The translations under genes and the position numbers were made by a program. Of a stretch of DNA of 64,000 nucleotides, positions 1-64,000 are shown in pieces. Under the pieces are notes generated by a model. That model was not told the origin of the DNA. It did not search any database and was given only the letters and a program-made list of their open reading frames with translations. Source of the DNA: Dioscorea cayenensis subsp. rotundata (lineage: Eukaryota; Streptophyta; Magnoliopsida; Dioscoreales; Dioscoreaceae); contig NC_052475.1 in the NCBI RefSeq assembly GCF_009730915.1, forward strand, positions 3,348,001-3,412,000, written 5' to 3'. The first letter of the stretch is position 1; every line of letters begins with the position of its first letter.

Positions 1-466
1 CATTGGTTGAGGCCATTCTTAAACTAGATTCAATTGCGCATCAAAACATGCTCACTGGAGATGTTCTCTCGATGCACTGCTGCCTCCTGATTCAAGCAAC
101 ATTCTTTATCAGCTTTATATTAATTCAGACATATGTCATGCTACGAAATCTAAATTTTCTATTTATTGCAATCATAAATATTGCCAAATTAATCATATAT
201 ATTTTCCTACCTGGTTTTGATGATGGAGCATGACATTGCTGATCATTTTTGTTCCAATATAAGGAGAGAGCAACACCTACACAACTTCATGTGGGCGAAA
301 AGAGATACAATGGGAAGCTGTTAAAATTATTATTATTATTATTATGTATATTTAATTAATGTTAAAAAAAATTAATGTTTGAAGATTGAGAAACCAACCT
401 GGATTTGATCATGAAGGAATCTGATGTACTCTGTGGCATCTTTGCAAAACTGAGGGCAGCACTTTC
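1..466 (-). pseudogene. Inverted copy of bHLH gene 3' exons (degenerate)
   Basis: The reverse strand at about 399-466 repeats the 66-bp bHLH exon found at 2931-2996 and can be read as an exon ending ATEYIRFLHDQIQ before a GT donor. Relative to the partner it has an extra C and an extra A near its start, and the CAG acceptor reads CGG. The last exon is partly present at 1-60 with further indels (partner region 3320-3376). As it stands the frame is broken. It is either a decayed duplicate or the same locus assembled twice with errors. I infer a pseudogene, with assembly artefact as a real alternative. Confidence 0.55.
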
Positions 467-619
467 CGCTTATACATACACACATGTATATATACTTAGA
501 ACATTTTAGCTTGAGATCGGAGACTTAGATCCACTAGTGTCTTCTAAAGGTGCGGATCCCATAATATTATTTTGATTCTTAATTTGAATGAATTTATTTG
601 TTCGGCTATTTTGATTTGT

Positions 620-622
<3 letters not shown>

Positions 623-668
<46 letters not shown>
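623..668. repeat. (AT)n microsatellite
   Basis: A pure AT dinucleotide run of about 46 bases within the left inverted-repeat arm. The corresponding run in the right arm is shorter, so the two arms differ in repeat number. Confidence 0.95.
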
Positions 669-670
<2 letters not shown>

Positions 671-1178
671 TTACGAGTTAGTTTTAAAAATTAATCCATT
701 TAATTCATGAATCAAAATAAACATATGTCACAAGGGCAACAAATAAACACTCGACCTGTTTTAGAGACTATCATTGTAAGTTTTTCACATTGATTGTGGC
801 AATTTTTGTATATGGAGATCACGGTAGTCTTTTGAATTCATTTTTAAATAAATAGTTTTACATCTCATGGTTGCATGATTAAACAACTATGGATGGATGG
901 ATGATCATAAATTTTATAAACAATAGTCATAATATTACTATGATATAACGAAATACGCCACAAGCCATGTGCGTTACACGCACGTAGTGCGGGAAGCGTA
1001 ACACTTTAACGACACGCATCTTCACATCGCGACGCGAGCACCGCATTTAAACCACCGTCATTTCACACACATAAATACTCAAGCAAGACAATATATACAT
1101 TTCTTTATTCGTGCATGCCATACTATACCATAGTATATATAAATTCAAATATTTTTAAAATAAAACTTATCTACTAAA

Positions 1179-2178
1179 NNNNNNNNNNNNNNNNNNNNNN
1201 NNNNNNNNNNNNNNNNNNNNNNNNNNNNNNNNNNNNNNNNNNNNNNNNNNNNNNNNNNNNNNNNNNNNNNNNNNNNNNNNNNNNNNNNNNNNNNNNNNNN
1301 NNNNNNNNNNNNNNNNNNNNNNNNNNNNNNNNNNNNNNNNNNNNNNNNNNNNNNNNNNNNNNNNNNNNNNNNNNNNNNNNNNNNNNNNNNNNNNNNNNNN
1401 NNNNNNNNNNNNNNNNNNNNNNNNNNNNNNNNNNNNNNNNNNNNNNNNNNNNNNNNNNNNNNNNNNNNNNNNNNNNNNNNNNNNNNNNNNNNNNNNNNNN
1501 NNNNNNNNNNNNNNNNNNNNNNNNNNNNNNNNNNNNNNNNNNNNNNNNNNNNNNNNNNNNNNNNNNNNNNNNNNNNNNNNNNNNNNNNNNNNNNNNNNNN
1601 NNNNNNNNNNNNNNNNNNNNNNNNNNNNNNNNNNNNNNNNNNNNNNNNNNNNNNNNNNNNNNNNNNNNNNNNNNNNNNNNNNNNNNNNNNNNNNNNNNNN
1701 NNNNNNNNNNNNNNNNNNNNNNNNNNNNNNNNNNNNNNNNNNNNNNNNNNNNNNNNNNNNNNNNNNNNNNNNNNNNNNNNNNNNNNNNNNNNNNNNNNNN
1801 NNNNNNNNNNNNNNNNNNNNNNNNNNNNNNNNNNNNNNNNNNNNNNNNNNNNNNNNNNNNNNNNNNNNNNNNNNNNNNNNNNNNNNNNNNNNNNNNNNNN
1901 NNNNNNNNNNNNNNNNNNNNNNNNNNNNNNNNNNNNNNNNNNNNNNNNNNNNNNNNNNNNNNNNNNNNNNNNNNNNNNNNNNNNNNNNNNNNNNNNNNNN
2001 NNNNNNNNNNNNNNNNNNNNNNNNNNNNNNNNNNNNNNNNNNNNNNNNNNNNNNNNNNNNNNNNNNNNNNNNNNNNNNNNNNNNNNNNNNNNNNNNNNNN
2101 NNNNNNNNNNNNNNNNNNNNNNNNNNNNNNNNNNNNNNNNNNNNNNNNNNNNNNNNNNNNNNNNNNNNNNNNNNNNNN
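1179..2178. other. Assembly gap (1000 N)
   Basis: Exactly 1000 N, a placeholder length used when the true gap size is unknown. It sits at the centre of the inverted repeat, where a foldback structure would be expected to collapse or stop an assembly. Confidence 0.99.
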
Positions 2179-2722
2179 ATAATAGGATTTATTAGATAAG
2201 TTTTATTTTAAAAAATATTTGAATTTATATATACTATGAGTATAGTATTGCATGCATGAATAGGAAATCTATAGCACTAATCTTCTGAGTAGAGTATTTA
2301 TGTTTTTGTGAAAGAGGTGGTTTTAAATCTCAGCTCACGCAATGTGAGGGTGCATATGCATTAAAGTGTTAACTTCACCTCTGTGCATGTCTTTGCACAT
2401 GACTTATCCATATTTCGTTAAAAAAAATCTATAATAATATTATAGCTATTGTTTTATTTTTAAAAATTTATGTCATCCATCATTCATAGTTGTTTAATCA
2501 TGTAACCATGAGATATAAAACTATTTATTTAAAATGAATTCAAAAGACTACCATTAATTTTTTTTTCTCCATATACAAAATTGCCACAATCAATGTGAAA
2601 AACTTAAAAAACAATGATAGTCTCTAAAACAGGTCAGTGTTTATTTTGTTGCCCTTGTGAAAAAAAACATGTTTATTTTGATTCATGAATTAAATGGATT
2701 AATTTTTAAAACTAACTCGTAA

Positions 2723-2761
<39 letters not shown>

Positions 2762-3376
2762 ACAAATCAAAATAGCCGAACAAATAAATTCATTCAAATT
2801 AAGAATCAAAATAATTTTTTTATTATAGGAAAAAAAATCCACCTTTAGAAGACACTAGTGGATCTAAGTCTCCGAAAAAATCTCAAGTAAAATGTTCTAA
2901 GTATATATACATGTATGTATGTATAAGCAGAGTGATACTGCCTCAGTTTTGCAAGATGCCACAGAGTACATCAGATTCCTTCATGATCAAATCCAGGTTG
3001 GTTTCTCAATCTTCAAACATTAATTTTTTTTAACATTAATTAAATATACATAATAATAATAATAATTTTAACAGCTTCCCATTGTATCTCTTTTCATATG
3101 AGATTTAATAGGTGTTGCTCTCTCCTTATATTGGAACAAAAATGATCAACAATGTCATACTCCATCATCAAAACCAGGTAGGAAAATATGATTAATTTGG
3201 CAATATTTATGATTGCAATAAATAGAAAATTTAGATTTCATGTAATATATATCTGAATTAATATAAAGCTGATAAGAATGTTTACTTGAATCAGGAAAGC
3301 AGTGCATCAGAAGAACATCTCCATGGCTTATGTTTAATGCCAATTGAATCTAGTTTAAGAATGGCCTCAACCAATG
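2179..3376. repeat. Right arm of the large inverted repeat
   Basis: This is the reverse complement of 1-1178 at high identity. The match stops at 3376 only because the left arm runs off the window. Positions 2310-2410 hold a segment that recurs at about 3835-3935 (shared TTTTAAATCT.AGCTCA and TTAACTTCA blocks), so a dispersed repeat sits inside the arm. Confidence 0.9.
2725..2758. repeat. (AT)n microsatellite
   Basis: A pure AT run in the right arm, the counterpart of 623-668 but about 12 bases shorter. Confidence 0.95.
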
Positions 3377-3416
3377 GAGCTGATATATGGGCACCAATTA
3401 CTGCAACGAAAGAGCC

Positions 3417-3420
<4 letters not shown>
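2931..3420 (+). CDS. bHLH transcription factor, 3' exons only
   Basis: The 66-bp exon 2931-2996 follows a CAG acceptor and ends at a GT donor. It encodes SDTASVLQDATEYIRFLHDQIQ minus nothing visible, that is, the second-helix region of plant bHLH proteins of the bHLH68/110/123 type, where the family pattern is TDTASVL..A..YI.FL.DQ. Exon 3295-3420 follows TGAATCAG and ends in TAA. It contains GLCLMPIESSL and NGADIWAP, the usual C-terminal motif of that group. The basic region and helix 1 would lie upstream, in the gap. An additional small exon between 2997 and 3294 is likely but I could not place it. The function would be DNA binding in the nucleus. The family call is firm; the member is not identified. 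Confidence 0.7.

Positions 3421-3451
<31 letters not shown>
3421..3451. repeat. (TA)n microsatellite
   Basis: A pure TA run directly after the bHLH stop codon. A second short run lies at about 3548-3564. Confidence 0.9.
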
Positions 3452-3453
<2 letters not shown>

Positions 3454-6090
3454 CTGTGATGGAAAAAATTATAATGATCATATTTAAAAGCCGAAAATAT
3501 GCCAGAGATTCAGTATATGCATGTGTTTGATTGGGTGTATGGGTTTATATATATATATATATATTGAATGTGAATTAAGATATGACATGAATACACAAGC
3601 TTAGTATTTTGGGGACATGCATGAAAAATAATTTAACAGGTATTTCGATTGCATAAAACAATACTTGAAAAGTGCAAGTGAATTGGAGATAGAAAATTCT
3701 TAAATAAATAAAAAGAACCATTGTAAATATATTGATTTGTGTAAGATAAAATCAGAATCAATATATTTATTTTGGCCAACTATTTCTTAATTTATTAGCA
3801 TTTGATCTCTCAGCATAGGGTGCTTGTATATTTGTTAAGGAGGTGATTTTAAATCTTAGCTCATATAAGGTGAGAGCACAGGTGTGTTGAACTATTAACT
3901 TCATATTTGTGTACGAATCTCATACAAGAGTTGTCTATTTTCATCAAATAATAATAATAAAATAATAATAATTACCAATATGATTATGAATTCAATGACG
4001 AGGCCATTTGGTTTATGAAATCATATAGTATCATTTAGAACATTATTATTATAAATCTAATTTCTAATTACATTGATGGGAATACTTTGCAAGTTTTATT
4101 TAGTTGACAAAAACAGTAATATAGTTGAGAAATGTAACATTGTAGAGTGCCATGCTTGATTATATAAGAATCTTATATCATCAATTATTTTTTATTACTA
4201 AAAATACTTTTACTTAATGAAGTGTCAAATATACCAAAATTTTTAAGATTTTTCATTTAAACATGAAAGTTATTTAATAATACAAATACTCTATTATTAA
4301 AAATAAAGTAAAAATTTTTAATTTTGTTATTAATATAATTAAAATGACCTTAATTATTTTTCGAATAAATATAATCCAACTTAATATTCTTTCATTAATC
4401 TCAAGAATCAAAATATCTTGACAAATATATTTTTCATATAAAAATGTGTGAGAAGATATAAATATTTTAAAATTATATTTGTTTGTCATTTTTATTATAT
4501 TTAGAAAGGTATAATAGAAAGATTGCATTAATATTACTTATATTATTAAATTTTATAAAAATATAATATTTTTATCTAAATACTTAAATAAAATAATTTT
4601 TATATTACATCATTTAGATTACTACGTGAGTAATCCCAAAATTACCCAATTATATTTTTACGTGCACGCTTCGAGTAGAACTTTTAACGCTGATTAACTT
4701 CGCGTGAGCTACTTTAAATGCGCTCAGAACTCAGGAGTCGAGTCGATCGATACTGCGAAACGATTCACGCGCTCCTAAAGCAGTAGGAAATAAATTTTGA
4801 GCAGAGTCAGTACAGACAATAAGCGTGACTAATGCTTTTCTTTGCGAGAAAAATTTCGAATCAGCATATTTCTTTACGTTTCTCTAGATCAAATTATCGA
4901 AAGTTTGCATGGTCAATTCAGCTAATTACAAGTGATGTATAAGTTTCATATCTAACCTCTACAACTTATCTAAATATAAAATAGGAAGTTCAATAAAACC
5001 TTTAATTACAATGCAACTCATTTGATTGCCGGGGTTTGTGTAGTGCACCTAGATGTTCCCTCATCGGAATCAATTCATTTAGCAATTAGCAGGCTTGATT
5101 GCACCTCACACAACATAGCTTGAGTGGGAGAAATAATCAGATTGTGCATCATTGGGCATCAAAAATGATAAACCAAAAGTGCTTTATGCTCCACGATACC
5201 TGGCTATTATAGCATATATTTATTGCAGAACTTTTATTGTCTAAAATTCAAAAATAGTGTCAAAAAATCATTAGGTGTAGGAGCAGGTTTGTAGTATAAT
5301 TCTTACGTTTAACGGGTGATTATACATGAGCAAGATGATAAATTTTTATTGGTGTGATTTGTCTACTTTGTCAGTTATAAATTGAATAGAATATTATCTA
5401 TGAATGCTTAAGAGTTGCATCATTTAATTATTTAGGTTGATGTTGGATATACAACAAACCATAGGAGTACACCTGCCAAGTGCCAAGCACTGGAAAAAGA
5501 AATTCATAAATTAGTGGGACCAACATGCATAAAAGCCACAAACTAAACCGGGTCCATGTTGGGCCACGTCTTAGGGTTTATAAAATAGTCTTTCTTGACA
5601 AAGTTAAGAGACATTTAAAACACAACGTTACATTATGTGTCTGTTTTAAATTCTGTCCTCTTAAATACCCATCAAATTCACAAACCTTTGTATTCTAACC
5701 AATTAAGTGTTATGTGTTGTCTAATATTAATTATGGTATTTATTAATTAAAATATGAATTATATGTATTATTTATGTGTTTAAAACTGAAGGTGGTATGA
5801 GTTGATATTTTATTTATCTAAAATTTGAATTATTGTAAAAATAATAGTCTATTAGAGTTTTATTTGAAAGATTTTATGTTTTTATATGTTTTATTATTGA
5901 AGGTATTTTTTAAATAACAAAAGTTGTTGTTTATTCGTTTTTATTAAAAAAAATAAAATAATAGTAATATTATTATTATTTTAAAATGTCCGTTTCAAAA
6001 AAGTTCAATGTTATTACTTAAAATTTTGTACTGAAATTATTATATTTGTCTATGGACATAAACCCGGACTTGTCAAACCCTATAAATATT

Positions 6091-6115
6091 ACACACACAC
6101 ACACACACACACACA
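6091..6115. repeat. (AC)n microsatellite
   Basis: About twelve AC units. Confidence 0.9.
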
Positions 6116-6394
6116 ACAAGCTTGATTTTCTGGTGATTATTAAACAGTATATATATGGATAATTTTTATTACCACTAATAAATTAAGTCTTAATATTCAC
6201 TAAGTAATACCTAATCATTTAGAATTTAAGCAAATATGGGGAATTAAGTCAAGTTGGGAGGCACCGGTCTGAATAGAATATTAAATATCTTTGTTGAAAG
6301 ACGAGGACATAACATTTTTCTAGTGTTGCTAAGTTGGAAATTATCAAGAGAGATGCATGGAAAAATACACATTTAAATTTAATGCAAGCGTGTT

Positions 6395-6396
<2 letters not shown>

Positions 6397-6437
<41 letters not shown>
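6397..6437. repeat. (TA)n microsatellite
   Basis: About twenty TA units. Confidence 0.9.
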
Positions 6438-6441
<4 letters not shown>

Positions 6442-6986
6442 AGAGTTGTGTAGTCTACCAACCTCAGTAAATTCGAATCTCAGACATTCGTGTGGACTGT
6501 TGAATTTCAATCTAACGGTTTTTAGAAATAATTAAACACTAATATACTGATATTTTTGATATAAACTGCTCGATTATTTTTCAACACTGATAACTCAACA
6601 GATCACATGATAGTTCAACCCGATTTCTATTAACACTTTAAAGTCTGAATGATAAAAGAAAGCAATAGCATCCAAAGTCGTCATCCTACAGTATTTATCT
6701 CTCTTCATCCCAGCATAATGTTACTCAACTGTGGATGTCACTGGGAGACTAGCAGAATCCTTTTTCATATATATATATATATATAATGTAAAATTATTCT
6801 GATATTTATAGCTTCTGCTATTTTTATGATATTTTTTACTCTTACATTTTAATATTTAAGAAATAAAAAAAATTCTAAAAGAAATTATCTTAGTTTTTTT
6901 CTAAACAATAAAAGGGAGGTCATGGGTTCAAATTTCTCCCCCAGTATTACTGTTTCCCTTATAGTTCATACATTGTTCACCAGGGA

Positions 6987-7062
6987 TTCTTATATTATTT
7001 TTGTACTATATATACACTATACATTTCTTATATTATTTTTGTACTATATATAAACTATACAT
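6987..7062. repeat. Tandem duplication, 2 x 38 bp
   Basis: The unit begins TTCTTATATTATTTTTG and is repeated head to tail with one base changed (TACACTATACAT versus TAAACTATACAT). Confidence 0.85.
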
Positions 7063-7127
7063 TCGAACTCTGATACTGTTCAATACTGTTTATCTTCATA
7101 AAAAGGGCTCTTCTCACCTATTATTAA

Positions 7128-7160
<33 letters not shown>

Positions 7161-7496
7161 AGCAAAAGTTCAAGAACAATTTCTAAATTAAATGAGAAAA
7201 TATAAGATAAATAAATGCATACTTTTTCTATAAATTGATTAAATTCACATTAAAAGTAAATAATAATAAAATAAAATTAATGCAAGAATGAAAGCTAGCA
7301 AAAGATGGCAGCTCAGAGCAGCTGACAGGTGAGATAGAGATATAGATATAGATACCATACTGCATGTAGATTTAATGCAAGACAATACAAAACATTCAAG
7401 CCCACTAGTTCCACAAGCCAACCACAACCACAAACAACAACATCAAAACAACCACCAAAGATGAACACAAGCTCACAACAATAATCTCAAACTTTA

Positions 7497-7520
7497 TCAT
7501 CATCATCATCATCATCATCT
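7497..7520. repeat. (CAT)n trinucleotide run upstream of BBX
   Basis: A run of ATC/CAT units about 205 bp before the BBX start codon, within the probable promoter or 5' UTR. Confidence 0.85.
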
Positions 7521-7724
7521 TTGTTACAGACATTCACATTTCTTGTTTTCAGAAAAATAATACAGTTCACAGGTACTCTTTCATCTTTGTTTCTGACAAC
7601 AAAAACATGCATCCAGTTTTCTTTCATATTTCTATTCAATGGTCTCTGATTTTTTTTGCTGGTTTTCATGGAGAGAAAAAAAGGAATATGCAAACATTCT
7701 GATTGTCAGAAAAAAGTGAAAGAG

Positions 7725-9436
7725 ATGAAGATCCAGTGTGATGCTTGTGAGAAGTCCCCGGCGACAGTTATTTGCTGCGCTGATGAGGCGGCTCTCTGCG
7801 CAAGCTGCGATGTGGAGATTCATGCGGCAAACAAGCTTGCAAGCAAGCACCAGAGACTTCTTCTTCAGTGTCTCTCAAACAAGCTCCCACGTTGTGATAT
7901 CTGTCAAGTAATGAAGTCCACTGAAGCTTTCTTGCTGATTTTTATGATGTTTTTCCTGGCAATTAATTCTTTCTTTATGCACTAAAATCATCTAGTTAGC
8001 GGTAAGAATCGGTGAGTGAGGTCTGTCGATATCTTAAACTAGTAAATGATACCCAAATGAAGGCAATACTGTGAAAGAATGCAATTTAGATGTACTCATG
8101 AAACCAGACTGACAAACCTTGTGGCTTCACTCTAGCATGCAGTGGATACATTTTCCTTGTGAGTACTACTAAGTTGAAGACCAATTAAATGAAGAATAGG
8201 TTTGCATTACTGAAATTGTAGAAATGAAACAGAATTGGAGAGAATACACAATGGTTATTTTCTTTCAATGAATAACAAAGCCTGTGACATGCTGCAAATT
8301 TTCTGAATTATCTGATTTGAGGTTTCATGATGCTATGATCTATTATGCAAATATCGGCATGAAAAGATGTATGACCATCGATAGTATGCTACTAAAAATG
8401 ATAAGCAAGTTTGACATTTAAACAAATAAACTTCATGTTCCACAAATGAACTAGAGAATAAGAGAGAGTTTAGAACTTAAATGAGCTTCTTTACCAAGTA
8501 GTGTACATATTATGCAGTAAGTTTGTAACCTTCTCAAAGCATCTATCATAATCACAATGATGTTAGTGCTTGCCATATAATTTAGGCAGCAAAACTCATT
8601 CGAGTTATATATAACATGTTTCTCGATGAGAGAGGTTGTCACAACAAAAGTTTGGAACCCAAAAATATGTTTTTCGCCTTGTAAACTACAGGGCAACAAG
8701 TTAGCTACATACCCGGCAATTACTGAAGTGAAATGATATTTCATAGGATGTATTTGCATTATTGTGATGCACGATCTCTACCTTTCTTTGCTTTGATCTT
8801 CTTTGGCAGGAGAAGCCGGCCTTCATCTTCTGTGTGGAGGACAGAGCCCTTTTTCTGCCGTGAATGTGATGAGCCCATTCATGTAGCTGGTAGCCTCTCC
8901 GGAAATCACCAACGCTTCCTGGCAACTGGTATTCGTGTGGCACTGAGCTCCGGATGCAACAATGACATCAACAAAGAATGCTTTGAGCCACCAAACCGTC
9001 ATGCTCCACTCCAAGCTCCAAACAATCTCTCCACACAACAAACACCTTCAGCATTCACTCAATCTGCATGGGCAGTTGACGAGTTCCTGCAGCTTTCTGA
9101 TTATGAATCTGCAGACAAGGTAAGAAGAACAAGAGAAATATTTCCTTTAGACACATGCAATTACACTACACGTTCGAAGGTTGTGACATGTTTGTTGGAT
9201 GACAGAAAGAGACCCCGGCAGGGATTGGAGAACTGGAATGGTTTACAGACATAGGGCTTTTTCAAGGGCAAGGACACAAAGGGATGTTATCAGCAGCTGA
9301 AGTTCCAGAACTTGTCATCCCTCAAGCAAGCAATGCACCATCCTACAGACCAACCAAATCTAACATGCCCCTTAAGAAGCTGAGAATTGAGCTTTCAGAT
9401 GATGAAGAGTACTTTACTGTCCCTGATCTTGGATAG
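7725..9436 (+). CDS. BBX24: Double B-box zinc finger protein, BBX24/STO type
   Basis: The exons are 7725-7907, 8810-9119 and 9206-9436, all with GT-AG junctions, giving about 240 residues. The start was chosen at MKIQCDACEKSPATV because B-box proteins of this group begin there; an upstream in-frame ATG at 7656 would add 23 atypical residues. B-box 1 occupies about residues 5-47 (C-x2-C..CxxC..H). B-box 2 starts at CDIC at the end of exon 1 and continues with EKPAFIFCVEDRALF, then CRECDEPIH in exon 2. The C-terminus has GELEWFTDIGLF, and EEYFTVPDLG, a VP motif of the kind COP1 binds. Family members act in light signalling in the nucleus. Exon 2 carries one extra T in a T5 run (8850-8854) that shifts the frame in B-box 2; four T restore it. 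Assembly error is likelier than a true null. The orthology to BBX24 rather than BBX25 is tentative. Confidence 0.85.
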
Positions 9437-10134
9437 AGGCAATACAAGTGTGTCCTATATAAGCCACAGTTATGTCATGAACATGCTATATGCATGGAGG
9501 CTGATACATATCCAAACTTATGCGTCTGTTCAGACTTCATGGTTCTACCTCTAGTTGACATGCTATATTTTAAGGTTTTGGTAACTCACCTAGGTTTGGA
9601 AAGATTGGATGACTATAATTTTTCCGATCATGCATTTGTATAATCATCATAGAAAGATCTTATTCAATGCTTACATAGCACCAACTGCATAATTTAGTAC
9701 AAATTATGAACAACATATTTGTCAAATTTAACAATCATGTAAAATTCAGGCTAATTTGAGAATTCATAGGGTTTGAAATGCTAAATTTCAAAATTAAATC
9801 AAGATTCAACACTTGTTTGATTTAGTATAATAAGAATGCAAGATAGAGATCACTGTACAATAAAACACTGACTTCAGAGAAAAGCCCACTATGTAACATT
9901 TCTTACATAAACAGAGAAGCTTTGTCATAAAAATAAGTTTCTTCAGGAAGCTAGTCTTGACATATGTAGGTGGAGTCCCTAACTGCTCCAAGGTTTAGAG
10001 AAATCCATAGATAAAGGAGATCAGCGACAGAGTATAATCCACAAAGCACTGCATCTGCCCAGCCATTGAGCTTGTCTCAAGGACCGAGTAAGTTTTGGTT
10101 GCCAATCAAGGCTTTAGTTTCATTTCCACCATAT
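9437..10134. other. Convergent intergenic region BBX/CRM
   Basis: This holds the 3' ends of two convergent genes. No separate gene or repeat is visible. Confidence 0.7.
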
Positions 10135-13100
10135 CTACGAAGGAAATGTGCAGTTTGAATCACCGGTGGATGGGATAACAACATAGGCAGTTGGTACTTT
10201 GTTAATACGCCCATCGAATCTGCATAATTTCACAAGCAAAGATTGTTTAGCATGTACAAAACCTTCACCATCCACTAAAGCCATTTCTGTGCTATAACAC
10301 AAAAAGTCATCATTCAATTGGAATTTGGCATTCCAAAAGAATTATCTTGGAGAACCATAAAAAGCTGAAAGAACCATCAAGGCTATTCCTTAAGTTATCT
10401 TCAATGTGCTATAGCCAAAAATATTTTCTATGCCTTGAATAAATTTTAGTTACCTTTGATGGCATTCTGTTGCATTGGTGCTTGTTTCAAGATTTACGAA
10501 AGATAAAAATTCTCTATTAGCATTTATGGGGTGCATATTGGTTGTCAAAAGATTCAAACCATTCCTGAAGCTGTGCAGATGGCTAGATTCCTCCTTATTT
10601 TTAAGTAACTAAGGTCATGAATTGTTTCTCATTTTTCAAGCTCCAGGCATTTTCTCCTAAAACTGAACATAGACATAACAGGCACGACCAGCAGAAAAGA
10701 AAAGAAAAAGAAAAAGAGTTGATACTATGGCATTTTCAACCAATATTCACAAGAAATGAAAAATATTAGCTCACACCAAAGAAATGAACTTTGATTAGGT
10801 GTTTTGCCAAAAGATTACCTGATGAACCCAATTCCAACTTTTCGTGGTTGACACGAGTCAGGCAGCCAACATCCATTTGTTGCGCACATCGTCTTCATCC
10901 ACTGAAATAACTTTAGGCTCCAATAATTTTTCACCTTCCAAAAATTGTCTTCAGCTTGCGGTACTTCATCCTCAGAATTAGCTTCTTCTAAATCTGAAAT
11001 ATATGTGCTTATATCATCACTAATGGAATGGCTGTCAGTTTCTATGCCTTCATCATCAGAATTAACTTCAGAATCTGAACCATCTGTGATAATATCATCA
11101 CTAATGGAATGGTTGGTCTCTATTTCTACTCTGTCAGATGTGTCTGTTCCTTGATTACACAGAACTCTTGCTTGGTCTGCATAAAGTAAATCTGAATTCC
11201 GAGTGCTTGGATCACCATAAAGTGCCACATGACGGTAATAAAGTTCAAGCTCTTTCTCTGATATAGCAATGAAGCGCCTCACGCTCTCCAGTGATTGCTC
11301 ATATTTTGATTTCACGAGTGCCTACAAACAAAGTTAGTGGATCCAATGAATACAAAATCACAACCTCTAGTAGACAGGATTTGTTAGATTTAGCATTGAT
11401 AACAGTAAAGCTAAAAAAAGGTAAGTTCCTAACAACAGAAGTGTGAAGCAGACATTACCGAGGAAAGAATTTGGCTGCATACCTTTTTCTTGGATAATGT
11501 GTCAATAGGTGACATCACTTCAGGTTGCACATAGTTCTTCCCACGATAAAAAATTATCGTATCATCTCCTATAACTTGAATTGGTATTCCACCACTCAAC
11601 CTAGCTATTTCATTGGCATATTCACGAACTTGGCCTGGTTTACAGGGTTTGCAGATGACTTTAACAGTTTCATGTTTTTTCCAATGCAGATGCATGTTGA
11701 GTATTACACCTCCGAACACTCCCCGCCTTCCAACAGGTACATAATTAGACCTTTTCTGGGCCATTTTTTTCATGAAGAACCGTTCCTCACCAGTTAGAAC
11801 TTCTGGTTTTGGTATTGGACCTTGAACTTTTGGTACTTCATACTTCTTCAGCTTTTCAACTAGCATCATTTCTTTAGCTTTAGCCTGCAGTCAAAAAAAC
11901 ATTTCCTTCCTAAGAGCACGCTCATTGAACACCTAAAATTAACTCCCGTTACCCTATTAAGATTATTAAATGAATATCATCTCAGCTTAGAATAATTAGA
12001 ATAATATTCCTACAATCAATGGGAAAGGAGTGATACATCACAAGTTTAGAAATATATCCTACATTTGAACTTAGAAAGGGAGGACAAAAGAACAAAGCCA
12101 GGTAGTTGTGAATCTAGTTCACAAAGGTTACTATATACCCACATAGGAGTAAAACTACAGGCTACACATGAAGATTTAGAGGTTGTGAAAAGAAAACAAC
12201 AATAAGGCATTGGCAACTTGTGCAGCAGCATCTTCCTCAGTAAGCTAGATTACTGTTGTAACACAAACCAAGGATGTGTTATCAATTGTCGGATGATGTT
12301 CACACACAATTAAAAATAAAAAGTTCATCAGTTAGGATGCACAAATAACTTCCTTGTGCTTATAAAGCCACAAAGATGCACTTACCATTGTTGGTGATGG
12401 GACAGCTGCACAAAAATTAAACTTTGCAGAAGAAAAAACAAAGAGTACTAAGAACAATTGAGTTGTTTTTCTTGCCTAAAAAAATTCAAATTGCACAACT
12501 AAATTCGCTTAATCAGATATAATGGATCCACAAAAATTGGATGATAACAGAAGACATCATACAAGCAACAAGAGTTTAGCACATTGCAATAATTAGATTA
12601 AGATTGAACATGGCATCAAATCGAATTGCAAATTTGATAACCATTAAGTAAGCAGGGCAATTAAATAGACTGAATTTTTCGTCCGAATTTAAACAAAGAT
12701 ATGAATTTTCTCGCTCACCTTCTCAATCTTATACTTGAGCCGGGATTCAGCAGTGGGGAACCGCTGCTTCTTTTTATGCCCTTGGGACGAATACGTCTAG
12801 GGATCAGTCTTATTGGCCCCCCTCCTCTTCTGCTTCTCCCTCTTCCTCTGCATCTTCAGCCGCTTCTTGGTCCTCCACTTCTCCTTCTTGGGGAGCTCCG
12901 GCTCGATGACCTCGAACTTGGGTTTCCCTTGGGAGAGGACGAGATTCACGCTGCCATGGCTGAAGCTCCGCAAAGACAATGGATTCCTCAAAGGGATAGG
13001 AAGGCTAGAGAAGTGGGAGAAGTGGGAGAGAGTGCTGGAAAGAGGTTGAGTGGAAGAGGCAATGGATTGGGCTGGGATCGCGGTGAAGAAGCGATGAAGG

Positions 13101-13156
13101 AGAGGAGAAAGCTGAGAGCTTTTCAACCTTTGGAGAAGGGTGAAGCGAGCCGCCAT
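10135..13156 (-). CDS. CRM-domain RNA-binding protein, At3g25440-like
   Basis: The four exons on the minus strand are 12719-13156, 11483-11884, 10819-11321 and 10135-10291, with matching phases, about 499 residues. The N-terminus is rich in Ser, Arg and hydrophobic residues, as in an organelle targeting peptide. Residues near 105-145 are very basic (KKRLKMQRKREKQKRR, then KYKIEK). The single CRM domain lies at about 176-272 in exon 2, with LTGEERFFMKK, the GRRGVFGG loop and LHWKKHE. Exon 3 has an acidic Ser/Asp/Glu stretch. CRM proteins bind RNA, and in plants many assist organelle intron splicing; that role is family knowledge, not shown here. Exon 1 has an in-frame TAG that disappears with one C fewer at 12800-12802 and one A more (minus strand) at 12771-12775, two compensating homopolymer changes that recover RRIRPKG. 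A MULE terminus lies 122 bp upstream of the ATG. Confidence 0.85.
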
Positions 13157-13278
13157 TGATAGGCAGAGGGAAAGAGGGAAGTAGAAGGATGTATTTATTT
13201 ATTGGAAATTTTAATTTATTTAATTCTTTTTGAAGAGTGAAAATGCAGAGTTTTAAAAAATATGTGGGATTTTTTTTA
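13157..13278 (-). promoter_or_regulatory. Truncated CRM gene 5' region
   Basis: Only 122 bp separate the CRM start codon from the MULE end. Any host promoter longer than this is split from the gene, so the 5' UTR or core promoter may lie in the element's terminal repeat. No TATA box could be assigned with confidence. Confidence 0.4.
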
Positions 13279-13420
13279 GTGAAAATTGCCAAAAAAACTC
13301 TCTAAGTTTGTAAAATTGTCAAAACAGCGATTAGTTTTGCGATCACTAGCCCTCCTTTTTAAACTCATATTTTTCAAACTCCCAAAGTAGTAGCGGATGT
13401 GAGCGGAGTGAGTTTCAAAT
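13279..13420. repeat. Left terminal region of MULE copy A
   Basis: It begins GTGAAAATTG and matches the left end of copy B, including GGATGTGAGCGGAGTGAG. Against the inverted right end (22640-22736) it shows an imperfect terminal inverted repeat over roughly 65 bp, with shared G.GAAAATT and TTTTxCAAAA blocks. Confidence 0.6.
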
Positions 13421-15039
13421 TTTTATGGGACGAAAATGCCCTTGCATGGGGAGTCGTGGGCTGCACCATCTCGGCGGTTTGAGAGAAAGTGGGGTGGGTT
13501 TCGTAGGGAGTAACCCCAGAGGCAATTTATTGGAGCCGTTCTTGCTTTTTCTCAACTCGCGTCTTCGAGTTTTTCCAGTTTCAAAGTTTGTCTCAAAGTT
13601 GTCTCTGGAGAAGCCTCTGTAATTGCAGTTTTTCCCTTTCCACCGGTATCTCGAAGGAGAAGTCCCCCGCGCAACTAGTTGGCATTTCATCGGTTCTGAT
13701 CTAAGGTATTGAGTATGGTTTTATGTTAAGCGATTACATTCTGAAAGAAAGATTTTTCGGTTTTTGTTTTTGTGCTCCTGTTTTTTGTTGGAAGATATTG
13801 AAGTTTGCGAGGGGATTTCTATCTGGGGTTTTTGTTAGTCTGCAGAGAGATTTCTCGACTAGGGTTTTTGTTTTGTTTTGCATTTTCGTATATATACACT
13901 ATCGAAATAGTTTTTTTTATTGTTATGATTTGTGTAATATTTATAATGTACATTTCACTTTCGTTTGATATGGTTGCGATTTCTACAAATGAGGGTTGAC
14001 GTTTAAGAAATGAGATGTTACAGTTTTAAAAATTTGTTGTCTCGGTTTAAGTATTCTCGTCTGCATTTTAATAAAATGGGTCTCGTTTAACATTTGATAT
14101 CTCATTTAATAAGCGAGAGGTTCTGAGTTTAAAAACCTTATATTTCAAAAGCTAACCTTTTGTCGATATTGCGTATTGAATGTGTTGTTATTATCGCGAG
14201 CTTGTGATTATGGCGGTCGACCCTAGTTAATAGGCGATGCTATTTGACAGCGGTAGTGGAGACCTTAGGCTGAATTGAAAGATAACATGACCCTTCGACA
14301 TGGGGAGATTATTCGAAGGACAGCTTTGCGACGTTCATTTGAGTGGAAGCTATATACCAGAGAGGGCCCTTCTTGATTGTCTTTTGCAAAGATGCGATGG
14401 TGCGCACCAATAAATTCGGGATCGGGAGAAAAGCCTGCTGAGTTTCGAGACCTCGAGATGTGGCTCTCGTTCTTGAGTGCAGCGTTGCGATGGCGACGCG
14501 ATGCGTCTTTCGAAGAAGAAAACCACAGTCGGCGTTGAAGGAGGTATCTATCGAAAAACCTACGAGAGCAGGGAGACTCCGTCGAGAGCGTTACGGTGCA
14601 ACTTGTTCGACGGAGGGAGAAGAAGATAATTTTTGTCAAACTCGATGGTGTACCTCGTGGAGTGCGAGTCCTCTTCCCAAATACATCATGCTTTCGGTTC
14701 CGAGCCGGATCGTTGATTATGTCGATGATCTACCGAGCCCGTGAGGCGATCTGGCGTAGGGCGCGAGACGGCGCACAAGTGGCTTATGGAGGATATTCCA
14801 CAAGCGAGGGCGCTCGAGTGCGAGATAGATGCTTGCGGGAAGAAGACCAACACAAGGATACGATTAAGGGGTTGCTCGGTCGCGCTTAATGTCTAGTTTT
14901 CTGGTGGCCAAAGCGGGGAAGAAAGTCCGTTTGGCGAGATCCCAAGGATCTTTGTGCTTCTGGGTGAAAGTACTTACAGGAAGCGAGCGGCGGTAGAAAC
15001 CGACTTATCGTCGCTCGATGGAAAAGAGGTAATAAATCA

Positions 15040-15235
15040 TGGACGATGTTTAACATAAGTCTTTAATGTTTAAACATATTATTTAGCGTTTAACTTTCGT
15101 ATTTACCATTTAAAAACTTATTACATACTGGTTTTAAATATTTTTGTTCTCCGTTTAAATATATTCTATAACGTTTAAATATATAAACACTCTGTTTAAA
15201 TATAGTTTTTATAGTTTAAAATGAATGATTTTGCT
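15040..15235 (+). repeat. GTTTAA motif array (copy A, intron between first and second Ulp1-gene blocks)
   Basis: About ten TTTAA cores, mostly GTTTAA or GTTTAAAT, lie in roughly 200 bp with irregular spacing of about 12-25 bp. The same array, core by core, is found in copy B at 28185-28375. Confidence 0.8.
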
Positions 15236-16454
15236 GAAATTGTTTGGTTTTACATATGTTAGTTTCTTGAGTCGGTTACGGCGAATCTTTGAAGAAGAAA
15301 TATTTATTAGGGGCCAACCGACGGATGGATGCTGATTGCTCGGGAACCACTTGCTCGAAGGTAGGATGAGAGGCGGCCTACATCGTGCGTGCTTCAGCCC
15401 AGTTCTTCTACTTCAGACCCCACCACGCTCACGCATTCCTCGTGGCTAGGAGCCCTCCCCCAGCCCCGGCGATTGCAACAACCCCTACCACGACAGCAGC
15501 GGTCCCCGATTATGCATGACCCCAGACCATGGCGAGCCCCTCCGACCGTGGAGCCCAATCGGTGACATTAGGCGAAGATGTCATCGTAACTCTTATGCAG
15601 GCGTGCCAGATATTGATGACCGAGTTTCCTCGGCTTGTCGCTCGTGTTGAGGCATTGGAAGGGACGTTCACGACCGATGCGCCATCCCTCCAAAGACTGA
15701 AGCACCGGGGACGAATGAGGCGTCGAAATTTGACGAGCGAGCGACATCATCGGAAAGGTCGTTCAAGGCGGCCACATTCGAGAGAGACTTGCGAAAAAGA
15801 GGAGAACAATCTCGCCTCTGTCTCCACCCTGCGGTGACGATGAAACAATAGCGACACCATCGGCGGTGATCGTCATTCATTGAGTCTGTCGCAGTTGATG
15901 ACATAGCCATGACGGTGGAGGGACATCGTAGTTGATGTGGCCGTTGCAGGGTTGAGAAGGTCGTTAACTCTCTTCTTAATGAATCGATGGACCGGTGGAG
16001 CCATGCCTCGCGAGATGCGACATCAAAGATGGACACGATCCTTGCGGATCGAGAACAAGCTAAGGGTGTGTGTCTCCAATGATCGTCGTCGTCGTGGCCG
16101 CGGTTGAGAAGATCGTTGAATGCATTGCTGTGGCGTGGTGACGAGCTACCGCATCGAAGCAGGACACAATCCCACCACAACTAGAACCATATAAGGATGT
16201 TGTCGCCGTCGTCCGCAGTCGGAGCCGGGACAGCGATCCCACGACAAGAACAACCATGTAAGGATGTGTGCTGGGTTGATGTTGTCGCCGTCGTCCTCGC
16301 ATGACGAGAGATGATCAAGGCCCGATCAAAAATGGGACCAGAGCGGCTCGAAAAAGCTTTTATTCCCATGGGTTGCTCTGTCTCGTCTTAACAAATACGA
16401 GCGAGGGTTGATGAGGATCTTCCTCAACTGCTCTATGGACGGGTAAGTTGAAAG

Positions 16455-16615
16455 TTTTTATGATAGTGTTTAACGTTTTTCTAATAGTGTTTAATGTTTT
16501 TATGTTATCATTTAATTTGTCTACTTAACGTTTAATTATATATAATATCATTTAACAATTGATAATATCATTTAAATATTTACTATATGGTCTTATTATA
16601 TACATTATCGTTTAA
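16455..16615 (+). repeat. GTTTAA motif array (copy A, before peptidase block)
   Basis: Repeated GTTTAA, GTTTAAT and ATTTAA cores about every 15-20 bp. The partner array in copy B lies at 29600-29795. Confidence 0.75.
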
Positions 16616-17534
16616 CCTCGACTGCATCGTGTGGAAGAATGCCATGTTGTCAGCTCACAGGGACAAATTGTACATGTTGCTTATGTGATGGGACGCTTTC
16701 GTATGCATAATACAAAAAGTCGTGAGCGAAAGAGCCATATCCTTACAAGGCGTCTCCATCGCGAGACCAGCTTGCGTTGTTTATGTCAAAGCGAGGATGG
16801 CGCAAAATGAAACAATTATGGCTATGGTCGGGGATGCTTTGTGCGTAACTCTGCCGAAGTTCAAATTGTCATCCTCCGGGATAATCATGAATGGTCACTT
16901 CCATGTCATACGTCCTTGTAATGATAAAACAAGAATATAGGCATTATTGTTCATGTCCGGGGAGTGCGATAAAGGCGCGTTGGACATGGTAAGTTCTTTA
17001 ATTATGTCCGATTAATAGTGTTTGGTATTTAATCGGTATTCTAATCTCAACTTGCATATCTCGGCAGTGGAATCTATTCGACAATTGTGTCGATATGGAG
17101 TTCGGCGAGTCGTGAGCAAAGTACCCACTCGTCGCGCGACATGGAAACCCCACGCCAAAAATAAGGAAGCGTCGATTGCGCGCTGCAAATCGTCAGTCGC
17201 GGTTTATCGAGCATTACTTTGGGGTGAGAAGTTACTGACTTCTGCAGCAGGGAGCGTTCCTTACCTCGAGATTAAGGTATGTTACCCGCATACTTAAGGA
17301 GGGAGGCGTGGCGTCCATGAGAAAGGGGGTAGGTCGCATGGCGGGTTAAATTTTGTTTTTGAAGAACATGTCTTGTATATCTCAATGTCGATTTTGTTTT
17401 TTTGAATGTAAACCTGGACATTCAATTCATTGTTTTAGTTTCGGAAGAACATGACTTGTATATCTCAATGTAAATTTTGTTTGTTTTCGATTGTAAAGCG
17501 AGGTTAAATTCCATTACTGTTTCATTTCATTGTT

Positions 17535-17695
17535 TAATTTTACGTTGTAATTGTGTACATTTCCGTTTCATTGTTTAAATATACCATATATCGTTTAAAC
17601 ATCGGTTTGAAATATTTCAAAATTCACATTGTGTCAGTTTAAAAATAACACTCTGTTTAAATAAATGCATTCATTGTAAAGAGTAAGAGTTTAAA
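17535..17695. repeat. GTTTAA motif array (copy A, between the two convergent genes)
   Basis: TTTAA cores between the 3' ends of the Ulp1-like and transposase genes, matched in copy B at 30735-30905. Confidence 0.7.
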
Positions 17696-20340
17696 TATGG
17701 AAAGTTGCCCATCGATACACGATGTTTCCCTATCATCGATCGGCTTATTTCTGATGCCTAGTCGGCGATAGTTTTCAGTTGCAAGATCTACGATTGTGAC
17801 CGGGATCCATGGCGGCAGTGCAATGTAACTCGCGGACATCAAACGCTTGCGACTCGATCCTCTTTCAGTCTAGGGCCGCCCGAGTGCCTTCTCGCGTCGG
17901 CGGTGCACAGCGAAGCTCACGATTTTCGTCCCGAAGGCTGTCATCGTCGGTGTATGGGGAATATAGCTTGCTCATCGCCCGATTTCTAATTGGCGACGGT
18001 GAAGTAGCGCTAATAAATCGATGGGACGTTGGTGTCATGCTGCATTATTGCGGTATGGCGTGTTTTGCAAGGGATACCATAAACTTGCCATCTTCGACAT
18101 GAACAAGTTCGATGGCGAGATCTCTGAGTTGCTAAAAGCTGGTCGATCACTCAGTAGCGATCATCGACACAGCGACCAACACGAAGATTTCGGCTATCTT
18201 CAACAATGATCTCTACCTCGAATGCTATGTACGGGTATAAGTAGGGTCTCCCATTTGTTCGCTTGCTCACGCGGTTACATAACATGCGCATCAACTTGAA
18301 CCTGGCAAATAAGGTTAAACAAAGACAGTGATGGTTAAATAATTCGTAAACATGTTTAAACATTATTGTAAATATTTAAACGAAAGGATTAATATTTAAA
18401 GTCACACAAGTGTAATTAAACAAAGATTGAGAATGTTTAAAGGGTAACACTAAATGTAATTAAACAAAGATTGAGAATGTTTAAAGTGTAAATCAACATT
18501 CGCAGACCTTATGGAGTCGACCATTTTCGTCACTGGTAAATGACGAGCTTCCTTGATCCAAGCATTGAACGACTCCGTGACGTTTGAATACATCTCACCC
18601 CAACGATCACCTCCGAGCGAGATAATTACGACCAATTGACCATATCCAGGTGTATTAATCAACCGGTGAGCGAGCTTCAGGGTGATGTGGCTGCGCAGTT
18701 CATTCACGGTATCTTGAAATCTTTAGTACCGTAGATGCTCACGCTAATGCGGAAGCATATAGACCAGCACTCCTCCTCAGATGCCTTCCCAAGTCGACAT
18801 TGGCTTTTCGTAAAATTGGCCTCCAAAATGTCGAAGGCGGTATGCATGTAGCAAGAAGGGAATACTCTCGTAATAGCGTTCACAAGGCCCTTGGACCTAC
18901 TCGACACGAAGCGTAATTATCTCATGATAATCTCCTTCCTCGTATAAAAGCATCGCCTAACATAGATATGAACCAAGTCGATTGGTATCGGTCTCGTTGT
19001 CGACTATACCGAAGGCGGCGTGAAAAAACCATTGTTTCCATCTTTCCCGTGGCAGCTGATAGTGTACCCGATATTTTCAAGGAGGTGGGTACCATCGAGA
19101 AAGCTGAGCGGCACTGCAAGCCTCTTGAATCCCATGATACCTGCTGAAAGAAAAATGCACGTTTAAAAGCGATCACCGTCTTTTTCGCGATCGCAATGAC
19201 TGAGGGATTTGTCTCGGCCGCCTTATCCGCATACCAAAGCAAGCAGTCATAGTCGGAGATGTCAGCGTACGTCGAGGACGACCGGGCGTCTCTTTTTCCC
19301 AACCAAGCTGCAGCTTGTATGGTATGTGGACACCATGTTCCCACAGACGTGTCGCTTCACGAATGTCGATGCCTTGTACTGAGGGCGGTCCTTGAGCTTC
19401 GAATCACTCGTGCGCTAACCCATTTTTGGGACGCTTTCGGATGTGGCCTGAACCTATGCCACTACTTTGCAGCATGTGGCCACGGGTTGATGTGTCTTGA
19501 TTCTAAAAAGTATTTTTGTTATACTCTTTTTGATGCGTAAAAGGCTAGCCAACGACAACCATCGTCGGGCGCATTCCACGATCGCCCGATGTTTTTGGTT
19601 CTTTATGAATTTGAAGTCAAAAAATTCCGTTTAATTGCATGATTTTGAAGTACATCCCACGAAATGTTCGGACACCGTCAAAATGTTGTCAAATATCCAA
19701 CGGCTGACTCGGAATGATCGGCGAGGAAGGAAGACATCCGCACCGTCGGGGAGTCGCCATGGGGATGAGCAGGGAGCACTCATGAGAATCCGAATTCACG
19801 CTTGACACTTTTGAGTCAGAATGAAAACATCAATATGTTAAGCGGAGAATATAATGTTTAAGTGATAATGACAATATTTAAAGCGTTAAATTAAATACTT
19901 AGCGATTTACGAATAATGTAAACAACTAGTACGAAGATGTTAACGAGTGACGGACATATTTAAACACTAATGAACCCAGAACAAGCTGGAACAAATAAAA
20001 GAGAAGGAACTTCTGACGAGTAAAACTCGTTTTCATTAGGATGCGACAATGACACATCTTACGTCTCAACAACAAGATCAACTACGACACATTTGAAGAT
20101 GGAGTGCTGACGTGACACATCCTGGAAGTCAACATCGTTTTCTATTGGACAAACTAGTTTTATATCCATACGGGTGTGATAAACTTAACCACGACAAGAG
20201 AAACTTGAGGACCCCATCACTCACATATCTCATCTAACACCAACTCCCAAGAAGTCGAGCAGTGAACATTAGCACTCTTCCACTCCCGTTGAATCTAGCA
20301 ATACCACAAAAACTCTCCATAATATATCGGCCGAAAACCA
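17690..20340 (-). pseudogene. MuDR-type MULE transposase, copy A (frames broken)
   Basis: In transcription order, the N-terminal exon at about 20340-20030 contains PIENDVDFQDV, as in MULE N-terminal (PB1-like) domains. The MuDR DNA-binding region follows at about 19720-19560 (IFDNILTVSEHFVGC). The transposase core at 19345-18509 includes WFISMLGDA, SKGLVNAI.RVFPSC, LEANFTKS and RWGEMYSNVTESFNAWIK. A GT-AG intron at 18302-18507 joins MVDSIR to FKLMRMLCNR. The SWIM region and a zinc-knuckle tail (GHNRRSC) follow down to about 17780. All blocks occur in the family's order, so this was once a full transposase. Frameshifts now break it. The protein would bind the terminal repeats and catalyse cut-and-paste transposition. 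Confidence 0.8.
18305..18490 (-). repeat. GTTTAA motif array inside the transposase intron (copy A)
   Basis: Repeated TTAAAC/TTTAAA cores on the + strand, which read as GTTTAA on the transcribed minus strand. They fill the intron between MVDSIR and FKLMRML. Copy B lacks this intron because of its deletion. Confidence 0.75.
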
Positions 20341-20599
20341 AAATCGTACAAACCAAAATGAAATGAAGAACAAAAAAATAAGGCGAAGAAGAAGAAGAAG
20401 AAGAAGAAGATGTAAACAACAAGCAGCGGTCGGATAGGCGAACAAAAAGTGCATATATATATATCATTTGTCGCGATGAAGACAAAAAAAGTGCATAGAG
20501 GTTAGACTAGAGCGTGATATGATTGGGCGGTATTTTTTCCTCCATCCCAAGGGCAAAAAGGGAAATATATGTTACTGTCGTGATGTAGACATATTGTCA

Positions 20600-20990
20600 T
20601 CGCTCGACATGAGTATCTGTTTAAACGTCAAGCTTTTTTTATGTTTAAAGCAGATACATATAGTGTTTAAAATAACGAGTTACATGTTTAAATAAAGTCT
20701 ATATCATGTAAATAATCGTAAAACCATTTTAAATATAGTGATTTAAGCTATTTTAAAAATATATGTTATTGTTTAAATTGAATGCTTTTCACCGACATCG
20801 CGTTGAAGATGGGTACCTCTCGGGTCATTTGTTTAAACATCTTTTACGTATTTTCTTAAACACCGTTGTCGTTGTTTAAAGAGTAAATTGAGTATTGTTT
20901 AACTTTTTCTATTGTTTACTAATGAGCGTTCTTTGTTTCCCAAAATGTTTTTACTAGGTCTCTGTTTAAATTTCAGAAGTTCACATTCAA
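20600..20990. repeat. GTTTAA motif array (copy A, spacer between transposase copies)
   Basis: The densest array in the element, with more than fifteen TTTAA cores, many of them GTTTAAA or the palindrome GTTTAAAC. It is matched in copy B at 32400-32860. Confidence 0.8.
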
Positions 20991-21019
20991 ATAAGCTTGT
21001 TTCGTTTTATTTATAAAAC

Positions 21020-22450
21020 ATTTACAACATTACAACATTTACAACATTTCTGACGTCTTCTCGGGACTTTGGACACTCACGACTCGACCTCGTGAGAGCG
21101 AAACAAGTGTCATGCATACATTCGAGATACTCACAGCGGTTGCATAACATGCGCATCAACTTGAACTCGCTGGCGTCTAACATTAAAAAGGTTAAACAAA
21201 CACATTCATGAAAATGTCTATTAATCAATGTGTCATGGTCAGACTTAAGCGAAGATCCTCATAGTTAAACACAGAACGTAATAGTTGATACCTTAGCGTA
21301 AGGTTCTTAAGCGGTAACAAAAAGTCTCAGTGATAAATATCAACTCCGTCTTAAAGGATGTTTCACGATCTCCCTCCTCTAGAAGAATCCTCCGCAATCA
21401 CGCAATAAGTGAAAACTTTCTTTTCTTACCCAAGTCGAAATGCCCAGCTTAATTGCTTGCGGTCAGTCCATCTTGGAGAATCCTCTGCATTCGGTAATTA
21501 TTCGAGTATTTTTGACTTGGGCGGGAAAAAGATAGTTTAACTTTCGCGTGATTCTACTGATTGATTCTCAAGATAAGGAGGATCATGAGACATCCTTTCG
21601 GATCAGAGTTGATCTTGATTTTAAATCGACTCCGGTGAATATCATGCGGGGAAGCGGGATGACGAGGAGGAAGAGGAGGAGGAGGAGGAGGAGGATGATG
21701 AGGACGACGAGGAGTGGTTGTCCATGGGAAGGGTTCTTCCTTGTTATTTATGGTGTGAAGTCCACAGCGGTGACTCTTCGTATCCGAGAAAAAAAGTTAA
21801 AGCGTACGGTGGGACCGAGCATTGATTGATGACAACGAGCGGGTGTTCGGATATTTATGTTACCGTGCGTAAGAATTAATGCAGTCGTTAATTCTTACTC
21901 GCGGGATACTCTGCTTTCTGCCGCGTGCCACTGCCAGACAATTCGAGGATCAAAGCGAAAAGATCAGCGTTTCTACGCGAGACTTTGAGAATTTACCGTT
22001 AATATGAATAGTTATACATGTAAAGATAAAGTTAAGCGGAGATGACAATTATTAAACATATTGGTAATATATTTAAAGCGAGATAATAACAAATAGTTAA
22101 AGCAGTATTTAAAAATATACAAATAGATAACCATAAAGCGAGGAAAAAGAACTTTACAGACGAAATGAACTCGTTTTCAAACGGAGACGACAATGGCACA
22201 TGCTCTTTCTCGACAATAAAATCGACTACAGCTCATTTGAAGATGGATTGCACTTGACCAATCCGATGAAATCAACTTCATTTTCTATTGGAGAAACAGA
22301 TTTATATATTTTTGGGTATGATAAACTTCACGAGACTACCACAAATGAGATGCCATAATAAACACTTGCGGAATGGTCAAGAGTGATAGCGATGAGATTC
22401 TCACCGTATTCTGAAAGCCGTGAGGCTGAAGTCGAACAACTCAAATGAGG
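21020..22450 (-). pseudogene. Second, partial transposase unit inside MULE copy A
   Basis: The minus strand repeats pieces of the main transposase gene. At 21140-21180, FKLMRMLCNR recurs just after an intron-like GTTTAA stretch. At about 22450-22160 the N-terminal exon sequence recurs (VYHT, then a region matching PIENDVDF with changes). The DNA-binding and catalytic domains are missing. At 21660-21720 a (GAGGAG)n run would encode an acidic run on the + strand. The same partial unit is present in copy B, so the duplication predates the split of the two copies. Confidence 0.65.
22010..22110. repeat. GTTTAA-like motif array (copy A, right side)
   Basis: Weaker array with TTTAA, GTTAAGC and ATTAAAC cores. 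It resembles 19840-19980, as expected if both flank duplicated N-terminal exons. Confidence 0.55.
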
Positions 22451-22639
22451 AGAAATGAGGAGAACAAAAAGATGTAATGCAACTTCTAGGCATTGTATAT
22501 CAGAAACCAAGCAGAAAACCCTTGAAAAAGTTGAACATGATGTGATTTGGCGCTTTCTTTTCCCACCATTTTCAAGGCCAAAAATGGGATTTCACAACAT
22601 GGACCCATTTGAAGTGAACGGTAGGAAGTAAAAGGGAAG

Positions 22640-22736
22640 TTAAATACTAACGGAAGGGCTGTCCGGGGTGTGTAAAAGTAGGAAGGGGTTTTTGGGAAGT
22701 TTTGAAAATTACGAGGGGTGAACAGTAATTTTCCCT
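22640..22736. repeat. Right terminal region of MULE copy A
   Basis: It ends CAGTAATTTTCCC and matches the right end of copy B (shared GTGTAAAAGTAGGA and TTTTGAAAAT blocks). It is imperfectly inverted relative to 13279-13420. Confidence 0.6.
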
Positions 22737-22788
22737 TTTTTTTATTTTATATTTATTATATACATGAATTGAAGCCCCTTCTTCCCAG

Positions 22789-22920
22789 CAGGCACAGAAG
22801 TTTGTGGAGCACGTAGAAGCTTATACTATCCGTCTTAGCTTGGTGCTCTCGGGGCATCGTGATGTTCCCACCGGTGGAGATGCTCCAGGTGAGGGTGACT
22901 TTGCTCAGGGTATGTGGTAG
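22789..22920 (+). other. Possible orphan exon right of MULE copy A
   Basis: A pyrimidine-rich tract ending CCCAG precedes an open frame starting QAQKFVEHVEAY and ending FAQGMW before TAG. A GT donor inside, after GGDAPG, would make a shorter exon. It is richer in GC than its surroundings. I do not recognise the product, and no partner exon is visible. It could be the 3' remnant of a gene interrupted by the element, or chance. Confidence 0.3.
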
Positions 22921-23932
22921 TTCATGTGTATCAGGGTGTTCTGGCCAGTTATTTTAATTTTGGGTGTAATTTTGTGTCTGCGTCTAATGGGTTAGTCTTG
23001 TTTTATTGTTGGTTTTATGACCACTAGATTGACGGTATCGCTCTTTTGTGGTTTATTCAAATTTTTTTTTAAATTGATTCTAATGAAAAAAATATAAATA
23101 TTATAAATTGTTTTTGAAATAAATAATTATTTTTTATGTAAATCTCATGATTCAAGGCTTGGTTTTGTTGTAAACTTGGATATTGAGAGTCACTTTTATA
23201 CCTTCTCTTCCTTGTTATTATTGTTTTTTGGGGGGTTTATGTATTTGTTCATACTAATTATATATCTTAGAAAAATGAAAATATAAAAATAAAGTTATGT
23301 TATCAAACTTTTTTTTAAGTACAAAATGTAATATTTTAATTGTAAAATATTCAATTTTATTAATTTTAATATAATCTGTCAACTTCAAAAAAAAAATCCA
23401 TCCAACAAGAGTTTTTATCCCTATATTTAAAAAATTACTTAAATTTTTTTTTATAAATTCATATTGATTATATCCCTCATCTAAAGATAATTTCAAAATG
23501 CAAAAATTATCATTTATTCTCTTCACTTCATCTATCCTCAATTTACACCATCATAATAAACAAAAATATAGACAAAATCATGAATTAGAACATTCAATCT
23601 TTAATTTTTATAAAAAATGAGACAGAAACTCTTTTTATTGTGGTGCAAGCCCCCACTCAGAGCAATACCGCTCTGCCATGAACGTTTGTAACATATATAT
23701 ATATTTATATATTCTTTACAAAAAAATATATTATAGGAATCACCCAATCACCCATTTTACTAGATATATGTAGCCAATTTTTCTCAAACATATATATACA
23801 AATAATCCTATTCATTCTTTAATCCTGTCAAAGTAATTTCACAGAAAGTAACAAAGAAAGAAACAAAAATCCATAAATACATAACAAAGTATGAAATTAA
23901 GAAAAGAAATAGAAAAAGAATACATCAATTAG
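22921..23932. other. AT-rich intergenic region 3' of CML
   Basis: No gene seen. The minus strand at about 23640-23690 has TGGCAGAGCGG, a good RNA polymerase III box A, followed by GTGGGGGCTTGCACCAC, which suggests a decayed tRNA-derived SINE. No box B is apparent. Confidence 0.5.
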
Positions 23933-24389
23933 TCAAAGCAGAAAAAAACCACCACCTCTCATCATCTGCTTAAACTCCTTAAAATTCACCATCCCATCTC
24001 CATCAACATCCACTTTCCTTATCATCCTCCTGCAATCCTCCACAGTCCTGCCTTGCTTCAACCCAAGTGATGCCAAAACAGACCTCAACTCCTCCTCAGT
24101 GATAAAACCATCACCATTTTGATCAAACACGTTGAATGCCTCTCTCATGTCCTCCTCTTCATCCTCTTCATGATCATCCATGATGCTCTTGTACAATGTG
24201 GTGAACTCATCAAGGTCTACACAGCCGTCGCCATTGACGTCAATCTTGTCGATCATGGCAGCGAGGTCGAGTCTCAGGGATGTCAATGCCGAGCTTGCAG
24301 AGGGAGTGGTTTAGCTCTTTTTTGGAAATGCAGCCGTCACCGTTATGGTCGAACATTTGGAAGACACGCCGGAGCTCTGATGAGTCCAT
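23933..24389 (-). CDS. CML: Calmodulin-like protein with four EF-hands (one-base frameshift)
   Basis: A single exon on the minus strand; from ATG at 24389 to the stop at 23933 gives about 151 residues once one base is removed. The four calcium loops are [36 protein letters not shown] and [12 protein letters not shown], all with Asp at position 1, Gly at 6 and Glu at 12. The length and the start [10 protein letters not shown] match plant CMLs. An acidic linker (HEEDEEED) separates the two lobes. It would act as a calcium sensor that binds target proteins. Frame is lost between loops 1 and 2 (about 24270-24276), where one surplus base turns a PEL-type codon series into a premature stop. The downstream ATG at 24286 would keep only three EF-hands. 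The exact CML number cannot be assigned. Confidence 0.85.
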
Positions 24390-26470
24390 TGTTGGAGACC
24401 AATGTAGTTATTATGATTGAATGAATGAAAAGATGAGTTATTGATATGAGAATATTGTAGTTCTTTTGTTTCTTTGTTTTGGTTTGTTAGTTTGAGAGGG
24501 AAGGAGAAGAAGAGGAAGGAAAAAAGGAAGGAAGGAAGGTGGTTAAGGAAAGGTTGGAGGGATGCATGGAATTGAAGGATAAAGAGAAGGGTGGAGGGAG
24601 GGGTTTGGTGGTTGTGGCTGTTTTTGTTGTTTCTATTCTTGATTCTTTGTCTGTCTGTATGTATATTTATATATATTTAGCAAAGATTTATCCAAAGTTC
24701 ACCTTTCTTTCTAGACTCACCATCCGTGCATTGGGGTAGCTATATATGTATGCTATTTCCTCCATGCTCAAAGATGGAGGATTTGAATTTTACTCGGTGT
24801 TCTTTTCTTGTTCATTTGGACAAATTACTAATATTATGTGTTGAAAATTTGTATACATTTTTATGATATTATGTGCGAATCAATAACATGAAATAGATTA
24901 TAAATCACCGCCTTTAAGAGTTTGTCGAGAGACAAAGCAATCTAATGTCATCGATTATGGTGACTTTATTAGCCTCTAAAAATTTATCAACTTGGTTAAA
25001 TATAATATGGGACAATTAAAATCCACCACTTGTATTTTGAAAATTTATAGAAATTATCTTGAGCCAATAAATTTCCTACTCTATGTAGCTACGAAAGAGA
25101 GGATTACAACTCTTGTATCTGGGAAACCATTTAAAGCAGTCTATAAATAGAATCAAGACTCAGAAATAATAGATGAACAATACAAATATAATACCACTAG
25201 TATAGGGTTTTAAACTTACTACTATGTGATTTTGCGATAATCCATTACATGGCACATGCAGTTGAGTGATTTCAAATAAGTTTTTTATATGAAGAAATTA
25301 TTTATCAAAATATTGAATAATTCTATATTATCTTTATCTATTCTTTAAAATAGAGAATTTGGTTATGTATCTCTCGAGAATGATATTAATTTTTTATATT
25401 TAAAAAAAATCAAAATTTTAATTACCATTATCTCTTTAATTATTTTTTGGAAAAAATAATTTATATTTTAATAAAATGTAATAATTAGTTTTTATCTATA
25501 GAATAAATAAAAGTATTTTGTAAATGTATATAAACAAATATAATCTTCTAAAGCCACTTTGCAACAATATAAAAAGTATTTTGTAAATGTATATAAGCAA
25601 ATATGACCTTCTAAGCCACTTTGCAACAATGATGTAGTAATTAAAGCACTTAACTCTCATGCGGGAGGTTGAGGAAGCCAGTAAAAATAAAATATGTGTA
25701 TTTTAAATGGCTTCTCTATGTTATCAATATATATATATACATATATATAAATTTTCTGGTTATATGTTATTCTCTCCATTTCATATTAACAACTACATTT
25801 GAAAAAAAAATTCAAATTGCTTATCAGTTTTAAAAATTCAACGAGCATTAATTATGTTTTTCAATTTTGTCCAAAAAACAAGTGTGCATTAATGAGAGTA
25901 AATAACTCTACTAATATTTTAGGGACTATTAACGACAATGGTTATATGTCACAATTAAAATGAAATGAAGGGAGTAACAATTATTTATTATATTTAAGTT
26001 TTTATTTATATTAAATATGATATTAATAATTGAAGAGTGTTAAAATCCTAAATATTATACAAAGAAAAAAAAATTATTTTAAACGTTCATGAGTATTCTA
26101 AATATTTTCAATATTATTTGGTAATGAATATTGACCTCTCCTTTAAACGGAGCAAGCTTTTCCTGGTCCTTTCCACAAGCCTTCAAACCCATATTTTTCT
26201 CTCTACATTTTTTTTTTATTCCAAACCAAATTCCTCTATTTCTATTTTCTTCAATTTAATTTTCCACTTTAAGCAATTCCAAAATAGTGTTAAGTAATCA
26301 AAATGATCACATACCCTTTATTTTTGCCAAAGAAGAATTTTGTTTGTTATAAATAATTTATATATGCGATATTAAATTATTTACAATAATTTAATTGCAT
26401 ATTAAAAATAATGTTCTTTTTGTTAGATTAATAAATTATTATTTAATTAGTGGTGGTATATATATATATA
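24390..26470. other. Intergenic region upstream of CML
   Basis: This is the CML 5' region, with a GGAA-rich stretch at 24515-24540 that could lie in the 5' UTR or promoter, then AT-rich DNA. A tandem duplication sits at 25509-25631. No gene seen. Confidence 0.7.
25509..25631. repeat. Tandem duplication, 2 x about 61 bp
   Basis: The unit begins AAAAGTATTTTGTAAATG and ends CACTTTGCAACAAT. The two copies are 63 bp apart and differ at a few bases. Confidence 0.85.
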
Positions 26471-28184
26471 GTGGAAATTAGATCACTTTTAAGTTTGTAA
26501 AATTGCAAAAACACCCGTTAGTTTTACGATCCCAAAATCCCCTCCTTTTTAAAGCTACATGTTTTTCAAACCACCAAACCACAACGGATGTGAGCGGAGT
26601 GAGTTTCAAATTTTTGGACGAAAATGCCCTTGCATGGGGAGTCAGTGGCTGCTGACCATCTCGGCGTTGAGGAGGAGTGGGCGGTTTTCCGTCAGGAGTA
26701 ATCCAGAGGCAATTTATTGGAGCCGATTTACTTGCTTTTCGACTCACGTCTTGACTTTTTCCATTTCGAGCATCTCCGAAGTTGTCTCTGCGTGAGCCTA
26801 CATGTAATTAGCATTTCGTGACTTTTCTCTTCCACGGTATCTCGAAGGAGAAGTCCCCATGACTAGTTGGCATTTCATGGGTTTGCAATCTAAGGTATTG
26901 GTATGGTTTTATGTTAAGCGATTACATTACAAAGAAAGATTTTTCGGTTTTGTTTTGTGCCCGGTTTTTGTTGGAAGATATTGAAAGTCTGCGGAGGGAT
27001 TTCTCATTTGGGGTTTTGTTTTGTTTTTGCATTTTCGTATGTATACACTATCAAAATAGTTTTTCGATTGTTATGATTTGTGTAATATTTATAATGTACA
27101 TTTCCCCTTTCGTTTGATATGGTTGCGTGATTCTGAAAAGGAGGTTGGCGTTTAAGAAATGAGATGTTCACAGGTTTAAAAATTTGTTATGCGTGTTTAA
27201 GTATTCTAGTCTCTGTTTAACAAAATGGGTCTCTACATTTAACATGTTATATCTACATTTAATAAGCGAGGTTTACAGATTTAAAACCTTATATTTTACA
27301 GCTTAAACTTTTTGTCGAAATCTTGCATGTTGAATGTGTTGTTATTATGCGAGGCTTGTGATTATGGCGGTCAACCTAGTTAATGGGCGATGCTATTTAG
27401 ACACGGTTGTGGAGACCTTAGCTGAATTGAAAGATAACATGACCCTTCGACACTGGGAGATTATTCGAAGACACCGTTTCTGAGCGTTTGAAATTTGGAA
27501 GCTATATACCAAGAGGGCCCTTCTTGATTCTCTTTTTGCAAAGATACGATGGTCGCACCGATAAATTCGAGGATCGGAGAAAGCCTGCTGAGTTTCGAGA
27601 CCTCAAGATGTGGCTCTCGTTCTTGATACGCGTTGCGATGGCAGCGATCGTCTTTCGAGAAGAAGAAAAACCATCGTCGTTCGAAGGGGGTATCTATCAA
27701 AAACCTCACGAGAGCACGGAGACTCCATCAAGAGCACTCACGGTGCAACTTGTTCGAGCAGTGGAGAAGAAGATAATTTTTGTCAAACTCGATGGTGTAC
27801 CTCGTGGGGAGACGATCCTCTTCCCAAATACATCATGCTCGGTTCGACTAGATGGGTTGATTACGTCGATGATCTACTTGACCATGAGGGCGTCGCGTAG
27901 AGCGCGGTGGCGCTGAAGTGGCTTATGGAGGATATTCCACGGCGGCTACCCGAGTGCAAGATAGATGCGGCGGGAAAAAGACCAACGAGAGTACGTTAAG
28001 GGGTTTGCTCGATGTCGCTTAACGTACGGTTTTATGAGTGGCCAGGGAGCGAGGGAAGAAAGTCCGTTTCGGCGAGATCCCAAGGATCTTTGTGTTCCGG
28101 TGAAAGTACTTATCGGAAGCAAGCGATGGTAGAAAAGCGAGCTTGTCAGCCGCTCGATGGAAAAGAGGTAATAAATCATGGACA

Positions 28185-28375
28185 ATGTTTAACATAAGTC
28201 TTTAATGTTTAAACATTTTATTTAGCGTTTAACTTTAGTATTTACCGTTTAAAAACTTATTACATCTTGGTTTAAATATTTTGTTCTCCGTTTAATTATA
28301 TTCTATAACGTTTAAATATATAAACACTGCTGTTTAAATATAGTTTTTATAATTTAAAATGAATGATTTACTTTG
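28185..28375 (+). repeat. GTTTAA motif array (copy B)
   Basis: Aligned core by core with 15040-15235 of copy A, and less altered than the flanking coding blocks. Confidence 0.75.
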
Positions 28376-29599
28376 AAATTGTTTGGTTTACATATGTTAG
28401 TTTCTTAGTGGTTCGTGAATCTTTGAAGAAAGAAATATTTGTTGGGGCCCGACCGAGCGGATGGATGCCATTGCTCCGGGAACCACTTGCTCGAGGCGGG
28501 GATGAGGAGGGCGGCCTCTATCGTGCTTGTATTTGGGACGCCGTTCTCCTACTTCCGACCCTACCGCAGCGCCGCATTTCTCGGCCCGGAGAAGCCCTCC
28601 CCCTACCCGTGATTACAGCAACCCCCTACCACGAGCAATGGCGGTCCCCCGACCATGGCGGCCCTCCGTGAGTGGCAGCCCACGGTGACATTAGGCGAAG
28701 ATGTCACCGCAACTCTGCTCTTGAGCAGTGCGGATATTGATGACCGAGGTTTCCTCGACGCTCGCTCGTGTTGGTATTTGGAAGGGCGTTCGTAACCGGC
28801 TGCGCCATCCTCGAAAGAGCCCAAGCTTACGGGATGAATGAGGCGTCGGAATTTGGCGATGACGACATCATCGGAAGGTCATTCAAAGGCGGCCACATTC
28901 GAAGAGACTTGCGAAAAGAGGAGAACAATCGCCTCTGTTTCCACGCATGGGGTGACATGATGAAACAATAGCAACACCATCGGTTGATCTTTGTTGTTGA
29001 GGAAAGGACATCGTGGATGATGTGAGCCGATTCTGCATTGTTGAGAAGGTCGTTGACTCTCTTCTTGATGAAATCCTCGACCCAGTGGAGGCACTGCCGA
29101 GATACGGCATCATAAAGATGGACATAATCCACGAAGATCGAGAACAAGTTAAGGGTGTGTCTCAAATGATCTTTGTTGTCATGACCACGGTTGAGAAGAT
29201 CGTCGAATCCGTTGTCGTGGCGTGGCCAGTAGCCCGGCGATGCCGCGACCAAGCGGGACACAATCCCACCACGACAAGAACCATGTAAGGATGTATGCGC
29301 GGTTGATCGTCATCGCCGTTAGTCCCGCGTCGAGCGGACACAATCCCACAACAAGAACAACCATGTAAGGATGATGCTGCGATTGATGTTGTCGCCATCG
29401 TCCCGCATCGAAGGAAAGATCTGCTGAAGACCCGACCCGAGCAGACGAGAGATGATCAAGGCGATCAAAAATTGGACAGGGCGGCTCGGAAAGCTTTTAT
29501 TCGAAGAAGAAGAAGAAATGGGTTGGCTTTGAGTCGTCTTAACAAAGTCTGACGAGGAGTTCATGAGGGATCTTCCTCAGCTGCTCTATGGACGGGTAG

Positions 29600-29795
29600 T
29601 GTAAAAGTTTTTATGATATTGTTTAAAGGTTTTATTATAGTGTTTTAACTATTACCTAATAGTGTTTAATACCTTTATGTTATCATTTAATTTGTCTATA
29701 ACGTTTAATTATATATAATATCATATAACGATTGATAATATCATTTAAATATTTACTGATATGAGTCTTATTATATACATTATCGTTTAACCTCG
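29600..29795 (+). repeat. GTTTAA motif array (copy B)
   Basis: Partner of 16455-16615 in copy A. Confidence 0.7.
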
Positions 29796-30734
29796 AGCAT
29801 TGTGTGTGGAAGAATATGATCTGCCATCTTCACCTGCGACAAATTATACTTATTTGCTTGAGGGAAGGAGATGAGTCATTGATGATATGATGGGCGGCTT
29901 TACGTATGCATAATACAAAAGTCGGCTGAGCGAAGAGCCATATCCTTACAAGAGCGCCTCCATCACCAGAGACCGCTTCATGTGTTTATATCAAAGCAGG
30001 ACGGCCTTTATGACACAATTTTGGCTATGATCGGGGATGCTCTGTGCATAGCGCATGAAGTTCAAATTGTCATCCTCCCGATAATCATGAATGAGCCAGC
30101 TTCCATGTATCGTAGTCACGGACAATGATAAACAAGAATACAAGCATTATTTTCATGTCCGAGAGTGCGATAAGGAACGCGTTGGATATGGTAGAGTTTT
30201 TAATTATGTCCGATTAATATCATTTGGTATTTAAGTCGAGTATTCTAATCTCGACTTGCATATTTCGGCCAGTGAGGATCTATGCGACATTTTAGTGTCG
30301 ATATGGAGTTCGGCGTGACGAAAGTACCCGCTCTGCGCGACGTCGAGACCCCGCCAAAAACAAGGAAGCGTCCATTCATGAGCCTACGTCATCGCAGTTT
30401 TGCTCGAGCGATTACTTTGGGGTGAGAGATTCTACACTGCATGACGGGCGTTCCTTCTCTCAGTTAAGGTATGTTACCGCGCATACTTAAGGAGGGAGGC
30501 GTGGCGTCCATGACAAGAGGGTCGTCCATGGCGGGTTAAATTTTTCGTTTTTGAAGAACATGTCACGTATGTCGAATGTCGATTTTGTTTTCGAATGCAT
30601 GCTGGACAAATTCGATTCATTGTTTTACGTGTTCGAAGAGCATGACTTGTATATCTTAATGTAAATTTTGTTTGTTTTTGAATTGTAAAAGCGGGTTAAA
30701 TTCCATTCGAGTTTCATTTCATTGTTTTAATTCA

Positions 30735-30905
30735 CGTTCTAATTGTGTACATTTCACTTTCGTTGTTTAAATATACTATATATCGTTTTAAACATCGAGT
30801 TAGAAATGTTTTCAAATTCAGATGTGTCCAGATTTAAAAATAACAATGTCTCTGTTTAAATACATTCAATTAGTTGTAAAGAGTAGAAGTTTAAATATGA
30901 AAGTT
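30735..30905. repeat. GTTTAA motif array (copy B)
   Basis: Partner of 17535-17695 in copy A. Confidence 0.65.
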
Positions 30906-30929
30906 GCCCATCAATACGCGATGTTTCCA

Positions 30930-32345
30930 CATCGTAACATCGGCTTATTCTGATGCCTAGTCGTGACGGTTTCATTCAAGATCTCGATTGTGGCCGGATC
31001 CATGGCGTGAGTGCAATGTAACTCCACGGACATCAAACACTTGCGACTCGATCCTCTTTTCGTCTAGGCCATGAGGCTGCCTTCTCGTCAGCGGTGAAAA
31101 GCGAAGCTCACGATTTCCGTCTGAAGGCTGTCGTCGTCGGTATGGGAATATAGCTTCCTTATCGCCCGGTTTGTAATTGTCGGCGGTGAGTACCCGCTAA
31201 TAAATCGATGTCACGTTGGTATACATACGTATTATTACTGCGCCAAGCGTGTTTACGAGGATACCATAAACTTCCGCCCAGCCGACATGAACAAGTTACG
31301 ATGGCGGCGTCCCGGAGATTCTTGCCTTTGGTCGATCGCGCCGTAGCGATCATCGACACATGACGACCAACGAAGATTTGATTTGTCCTCAACAATGATC
31401 TCTACCTTCGAATGCATATGCGGGCATAAATGGGTCTCCCGTTTGTTACGCATTGTCACCGGTTTACATAGCATGCGCGTTCTGAAATATTCGACCACCC
31501 GTCGAAAATGTTTGTCAATATCACGATGACTGGGAATGATCGTAGGGAAGGAGACATCCCGCCTGTCGAGGTCACCATAGGAATGAGCTGGGCACTCGCA
31601 TGATCCCAATTCTACCTGCGCGGTCGAATGAAAAGATCAATATGTTAAGTGGAGAATATAATGTTTAAGTGATAATGACAATATTTAAACGTTAAATTAA
31701 ATACCTAGCGATTAACTAATAGCGTAAAGCGACTAGTACAAGATGTTAACTAGTGACGGACATATTTAAACACTAATGACCCCAGACAACTGGAACAATT
31801 AAAGAGAAGGAACTTACAATGAGTAAAACTCGTTTTCATTAGAATTCAGCTATGGCACATTTTCATCTCGACAAAGATCAACTACAGCACATTTGAACAT
31901 GGAGTGCACGTGACACATCCGCTGGAAGTCGACATCTCGTTTTTCTATTGGGCAAACCGTTTTATATCCATACGGTGTGATGAACTTAACCACGACAATA
32001 GAAACTTGAGACCCCATCGCTCATGCAAATCTCATTAACACCAACTCCCAAGAAGTCGAGCCGTGAACATTAGCACTCTTCCCTCCCGTTGAATCTATGC
32101 AATACCAAAAAACTCTCCATAATATATCAGTCGAAAACCAAATCAGTACAAACCAAATGAAATGAAGAACAAAAATAAGCCGAAGAAGAAGAAGAAGAAG
32201 AAAGATGTAAACAACAAACAACGATCGGATAAATGACAAGTACATATATATATATATTACTGTCGCGATGAAGACAAAAAAGTGCATAGAGTTTAGACTA
32301 GACGTGATGTGATTGGGCGGTATTTTTCCCTCCATCCCAAAGGGC
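30930..32345 (-). pseudogene. Transposase remnant of MULE copy B, core deleted
   Basis: The C-terminal part (VEIIVEDKSNLRWSSCVDDRYG, split by errors, at about 31330-31430) and the N-terminal exon at 31850-32100 are present. The sequence runs directly from GCATGCGC, within the FKLMRML codons, to the region just upstream of the DNA-binding domain (about 31480). The catalytic region, intron and most of the DNA-binding domain are therefore gone. The protein cannot be functional. Confidence 0.7.
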
Positions 32346-32399
32346 AAAAAGTAAAAAATATATCACTGTCGCGATGAAGACATATTGTCAGTCAGCTCG

Positions 32400-32860
32400 G
32401 CATGAGTATCTGTTTAAAGCGTCACGAGTATTTTTATGTTTTAAGCGGATAGATATAGATGTTTAACATAACGATTACTGGTTTAAATAAAAGTCTATAT
32501 CATGTAAATAATACGTAAACCGTTTAAATAAAGTTATTTAGCTGTTTTAAAATATATGTTATTGTTTTAAATTGAATGCTTTCACTGACGTCAGCGTTGA
32601 AGATGGGTACCTCTGGGTCATTTGTTTAAACATCTTTACGTATTTTTCTTAAACACCGTTATCGTTGTTTAAAGAGTAACTAGGTATTGTTTAACTTTTT
32701 CTATTGTTTACACAGTTGTCATTGTTTAAAGGTAACTTTTTCCTAAACACCGTTGTCATTTGTTTAAACATATTTTCGTATTTTCTATTGTTTACGATAC
32801 GTTCTTTTGTTTCCCATTGTTTTTACTAGGTCTCTGTTTAAATTTCAGAGTTCACATTCA
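32400..32860. repeat. GTTTAA motif array (copy B)
   Basis: Partner of 20600-20990 in copy A and longer than it. It includes a local re-duplication in which CCTAAACACCGTTGTC recurs near 32740. Confidence 0.75.
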
Positions 32861-32879
32861 AATAAACATTTCGTTTTAT

Positions 32880-34200
32880 TTATAAAGATTTACAACATTT
32901 ACAACATTTCGACGTCCTCTCGGACTTTGATCACTCACGACTCGACCCTCAGTATAGCAGAAACAAGTGTTGCAGCCGTTCGAGATACTCGCAGCGGTTG
33001 CATAACATGCGCATCAGCTTGAACACACTAGCGTGCTGACATTAAAAAGGTTAAACAAACACATTCCTTGAAAACGACTATTAATCAATGTCATGAGTGG
33101 GACTTAGCGAAGATCACGATGGTTAAACACGAGCGTGATAGTTGTACGCGCGTAATGTTCTTAAGCGGTAGCTGAGAAAGTCTCGAGTGATAAATATCAG
33201 CGTCTTAAAGGATGTTTCACGATCTCCCTCCTACAGAGAATCCTCCGCAATCAGAAATACGTGAAAACTTTCTTTTCTTACCCAGTCGAAATGCTGCTAA
33301 TTGCTTGCGTCGATCCCTTGAAGAATCCTACGCATTGAGGCGATTGAGAGCATTTCGACTTGGCGAAAAAGATAGTTTAACTGATTCGCGTGATTGACGG
33401 CTAAACTCATTCTCAAGATAAGGAAGAAGGTTAGCAGAGCATCCTTTCGAGATAGAGTGGTTATCCGTGGGAAAGAGGAGGGCGAGGAGGAGGAGGAGGA
33501 GGATGATGAGGGCGGCGAGGGTGGTTGTCCATAGGGAGGTTCTTCACAGTTATTTATGGTGTGAATTCCACAAGCGGTGACTCTTGTATCCGAGAAAAAG
33601 TTAAAGCGATACGGTGGCAGCGTTGGTGATGAGAGCGAGCGGGTGTTGGATATTTTATGTTACCATGCGTAGAATTAATGGCCGATTAATTCTTATACGC
33701 AGGATCTATCATACCCACTGCCGTGCGCTGCCAACAATGTCGGATCAAGCGAAAAGATCTCCGTTTCTGTGAGACTTTGATAATTTACACGTTAATATTA
33801 ATAGTTATACATGTAAAGATAATGTTAAGCGGAGATGGCAAAGTATTAAGCGGATATGACCAATTATTAAACATATTAGTAATATATTTAAGCGGATAAT
33901 AGCAAATAGTTAAACATTATTTAAACAATAGTTCTTCGTCGTCGTAAACTGCACAACTTTACGACCATAAGCGAGAAGGCGACGAGTAGCACATCTTTGT
34001 GCCTCGACAGATAAAAATCGACTTCGACTTCGTTTTGAAGATGAAGTGCACTGACGCCAATCCGATGGAAATCAATTTCATTTTCTGTTTGAGAAAGCCG
34101 ATTTATATATTTCGCGGGTATGATAATGAGGAGAACAACAAAGATGTAATGCGACTCCTTGGCGTGTCTATCGAAACCATGAGAAAGACCATGAAGGTTG
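32880..34200 (-). pseudogene. Second partial transposase unit inside MULE copy B
   Basis: Equivalent to 21020-22450 of copy A. The reverse complement of the FKLMRMLCNR codons lies near 32995-33025, a (GAGGAG)n run near 33480-33510, and the duplicated N-terminal exon near 33980-34130. Confidence 0.6.
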
Positions 34201-34395
34201 AGCAATGAAGTGTTGTGGCGCTTTCCTTTTCCCGTTTCAAGGCCAAAAGTGGGATTTCGACAACATGGGCCATTTGAAGTGAGCGGTGAGGGATAAAAGG
34301 AAGTTTAAACACTAGCAGGAAGGGCGTAAGGTGTGTAAAAGTAGGAGGGGTTTTGGGAGTTTTGAAAATACGAGGGTGAGCGATGAAATTTTCCC

Positions 34396-34846
34396 ATGCC
34401 TTATATATCATGTAAACATAAACAAAGACTCACAAAAGCTATCGTATGTTTGTTACTTTTGCTTGAGTAAAAAGTAAAAGAATTTGGTTTTGGAATATTG
34501 GAGGAAACAAATGAAAAGCTTATACTCTGAGAGAGAGAGATGGCGCATTTAGACGACTAAATATTGTATATACCGAAATCACGTATTGTGTGTGTATTGT
34601 TATTCAGATACATATTTTAGAGAAAAGCAGGAAATCCCAGTTTTCTATTTTTCAATTATTAAATAAGAAAGCAGGGAGACTCTCCATATTTTATTTAAAT
34701 AAAAATATAGAGCACAGGTGAAAAGTCCCGTTTTTCAACTAATAAAAGATGGAAAAGGCGATTCTGTCTCCTGTTTGCTCCACCACTTTTCATATAATAT
34801 ACTCTTACCATATATATAAACCTCTAACGGTTTTGGTACACAAACA
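34396..34846. other. Short intergenic stretch before gap 2
   Basis: AT-rich; no gene or clear repeat seen. Confidence 0.6.
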
Positions 34847-35846
34847 NNNNNNNNNNNNNNNNNNNNNNNNNNNNNNNNNNNNNNNNNNNNNNNNNNNNNN
34901 NNNNNNNNNNNNNNNNNNNNNNNNNNNNNNNNNNNNNNNNNNNNNNNNNNNNNNNNNNNNNNNNNNNNNNNNNNNNNNNNNNNNNNNNNNNNNNNNNNNN
35001 NNNNNNNNNNNNNNNNNNNNNNNNNNNNNNNNNNNNNNNNNNNNNNNNNNNNNNNNNNNNNNNNNNNNNNNNNNNNNNNNNNNNNNNNNNNNNNNNNNNN
35101 NNNNNNNNNNNNNNNNNNNNNNNNNNNNNNNNNNNNNNNNNNNNNNNNNNNNNNNNNNNNNNNNNNNNNNNNNNNNNNNNNNNNNNNNNNNNNNNNNNNN
35201 NNNNNNNNNNNNNNNNNNNNNNNNNNNNNNNNNNNNNNNNNNNNNNNNNNNNNNNNNNNNNNNNNNNNNNNNNNNNNNNNNNNNNNNNNNNNNNNNNNNN
35301 NNNNNNNNNNNNNNNNNNNNNNNNNNNNNNNNNNNNNNNNNNNNNNNNNNNNNNNNNNNNNNNNNNNNNNNNNNNNNNNNNNNNNNNNNNNNNNNNNNNN
35401 NNNNNNNNNNNNNNNNNNNNNNNNNNNNNNNNNNNNNNNNNNNNNNNNNNNNNNNNNNNNNNNNNNNNNNNNNNNNNNNNNNNNNNNNNNNNNNNNNNNN
35501 NNNNNNNNNNNNNNNNNNNNNNNNNNNNNNNNNNNNNNNNNNNNNNNNNNNNNNNNNNNNNNNNNNNNNNNNNNNNNNNNNNNNNNNNNNNNNNNNNNNN
35601 NNNNNNNNNNNNNNNNNNNNNNNNNNNNNNNNNNNNNNNNNNNNNNNNNNNNNNNNNNNNNNNNNNNNNNNNNNNNNNNNNNNNNNNNNNNNNNNNNNNN
35701 NNNNNNNNNNNNNNNNNNNNNNNNNNNNNNNNNNNNNNNNNNNNNNNNNNNNNNNNNNNNNNNNNNNNNNNNNNNNNNNNNNNNNNNNNNNNNNNNNNNN
35801 NNNNNNNNNNNNNNNNNNNNNNNNNNNNNNNNNNNNNNNNNNNNNN
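34847..35846. other. Assembly gap (1000 N)
   Basis: Exactly 1000 N. Its right flank looks like long-terminal-repeat DNA, so an unresolved retrotransposon is a likely cause. Confidence 0.99.
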
Positions 35847-36480
35847 ACATATGATACTAACTCGTTTACTTTTAAGAGAACAAATTTCTTCTTGATCACT
35901 CACCACCGTTATTTTCTCAACATAGCCACACTTCGAGGTTGACCCTACCACAAGGGTAAATTAGGCCTAACTATTCTAGCAACAAACTAGTCGTCACAAG
36001 CACAAGGTGATCATGATATCTTAGGTCAAAAAGTAAAATTCATGTGATTAGATTGTAGTGATTCATGTTTGATACACCAATCCCATCGATGTATCTATGA
36101 TATATGCTCCCACTATCACATAGTGTTTAATTGTCACTCTTCGTTAAAACATATACTATATAAATCTTTACAAATCTTTAATGTCCAATTAAAGATTCTT
36201 TGACTAGCGAATAATTTAAGTATATAAATGCTAAACCCTTCTAGTGCCCTTCTCCATATCCCATAAGGAGTAGAATTTTAATTTAATACCCATGGAATAT
36301 AATGTTCAAAACTTATTCTCCGCTATTGATGGAGTATACAATGATAACACCAAAAATGTTATGAATTAAATAATCACCAATGAGATCACTGTGTTGACTG
36401 AAGCTTTCGGTGCCTAGCACCGCGGAATCAGAAATTAACAGAGTAGAGACAGCAGATGAGAATTTAACACAGATCAAGAA
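35847..36480. mobile_element. LTR-like retrotransposon fragment
   Basis: Non-coding sequence with ATATGCTCCCACTATCACA and CATAAGGAGTAGAATTTTAA stretches that remind me of plant Ty1/copia LTRs. No TG...CA ends or second copy can be seen because of the gap. Confidence 0.3.
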
Positions 36481-36481
36481 T

Positions 36482-38545
36482 TCAATTCTAAAGATCCAAG
36501 TAACTAACCAATAGAATTAACATAAAATTCATCATAACAGCTATAATCAGTTCATTTCATCATTCATATGCAAGAATAATTCAATAAGAGTAATAGATTC
36601 ACCATTCAAGTTATACAGATCATCTTCACTATTGCATCAATACCAAAAGAAACAAACTAACAGAATAAGCATTCAAGGAAAAGACTACTCACAACCCCCA
36701 CTCGTAATATAATGAAAGAGAAAACCAATTAAAAATATATAGAACCTCCTTGCTCTCACATGAGAGAAACAAGGACCAAGAGCACATTCAATTCACAACA
36801 TACCCTTCTTTTCATCATTCCCAGTTTTTATATTTTGTTTACTGGCCGATCAACTGTACCCTCAGAGCTTAGTGCTTAACATCCACTCGTGTGCTTCACC
36901 GATACATGTTCCCATCATTCAATTTCTTTAATTGCCCAATCCTGGTCCTCAGCATTTCTGAAGGTGATGCACTCACGTGCTGCCCTTTTTCTTTTGAAGA
37001 ATATTGAGGCACATGCTTTCCACCCTTCATTTGGTTTCCTAGCCCTTTATTTGTCACTACTTCCGCCCATGTAACATGGCCCCCCTCATAAAAAAAGACC
37101 TTGTCCAGAAGGTCCGGCCATGGATATTGATGTTGTAAGTGAGAAATTGTTACTGTAGTAAAATTTGATGATAACCTGAGCGAAGTATAGCTTAGAAAAA
37201 TATATGGCACCATATAGTTCATTCAACAATTCATCAACAACAAGGATAGGATGGGCATCCTTAATTGTTATTGTATTCAAAGCATAATAATCAATGCAAA
37301 CTCACCAAGACTCCAAGAGCCATCTTTTTTTTTTTTAATGAGAACCACAGGAGAGAAGAATGGACTTGTACAATGCTCAATCAATCCATCATCTAGCATT
37401 TGGTGAACCATCTTCTTAATTTCGGGCTTCTGACTATGTAGATATCAATATGGTTTCACTTTAATAGGAGAACTATCGAGCATCAAAGGAATTTTGTGGT
37501 TGCATACTCTTGAAGTTGGTAATCCATAAGGAGTAGAAAATACTAGCATGTATTTATATAGTAATTCACATATATCCTATAGGGTAGAAGGTGGCAGAGA
37601 ATTAAAAATATCTCTGTCTACAGCCATAGAAGAATCCACATAAGGTAAAATTTGTTCAAAATTGCCATGTAGTTGGAGAGTGTAACATGCAATGAGTGCT
37701 TTAGTAAAACACAATCTTGATAATTGGTGAACATATGCAAATGCAGGTTTAATTCCTTAATTACCCTGCAATGAAACAAATTGATTGTTAAGATAAAACT
37801 GAATTGACAGCTTGTTATAATCCATCATGTGTGGGCCCAATGTGGCCAACCAAGAATCCCCCAAAATAACATTTGCACCAACAGTAGACAATCACCGATG
37901 AGATTAATTTGAATTTGACAAAGATCATGACCTCAATTCTAAAGATCAAAGTAACTAATCAACATAATTAATATCAAATTCATCACAACAGCTATAATCA
38001 GTTCATTTCACCATTCATATGCAAGAATAAACTCAATAAGAGTAATAAATTCACCATTCAAGGTATATAGATCATCTTCACTATTGCTTCTGTACCAAAA
38101 GAAACAGGCTAACAGAATAAGCATTCAAGGAAGAGATTACTCACAACTCCACAGCCCCCACCTTACAAGCTTACGAATATTAGTAATATAACGAAAGAGA
38201 ACCAAATAAAAATCCAAGAAATCCATAGAACCTCCCTACTCTCATGTGAGAGAACCCAAGGCCACCACCACATCCAATTCACAACATACCATTCTCTTCA
38301 TCATTCACAGCTTTTATATTTTATTTACTAGCCGATAAAATGTACCCTCAGAGCTTGGTGCTTAACATCCCGGTCCTAATCCTTCAATTCCCCAAATTGC
38401 CCAATCCCGATCCTCAGCATTTCCGAAGGTGATGTACTCATATGTTACTCTTTTCTTTTGAAGAAAATTGAGCCACGTGCTTTCTACCCTTTATTTGACT
38501 CCCCAACCTTTTATTTTATCGTTGTTACAAGCCACATAACATTGA
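36482..38545 (-). mobile_element. Rearranged Ty3-type retrotransposon remnant
   Basis: Two direct repeats of about 600 bp, at 36482-37080 and 37933-38545, share AATAAGCATTCAAGG and TACCCTCAGAGCTT blocks. Between them on the minus strand, at about 37560-37120, are Ty3-type reverse transcriptase motifs: EIKKMVHQMLDDGLIEH, TSPFFSPVVLIKKKDGSW and [13 protein letters not shown]. These run straight into [15 protein letters not shown], resembling the C-terminal tail of chromodomain-containing polyproteins. RNase H and integrase are therefore deleted. The left repeat would hold the polyprotein tail plus 3' LTR, the right one the same part of a neighbouring copy. It cannot code for an active element. 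Confidence 0.6.
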
Positions 38546-39098
38546 ATCAACAAACTAATATAATTATCTGATAGTTTATAAGGTTTAATTATCCATATAT
38601 ATATATATATATATTAAAAATATATTAATATTAGAAAACATACATTACTAATTAAAAGGGTTATTAAATATTTAAGTAAGCATCTGTATAAGCTGTGGTA
38701 AAACATTTTTCTTATCCATCCTCATAAAAATTAGATTTTTTTCTCTTAATTCACATCCCATTAAATAAAATTTTAAAATACTAAATAATAATGGAAAACC
38801 TAGTCCTTTAATAGCTTAAATTGTACAAAAATCATACATTATGGAAGATTTTCACTTTTCATACAACCCTAAAAAGATTTTAGATATCACATATAACCAC
38901 AAAAAACACATAATGAAAGTTACTATAGAATTTATGTACATAAACCCCTCAAATTATAAAAAGTAAATAAAATAACAAAAAAAGAGACAATTATTAAACA
39001 ATGCATAAATTCATTTCTTAAATTTGATTCAAATCTTCTTTTTCAAATGTTTGACATCGACCATTCCCTCAGAGTGAATTTTTAATTAATATTGATGT

Positions 39099-39141
<43 letters not shown>

Positions 39142-39885
39142 TTTGAGAAAGTGCAATGTCACGAACCCAGTGACGAACACACGTGGGAGGCAACGCCACC
39201 ATGCGAACCGCTGCCTCACTTTCTGCGAGATGAGAATCGAACTCGTGAGCCCACGCCGACACTCAAAAGCCGAACACCCCTACTGTGAGAGACTCGACGC
39301 CAATAGGCACTAAAATACGTTGGCATGATGTCAACATTTTTAACCTTAAATAACTAAATCAAAGAAATAATCTTTTTTTAAATAAAAATAAAATAACCAG
39401 AAACAGACAACCCATCCAGTGTTAGCCAAAAAAAAAATAAAGTATAAAAAAAACCCTTAGATAACTTAATCAAAGAAATAATCTTTATTTAAAACCAGAA
39501 AATGTCCAAGTCTATGCAATACTTGCAAATTTGTACATTTATATAAATAAACACCAATAATAAAAAACCACATAAATAACTAAAAAAAAAAGTCTCTCTT
39601 TATATTTATACAATATCAAAGTCCAAGAAATACTCAACAAATTTGTATATTAAAACAAAAATAAACACTAATATTAATAAAGCTCCACACTACACTACAA
39701 TATCCAGCCTAAGCCAAATCCAACCAATCACAAGCCCCCACTCCACCAATCTCAGATGTCACCCCATCTTCACTCCCTCAGTGTCTTACACTACTAACTC
39801 ATTCATTCCCACACATTCCTCATCCTTCATTCTCCATTCATCTCCCTTCTTCACTCCTTCTCTCCTTCTCTCTCACTTTCAATCC
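38546..39885. other. Intergenic region upstream of GUN4
   Basis: AT-rich. It holds a (TA)n run at 39104-39136, a CG-rich tRNA-like segment at 39155-39312, and diverged tandem repeats at 39345-39680 (shared AATCAAAGAAATAATCTTT and AATTTGTA blocks). A CT-rich stretch just before the GUN4 ATG is probably its 5' UTR. Confidence 0.6.
39155..39312 (-). repeat. Possible tRNA-derived SINE
   Basis: On the minus strand GAGTTCGATTCTC forms a good tRNA T-arm and box B, preceded by GTGGGCTCAC. The segment is much richer in CG than its flanks. Box A is not clear, and no poly(A)-like tail or target duplication was found. Confidence 0.35.
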
Positions 39886-40650
39886 ATGGCCACCACTTCC
39901 TTCCAATCCCTCCACAAACCACCACTCCTTCATCACCTCCTCCTCCACCACCACCACCACCACCACCAACACCAACACTGTTTCAGCACTCCTGACACTT
40001 CCCTCCAATTTTTTAAACACTCCACAACAACCACAACTCTCAAACTCTTCTCCAGTTTATCAACATCATCATTAACTCCATCCACTAACACCTCCCCATT
40101 TGACACTCTCGCCGCACACCTAGCCGAAGCTAACTTCCGGCAAGCTGATGAAGAAACCCGCCGCCTCCTCATTGAGCTGGCCGGAGAATCAGCGCAGAAA
40201 CGTGGCTATGTTTTCTTCTCCGAAGTCCAGTTCATCTCGGCAGCTGATCTTCGTGCCATTGACCGTCTCTGGCGCCTTCACAGCAGTGACCGCTTCGGGT
40301 ATAGTGTGCAGAGACGGATATGGGAGCGGAAGGCACGGAGAGACTTCACTGGATTCTTCATCAGAGTTGGCTGGATGAAGAAGCTTGATACAGAGGTGGA
40401 GCAGTACAACTACAGGGCCTTCCCTGATGAGTTCATATGGGAGCTTCTTGATGACACGCCGGAGGGCCACCTTCCCCTGACCAATGCTTTGAGAGGAACA
40501 CAATTGTTGGCAAACATCTTAACACATCCTGCATTTGAAGAGTTAGAGGAAGAGGAAACAGAGGAAAAAGAAGATGAGGAGGAGAGCAAGGAGGAAGTCA
40601 AGGAGAAGCCAAAGCTCACCCAGAGCTTTAAACCTGATTACTCCTTTTGA
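39886..40650 (+). CDS. GUN4: Tetrapyrrole-binding protein GUN4, plastid
   Basis: A single exon of 254 residues, starting MATTSFQSLHKPP at 39886. The frame stays open upstream to 39643 but that extension is Thr/Ser/Pro-rich UTR-like sequence. Residues 1-70 look like a chloroplast transit peptide with an unusual His run at 16-31. The GUN4 core spans about 72-218, with LAEANFRQADEETRRLL, KRGYVFFSEVQFI, DLRAIDRLW, RFGYSVQRRIW and VGWMKKL. GUN4 binds protoporphyrin IX and Mg-protoporphyrin IX and stimulates Mg-chelatase in chlorophyll synthesis. The C-terminal tail, residues 219-254, has a Glu/Lys-rich stretch and ends QSFKPDYSF, as in land-plant GUN4 forms with a regulatory C-terminus. The gene is convergent with the SPRING homolog. 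No frame damage. Confidence 0.96.
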   Translation: MATTSFQSLHKPPLLHHLLLHHHHHHHQHQHCFSTPDTSLQFFKHSTTTTTLKLFSSLSTSSLTPSTNTSPFDTLAAHLAEANFRQADEETRRLLIELAGESAQKRGYVFFSEVQFISAADLRAIDRLWRLHSSDRFGYSVQRRIWERKARRDFTGFFIRVGWMKKLDTEVEQYNYRAFPDEFIWELLDDTPEGHLPLTNALRGTQLLANILTHPAFEELEEEETEEKEDEEESKEEVKEKPKLTQSFKPDYSF

Positions 40651-41271
40651 ATTTCAGCATTTAGTTCAAGAACTAGTATCACACAAAGTAGTCACTTGAT
40701 TGTTTTCAATCATCCATTCTATTGTGCTAAAACTATCGCTAATACTACTGCAAGTCTGTTTTCAGTTGATGGAATCATAGACATAGTGAACATTGTGGGA
40801 GAATGTGCGATTATTTTTAAAAAACACACACAGTACGAATAAATATATTCATGTGTGAAAAGTAAACATTATGGTATATTTTCAGGGATTCGCAAGGGAA
40901 AACTCATCATCCTGTGTACAAAACTTTCACATCATGGCAATAGAAGAGAATACTGGGGCAAGAGAAGATTTACATAGCGTCTCTACAGCAGCAGTAACCA
41001 GGACTGGAATTTTCTGCGCTAAACTCAAGACACTCTGAGGATTTGTGAAAGTTCACTCGTTGATCATTGTTGTATAGTTGTTGTGTTTTTTGAATAAAAT
41101 AACGACCACAACTGAGAAGCTGCAGAATATCAAAATGATAATTATGTCAATGCAATTAGGTTGGTATACAAGATTATTTCTACAAAGTAAAAGAAATCAA
41201 CAATTATAAATAACCGCTCAAGACTGAGTTTGATGAAAAGGTTAACTTGCCAGAAAAAGACACAATTGATA
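40651..41271. other. Convergent 3' region GUN4/SPRING homolog
   Basis: This holds the 3' UTRs of two convergent genes. TGAATAAAATAA at about 41090 could serve as a polyadenylation signal for GUN4. No other gene seen. Confidence 0.55.
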
Positions 41272-44200
41272 TCATGCACAAGGGCAGAGTCTCCTGGTAT
41301 GCTGGTGTGAGCCATCACAAGACAACATGCTCTCTATTTGGGTATACAAGCAAGCTCCTGGATTCTGAAAGCAAGATAAAAATTTAAGTTACAAATGTTA
41401 AAGCCATAAGCTAGCCAATATTCTCTCTCCCTTAATTTCTAGAAAAAAAGACAACAAATCTAGAAAAGGATGATAAGCTACTTAGACACAAGACATTTGA
41501 TATGATATCAACTCCAGAAAGACCCCACTCCAAAGCAACGGCAAAAAGCGGAAAATTCAAACAGAATAAAATTTTCTGTGATAAAGGCAAATGGTGAAAC
41601 CATTGCAGGCATTGCATTCTTAGGTTTATGCCACTGCTCCACTCTACAAGGATGATTGTTTTATTAAAATCAAGGTGAAACAGAATGATAAATCAAATTC
41701 TTTAATAAAAAATGTTTCACGTTTTGCATGGTAAAATTATGAACAACGTAATCTTGCCATAATCTTATGCAGGTAAATTCACAAATAATGATGATCTAGA
41801 ATATGTTTCACTACAATAGCACAAAATCCAAGTCATAAGGCAAATGCTGCTCAAGTTAAAGAAAAAAGAAATTAACACACACAGAAAATATATAAGAGTT
41901 GAACATACTAAATGCCCGGGCGCATCATCCACAACTTTAGCAGGTTGATCTGCTCCAGTACTGGCTAAGCATGTGTCATTGCAGCTCATGTATTTCTGTA
42001 AACTGAAAGAGTACAAAATTCATTGTCATATTTAGTATATACATGGGTTTCTTCAAATAGTCGCTTCAGTTTCAACTTTCAATGGTACCAAAGGACAAAA
42101 GAAGCTGAAACATTCATATTCAGATATATTCATTCTCAGTACTGACAAAAGAAACACAGAATTTAACCAAAAAAGTTTGACAAACATAAACAGGACCAGC
42201 ATGAGTGGTCAATGGCCTCTTCAATTGTTCATTTGTATGATATGAACATGATTAGTGCTGTAAGATGACACCTCTAAAATCTTTAACCTGCGAAAGTTTT
42301 ACACTACTGCAGGGGACAGGGGACTACTGAAGTTGGATTCTAATCAATAACAAGCAACAGGTATGAAATTCCGTATGAATTCTTCCTATTCAAGGAGGAC
42401 GGTAAAGCTATTTCAGACCACCAATGAGTGAAAAAGGTTCAGTCTTTGGAAGAAATTGCGTGAGATTCCCTCTTATATTATGTCCAACAACAAAAGGGGC
42501 ACAGGGCAAGCAAAAGCATACATCAAGACTAAATATTAAGTAGTTGCAACATCTTCGATAACTACTCCATATCAGTATCAGTTTCTACCAAAAAACTCAA
42601 GATACAGTGAAGTTTAGAGACCAATCCATGGCCTCCAGCAGGATATCTTCAACTATCATGTGAAGGAATATGATCATTCAAGCCATAAAGATTAGATACC
42701 AAAATGTTCTGTTCCCAAATATTATGCATATCATGGACTCATTAGCTAGACTTGCAGAAATGTCTATGAAATAGAGGATATCTTACTCATAACAGAAGCA
42801 GGAATATTATCCGATCAAAGCTAAAACGCCTAAAATCAAATATCAAACCTCACTACAAAGTGAGGAGTCCAACAAAAATACATGCATACTTATGATGGCA
42901 CACCTTATTCTTTAAAATCTTCTAAGGGAAGAATATCTTTCCCAGGAAAGCTTTTAAAACTCAAACAAAAAAGTACTCTATGCTAGACCATATTAATATA
43001 ACCAGAAGTATTCGAAAGGAGATTGACGCAAGATCAGTAGCACAGTCCTATCATAACTGATTGAAAATAAAAGAAAATGCCAACATATATATCCTTTGGA
43101 GTGAAGTGTCTCTTTGTCTTGACACACGAGGCTGAGTGTGTCATTCCCAATGTTAGCCATATCAAGCTAGCATATTACTGCATTGACCATCAGATTATAC
43201 CCCAACTAGCATTGTCAGTCCTGTCTTAATTGGTCAAAATTGTTCTTGTGCTAACACCATGACAATCACTGACAAGACACCCCATAACGTCAAGAGATTA
43301 CCTGGCATTTGAGTCAAGAGCTACTTGGATCTACTTGTTTCTTGTTTGTTGCAGGCAAAAATGGGAGCTTTAGGAAGTTCGAAAAATATCCTCAACAAGC
43401 AAGCGCTTTCAATATTTGGTTACATGCAGTGTTCATCTTTGAAGTTAAATCAACATGATGACTGCAATTTACCATTCAAAATTAGGCACCCAGAAAATGT
43501 CTTAAAATTTGCCAAACTCTCACTGTAATTTTGTCCTAAGACATGGAGACTGAATTTTCAATGTTGTCTCTAAATATGCCAATTGTAAGTTTAAGAGAGT
43601 GACAGCAAATTCTTACAGAAAATAAATGCTAAGAAAAGAAACATTGAACAGAATTTACAGCTTACTATTCACAGTTATTCAGCACAAACAGCCTGCTTGG
43701 AACACAAGATATGCCCTTCAACTTGCATGCAGACTCACAAGATTCCCCCTGCCTAATTATCAAGGCATATTGTTAGCAAAGAGTCTCCCAGAATTTCAAT
43801 ATATACATATATTAGGTTATCACTCAAAAACATACTTTCCAATGACAATATCAATGCCAGCCAATCTTGCTGGTGAGTTAAGTCTTGTGATCCCTGTTGT
43901 ACGCATGGCACAAATCACGACATGAAATGTAGGTTGATAATTAAGATCAACAAATAGCCAAACAACTTATTGCTTTTAAGTATAGTTATTTTAATTGAAT
44001 AATTCTGTATAATGGACAAAGTCACAAACCAAGTTTTAATATGTAAGCTCTTGACAGGATATCTAACATGTAGGAAGAGAGTTTTTCTTCTCACAAGAGC
44101 TTTCAATTGAAGGACATTTCATTTCCTCTAACACAAATTAAATACAAAAGAAAAATAGTGGTGACTTACTTGTAGAATTTGAATCTAGGGAAAAACAGTG

Positions 44201-45812
44201 GTGGGAATCACTTGCATAAGCATTCTCATGCACCTGCAATTGCAATCAATATAAGTCAGATGCATGAGAATTTTCTTAATGTTACAAAGCATTATTTGTA
44301 TCTACACTGCTGAGCCATATGGAAGTTATAAAAAAAGTAGTTGTGGTGGAATCAACATGAGCAAATAATAAAAACTTCAATTATAGCAACAAGATTACAA
44401 AAAAGGTATGCATGGAACAAAATAAGTACCACACTTGCAGAATTATGGCGACATCTTCCAGCGCAGAAATCAAATACACTAGAATAAGTGCCTGACAAAG
44501 GCAAGCAGGAAAAAAGGTCTAAATATACAACTTAGCAGTAAAGCGTATTCTTAGGGGAAAATGACGGCCAGAGCCATGCATGATACCTGCAGTTTCTTGT
44601 TTTGCTATTTTCACCTTCACAGCTAGTTCTTCCTGAGTCTGTTAAAACCATGTGCTGTTTTAGGACAAAACTTAGCATATTTACATGGTACAGCACAAAT
44701 GTAAGCCAATGAACAAGGCACCTTGGATGGATTCAAGCAGCATGACACACAATACTCATATGAGTTACAGCAGCGTGACACAAGGTTGCACCCCCTAAAA
44801 AATGGGAACACAACATTATTATATATCATGCTGTTTGATGAGAACATGCAAAAGGCAGGGTTCAAGAGTATAAAAATAACTGGCAGGAGAATTGCTCCCC
44901 AGCTTCAGGGCAGCAGCGAGTCCATGGATCAACTGAAAGCGAAGTGCATACATAGCCTGCAATATCACAATTCAAGTTCCAAAAATCAACAGATAAGCAC
45001 ATAACACAAATTAAAAATTATCAGCATATGCATGAAGAAGAAAATGAGCACAAGATCATAAACCAAATACCAATAGGATTATTTGCATATTCCACACAAA
45101 AATCACTTGCAGATCATGCATAGCTCCTTCCATTCTACACATTTATCCTACCTCTGTCAAGAACTCTGTCCATTATAACAAATACTCCCAAACCCAACAG
45201 AAGGCAACTGTAACGTAATCTTAAGCCTAAGGCAAACAAAACCTATTAAAATTGTCTTTGTTCATCTCATAAGAGAAAGTACTGTCAATGGCATTAGCAT
45301 TTAGGAAAACGAACAATTATGCATTGTTTAATAGCTACTAGTAGCAAAAGACCGGATTTTTTTAAAGAATATGGTTAATGGAACATTAGATATAGATTTA
45401 GGATGATTTCATGGGTTGCCATAACCAATTAACCTGAACAGGAAATGACCAAAGCATTCCCAATTAAAATAGAAATGATCCCCAAACAAAAAAACCAAGT
45501 TTTTCAGATAGAAGCATACCCTTGTCATCAGATATCAAAAACCGCCCTTGAACAGTGCTCCTGCAAGCATTTTGCACTGGAAGATAGAAATCCCTCCTGA
45601 AACAACAACAAAATGAAACATTCACTATGTTTTCTAGATTACAATCCTCCGCAAGAATGATAACACAGTGCAGAGGATTTTGCCAAGAGAAACAGGACGA
45701 GATTGGGAATCACAAACCGAATACAGGAGATTCTCGGAGGGGAACCGAAGACGATGAGGATCCACAGCGTGGTTCGGAGGAAGAGGAGGAAACGAGATCG
45801 AGCTTTCTCCAT
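41272..45812 (-). CDS. SPRING1: SPRING/C12orf49 (UPF0454) homolog, 11 exons
   Basis: Minus-strand exons: 45718-45812, 45520-45596, 44881-44956, 44722-44794, 44587-44638, 44430-44491, 44170-44233, 43836-43893, 43666-43752, 41909-42002 and 41272-41364. All have GT-AG junctions and consistent phases, giving 276 residues without a frame error. Residues 8-28 form a signal anchor (FLLFLRTTLWILIVF). The UPF0454 region (about 42-165) has CRSTVQGRFLISDDKGYVC, CCNSYEYCVSCCLNPSK, FDFCAGRCRHNSASVVHENAY and HHCFSL. In animals SPRING is a Golgi glycoprotein that licenses S1P cleavage of SREBP; a plant role is not established here. The C-terminal 90 residues form a second Cys-rich module (KQGESCESACKLKGISC, YMSCNDTC, RRLCPCA) absent from the animal protein. 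The exon chain was built by hand from splice sites and phase. Confidence 0.88.
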
Positions 45813-46030
45813 CGTTGTTGTTCCCTCGTCTCGCGCCCAATAACAATTGAAGTGAGGATCGCCGATTCGAGAGTCCGGGCAAGGACCTGTTTTCGAGATT
45901 TTTAATGTAATAATAAAATTTATGCAATGCTAATGTAATAATAGATATTTTTATTATTTTATTATTTTTTATAAAATTACTTATTTAGTTCACTGAAAAT
46001 TTCCATTCTTCTTACAAAAAAATCTCTCTA
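45813..46030. other. SPRING homolog 5' region
   Basis: The 5' UTR and core promoter of the minus-strand gene; AT-rich beyond 45900. No assignable motif. Confidence 0.5.
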
Positions 46031-46488
46031 ACATTTTAAAATTCCAGATAGTCCTATTCTATTTATGTACTTACCCTTCCGTCCTCACTAGTAACTCGTC
46101 AATTTTTTTGTATGATTCCAGAATTACCCATGAGCGTGTGAGGAAAAATTCAAAGTCTCTCCTTATTATGTCATTTTCTTTTGGTGCATTATACCGAGTA
46201 TTTTTTTTTAATAAACAACTTAAATAGTCGGTTGTTTTTTCATATGTTTCTCCCTCTAGCATTTTGAAATTCCAGTCAGTCTTGTTCTATTCATGTATTT
46301 ACCCTTCCGTCCTCACTAGTAACTCGTCAATTTTTTTATATGATTTCCGAATTGCCCATGACCGTGTGAGGAAAAATTCAAAGTCCCGCCTAATTATGTC
46401 ATTTCTTTTTGGTGTATTATACTAGGTATTTTTTTAGTAAACAACTTAAATGGTCTGTTGTCTTTTCATATGTTTTTATTTTGATCAC
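46031..46488. repeat. Tandem duplication, 2 x 228 bp
   Basis: Two head-to-tail units share ACCCTTCCGTCCTCACTAGT, GTGTGAGGAAAAATTCAAAG and TTAAATxGTC. They differ by about one base in ten. No coding potential. Confidence 0.9.
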
Positions 46489-48544
46489 TCAATTTTAAAA
46501 AAATTATAATTGTCTTCTATCTTTAGTTTTTATTACAATTTGGTCAATCGAGCATATATTGTTAACGGTGATCACATGTGATATATACCAGCTTAGATAC
46601 TAGCTCTATGAAAAGATGTGTCACGTAGTCCCCTACTTTTTTTTTTTGTCTCTTCTTTTCCACTAGTAATAAAACTACAAATGCTAATAACTCAGGGATC
46701 ATTTGGGGGCGTTTTTATTTTCTTGTTTCGCTTTTGTTTTATTTTTTTGTTTTTGTTGTTAATTTTTTTAAAATAAAAACATGTTTGATACACTAATAGT
46801 TATACATTTAAAAAAGCTGAAAACACAAAATACGTTTGCTTAATATAAATTATTATGACATTTTTTATCATTTTTCAAATACATATCTTTTAATATTTTT
46901 TTTATAAAAAATTATTTTCATATTAGTTTACTTGATTATATTATTAAATAAAAAAATATGAATTTAAAAATAAACATCATAAAAATTTTGTGTTAACCAT
47001 TTGAAACAAAAAAAAAAATTAATAACATCTTAAATTGGACACATTAAATATAAAAAAATAAAAAAATAAAAAAAGGGAAGGGGGTTATAGAGAAATAGTT
47101 ATAACTTTTTTTTTAAGATTAAGTAAAAAGGTAGTAGCTTAAATAGTAGATTTTTACAAATATTTTTTTGAAATACATATATACATATATATCTTATATA
47201 TATCTTAGTTTATAAAAAACAAGGATCAAACAATAATTTTCACAAATGCTTTCTAAAAATATAATTTTTTATAGTGCATAATTAACTTGTAAAATATCAT
47301 CAACTAAATAATACATTTTTATAAATACTATTCTTAAAAAAAAATTATTTTCCGATACTATTAATTTGCAAAAAAAAATATTTAAAAAATAAAAATAAAA
47401 AACCAATAAGAGAGAGAGAAGGAGAAGAGGAGGCCAGGGGTTTTAAAAATATTTTAAAAAAATTGGAAATATAAAAATATTGTTTCCTATTTTTTTTGAA
47501 AATATGAAAATTGTTGACAAAATTTTTTAAAACAAAATATTCCTAATTTCTAAAAAATTTATTTTAAAAATTAAATTAATTTAAAATTACAAAATTACTT
47601 CGATCTTATTCTCTCTGATATTATGCTTGTGAGCTCCACTCCCGTATCCAATAGCATGGGTATTTTTATATTTTATTAAAATATTAAAAGCATAGTATTG
47701 AATAAAAAAATTTAAAAGGAAATGGAGTATAGGATTACAATGAAAATATATGAGAAGTTTTTAGTAATTTTTATAAATTTATTGTGACTTATATATTTAA
47801 GTGTCACTGTAGTAATAGCATAAAGGTTACGCTTTTGACTCATACCTTGTAATTATAAATTTATTGTGACTTATAAATTTAAGTGTGACTTATAAATTTA
47901 TTGTGACTTATAAATGCATAGTTGAAGTATAATTATAAAAGTGTGTGTTCAACTAGGTTGTCCACACGGTAAAAAATAAAAAACTTAAATATTTATCTTA
48001 TTAAATATTTAATAAAACTCTGTGGTAATTATTTTTATTTATCCAATTTTTATTGCAGAGAGCATCATGATGTGGGAGGAAGAGATGTTTTTAGCTATTT
48101 TAGGTAAACCTCTTCTTTAAATCTTATAATAAAAATTTAAAATGATGATAGTTACATTAAATCAAGAAAAATTAAGGTTTGTTTTCTATTGTTTGAATTT
48201 ATTTTTGGAGAGAAAACTTTTATCTTAATTAAGCAAAAAATATGGAAAATAGTATTAATTATATATATATATATATATATATAAATTTCCTAAAAGTAAC
48301 TTTACATGTTTATTAATAACTATAATAATTTTTAAAATATTAATTAGTGAATTGTTTGGTAAAAGTTGTGGTGGATTACGAAAGTGCATTTTAGTCCCTA
48401 AATTCAAGGAATTATGTTGGCAACACAGAACCGCAATCCCTAATCAAACGTCACAAATAATACTAACAATTTTTTTAAAAAAATAAAAAAAGAAAAAGAA
48501 AAGAAAAAGAAAGAAATGCTTGTATTCCCTCCAAATCCCAACAA
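46489..48544. other. AT-rich intergenic region before NTH1
   Basis: Long A and T runs, a (TA)n run near 48261-48282, and short direct repeats of TATAAATTTATTGTGACT at 47770-47920. No gene seen. The last 100 bp should include the NTH1 promoter. Confidence 0.65.
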
Positions 48545-49949
48545 ATGGGATCAATAAATCTCACCCTTTTTGGAAACCCTTCTCTTCTTGTGCTATCTAC
48601 TGCATCTTGGAAGGGTTTAAGGATGCCGATCACACTATCATCCTCAAGATCGCTTCTTTCCAAAGCTCAAACCCTTGATTCCGAGCTAAACCCAGGTGAT
48701 CCTCCCTTTTTCTTGCTCAATTTCTCATTGTTTTTTAGTGATTTTTTGCAGTTAAGATCGGTGTTTCATTTATAGAAATTGTCTAAGAGATTGATCATTG
48801 GTTGTATTTGTGGGTGAAAATTTTGAGGTTTTTTGAGCAAAAGATGAGAGCTTTTGTGTTTGTTTTCCAGGGCTTGAGTGTTCTGATGATGATTCTAAAT
48901 CCATGGTTCGTACATATGTGAGGAGAAAGAAGGCGAAAAGGTTGGTTGGAGATGTGGAGAAGAATCCAAATGGAGAAGCTCCTCCTGATCAGAAAGTGGT
49001 GGTTTTTCTTTTTTTGTAAACTTATTTTGAATCTTTCTTTAGTTTTGAGGGTACATGCCATCTGTTATGTTAGTGAGAAATTTGAGAGTGGAGATTAGAA
49101 AGGAACTTTGCAAAAAGCGTCTTTTTATTTTAATTTTTTTGGTTTGTTCTGGTTTAAGAAGACCTCCCTAGTTATTAATTTGTGCACATGGAGGGGAGTA
49201 GAAATGAGACAGTTCTTTTGGTAGATCCCAATATTTACTTTCTCATGAGAGTGCAAATGTATAATACTTTATGATTTGTTTAAGTGCATATAAGAAGATT
49301 TAGGAGCTCTAACAATGGGTTTCATGTTAAAATTTACAGGTATAACGTTATTTCCATATGGACAAACTGGGAGTTGTTGTTCCTTTAGTTTGACTTGTTT
49401 CAGTTGGAGTTGGACAGATGCTCTTTCATGCAGGGACGGAACCAAGGGGGGGCTAGCAGGGGCTTCAGCCCCCCCCCACGACACCGGTGGTCTTCTTTGT
49501 TTGGCCGGAAGACCCATAACCAGCCCCCCCTGGCCGGCCAGGCCAGTCCAGCCAACAGTAGACCGGCACGACAGCCCCTCCTCAGAAGCCTCCTCGTTAA
49601 CCTCATCCTCTTCAGTCTTCCTCACTCTTGATGTACAAGCTCCGATCTGACACTGAGTTCTTCATCATTCCCGGAGGGAGGAATGGAGAGAAGCGAGAAT
49701 GTGTTTTATGAAGAGGTACCTGAAGTTTTGTTTATTTATATTTGGTTGATTTGTATTTTTTTTATTTGTTTTTTTTAAGAGAAATGATTGAATAAACAGA
49801 GTTATATGCTTAGCATGGCGCCAGGCAGGCACCACGTCATTGGATGTGGCTTAATTTTATTTTATTTTTGCGATTATAGCCCTGGAAGTTCTATAATTTG
49901 GAAGATTTGGGAACATGCAAATGCAATGTTTGTTTTGTTTGTTTCTTTA

Positions 49950-49988
<39 letters not shown>

Positions 49989-50006
49989 CATTTCTTGGGT
50001 CATATC

Positions 50007-50043
<37 letters not shown>

Positions 50044-53000
50044 TTAAGGGAATTTTTAGATATGACCCTAGAAATGTATTATTATTATTATTATTATTAT
50101 TATCAGGGATTGTTGATTTTATAAATATAATTTCATGAATATTCAATCTATGTTTTCAAACTTGTATTTTTGGTTCCTCTACTTAAATTGGTAACCTTAC
50201 ACTATTTTCAATAGTGATATCAGTCCTTTTATTGAGGATTTAGATTTTAGATTTAGGGGTTTGATATAACTATGTTAAAAGAATAAAGATTAAAAAATTA
50301 TAATTTTAAATATATAGATTAAAAATGTAAATTTAAAAAAGTAGACCACAAATTTAGATAATTATACCGTTTTTCCTATTATTATTCTTTACAAGTCTAT
50401 TTTATGTTTTCACATAATGTGTGCGCACATTGGGAGTGGTTTGTCTATATTACCAACAAATAAATAAATAAATAAAATAAACATTTTCACTGAACTTTTA
50501 AACTATTATGTTTTAAGTAAATACGTCTGTAAACTTTGCGAAAAATTTATTAATCTTTTTAATTCATGTAATGCGAAAACTACCACAATTGCTTTAGTCT
50601 TCTTTTTTTTTTTTCTTTTATCCTTATTCTTATTTTTATTACTTTCTTAGTTATATATATAAACTTCATGTTGTGATTCTTTTTCTTCTTATATATAAAT
50701 ATCCACTTCTCTCTTCTCACTTTTTGGGAGACAGGATGGGTGGAATTTTTAAGAGAAGTTATTTCTTTTTGTAAGGAGAACTCAATCAATAACACACTAT
50801 TTTGTATAAGAAACAATTGTTATGTTGACTGAATATTTTATCCTTAGCCCCCCCAATCGATATGTCTTGGTTCCGTCCCTGCTTTCATGTGTTAGATTCT
50901 AATTTGTGATGATATGTCATTAATTTTACAGGTTGCAAATTTACCTGATATTGAGGAGTTTGCTTATGGTAAGGTCGAGGGATCTAAAACCTCAAGTAAG
51001 TTTTCTTTTTAATGTACGCACTACTACAATCATATGGTCTTGGCTACTCTTTGTCCAGTAAACTAAGCTGATAGTTAACATGCATGAAACAGTGACTTTA
51101 TGCATGTATAATAGAGTTTTGAAATTTAGGGTCCACTTTGATAGTATTTCTTTCAGAATTATCTTATTCAGATACACATATGCTGTACTCCCATAATAAT
51201 TGGTTTTACAAATCCATTACATTGGTCAGGCCCAAGGAAAGACAACATAAAATGTATCTTGTTATTTTCTTTTTTATGAAAAACTTTTGGGGTTTTGAGT
51301 GCGATTAGACTGTCATGCATGAAAACATTCATGAAGTTTTTTCCTTTAAAGAACTTAAGTATGAGATCAAGTACTTAGCCTATTATTTTCCACATTGAGG
51401 ATATCCATTCATCAAATATACAGCCTTGCTTATGTGTTTTTGACTGTTCATGCACTTTCTCCTGATTTGAGGAGAATTCTATAATGTGGAGAGTTTGGTA
51501 GATTCCTATCATTGTACTTTCACATGAATTGATTCAATCATTCCTCAGTGATCTTTTTTTTCAGTGATCTTGAAATTCCTGGTAACCTGTGAGGAATTGA
51601 GTTTTCATCTTGATGGGATAGTAATTTGTTCTATATAAGAGACCTGAACATGTAAGATTAGATCTCCAGTTTTCTCATTGAAAGGCAATCCTCTTGTCTG
51701 TGCTAGTAATGCATGATCTGTAGAAGTCAACATATATGCAGCTTTTATTACAATACCTAAATGAAGTTTTACAGTCATATCACTGGCCTTTTCTAGGCTT
51801 ATATGAATGACAAGTAAAACCTGCAAGCAATGGATGATTACATCTCTTTTTGGATTTCACAAGAGTTATACTAAAGCTGAGGCATGGTTCGTGCCTGATT
51901 TGTGTTTTGCCTAAACAATTATCTCACTTTCATCACAGCAGAACTTGTCCTCAAAAAAACTTCTAACACAGTGGAACCACCAGCACATTGGGAGGAAGTC
52001 CTTGAAGGAATTAGGAAAATGAGATCTTCTGAAGATGCTCCGGTCGACTCTATGGGGTGTGAGAAGGCCGGCAGTCTCCTACCACCTAAGGTAATGTGTG
52101 CTTCTGCAGCAGTTGTGGTTATATTACCTCTTTTCCCATCTAATGGAAGAATATTGATTAATTTATAACTGAACAATATGGTGTTCTCATCATACTCAAG
52201 ACCTAAGGTTGGTTATCTGAGTAACAACTTTTTGTTATAACCTGCCAGTCTATCTGCCTTCCCCTTTTTAATTCCCTTCTCTAGCATTTATGTTATTGCC
52301 TTTCTTTTCTTTATTTTTATAAGTGCATATCCCTGATTTACTTTGTTTTTTTGACCATCTTTTTGGCTTGCGCAAGGATTAGTCTCTAGCAATTGTATTC
52401 TTACCTCATTATCACTTGTCTTTTACAGCCAGTAATGTTAAGCTAATGAAACACTTATTTTCATCTTTAATCAGGAAAGAAGATTTGCTGTTCTGGTATC
52501 TTCCCTTCTATCAAGCCAAACAAAGGATCATGTAACTCATGGCAAGTTCTAAGAATCAATTCTATTTAATGAATTGTCAACTTATTCAGTCATGTCCTAG
52601 CTAGTTAAATTTTCTTTCTTTCTTTCTGTATTTTCTTCCATGCCTTTTTCTGATTCACAAAGATATGATGTTGGTTTATTTCTTAAATTCGATTAGGAGT
52701 TCAGGTGCCGTGCAGCGCCTTTCTGAGAAAGGTTTATTAGATGCTGATGCTATCATCAAGACTGATGAAGCAAGCCTTGCTAGTTTGATTTATCCGGTAT
52801 GCCCTAGATCTACGTGGTATTTTCAGTCACTTGGATATAACTTATAAGAATGCGAATTGAAGACTAACTCCAGTTATTTCCTTCTTCCTGTTATTGTTTT
52901 TAAACTATTATGTCTGAGGCTCAAAGCTGTCTTAGAAGTCTAGCTAACATTCACTTCCCTTATAAATCAACAATCGTTTACAACTATTTAGATCTGCTTT

Positions 53001-54108
53001 TGTGGCTTACTTTAGATCAAAGTTGTATTCCTAAATGATCATAATAATGAGCATTGCCTTCATATACAGGTTGGATTTTACACAAGGAAGTCGCAGTACA
53101 TGAAGAAAATTGCTAATATTTGCCTGGAAAAGTACGGCGGAGATATTCCACGGTCTTTAGATGGCTTGCTTTCTCTTCCAGGAATGGGTCCCAAAATGGC
53201 CCATCTGGTACATCCTGCTTCGTCAAATTTACTGATGAATAAGATTTAAAAATTTTTTTTTGCCATCTGATTTATTCTTTTATTTCTCCATCAGGTGATG
53301 AATGTTGCATGGGATGATGTTCAAGGTATATGTGTTGACACTCATGTCCACCGCATCTCTAATCGCCTTGGCTGGGTTTCAAAACCAGGCACAGGAAAGG
53401 TGAGCTACTGCTTGCTCAATAATCGCTGAGATGTCATAAGTTCTATTTGCTACTTTTAGCTGAAAAAGAAAGTTATTTTAGCTCTTCAATTGTACAAAAT
53501 GTAATGATATCTGTCCTTTTTCTCCTAGAAAACATCATCTCCAGAGCAAACAAGAATATCTTTGGAGAAATGGCTACCAAAGGATGAATGGGTTCCAATT
53601 AATCCTCTTCTGGTATCAATTTGCAACTTGAACAGTTATTGTCTTGCTTCTCTTTTTAGACACCATGATGTTTGATTTATAAATATGAGGAAATATAAAG
53701 GCGAATTAATATGCCTCTATTACTGTTTATATGTGATATAATTAACCTTAGAAAACATTTTGATACTTTTGATTCTAAACCAAAGAAACCCAGGGAAAAT
53801 CAAGCGAAATCTATCTGTTTTTTTGACTGGCTTGGTTAACAGCAAATTTTATGTTTTTTTCCTAGCTTCTGATTTTGCTTGTCTGCCTTGTTAAATTCAA
53901 AAATTTAAATATGCCTCTGGCAGAACATTATTAATATATATGGTTTGTTCTTCTGAATCAGGTTGGATTTGGACAGACAGTGTGCACTCCGGTGAGACCT
54001 CGCTGCGGGGTCTGCAGCATAAATGAGCTCTGCCCCTCAGCTTTCAAAGAAGCATCTAGCCCAGGTTCGAGAGCGAAGAAATCCGGTGCTCGAATTAAAA
54101 AACAATGA
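48545..54108 (+). CDS. NTH1: Endonuclease III homolog NTH1 (DNA glycosylase/AP lyase), plastid type
   Basis: The ten exons are 48545-48695, 48871-48995, 50932-50995, 51939-52090, 52475-52541, 52705-52796, 53070-53207, 53295-53399, 53529-53612 and 53962-54108, giving 374 residues in uninterrupted frame. The N-terminus looks like a plastid transit peptide. The HhH-GPD fold is shown by [13 protein letters not shown], the hairpin LPGMGPKMA with the catalytic Lys near residue 259, and [14 protein letters not shown] with the catalytic Asp near 278. Four cysteines, at about 334, 341, 344 and 350, have the C-x6-C-x2-C-x5-C spacing of the [4Fe-4S] cluster. The enzyme removes oxidised pyrimidines and nicks the abasic site in base excision repair. 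Intron 5 has a GC donor. Intron 2 carries a hAT-type insertion. The 3' end is convergent with the METTL18 homolog. Confidence 0.95.
49431..50881. mobile_element. Non-autonomous hAT-type transposon in NTH1 intron 2
   Basis: The ends are perfect 16-bp inverted repeats, CAGGGACGGAACCAAG at the left and its complement at the right. The element is flanked by an exact 8-bp direct duplication, CTTTCATG, at 49423-49430 and 50882-50889. An 8-bp duplication and a CAGGG.CGGA-type terminus are typical of hAT elements. It is 1451 bp long. The left 200 bp are very GC-rich, the rest AT-rich with (TAA)n runs. No transposase reading frame was seen. Confidence 0.92.
49965..50103. repeat. Inverted repeat flanked by (AAT)n inside the hAT element
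   Basis: AATACATTTCTTGGGTCATA at about 49984 is mirrored by a TATGACCCTAGAAATGTATT-like stretch near 50065, separated and flanked by AAT/ATT trinucleotide runs. The RNA or DNA could fold into a hairpin. It may be a small foldback element or a local inverted duplication. Confidence 0.75.
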
Positions 54109-54444
54109 CTCAATGTTGATAGACGTGCTTTCTTACTCTGTTTTTGCTTTTGGCTTTCAATAGCTTCCTTTATTAATGTTGCAGCCCTCAAGGATGCTGC
54201 TTGCTGTAAATTGTCTGATTATCTGATAATACTTGGTTGAATGATGCACAAATCAATCTAATCTTAGCTGCTATTTTTGTTGTTTGACATAGACAATAAC
54301 CAAAATTATCTACTGATTCAACAAACAAGATCAACTGCACCAAAATGTTTCAAAAAAAAAAGGAATGTATTGACTATTAATCAAATGCTATAGATTCTTG
54401 TGAATGCACTATAGTAAAATAACAATCAAGAAACAATCACAGAT
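54109..54444. other. Convergent 3' region NTH1/METTL18
   Basis: Short convergent spacer holding both 3' UTRs. No other gene seen. Confidence 0.6.
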
Positions 54445-57114
54445 TTACAAAATATTAGCTGTGTTACATTGTGCCGAGATCATTGACAATTTGATCAGAT
54501 CTTTAGACTTTATTATCAAAAGAAAGGGAAAAAGAGGAAGAGCCAGATGAAGCAATGTACAACACTGGGAACAAGGGGCCCTTAAAGAATTATAATGTTG
54601 GGGTAATAAGTTCCAATTTAGTTCGGCACTTATTTGAAGAAAGTACTTCCATACTTCCCTGTCCGTCAATTCTGATACCAGATGGGCACCGAAAACACCT
54701 CCCTCATCCACCAGAGCTTTCAATTGCCGTGCAGCACTAGTGGAACCAACATAGTTCTTTTTAGCAGCCAAATACAGCACCCCATATGGTGGTCGTAAGC
54801 ACTGTATGGACAGATTAAATAAAGTCAGATTACTTCTCCAAGTGTTCGTAAAGTAAATAGCCAAGTTAATGTCAATCATCTAAATGGATGCATTTCTGCA
54901 ATGTGGTCTAGTCCACATTGCAGAATACTATTTATGTTTCACCAAAGATCATTGAAGAATTAGTAGTTCATGCATATGACCGAGATCTTCATAAGTGCAA
55001 TGTGGAGGTAGTCTAAAAAAATGAAGGTCATCTGGTCTACTATGAGCGATTAATTAACAGTTCAATAGCAGACAGAATGCTTGAAATGTAAAGATAAGGG
55101 AAAAATATGTGACTTACCTTTGTTATGAGGGCATAGAACTTCCGTAGAGCATTGATGGAGTGAGGAATCTCAGTAATTAAAATAATGTCATATCCACAAT
55201 CTCCAGGGTCTGTCTCACTAGCCCGTTCCCAAGCACGGCTTCCAGAGAGCTTCCTCGACCGCTGCCGAGAGGAAGTCTCATGACCAAGGACACTTCCATC
55301 CTGACTGCTACAGCCATCCATGAAGTCCTCCTCGGAGAAGCTAATGCTCATTCTGCCAGCAGGTTCAAACCCTTCCTTTTGTACAACTGAAAGAACCGAG
55401 TGGAGTTCTTCCCAGTCCCCAGCATAGAAATGAACATCAGGGGCCAATTGTTGCCTGGTTGGGGTAAGCTGACTATCTTGTTGGCCGCTTTGCCTGTCCC
55501 GAGCCTGCTCGAGGTTTGCAAGAACGTTTGGGATGGTAGTACATCTTATAGCTTCTGCACTTAAGTCCTGAAAATGCATGGTTGAAGCTCCCTGTGGCAG
55601 TAAAAAAGTTCAGACTATCAGACTATGCAAAAATGAGATTTTCAGGAATATTCACTTAAGAAGGAGAGCAGGCCAGATAGCTCAAATTCAGTAAGATGCA
55701 AACCTTCAAACAGGCAAAAATCCCAGGAAGTCCATATCCGCAACCAAGCTGTAGAAACAGTCAATAAGAAACGTCAGCTTCGAGACACCACTCAGATAGT
55801 GCAAAAATGAATTGCATCAAAGACCACAAACTTCTTTATTTGGTTGAAGAAAGAGAAATTGCAGATACAAAGGCTACTTGGACAATTACCTACTACTTAC
55901 AACTATCAATTTTCTTAAGATCTATGTTGGCTGAAGATCAAGCTAGAACTATTTTGAAAAGATAAAAGAACACATTGCCCTCTTCTCCTTTCACATCAAA
56001 ACAGATACACATACTCACCAGCGCACACAATGAAAATGATAACTTAAAAAAGGAACAAAAAAATTAATAGAGAAAAGGATCCAGATCCATCCAAAAAACC
56101 ATAGGAGGGAAATTTTTTTACCTCTAGGATCCTCTTGCCTCTAAAGCTCAACTGTCCATCACGGATCTCATGCTTAAGAACGTTTACAAGATCAATTGGG
56201 CCCTCCCATGACTTAAAGGAACCTAAACAGAAAAAAGTTAATCCTGATCAACAACAATCCCCACAAAATTAAAACAACAACTAAATCATGCATTTGTCGT
56301 GCTTTTTTTCACCAAGCCAGTGGTTTCTAGTATTATAAACTCACCATCTGATTTTGAGCATATTGTCTCGGAGCTAGAAAACCCGATGATATCAGCCACA
56401 CTATATTTTCCCTGCAAAATACAACAAACTCTCAAGGTTATAAACAGCAAATTATTTTGGAAGATATGCTAATCACCTGTGTGAATAATTCTTTATGATC
56501 ATAGGGAAATGCATAGAATGTACTTCCAATTTATCCAAAGTTCACTGATAAATATCCCACATATATCAACATCCCATATAACAGATCACATAAGACTGAC
56601 AAACCAACTGCACATTTTCTACGAGGCTAGATACTACTAAGATAATAGTTTGCCCACTTTTCCAACTTCATGGATTCAGACTGTATAGCATACCTTGAAA
56701 ATGTTAAGGCCCTGCAGATCAACATTCTCCCCAGCATACTTGTATGGATGAGCAATCTGTAGAATTGCCAGACAAATCCTTCAGATTTCCAAATCAAACT
56801 TCAAACTTTTCCAATTAAAAAAAAACAAAGACTCTGGTGGTATATATTAAATGACAAATGAGCACAGATATTTATGTTTCTGAATTGAAATGCATCGTGA
56901 TCATTGAACTAACATTATAGTACCAAAATTAATAAACAAGAAGACACAATAACAATCCAAATCAGAGATATCAATTGGAACTGAATAAAATCAAAATCAG
57001 TTATTAAAAGCTGAAGGCCTAAATTACCTTTGAAGGGAGAACTTCAACAGCTGGAGTGGAATGACGGTTCTCCCTATCAGGAATTATGAAAACACGATGA
57101 GCAGCCCTTTTCAT
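54445..57114 (-). CDS. METTL18: METTL18/HPM1-type protein-histidine N-methyltransferase
   Basis: Minus-strand exons are 57028-57114, 56694-56756, 56345-56411, 56122-56222, 55704-55748, 55118-55591 and 54445-54801, with consistent phases, giving 397 residues as read. SAM-binding motif I is LGCGYGLPG at about residues 107-115, followed by MHFQDLSAEAIRCTTIPNV. A conserved DVHFYAGDWEEL, then YDIILITEIPHS and LRPPYGVLYLAAKKNYVG complete the seven-strand methyltransferase. Homologs in yeast and animals methylate a histidine of ribosomal protein uL3. A Ser/Gln-rich insert separates the last two motifs. Homologs stop soon after DREVWK; here the frame runs on for about 60 odd residues to 54445. One T fewer in the run 54640-54642 would give WKYFFK and a stop at 54630, so the tail is probably a frameshift product. 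Confidence 0.88.
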
Positions 57115-57780
57115 GTGCCCTCAAGCTTGGGAAGCACTGAGAGAAAAAGGATGGCATTCTCATTGAGCTAATTCAATAGAATTCCTTTGCAAAACAATAA
57201 CTTTTGCCTGCCAATGCCATCAAAACAAGCAACTCTGATCAATTAATAGAATTAATGACAACAAAAAGGCGCAAAACCTCTCAAATCATACAAACAAACA
57301 AGGAAAACCATAGAGATCTCTCCAAATAAAAATACACCAACTCTTATAATTCAATCAAGATATGAACCAATACCCAAAAATCAACACTGCAATCCGTGAT
57401 TTTCCAATTCAAAAACCAAATAGAAAAAAAGCATAAAAAACTCAACTTCATATACAAATAAATCCTCCAAAAACCAAATCTAACAACTAAAAACAAGCTC
57501 AAACCAAACAAAAACTAGCTCCAAAACCCAAATCCAACAACCATAAAAACAAAACACTAAATTCCAACCCAAAAATCCCAAGACAAAGCTTACCAAGATC
57601 CACAGCGTGATCCTAAACAAGAAAGCGTCAGTGAGATTCAATCCAAAGATCAATAACAACCTCGATTCCAAGAGAGAGTCCCTCATTGGAAGTCAAGAAG
57701 GAAAGGCGAAGATATAGAATGGTTTAGAGCGAAAGCCCTAGAGAAGCTTCCATGATTCTCCCCCGCTTCTCCACGATCCT
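57115..57780 (-). promoter_or_regulatory. METTL18 homolog 5' UTR and promoter region
   Basis: On the minus strand a GATCTTGGTAAGCT donor near 57590 follows a GC-rich leader (57600-57780), and acceptor-like tracts lie before the ATG at 57114. This suggests a 5' UTR intron. There is no convincing coding exon here; the hydrophobic open frame at 57480-57686 is mostly Leu, Phe and Trp from AT-rich DNA. Confidence 0.4.
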
Positions 57781-57807
57781 TGCTTTGCAAGCCATTGGCT
57801 AGTTCTC

Positions 57808-57960
57808 TCAAAACGGGTTCACGGGTTCGGCCCGACCCGTTAATACCAGACCCGATCCATTTAGTAAGCAGGTCAATAAACTAAAAACCCCAAGTCTGAC
57901 CCGTTAAGCTATACATTGACCCGACCCATTAACACTAAACGTATTTTTTGGGTCAGAATA
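57808..57960. repeat. GACCCGTT-rich repeat
   Basis: Repeated (C)GACCCGTTA and CGGGTTC words in both orientations, unlike the AT-rich surroundings. A similar but shorter patch lies at 63590-63640. It probably belongs to a small DNA transposon family, but no ends were found. Confidence 0.4.
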
Positions 57961-59320
57961 TAACTCAGTTAACAATTAAATTTTTTTTTTCATAATAAAA
58001 AGGGTAAACCTCGAATTTATTAAAACATAATAGAATTATGGAGAGAAACCACGTATCCACTTTAAGGTGGTAACAGAAATCAACAAATAAAAAAAAATAT
58101 AGGACTTAGAACATATTAATACAAATATAAAAAAAAAAAAAATTAAGATGACGACTCATTACTCATAGAGACTTTTTCTGCTAAAATAAAGTATAAAAAT
58201 ATATAAAAAAATAAAATTAAGAGATAAAAATATAAACAAAGTTTTTGCATTTTAAAAATAAAGTTGTCAAAATCTAGTGGTATTGGTGCCATGCGAAAGA
58301 TGTTGGGATTGTTAACAAAATTCAGAATGTCACATTCAATTTCCGTCTCTATGCACCCCAAATATATATATATATATATATATTTTTTTATATATTTTAT
58401 TTATACTGCTACATACAACAGATGAATTATTAAATAATAATTTAAACATCATGTGTAAGTGTTTAACGATTGTATATAATAATTTATTTTATAAAATTAT
58501 AAAAATTTTATAATAAAGCAAGGTGGCATTTTCGTATTTATTTGAAACTAAGGGGTGTTTTGCTGAATTTCTAAAATAAAGGTTTGTTTTAACGGAGCAA
58601 ATACGTAGTAATTTCTTAATTTTCTGTTTAAAATATTTATAAAAAATAAAATAATATATTAAATATGTTATTAATTAAAAAATTAGCAAAAATATAATAT
58701 TAAATTATGACAGATAATCCACATTATTAGATGGCTAGATAAATTGACAATAATGACCCTCATAATTTGTTATAATATCGAGAATAACTTCCCCTGCCGT
58801 CGCGATCTCGTCAAAGATTCTCTCCCGGGCGGATCAATGGGCAGCCACCGACCGGTCTTATTTTACTCAATTTATTTGTTTTTAAATAATAATAATAAAA
58901 AAAAAAGCATAAGAATGGAGAATATTCTAAGAAGCTTGCTAATTAAAAGTTCTAAGTAATGGAATTCATATGAACTCTTTTATGATAACCTTTTTGGAAA
59001 TTTCAGTTGCTGACTTTTATGTTCAAATTGTGAATTTAATAGTCAACATATTCATGGAAAATAAATTATTTATATTTCTGAAAAATGAAAAATTGTAGAA
59101 ACTTCATGGTTTATTCAGAATAACTCCAAATTCGTAGATATAATGGACCCAATATTTTAAGTCTAGAATTGGATTTTATTAATTTACAGAATCCATCACC
59201 CACTGCTTGTTTTTTTTTTTAATTTTAAATAACGTTGATAATAAGTAATAACAGTTGGTGTGATGGGTGGAGGAATATTCAATATTAATATATATATACA
59301 ATATTATATTTTTTCTACAT
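57961..59320. other. AT-rich intergenic region
   Basis: No gene seen. A (TA)n run lies at 58362-58382. Confidence 0.6.
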
Positions 59321-59321
59321 A

Positions 59322-60316
59322 TACGGGGCACGGGCCGTTTTTTGGCCCGGCCCGTCCAAATTCATCGGTTCAGCTGACCTAGCCGGCCGGGCCAAAAACC
59401 CGTAATCTACCCGCATTATAGTGGACCCGGTTATGGATTGCGCTTTTCTCAACCCGTGACCTGGCGTGTCACTCGGGTCGAATCCATTCAAAAATAATTT
59501 GCCTATTACACTAACTTATCTTTAGTGGATAATAATAAATATAGATATATATATAAATAATTATTGAATTTAACAACACCCACCTCCTTATGACGATCTT
59601 AATGTTGTTGAATAATGACAATATAATGAAAACTTATAAATTATATAATATTTTATTTAATTAGTCATACATTTGTAATATAGTGTAAGTAAATATTTAC
59701 CAAACATTGAAATACAAATTTGCATAAATGATTAGAAGTGTGCTTAAATTTGATTAAAAAAATAAAAATAGAAACTCCTAAAACTAGTAACTTGTTCTTC
59801 ACTGACTAAATGAGTATAAAAATAATAGTTTTTAAAAGTTAGAGAGTAAAACTAAGTTTTAAATAAACATCAGTAGTGACAAATAAATAATTTAATGGTA
59901 ATTTTGTTATAAACTAAAAGAATTATATAAACAATTTAAGTCACAACCAAGAAAATACATAACCATATAATTCAATAAAAAAATAAATTAAGCCTTACAT
60001 ATGTAAGTTATTTTAAGTTATTTTGATTTGTTTGAATTTTATATTTATTAAAATCATTATTAATTTTATGATTTTTAAAATTAATTAAAAAAATGCTTTA
60101 AGTTTTCTTTTTATTTAGTTGTTTTTAAAGCAAAACAAGATAAAGTTATAGTGCTTGGGAATGGGGTCAAGTTCTAATCCCCGAAGCCACATTCAAAATT
60201 AATTTTATTTTAATAATAAAAGTTTATTTTAAATTTTCGACAGATTTTGAGGTCTGGCGGGCCGGGTCCAGGTCACACTTGTGGGGCCCGGCGGGCCGGT
60301 TAACCGGCCCGTGCCT
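59322..60316. mobile_element. Probable hAT-like non-autonomous element with GC-rich ends
   Basis: GGCACGGGCCG at about 59328 is mirrored by CGGCCCGTGCC ending near 60314. Both ends are followed inwards by about 80-130 bp of CCGG-rich, self-complementary sequence, while the interior is AT-rich. The flanks contain TACATA-type words on both sides but no exact 8-bp duplication. No coding frame inside. Confidence 0.45.
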
Positions 60317-60824
60317 ATGTACATACAGAATACAATTTATATTAATAATCCCGAATCCAATTTCAATGGGGTATAAATTTTTTGGTTTATTATACTAAAT
60401 TTAAACACGTGGAGAATTGCTAATTGATTTGAAACATATTGAAAGTGAACAAAATTTATGAAAATGATTGATGGTTTGACCAATCTCTCACATGGAGAAA
60501 TTTTTTATGCACGTTGGTCTGTATTCATTAATAAAGTACTTTATTATTTATTTATTTCATTAATAAGTTCACGAACAAAATGAAAAATCATAAACCATGC
60601 TAGTGTATGGAAAGTGCCTGCATTTTACTTTGGATCTCTCTAAATTTAATTAAAAGTAACACAGTTACACAGTTACATGAAAGAGCACCTAGACATATAC
60701 TACAAAGCACTAAAAAGCAAAAGCTTCAAGAACTTTTCACTACAACACTAGCTAGAAAATGACATACATTTGCTTTTACTTGTTGCATGTATATTGATGG
60801 TACATTGTTTATGCAAACATGCTT
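60317..60824. other. Intergenic 3' flank of the 60.8 kb gene
   Basis: AT-rich. It should include the 3' UTR of the minus-strand gene. Nothing else seen. Confidence 0.5.
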
Positions 60825-62147
60825 TCATGGTGATAAAATTAGAGAGAATTCAACCTCATCCAAGTCAAAATCTATTCCTTCATTACCAATGAATTCATTC
60901 AATCCAATCAGTTTCTCAATCGGAGCTCCATCGATTATAAAATCCTGAAAATGATCACCAACTTCAAGCTTCTGTGAAGGTTGTATTGTATCAGCATTAT
61001 CATGCCGTTTGTTGATGTTTAACTTATGATGATGCCTTTCCTTCATGTTTTTAGTGGAAGGGTAGTATTTAGGAAATGCTCGAGTCGATGATCTAGTCAA
61101 TCCTGATGACTTGTCACTTGACTTGTTGATACCAGAGACAGAGGAACTTAAATGTTTTTCGCGCTTCAAATTGCCTGAAATTGGTGTCGATGAAAACGAG
61201 ATTCTTCTTCTACATCCTTCTTTGTCGATTTTACTGCTTTTCGGGTGATCTCTTTTCTGCTGGAATCTCCATTTACTTGAATTCGAATTACTAGTACCCA
61301 AAAATTCAATGTAGCTTGTGCCTCTAGGAGGTGAAATGGATAAAAAATTATCAAACTCTGGAGAACAGTATGAGTTCTGATCCAATGGCCAGTAGAGAGG
61401 ATCATCTGCATCAATGTCTGCTCTGCAGGGAGTTTCACAACTAGAAATGGGGGTTCTATATTCCTGAGTTCTATCTGATTTGTAGGGACTTGGAAGTTCT
61501 GCATCTTCAGAGAAACCATATCTATGTTGTGTATCAGGTAACAACTCCGAATCCTCCTTTTCAAGATCAAACAAAGAGCTTAAGTCTGAGAAATTGATAT
61601 CTCGAACATATGAAGGTGTACCATCATTTGTTCTGAAGGATGTAGATGAACTATCAAAAGTTGAGGAGCCATCATATAAGGAACTCTCACAAGAAGATTC
61701 ACCACATTCTGAACACCAGACATTATGACAACTTTCTTCCTTTTTTACTGAATCGAGTAGCCAGCTAACTATTTCTTCCTCATCTAGGTCCTCCTTGCTA
61801 TCGCCCTCATTTGTTCCATGAAGAACTAGAGATGCTTCCTCCATTGGACTGATGTTGGATCCATCAAAAACAGAAACCACTCTACCACTATCCAAAGAAG
61901 CACCATGCTCTTTAGATGGAGATAAAAACGTAAACTCCTGAACAAATTGCCGGGCATCAAGACATAGCAATGCATTGTACTGGCAATGTGAAGATAACAG
62001 CCCACAATTGTTCACTTGAGACAATGCTTCAGCTTTAGCTAAATGTCTCTCAACCCTTGCAACTGACTGATTTCTGTGGCTCACCACATTCTCTCCCCGA
62101 GTATATTTATCTGGTTTGTTGAAGCCCATTGGTCTGGAGCTCTGCAT
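60825..62147 (-). CDS. Unrecognised acidic, Ser-rich protein (440 aa)
   Basis: One long exon runs from ATG at 62147 to the stop at 60825, 440 residues. The frame is closed immediately upstream (TAG TGA ATG), so the start is well supported. I do not recognise the family. Visible features are an acidic block DLDEEEIVSWLLD near 120, a CSECGESSCESS motif that could bind metal but is short, many Ser/Asp runs, a basic middle (REKH, KRRIS-like and HHHKLNINKRH) and a conserved-looking C-terminus, GAPIEKLIGLNEF then DFDLDEVEFSLILSP. There is no signal peptide and no membrane segment. The composition suggests a nuclear regulator or adaptor. An upstream exon with a uORF and a distant 5' UTR exon are likely. 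Confidence 0.75.
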   Translation of the reverse strand: MQSSRPMGFNKPDKYTRGENVVSHRNQSVARVERHLAKAEALSQVNNCGLLSSHCQYNALLCLDARQFVQEFTFLSPSKEHGASLDSGRVVSVFDGSNISPMEEASLVLHGTNEGDSKEDLDEEEIVSWLLDSVKKEESCHNVWCSECGESSCESSLYDGSSTFDSSSTSFRTNDGTPSYVRDINFSDLSSLFDLEKEDSELLPDTQHRYGFSEDAELPSPYKSDRTQEYRTPISSCETPCRADIDADDPLYWPLDQNSYCSPEFDNFLSISPPRGTSYIEFLGTSNSNSSKWRFQQKRDHPKSSKIDKEGCRRRISFSSTPISGNLKREKHLSSSVSGINKSSDKSSGLTRSSTRAFPKYYPSTKNMKERHHHKLNINKRHDNADTIQPSQKLEVGDHFQDFIIDGAPIEKLIGLNEFIGNEGIDFDLDEVEFSLILSP

Positions 62148-62212
62148 TCACTATCTTCCAATTGAAAATTCAAGTTGGATAAGGGACTGCATGCAATCCT
62201 TCCAGTTGGAAC
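62148..62212 (-). other. 5' UTR portion of the coding exon, with splice acceptor
   Basis: On the minus strand TTTTGTAG precedes GTTCCAACTGG, making a good acceptor at 62213-62214. The 65 bases from there to the ATG contain a complete small upstream frame. Confidence 0.6.
62151..62192 (-). promoter_or_regulatory. Upstream open reading frame, 13 codons
   Basis: It starts ATGCAGTCC and ends GGAAGATAG. Its stop codon is followed by TGA and then directly by the main ATG, so only 3 bases separate the uORF stop from the main start. Such spacing can favour termination-reinitiation or reduce main-frame translation; that effect is inferred. Confidence 0.6.
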
Positions 62213-64000
62213 CTACAAAATTAAAACAGATATGGTTGTACAAAATAAAGAGATCCAATTCTAAGTACTTGACGTTCCATAGAAGAAAAAGGAAATAAAA
62301 TATGCATTTTATGGATGGACTCCTAGTTTACAAACACATCAGTCTCTGTGTATCAAAAGAAACTCAGTAATGTGGTTCAGAATCACAAATAGTGATAAAC
62401 TACATCAAAACATGCATGGGACTTCATTGATTGAATAAATTGATGCTTGCTATCATTCTCAACTCTCAAAATACAATATTTACATTAGGGAGTACATTCC
62501 ACATTCTTTAGGAAAAGAGATTCATTATTAGAAATTTCCAAACAAGACTTTTGACAGTGATACAGAATCAAAATCTTCCACATAAAATGTGGACCAATAA
62601 AATCATCATTTAAACAGGACATAGAAGAAATTAATCACAAAATTTCCCATAAAAAGTACACAATGAAATTCCAGACAATCAGATAATTAACAATAACCTA
62701 TCACTACTTATATTAAAAATTAGAAGGTTGGACAAACAGAATCAATTACTAGATACATGCCATAGAGAAATAGTGAGAAAAGACAATAGATTACACAGCT
62801 AATGCAAGAAATACACATCATGTGATGACTAAAGATAACTACTAATCATGTTACATACATTCCTTTGCTTTGAATAAATTGTGGTTTATACACTTTATCA
62901 TTCATGTTACATACACTGCTAACTCAAGAAACACACATAACGTTTACAAGACATTCACTCAAGCTGAAAAAAAATATCAATTTTATAGTTTCATTTTCTA
63001 AAGAAGGAAGCCATCTTGAAATTTAAAAACTTCACTAAATGAGGGGGAAAAAAACCAAATCCCACCTTTTCAGGGACGCTGAAAACTTCAGTGCATAAAA
63101 ATGTTAAAAAAATAAAAATAAAAATAAAACAAAAGAACCACAAACTAAAACAAATAAAAAATTCATTTTTGATAAATGATAAACCCAAAACCCCAAACCA
63201 CAATTTTTTTTTTACCAATTCATAGACAAACAAGTAACAAAAAAACAGCAAATAAATTCAATCACAAAATAAAGAATCAAACAACCTAAAAAGTATAGAG
63301 CTACCATCCAAGATCCAAACACCAGAGATTTCAAGTGACAAAAAGGGAAAAATCAAAAGAGCAAACATGATTGAGATCCAAAAAAACATCAAGTATTTGA
63401 TGGAAAAACTCAAAAAATACGAGAACGAAGGGAGAATTAGAAGGGTTTTGGAGATACCAATGAAGAATTTTTGCAGAAACGAGCTTGGGGCAGTGAAACA
63501 TTGGGATTTTTGTTTTGCTCCGCCGTGGATTTGGAAGGAGTGTTTCTGCCCAAATTTATAGGGCTAAGTTTCCCGCTTTGGGTTTCGGGCGCAATCCCAA
63601 TGTTACCCATGGATCCGAAACCCGTTAACCCGTTAGTAAATATTAAGGGAAACTTGCTAGTATACTCCCATAAAATGAATTTTATACTTATGCACCCCAT
63701 AAAACAAATTTTATTTTCTTATATGTCCTTTATGACTGATAATCAATTTAAGATCTTATAAAAAATAATACAAAAATAATTACTAATTTTTATAGGTTAA
63801 ATAATCAAGTTTCTTATATACCTTTCATGATTACTAATAATAAAATAATTAATAATTTTTATAGATTAAACACTGTTGCCGTTCTGAATTAAGTGTCGTT
63901 TAAAAAAAATCCAAAATAATTATCATATTAGAGTTTCAAGATAAGATTTATTTATTTATTTTTTTAACATTATCCTTATTAAATTTAAGAAGTTTTATAA
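62213..64000. other. Probable 5' intron, leader exon and upstream flank of the 60.8 kb gene
   Basis: AT-rich intron-like DNA runs to about 63450. On the minus strand a GC-richer leader, about 63590-63458, ends TTCATTG before GTATCTCC, a plausible donor for a 5' UTR exon. Beyond 63650 the DNA is AT-rich with no gene seen. Confidence 0.45.

Follow-up and report, generated by a model that had tools for sequence, protein, structure and literature searches.

A two-gene Mutator-like element and its domains

The window, a stretch of 64,000 nucleotides of DNA from the yam Dioscorea cayenensis subsp. rotundata, carries two copies of a Mutator-like element (MULE):

13279..22735: MULE copy A, 9,457 bp, with the 9-bp target-site duplication tttttttta and ends common to copies
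26469..34395: MULE copy B, without the part equivalent to about 18290-19660 of A

An exact 9-bp duplication is present in 8 of the 13 copies for which both ends were located (A included), and the element at locus L029 has an exact one as well. Terminal similarity is imperfect (37/48, 25/30, and 56/78 aligned columns in three copies). Pfam searches of the copy A frames, with X at stops, found the SWIM zinc finger alone, and copies with longer open frames were therefore used to establish the domains of the two genes, whose exon borders are inferred:

17720..18289, - strand: transposase last exon with the SWIM zinc finger (Pfam match)
18510..19825, - strand: transposase main exon (DBD_Tnp_Mut and MULE domains), from copies L026 and L027
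20000..20445, - strand: probable transposase first exon, with a weak PB1 match in L026 (19.3 bits, below the cut-off of 23.6)
14205..15034, + strand: + gene exon 1 (PMD/DUF1985), frame broken in A and open in L011, L021, and L028; edges approximate
15290..16445, + strand: + gene exon 2, a low-complexity linker with a peptide repeated in other copies, open for 425 aa in L026; edges approximate
16630..16995, + strand: + gene exon 3, first half of the Ulp1 (C48) domain; edges approximate
17070..17345, + strand: + gene exon 4, second half of Ulp1; edges approximate

The MULE/DBD_Tnp_Mut transposase with SWIM scores 71.8, 80.7, and 40.7 bits, above the cut-offs, in unmodified ORFs of L027 and L026. 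In the + gene, PMD reaches 46.1, 44.9, and 49.2 bits in L021, L028, and L011, respectively (cut-off 34.9), and DUF1985 reaches 35.2, 35.2, and 37.0 bits (cut-off 35.1), so that all three copies tested pass; DUF1985 clears its threshold narrowly and scores below PMD, which we count against the VANC-like reading developed below. Peptidase_C48 is under its cut-off of 20.7 bits on exons 3 and 4 taken singly (14.7 and 18.2 bits) and well above it on the joined exons of L027 (35.8 bits), and the Ulp1 region matches SENP1 in PDB (E 6e-6). This domain make-up is that of the VANC/KIU anti-silencing genes of VANDAL MULEs. DUF287, a domain shown for VANC proteins, had no match at E values of 1 or less in exon 1 (L021, L028, L011), exon 2 (L026), exon 3 (L020), exon 4 (L028), or the joined exons 3 and 4 (L027), and the lack of a match is also counted against that reading. 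A third gene was sought at 20.95-22.0 kb, where there was no convincing frame; an acidic low-complexity ORF in this region gave matches below cut-off only.

Phased GTTTAA arrays in non-coding segments

The non-coding parts of both copies contain arrays of a short GTTTAA core:

13990..14150, + strand: array 1 of A, in a 5' leader or intron upstream of the + gene first exon; 7 cores, spacing 19-23
15035..15235, + strand: array 2 of A, + gene intron 1; 10 TTTAA cores
16460..16625, + strand: array 3 of A, + gene intron 2; spacing 21,21,20,20,20,40
17500..17700, + strand: array 4 of A, intergenic or 3' of the + gene; 7 cores
18290..18500, - strand: array 5 of A, transposase intron; 9 cores, spacing 20,20,20,20,21,20,24,20, and a 44-bp repeat
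19830..19975, - strand: array 6 of A, transposase intron
20600..20990, + strand: array 7 of A, upstream of the transposase; 13 cores
22000..22120, - strand: array 8 of A, inside a second copy of the array 6/PB1-exon segment
27140..27310, + strand: array 1 of B
28175..28375, + strand: array 2 of B
29610..29800, + strand: array 3 of B
30690..30905, + strand: array 4 of B
31640..31780, - strand: array 6 of B
32395..32860, + strand: array 7 of B
33790..33930, - strand: array 8 of B, the weakest (core number reached by 25/500 shuffles)

The clusters noticed in the preliminary description are real: the + strand of A and B together (17.4 kb) has 69 GTTTAA words against 9.1 expected from dinucleotides, and the remainder of the window has 17 against 26.3 expected. 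The limits of the 15 arrays were set by the positions of their cores; for 14 of them, no more than 8/500 dinucleotide shuffles contained as many cores as observed. Avoidance of the coding blocks likewise holds, with 13 GTTTAA in 89,307 bp of exons (12 of these in the transposase main exon) as against 859 in 35,865 bp of the eight array-bearing non-coding segments, counting both strands and pooling over 1-22 copies per segment. The shuffles and the exon/non-coding counts rule out AT-richness alone as the cause. Nor are the arrays peculiar to A and B, as all family copies found to span an array (15-22 copies per array) have at least four cores in it. The description had placed clusters in every intron and spacer; this is true of the eight segments, while four other non-coding stretches of A (the left end, one short intron, 21001-21989, and the right end; 2,369 bp) hold 4 GTTTAA in total. 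Similarly, the more than fifteen cores reported at 20600-20990 come to 13 when counted separately.

The spacing, given earlier as an irregular 12-25 bp, has a clear period, with cores recurring every ~20-22 bp (mode 20). Among TTTAA-type core steps in 20 other copies, 533/955 measure 19-22 bp, 417 of them 20-21 bp; the remainder include 92 at 39-46 bp and 134 under 18 bp. Core triples across 25 fetched loci plus the window number 244 at 19-22 bp and 115 at 39-42 bp, with none at 7-18 or 23-34 bp, in a control of alternative spacings that is local and concerns loci chosen because they bear this family or show the pattern. In arrays 1 and 7, the copies share steps of 22-23 bp (the majority spacing of array 1 being 22,20,20,20,20,22,22), and private indels may account for other off-period steps in A and B. 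The statement that these are not ordinary tandem repeats needs correcting, in that TRF detects degenerate tandem repeats of 20-21 bp at several of the arrays. The number of units also varies between copies; for instance, array 5 has 9 cores in A and 6-8 in the 14 further copies that span it.

Core direction was scored in up to 20 copies, excluding A and B, with a matrix trained on A and B. The supposition that it follows transcription agrees with the introns, where cores read + in arrays 1-4 (593/622) and - in arrays 5, 6, and 8 (223/272), and fails for array 7, upstream of the transposase, where 149/197 cores read +, against the direction of that gene. The orientation of array 7 is also counted against the VANC-like reading.

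Cores and spacers in relatives and genome-wide

The arrays had been described as conserved between copies whose coding parts have diverged, and the contrast is in the indicated direction yet modest: per 100, A and B show 6.4 mismatches and 5.5 indel events within arrays, compared with 9.9 and 8.4 in + gene exons. Given this small difference, and the richness of A and B in private indels (34 and 35 in exon 2 versus 1-19 in 20 other copies; 16 and 15 in exon 1 versus 0-16), the argument for selection from this pair was set aside.

Cores and spacers were also compared separately in more distant relatives. At A/T positions of intron 1, L031 and L021 have 29 identical and 1 different core positions with L031 as reference (spacer: 97 identical, 41 different, 34 gapped), and 36 identical and 5 different with L021 as reference (spacer: 90 identical, 53 different, 2 gapped); such comparisons define cores by one partner or by the majority sequence, which favors cores. 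Even so, in family arrays 3 and 8 divergence at A/T positions is little or no lower in cores than in spacers. Between A and L031, the most distant relative, spacers are near chance while cores and period are kept: the alignment score of 106 (38.1 +/- 7.4 shuffled) drops to 27.8 with cores masked (15.8 +/- 5.4). Spacers of A and L030 are still alike (masked score 48.4 versus 15.2 +/- 5.9). This likeness, the way cores were defined, the result for arrays 3 and 8, and the choice of loci by family or pattern all count against the VANC-like reading.

The pattern extends beyond this family. Phased triples number 16,076 genome-wide versus 33 for the reversed control, and the genome matches listed have differing spacers around the same core. 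Related MULE sequence was found in 5/5 further array regions, one of which is a Pack-MULE-like element whose arrays flank an unrelated fragment, and non-autonomous elements lying within L029 and L032 carry arrays too. Four element groups agree ahead of the core, with T at -5, Y at -4, W at -3, and Y at -1. In the nested L032 element the array direction relative to the ends is opposite to that in L029, a difference entered against the VANC-like reading.

A candidate cis code for anti-silencing

Arrays of this kind have precedents in MULEs, contrary to the earlier statement that none had been described. In VANDAL21 elements of Arabidopsis, the element's own VANC21 protein binds dense arrays of a motif in one orientation, which occupy introns, intergenic stretches, and non-coding terminal parts (Hosaka et al. 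2017, PMC5735166, in part). As in yam, VANDAL21 (Hiun) combines a transposase with a DUF1985 protein that has a variable region with repeated peptides, places dense arrays upstream of the transposase as well as in introns and intergenic parts, and changes in repeat number (same source, in part). The yam element differs in its GTTTAA-based motif (YAGTATTAY in VANDAL21), in having two genes seen rather than three, and in its fused Ulp1 and lack of a DUF287 match; regarding its 20-22 bp period, the word "spacing" does not occur in the main text on VANDAL21, figures and supplements aside. Some VANC genes (KIU) contain Ulp1, and the motifs they recognize lie in the non-coding DNA of KIU VANDALs; KAONASHI/KIU resembles the yam element in having Ulp1 (C48) in a DUF1985-type MULE gene (PMC13317346, in part), and the yam element differs in its imperfect terminal repeats. 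The VANC6 targets in AT9TSD1 are likewise arrays carried by elements other than full family members (PMC5735166, in part), whereas the array-bearing non-autonomous yam elements keep the family ends, one of them enclosing a fragment of foreign origin. PMD-bearing MULE groups share the PMD accessory domain beside a SWIM transposase, and the portion of that account considered here does not mention motif arrays (PMC6446971). We found no literature report of GTTTAA arrays, searched by name, or of a two-turn period in MULEs; the two-turn phasing, and the use of one motif across several families and non-autonomous elements, are apparently new.

We propose, with a probability of about 0.68, that the arrays are landing sites for the element-encoded, Ulp1-fused VANC-like product of the + gene. 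Among the roles suggested earlier, protein-binding sites fit best, since the core is conserved, the phasing follows two helical turns, the strand is mostly fixed, and the arrays lie in non-coding parts and occur in non-autonomous elements too. Each site reads approximately TYWNY-GTTTAA, and sites every ~20-22 bp, two turns of B-DNA, would put neighbors on one face of the helix and permit cooperative binding, for which lone GTTTAA words elsewhere would be insufficient. Bound along introns, spacers, and the region upstream of the transposase, the + gene product would lift silencing along the entire element, perhaps via Ulp1 taking SUMO off silencing factors, and derivatives keeping arrays, the Pack-MULE-like one included, would also be freed of silencing.

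Binding of a different protein, either the MURA-type transposase or a transcription factor of the host, would make the arrays transposition enhancers or promoters. MURA binds sites in long TIRs, and arrays do occur towards the ends, upstream of the transposase, and in non-autonomous elements; but in the terminal 120 bp each end of a copy averages about one core (13 at the left and 11 at the right in 13 copies, both strands), and most arrays lie in presumed introns far from the ends, making this account unlikely. Transposase sites were rejected as the main role, there being no arrays in the terminal 120 bp. Signals acting in RNA (splicing, elongation, or 3' processing, in introns and UTRs) would accord with the intron strand that follows the gene and with the commonness of U-rich words in plant introns. 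The two-turn period would seem to fit DNA rather than RNA, and since there are arrays on the opposite strand upstream of the transposase and on either side of the unrelated fragment in the Pack-MULE-like element, the splicing role proposed earlier is weakened and we regard this class of signals as very improbable. A neutral 20-bp minisatellite that spread and then decayed would explain the TRF repeats and the differing unit number, yet it sits poorly with cores and period outlasting the spacers between A and L031, with the dissimilar spacers among the listed genome matches, and with the kept strand and avoidance of exons, and is less credible still. Least credible of all is that the arrays recruit silencing: tandem repeats can be siRNA sources, but RdDM is homology-guided and does not need a fixed short core at a fixed period, and a selfish element would have no reason to retain such arrays. 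In favor of silencing recruitment, RdDM targets overlap those of VANC1/VANC6 (PMC10398659, in part).

Returning to the VANC-like reading, a broader version, which we hold only tentatively, is that GTTTAA every two turns serves, in many MULE families and in Pack-MULE-like derivatives, as a single cis code for the Ulp1-fused VANC-like protein, forming a shared genome-wide anti-silencing network instead of the family-private systems of Arabidopsis, with phasing as part of the specificity code. The presence of arrays in non-autonomous elements suggests that anti-silencing can be shared; that Arabidopsis VANC motifs differ between families, while several yam families share one, is counted against the VANC-like reading. 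How so short a motif lets one VANC-type protein recognize a long element has been called puzzling (PMC5735166, in part), and cooperative binding on one helix face, as allowed by the two-turn period, is a possible physical answer. If the VANC-like reading is true, there is an Ulp1-fused VANC-like system in a monocot, and the array period together with the motif offers a simple handle for seeking such systems in other genomes.

Element copies and their two genes

The arrays occur in two window copies (A and B, about 80% identical) of a single Mutator-like element (MULE), whose + gene has exons 1-4 and whose - gene encodes the transposase. The features discussed here are:

13279-22735, element A
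26469-34395, element B
22001-22356, duplicate, at the element's right end, of the array-bearing first-exon/intron segment of the transposase gene (compare 19860-20194)
21353-21598 in A (33207-33464 in B), long imperfect hairpin, with inverted similarity between A and B
23933-24310 (-), open frame between A and B with EF-hand-like loops, by eye a host calmodulin-like gene
1-1178 / 2188-3376, inverted repeats either side of a 1,000-base N run, with about 85% identity and numerous gaps
36460-37052 / 37911-38516, local duplication, 79% identity
46023-46249 / 46251-46475, local duplication, 87% identity

The predicted RNA fold of 21335-21600 (-95.2 kcal/mol, z -7.9 against shuffles) accompanies the hairpin, a possible small-RNA source; the inverted repeats around the N run may reflect an assembly join. 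In the genome searched (584,211,761 bp, 2,249 contigs), a 1.5-kb probe recovered at least 66 family pieces (40 of 1,942 candidates scored), and 20 other copies were fetched with their flanks. Both ends could be placed in 13 copies, and 8 of these, among them A, have an exact 9-bp target-site duplication.

Frames are broken in A and B, and long open frames are kept in other copies; exon borders were drawn by eye from open frames and GT..AG signals. In the family copies L021, L028 and L011, the first exon of the + gene scores above the cut-off for both PMD (46.1, 44.9 and 49.2 bits; cut-off 34.9) and DUF1985 (35.2, 35.2 and 37.0 bits; cut-off 35.1). Exon 2 encodes a low-complexity linker in which a peptide recurs, in units built around DTIPPQ..PCKDVSAVD (e.g., L026:2055-3329), much like the repetitive variable stretches described in VANC proteins. 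Exons 3 and 4 singly fall below the Peptidase_C48 cut-off of 20.7 (14.7 and 18.2 bits), and joined as presumed spliced they reach 35.8 bits in copy L027; this Ulp1-type region also matches SENP1 structures (E 6e-6). The transposase carries DBD_Tnp_Mut, MULE, and SWIM domains, and its first exon is probably PB1-like (19.3 bits against a cut-off of 23.6). With this segment as the first exon, arrays 5 and 6 lie in transposase introns and array 7 lies upstream of that gene; they belong to eight numbered clusters of GTTTAA cores (1-4 around the + gene, 5-8 on the transposase side).

Placement, phasing, and strand of the GTTTAA cores

On the + strand, A and B together contain 69 GTTTAA against 9.1 expected, and the window outside them 17 against 26.3. 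With copies and both strands pooled, the eight array-bearing non-coding segments (array 5 entering as a single copy) hold 859 in 35,865 bp (79.3 expected) and the exons 13 in 89,307 bp (31.9 expected), 12 of the latter in the transposase main exon. The enrichment of introns and spacers over exons noted in the preliminary description is thus borne out; its extension to every intron and spacer is not, since A has four more non-coding stretches, outside the pooled count, that total 2,369 bp and hold just 4 GTTTAA, so that some non-coding parts lack an array.

The spacing is not the irregular 12-25 bp described previously: GTTTAA sites recur about two helical turns apart. Same-strand TTTAA pairs in A and B peak at 20 (24 pairs), 40-42, 60-62, 82-84, and 103-105 bp, and among 955 steps between adjacent TTTAA-type cores in the 20 other copies, 417 span 20-21 bp, 533 span 19-22 bp, 92 span 39-46 bp, and 134 fall below 18 bp. 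Across 303,119 bp (the window and fetched loci selected for family or pattern presence), there are 244 GTTTAA triples at 19-22 bp and 115 at 39-42, with one more at 35-38, three at 43-46, and none at 7-18, 23-34, or 47-50; control words at 19-22 bp give 0 (AATTTG), 0 (GATTAA), 2 (CTTTAA), and 3 (TTTTAA). The number of units varies: A has nine cores in array 5, where the 14 other copies spanning it have 6-8, and the count for array 8 ranges from 4 to 8 over 17 copies.

By a weight matrix trained on A and B, which were excluded from the count, 593 of 622 cores in arrays 1-4 lie on the + strand and 223 of 272 in arrays 5, 6, and 8 (transposase type) on the - strand, in keeping with the proposal that core strand follows transcription; array 7 departs from it, with 149 of 197 cores on +.

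Relatives, core conservation, and indels

Genome-wide, the phased pattern (spacing 19-22) is matched 7,880 times forward and 8,196 times in reverse, overlaps counted; the reversed control pattern yields 14 and 19. Several quite different spacers appear among the roughly 100 matches listed, which all fall within the initial 3.0 Mb of a single contig, and all five further array regions chosen for differing spacers, a small sample from that one contig, contain sequence belonging to this group of MULEs. Two of them, L030 and L033, are related to the family at ~71-79% DNA identity over longer matches; L031 is more distant (exon 1 71-73%, exon 3 67%), with neither a transposase found within the 9 kb fetched nor element ends located. 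L029:3624-5354 is Pack-MULE-like, 1,731 bp long, with family ends and a 9-bp duplication (TTAAAATAA), its GTTTAA units flanking a G+C-rich, coding-like fragment on both sides. L032 holds a family fragment adjoined by a reversed 1.7-kb element (2994-4681) with family ends and two GTTTAA-unit runs, whose direction relative to the element ends is opposite to that in L029.

In the intron 1 comparisons with L031, cores outlast spacers. When L031 is the reference against the family copy L021, 29 core A/T positions agree and 1 differs, and of the spacer A/T positions 97 agree, 41 differ, and 34 fall in gaps; when L021 is the reference the figures are 36 and 5 for cores, and 90, 53, and 2 for spacers. 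This alignment scores 106 (shuffles 38.1 +/- 7.4), and 27.8 with cores masked (15.8 +/- 5.4); L030 versus L031 scores 78 (42.0 +/- 7.8), and 16.7 masked (16.1 +/- 6.6). Between the family and L030 spacers are still similar (masked 48.4; 15.2 +/- 5.9). Distinct 20-bp units from four groups (61, 11, 6, and 13 units) agree ahead of the core in having T (-5), Y (-4), W (-3), and Y (-1), the middle being looser. Within the family, where setting cores on the majority sequence biases the comparison in their favor, core A/T divergence is below that of spacers in arrays 1, 2, 4, 5, 6, and 7, about equal in array 3 (3.7 vs 3.8%), and slightly above it in array 8 (3.1 vs 2.9%).

A and B differ by 655 mismatches and 573 indel events (403 single-base). 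The reported difference in indel load between arrays and exons is present: per 100 aligned bases, arrays have 6.4 mismatches with 5.5 indel events, and + gene exons 9.9 with 8.4. It is weak evidence of selection whether the indels are errors or decay. In exon 2, A has 34 private indels and B 35, compared with 1-19 in the 20 other copies; in exon 1 the corresponding counts are 16, 15, and 0-16. Over all copies private indels favor CG surroundings (exon 2, 0.51 vs 0.40) and CAG/CTG (0.21 vs 0.14). One reading is base-calling error at methylated cytosines, another is decay. A high number of gaps is not unique to these MULEs, given 1.13 gaps per mismatch in the pair flanking the first N gap and 0.97 in the pair 25282/4444; the window repeat pair 46023/46251 has far fewer (0.04).

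A putative VANC-like system

The VANC21 protein of Arabidopsis VANDAL21 combines DUF1985 and DUF287. It binds YAGTATTAY motifs, which form same-orientation arrays in introns, intergenic DNA, and terminal non-coding sequence, and brings about loss of DNA methylation; its relative VANC6 has different motifs, and VANDAL arrays change fast via repeat formation (PMC5735166). A review places Ulp1 in some VANC genes (KIU), acting on KIU-element motifs (PMC13317346). The yam element is similar in which genes it carries, where its arrays sit, how they are oriented, and how the repeats change. It differs from VANDAL in that DUF287 was not found in its + gene and one motif is common to several element families; for these reasons the element is not assigned to VANDAL. 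As far as searched, it appears to be new that several families and non-autonomous elements share one motif, that the host is a monocot, and that the period spans two helical turns; a VANC paper may still show such a period in a figure or supplement.

Given the match in these four respects, we propose that the arrays are docking sites of the + gene product and that the yam element probably works like a VANC/KIU system: the product would dock on the arrays, the docked proteins would bind cooperatively on the same helix face, and the outcome would be anti-silencing.
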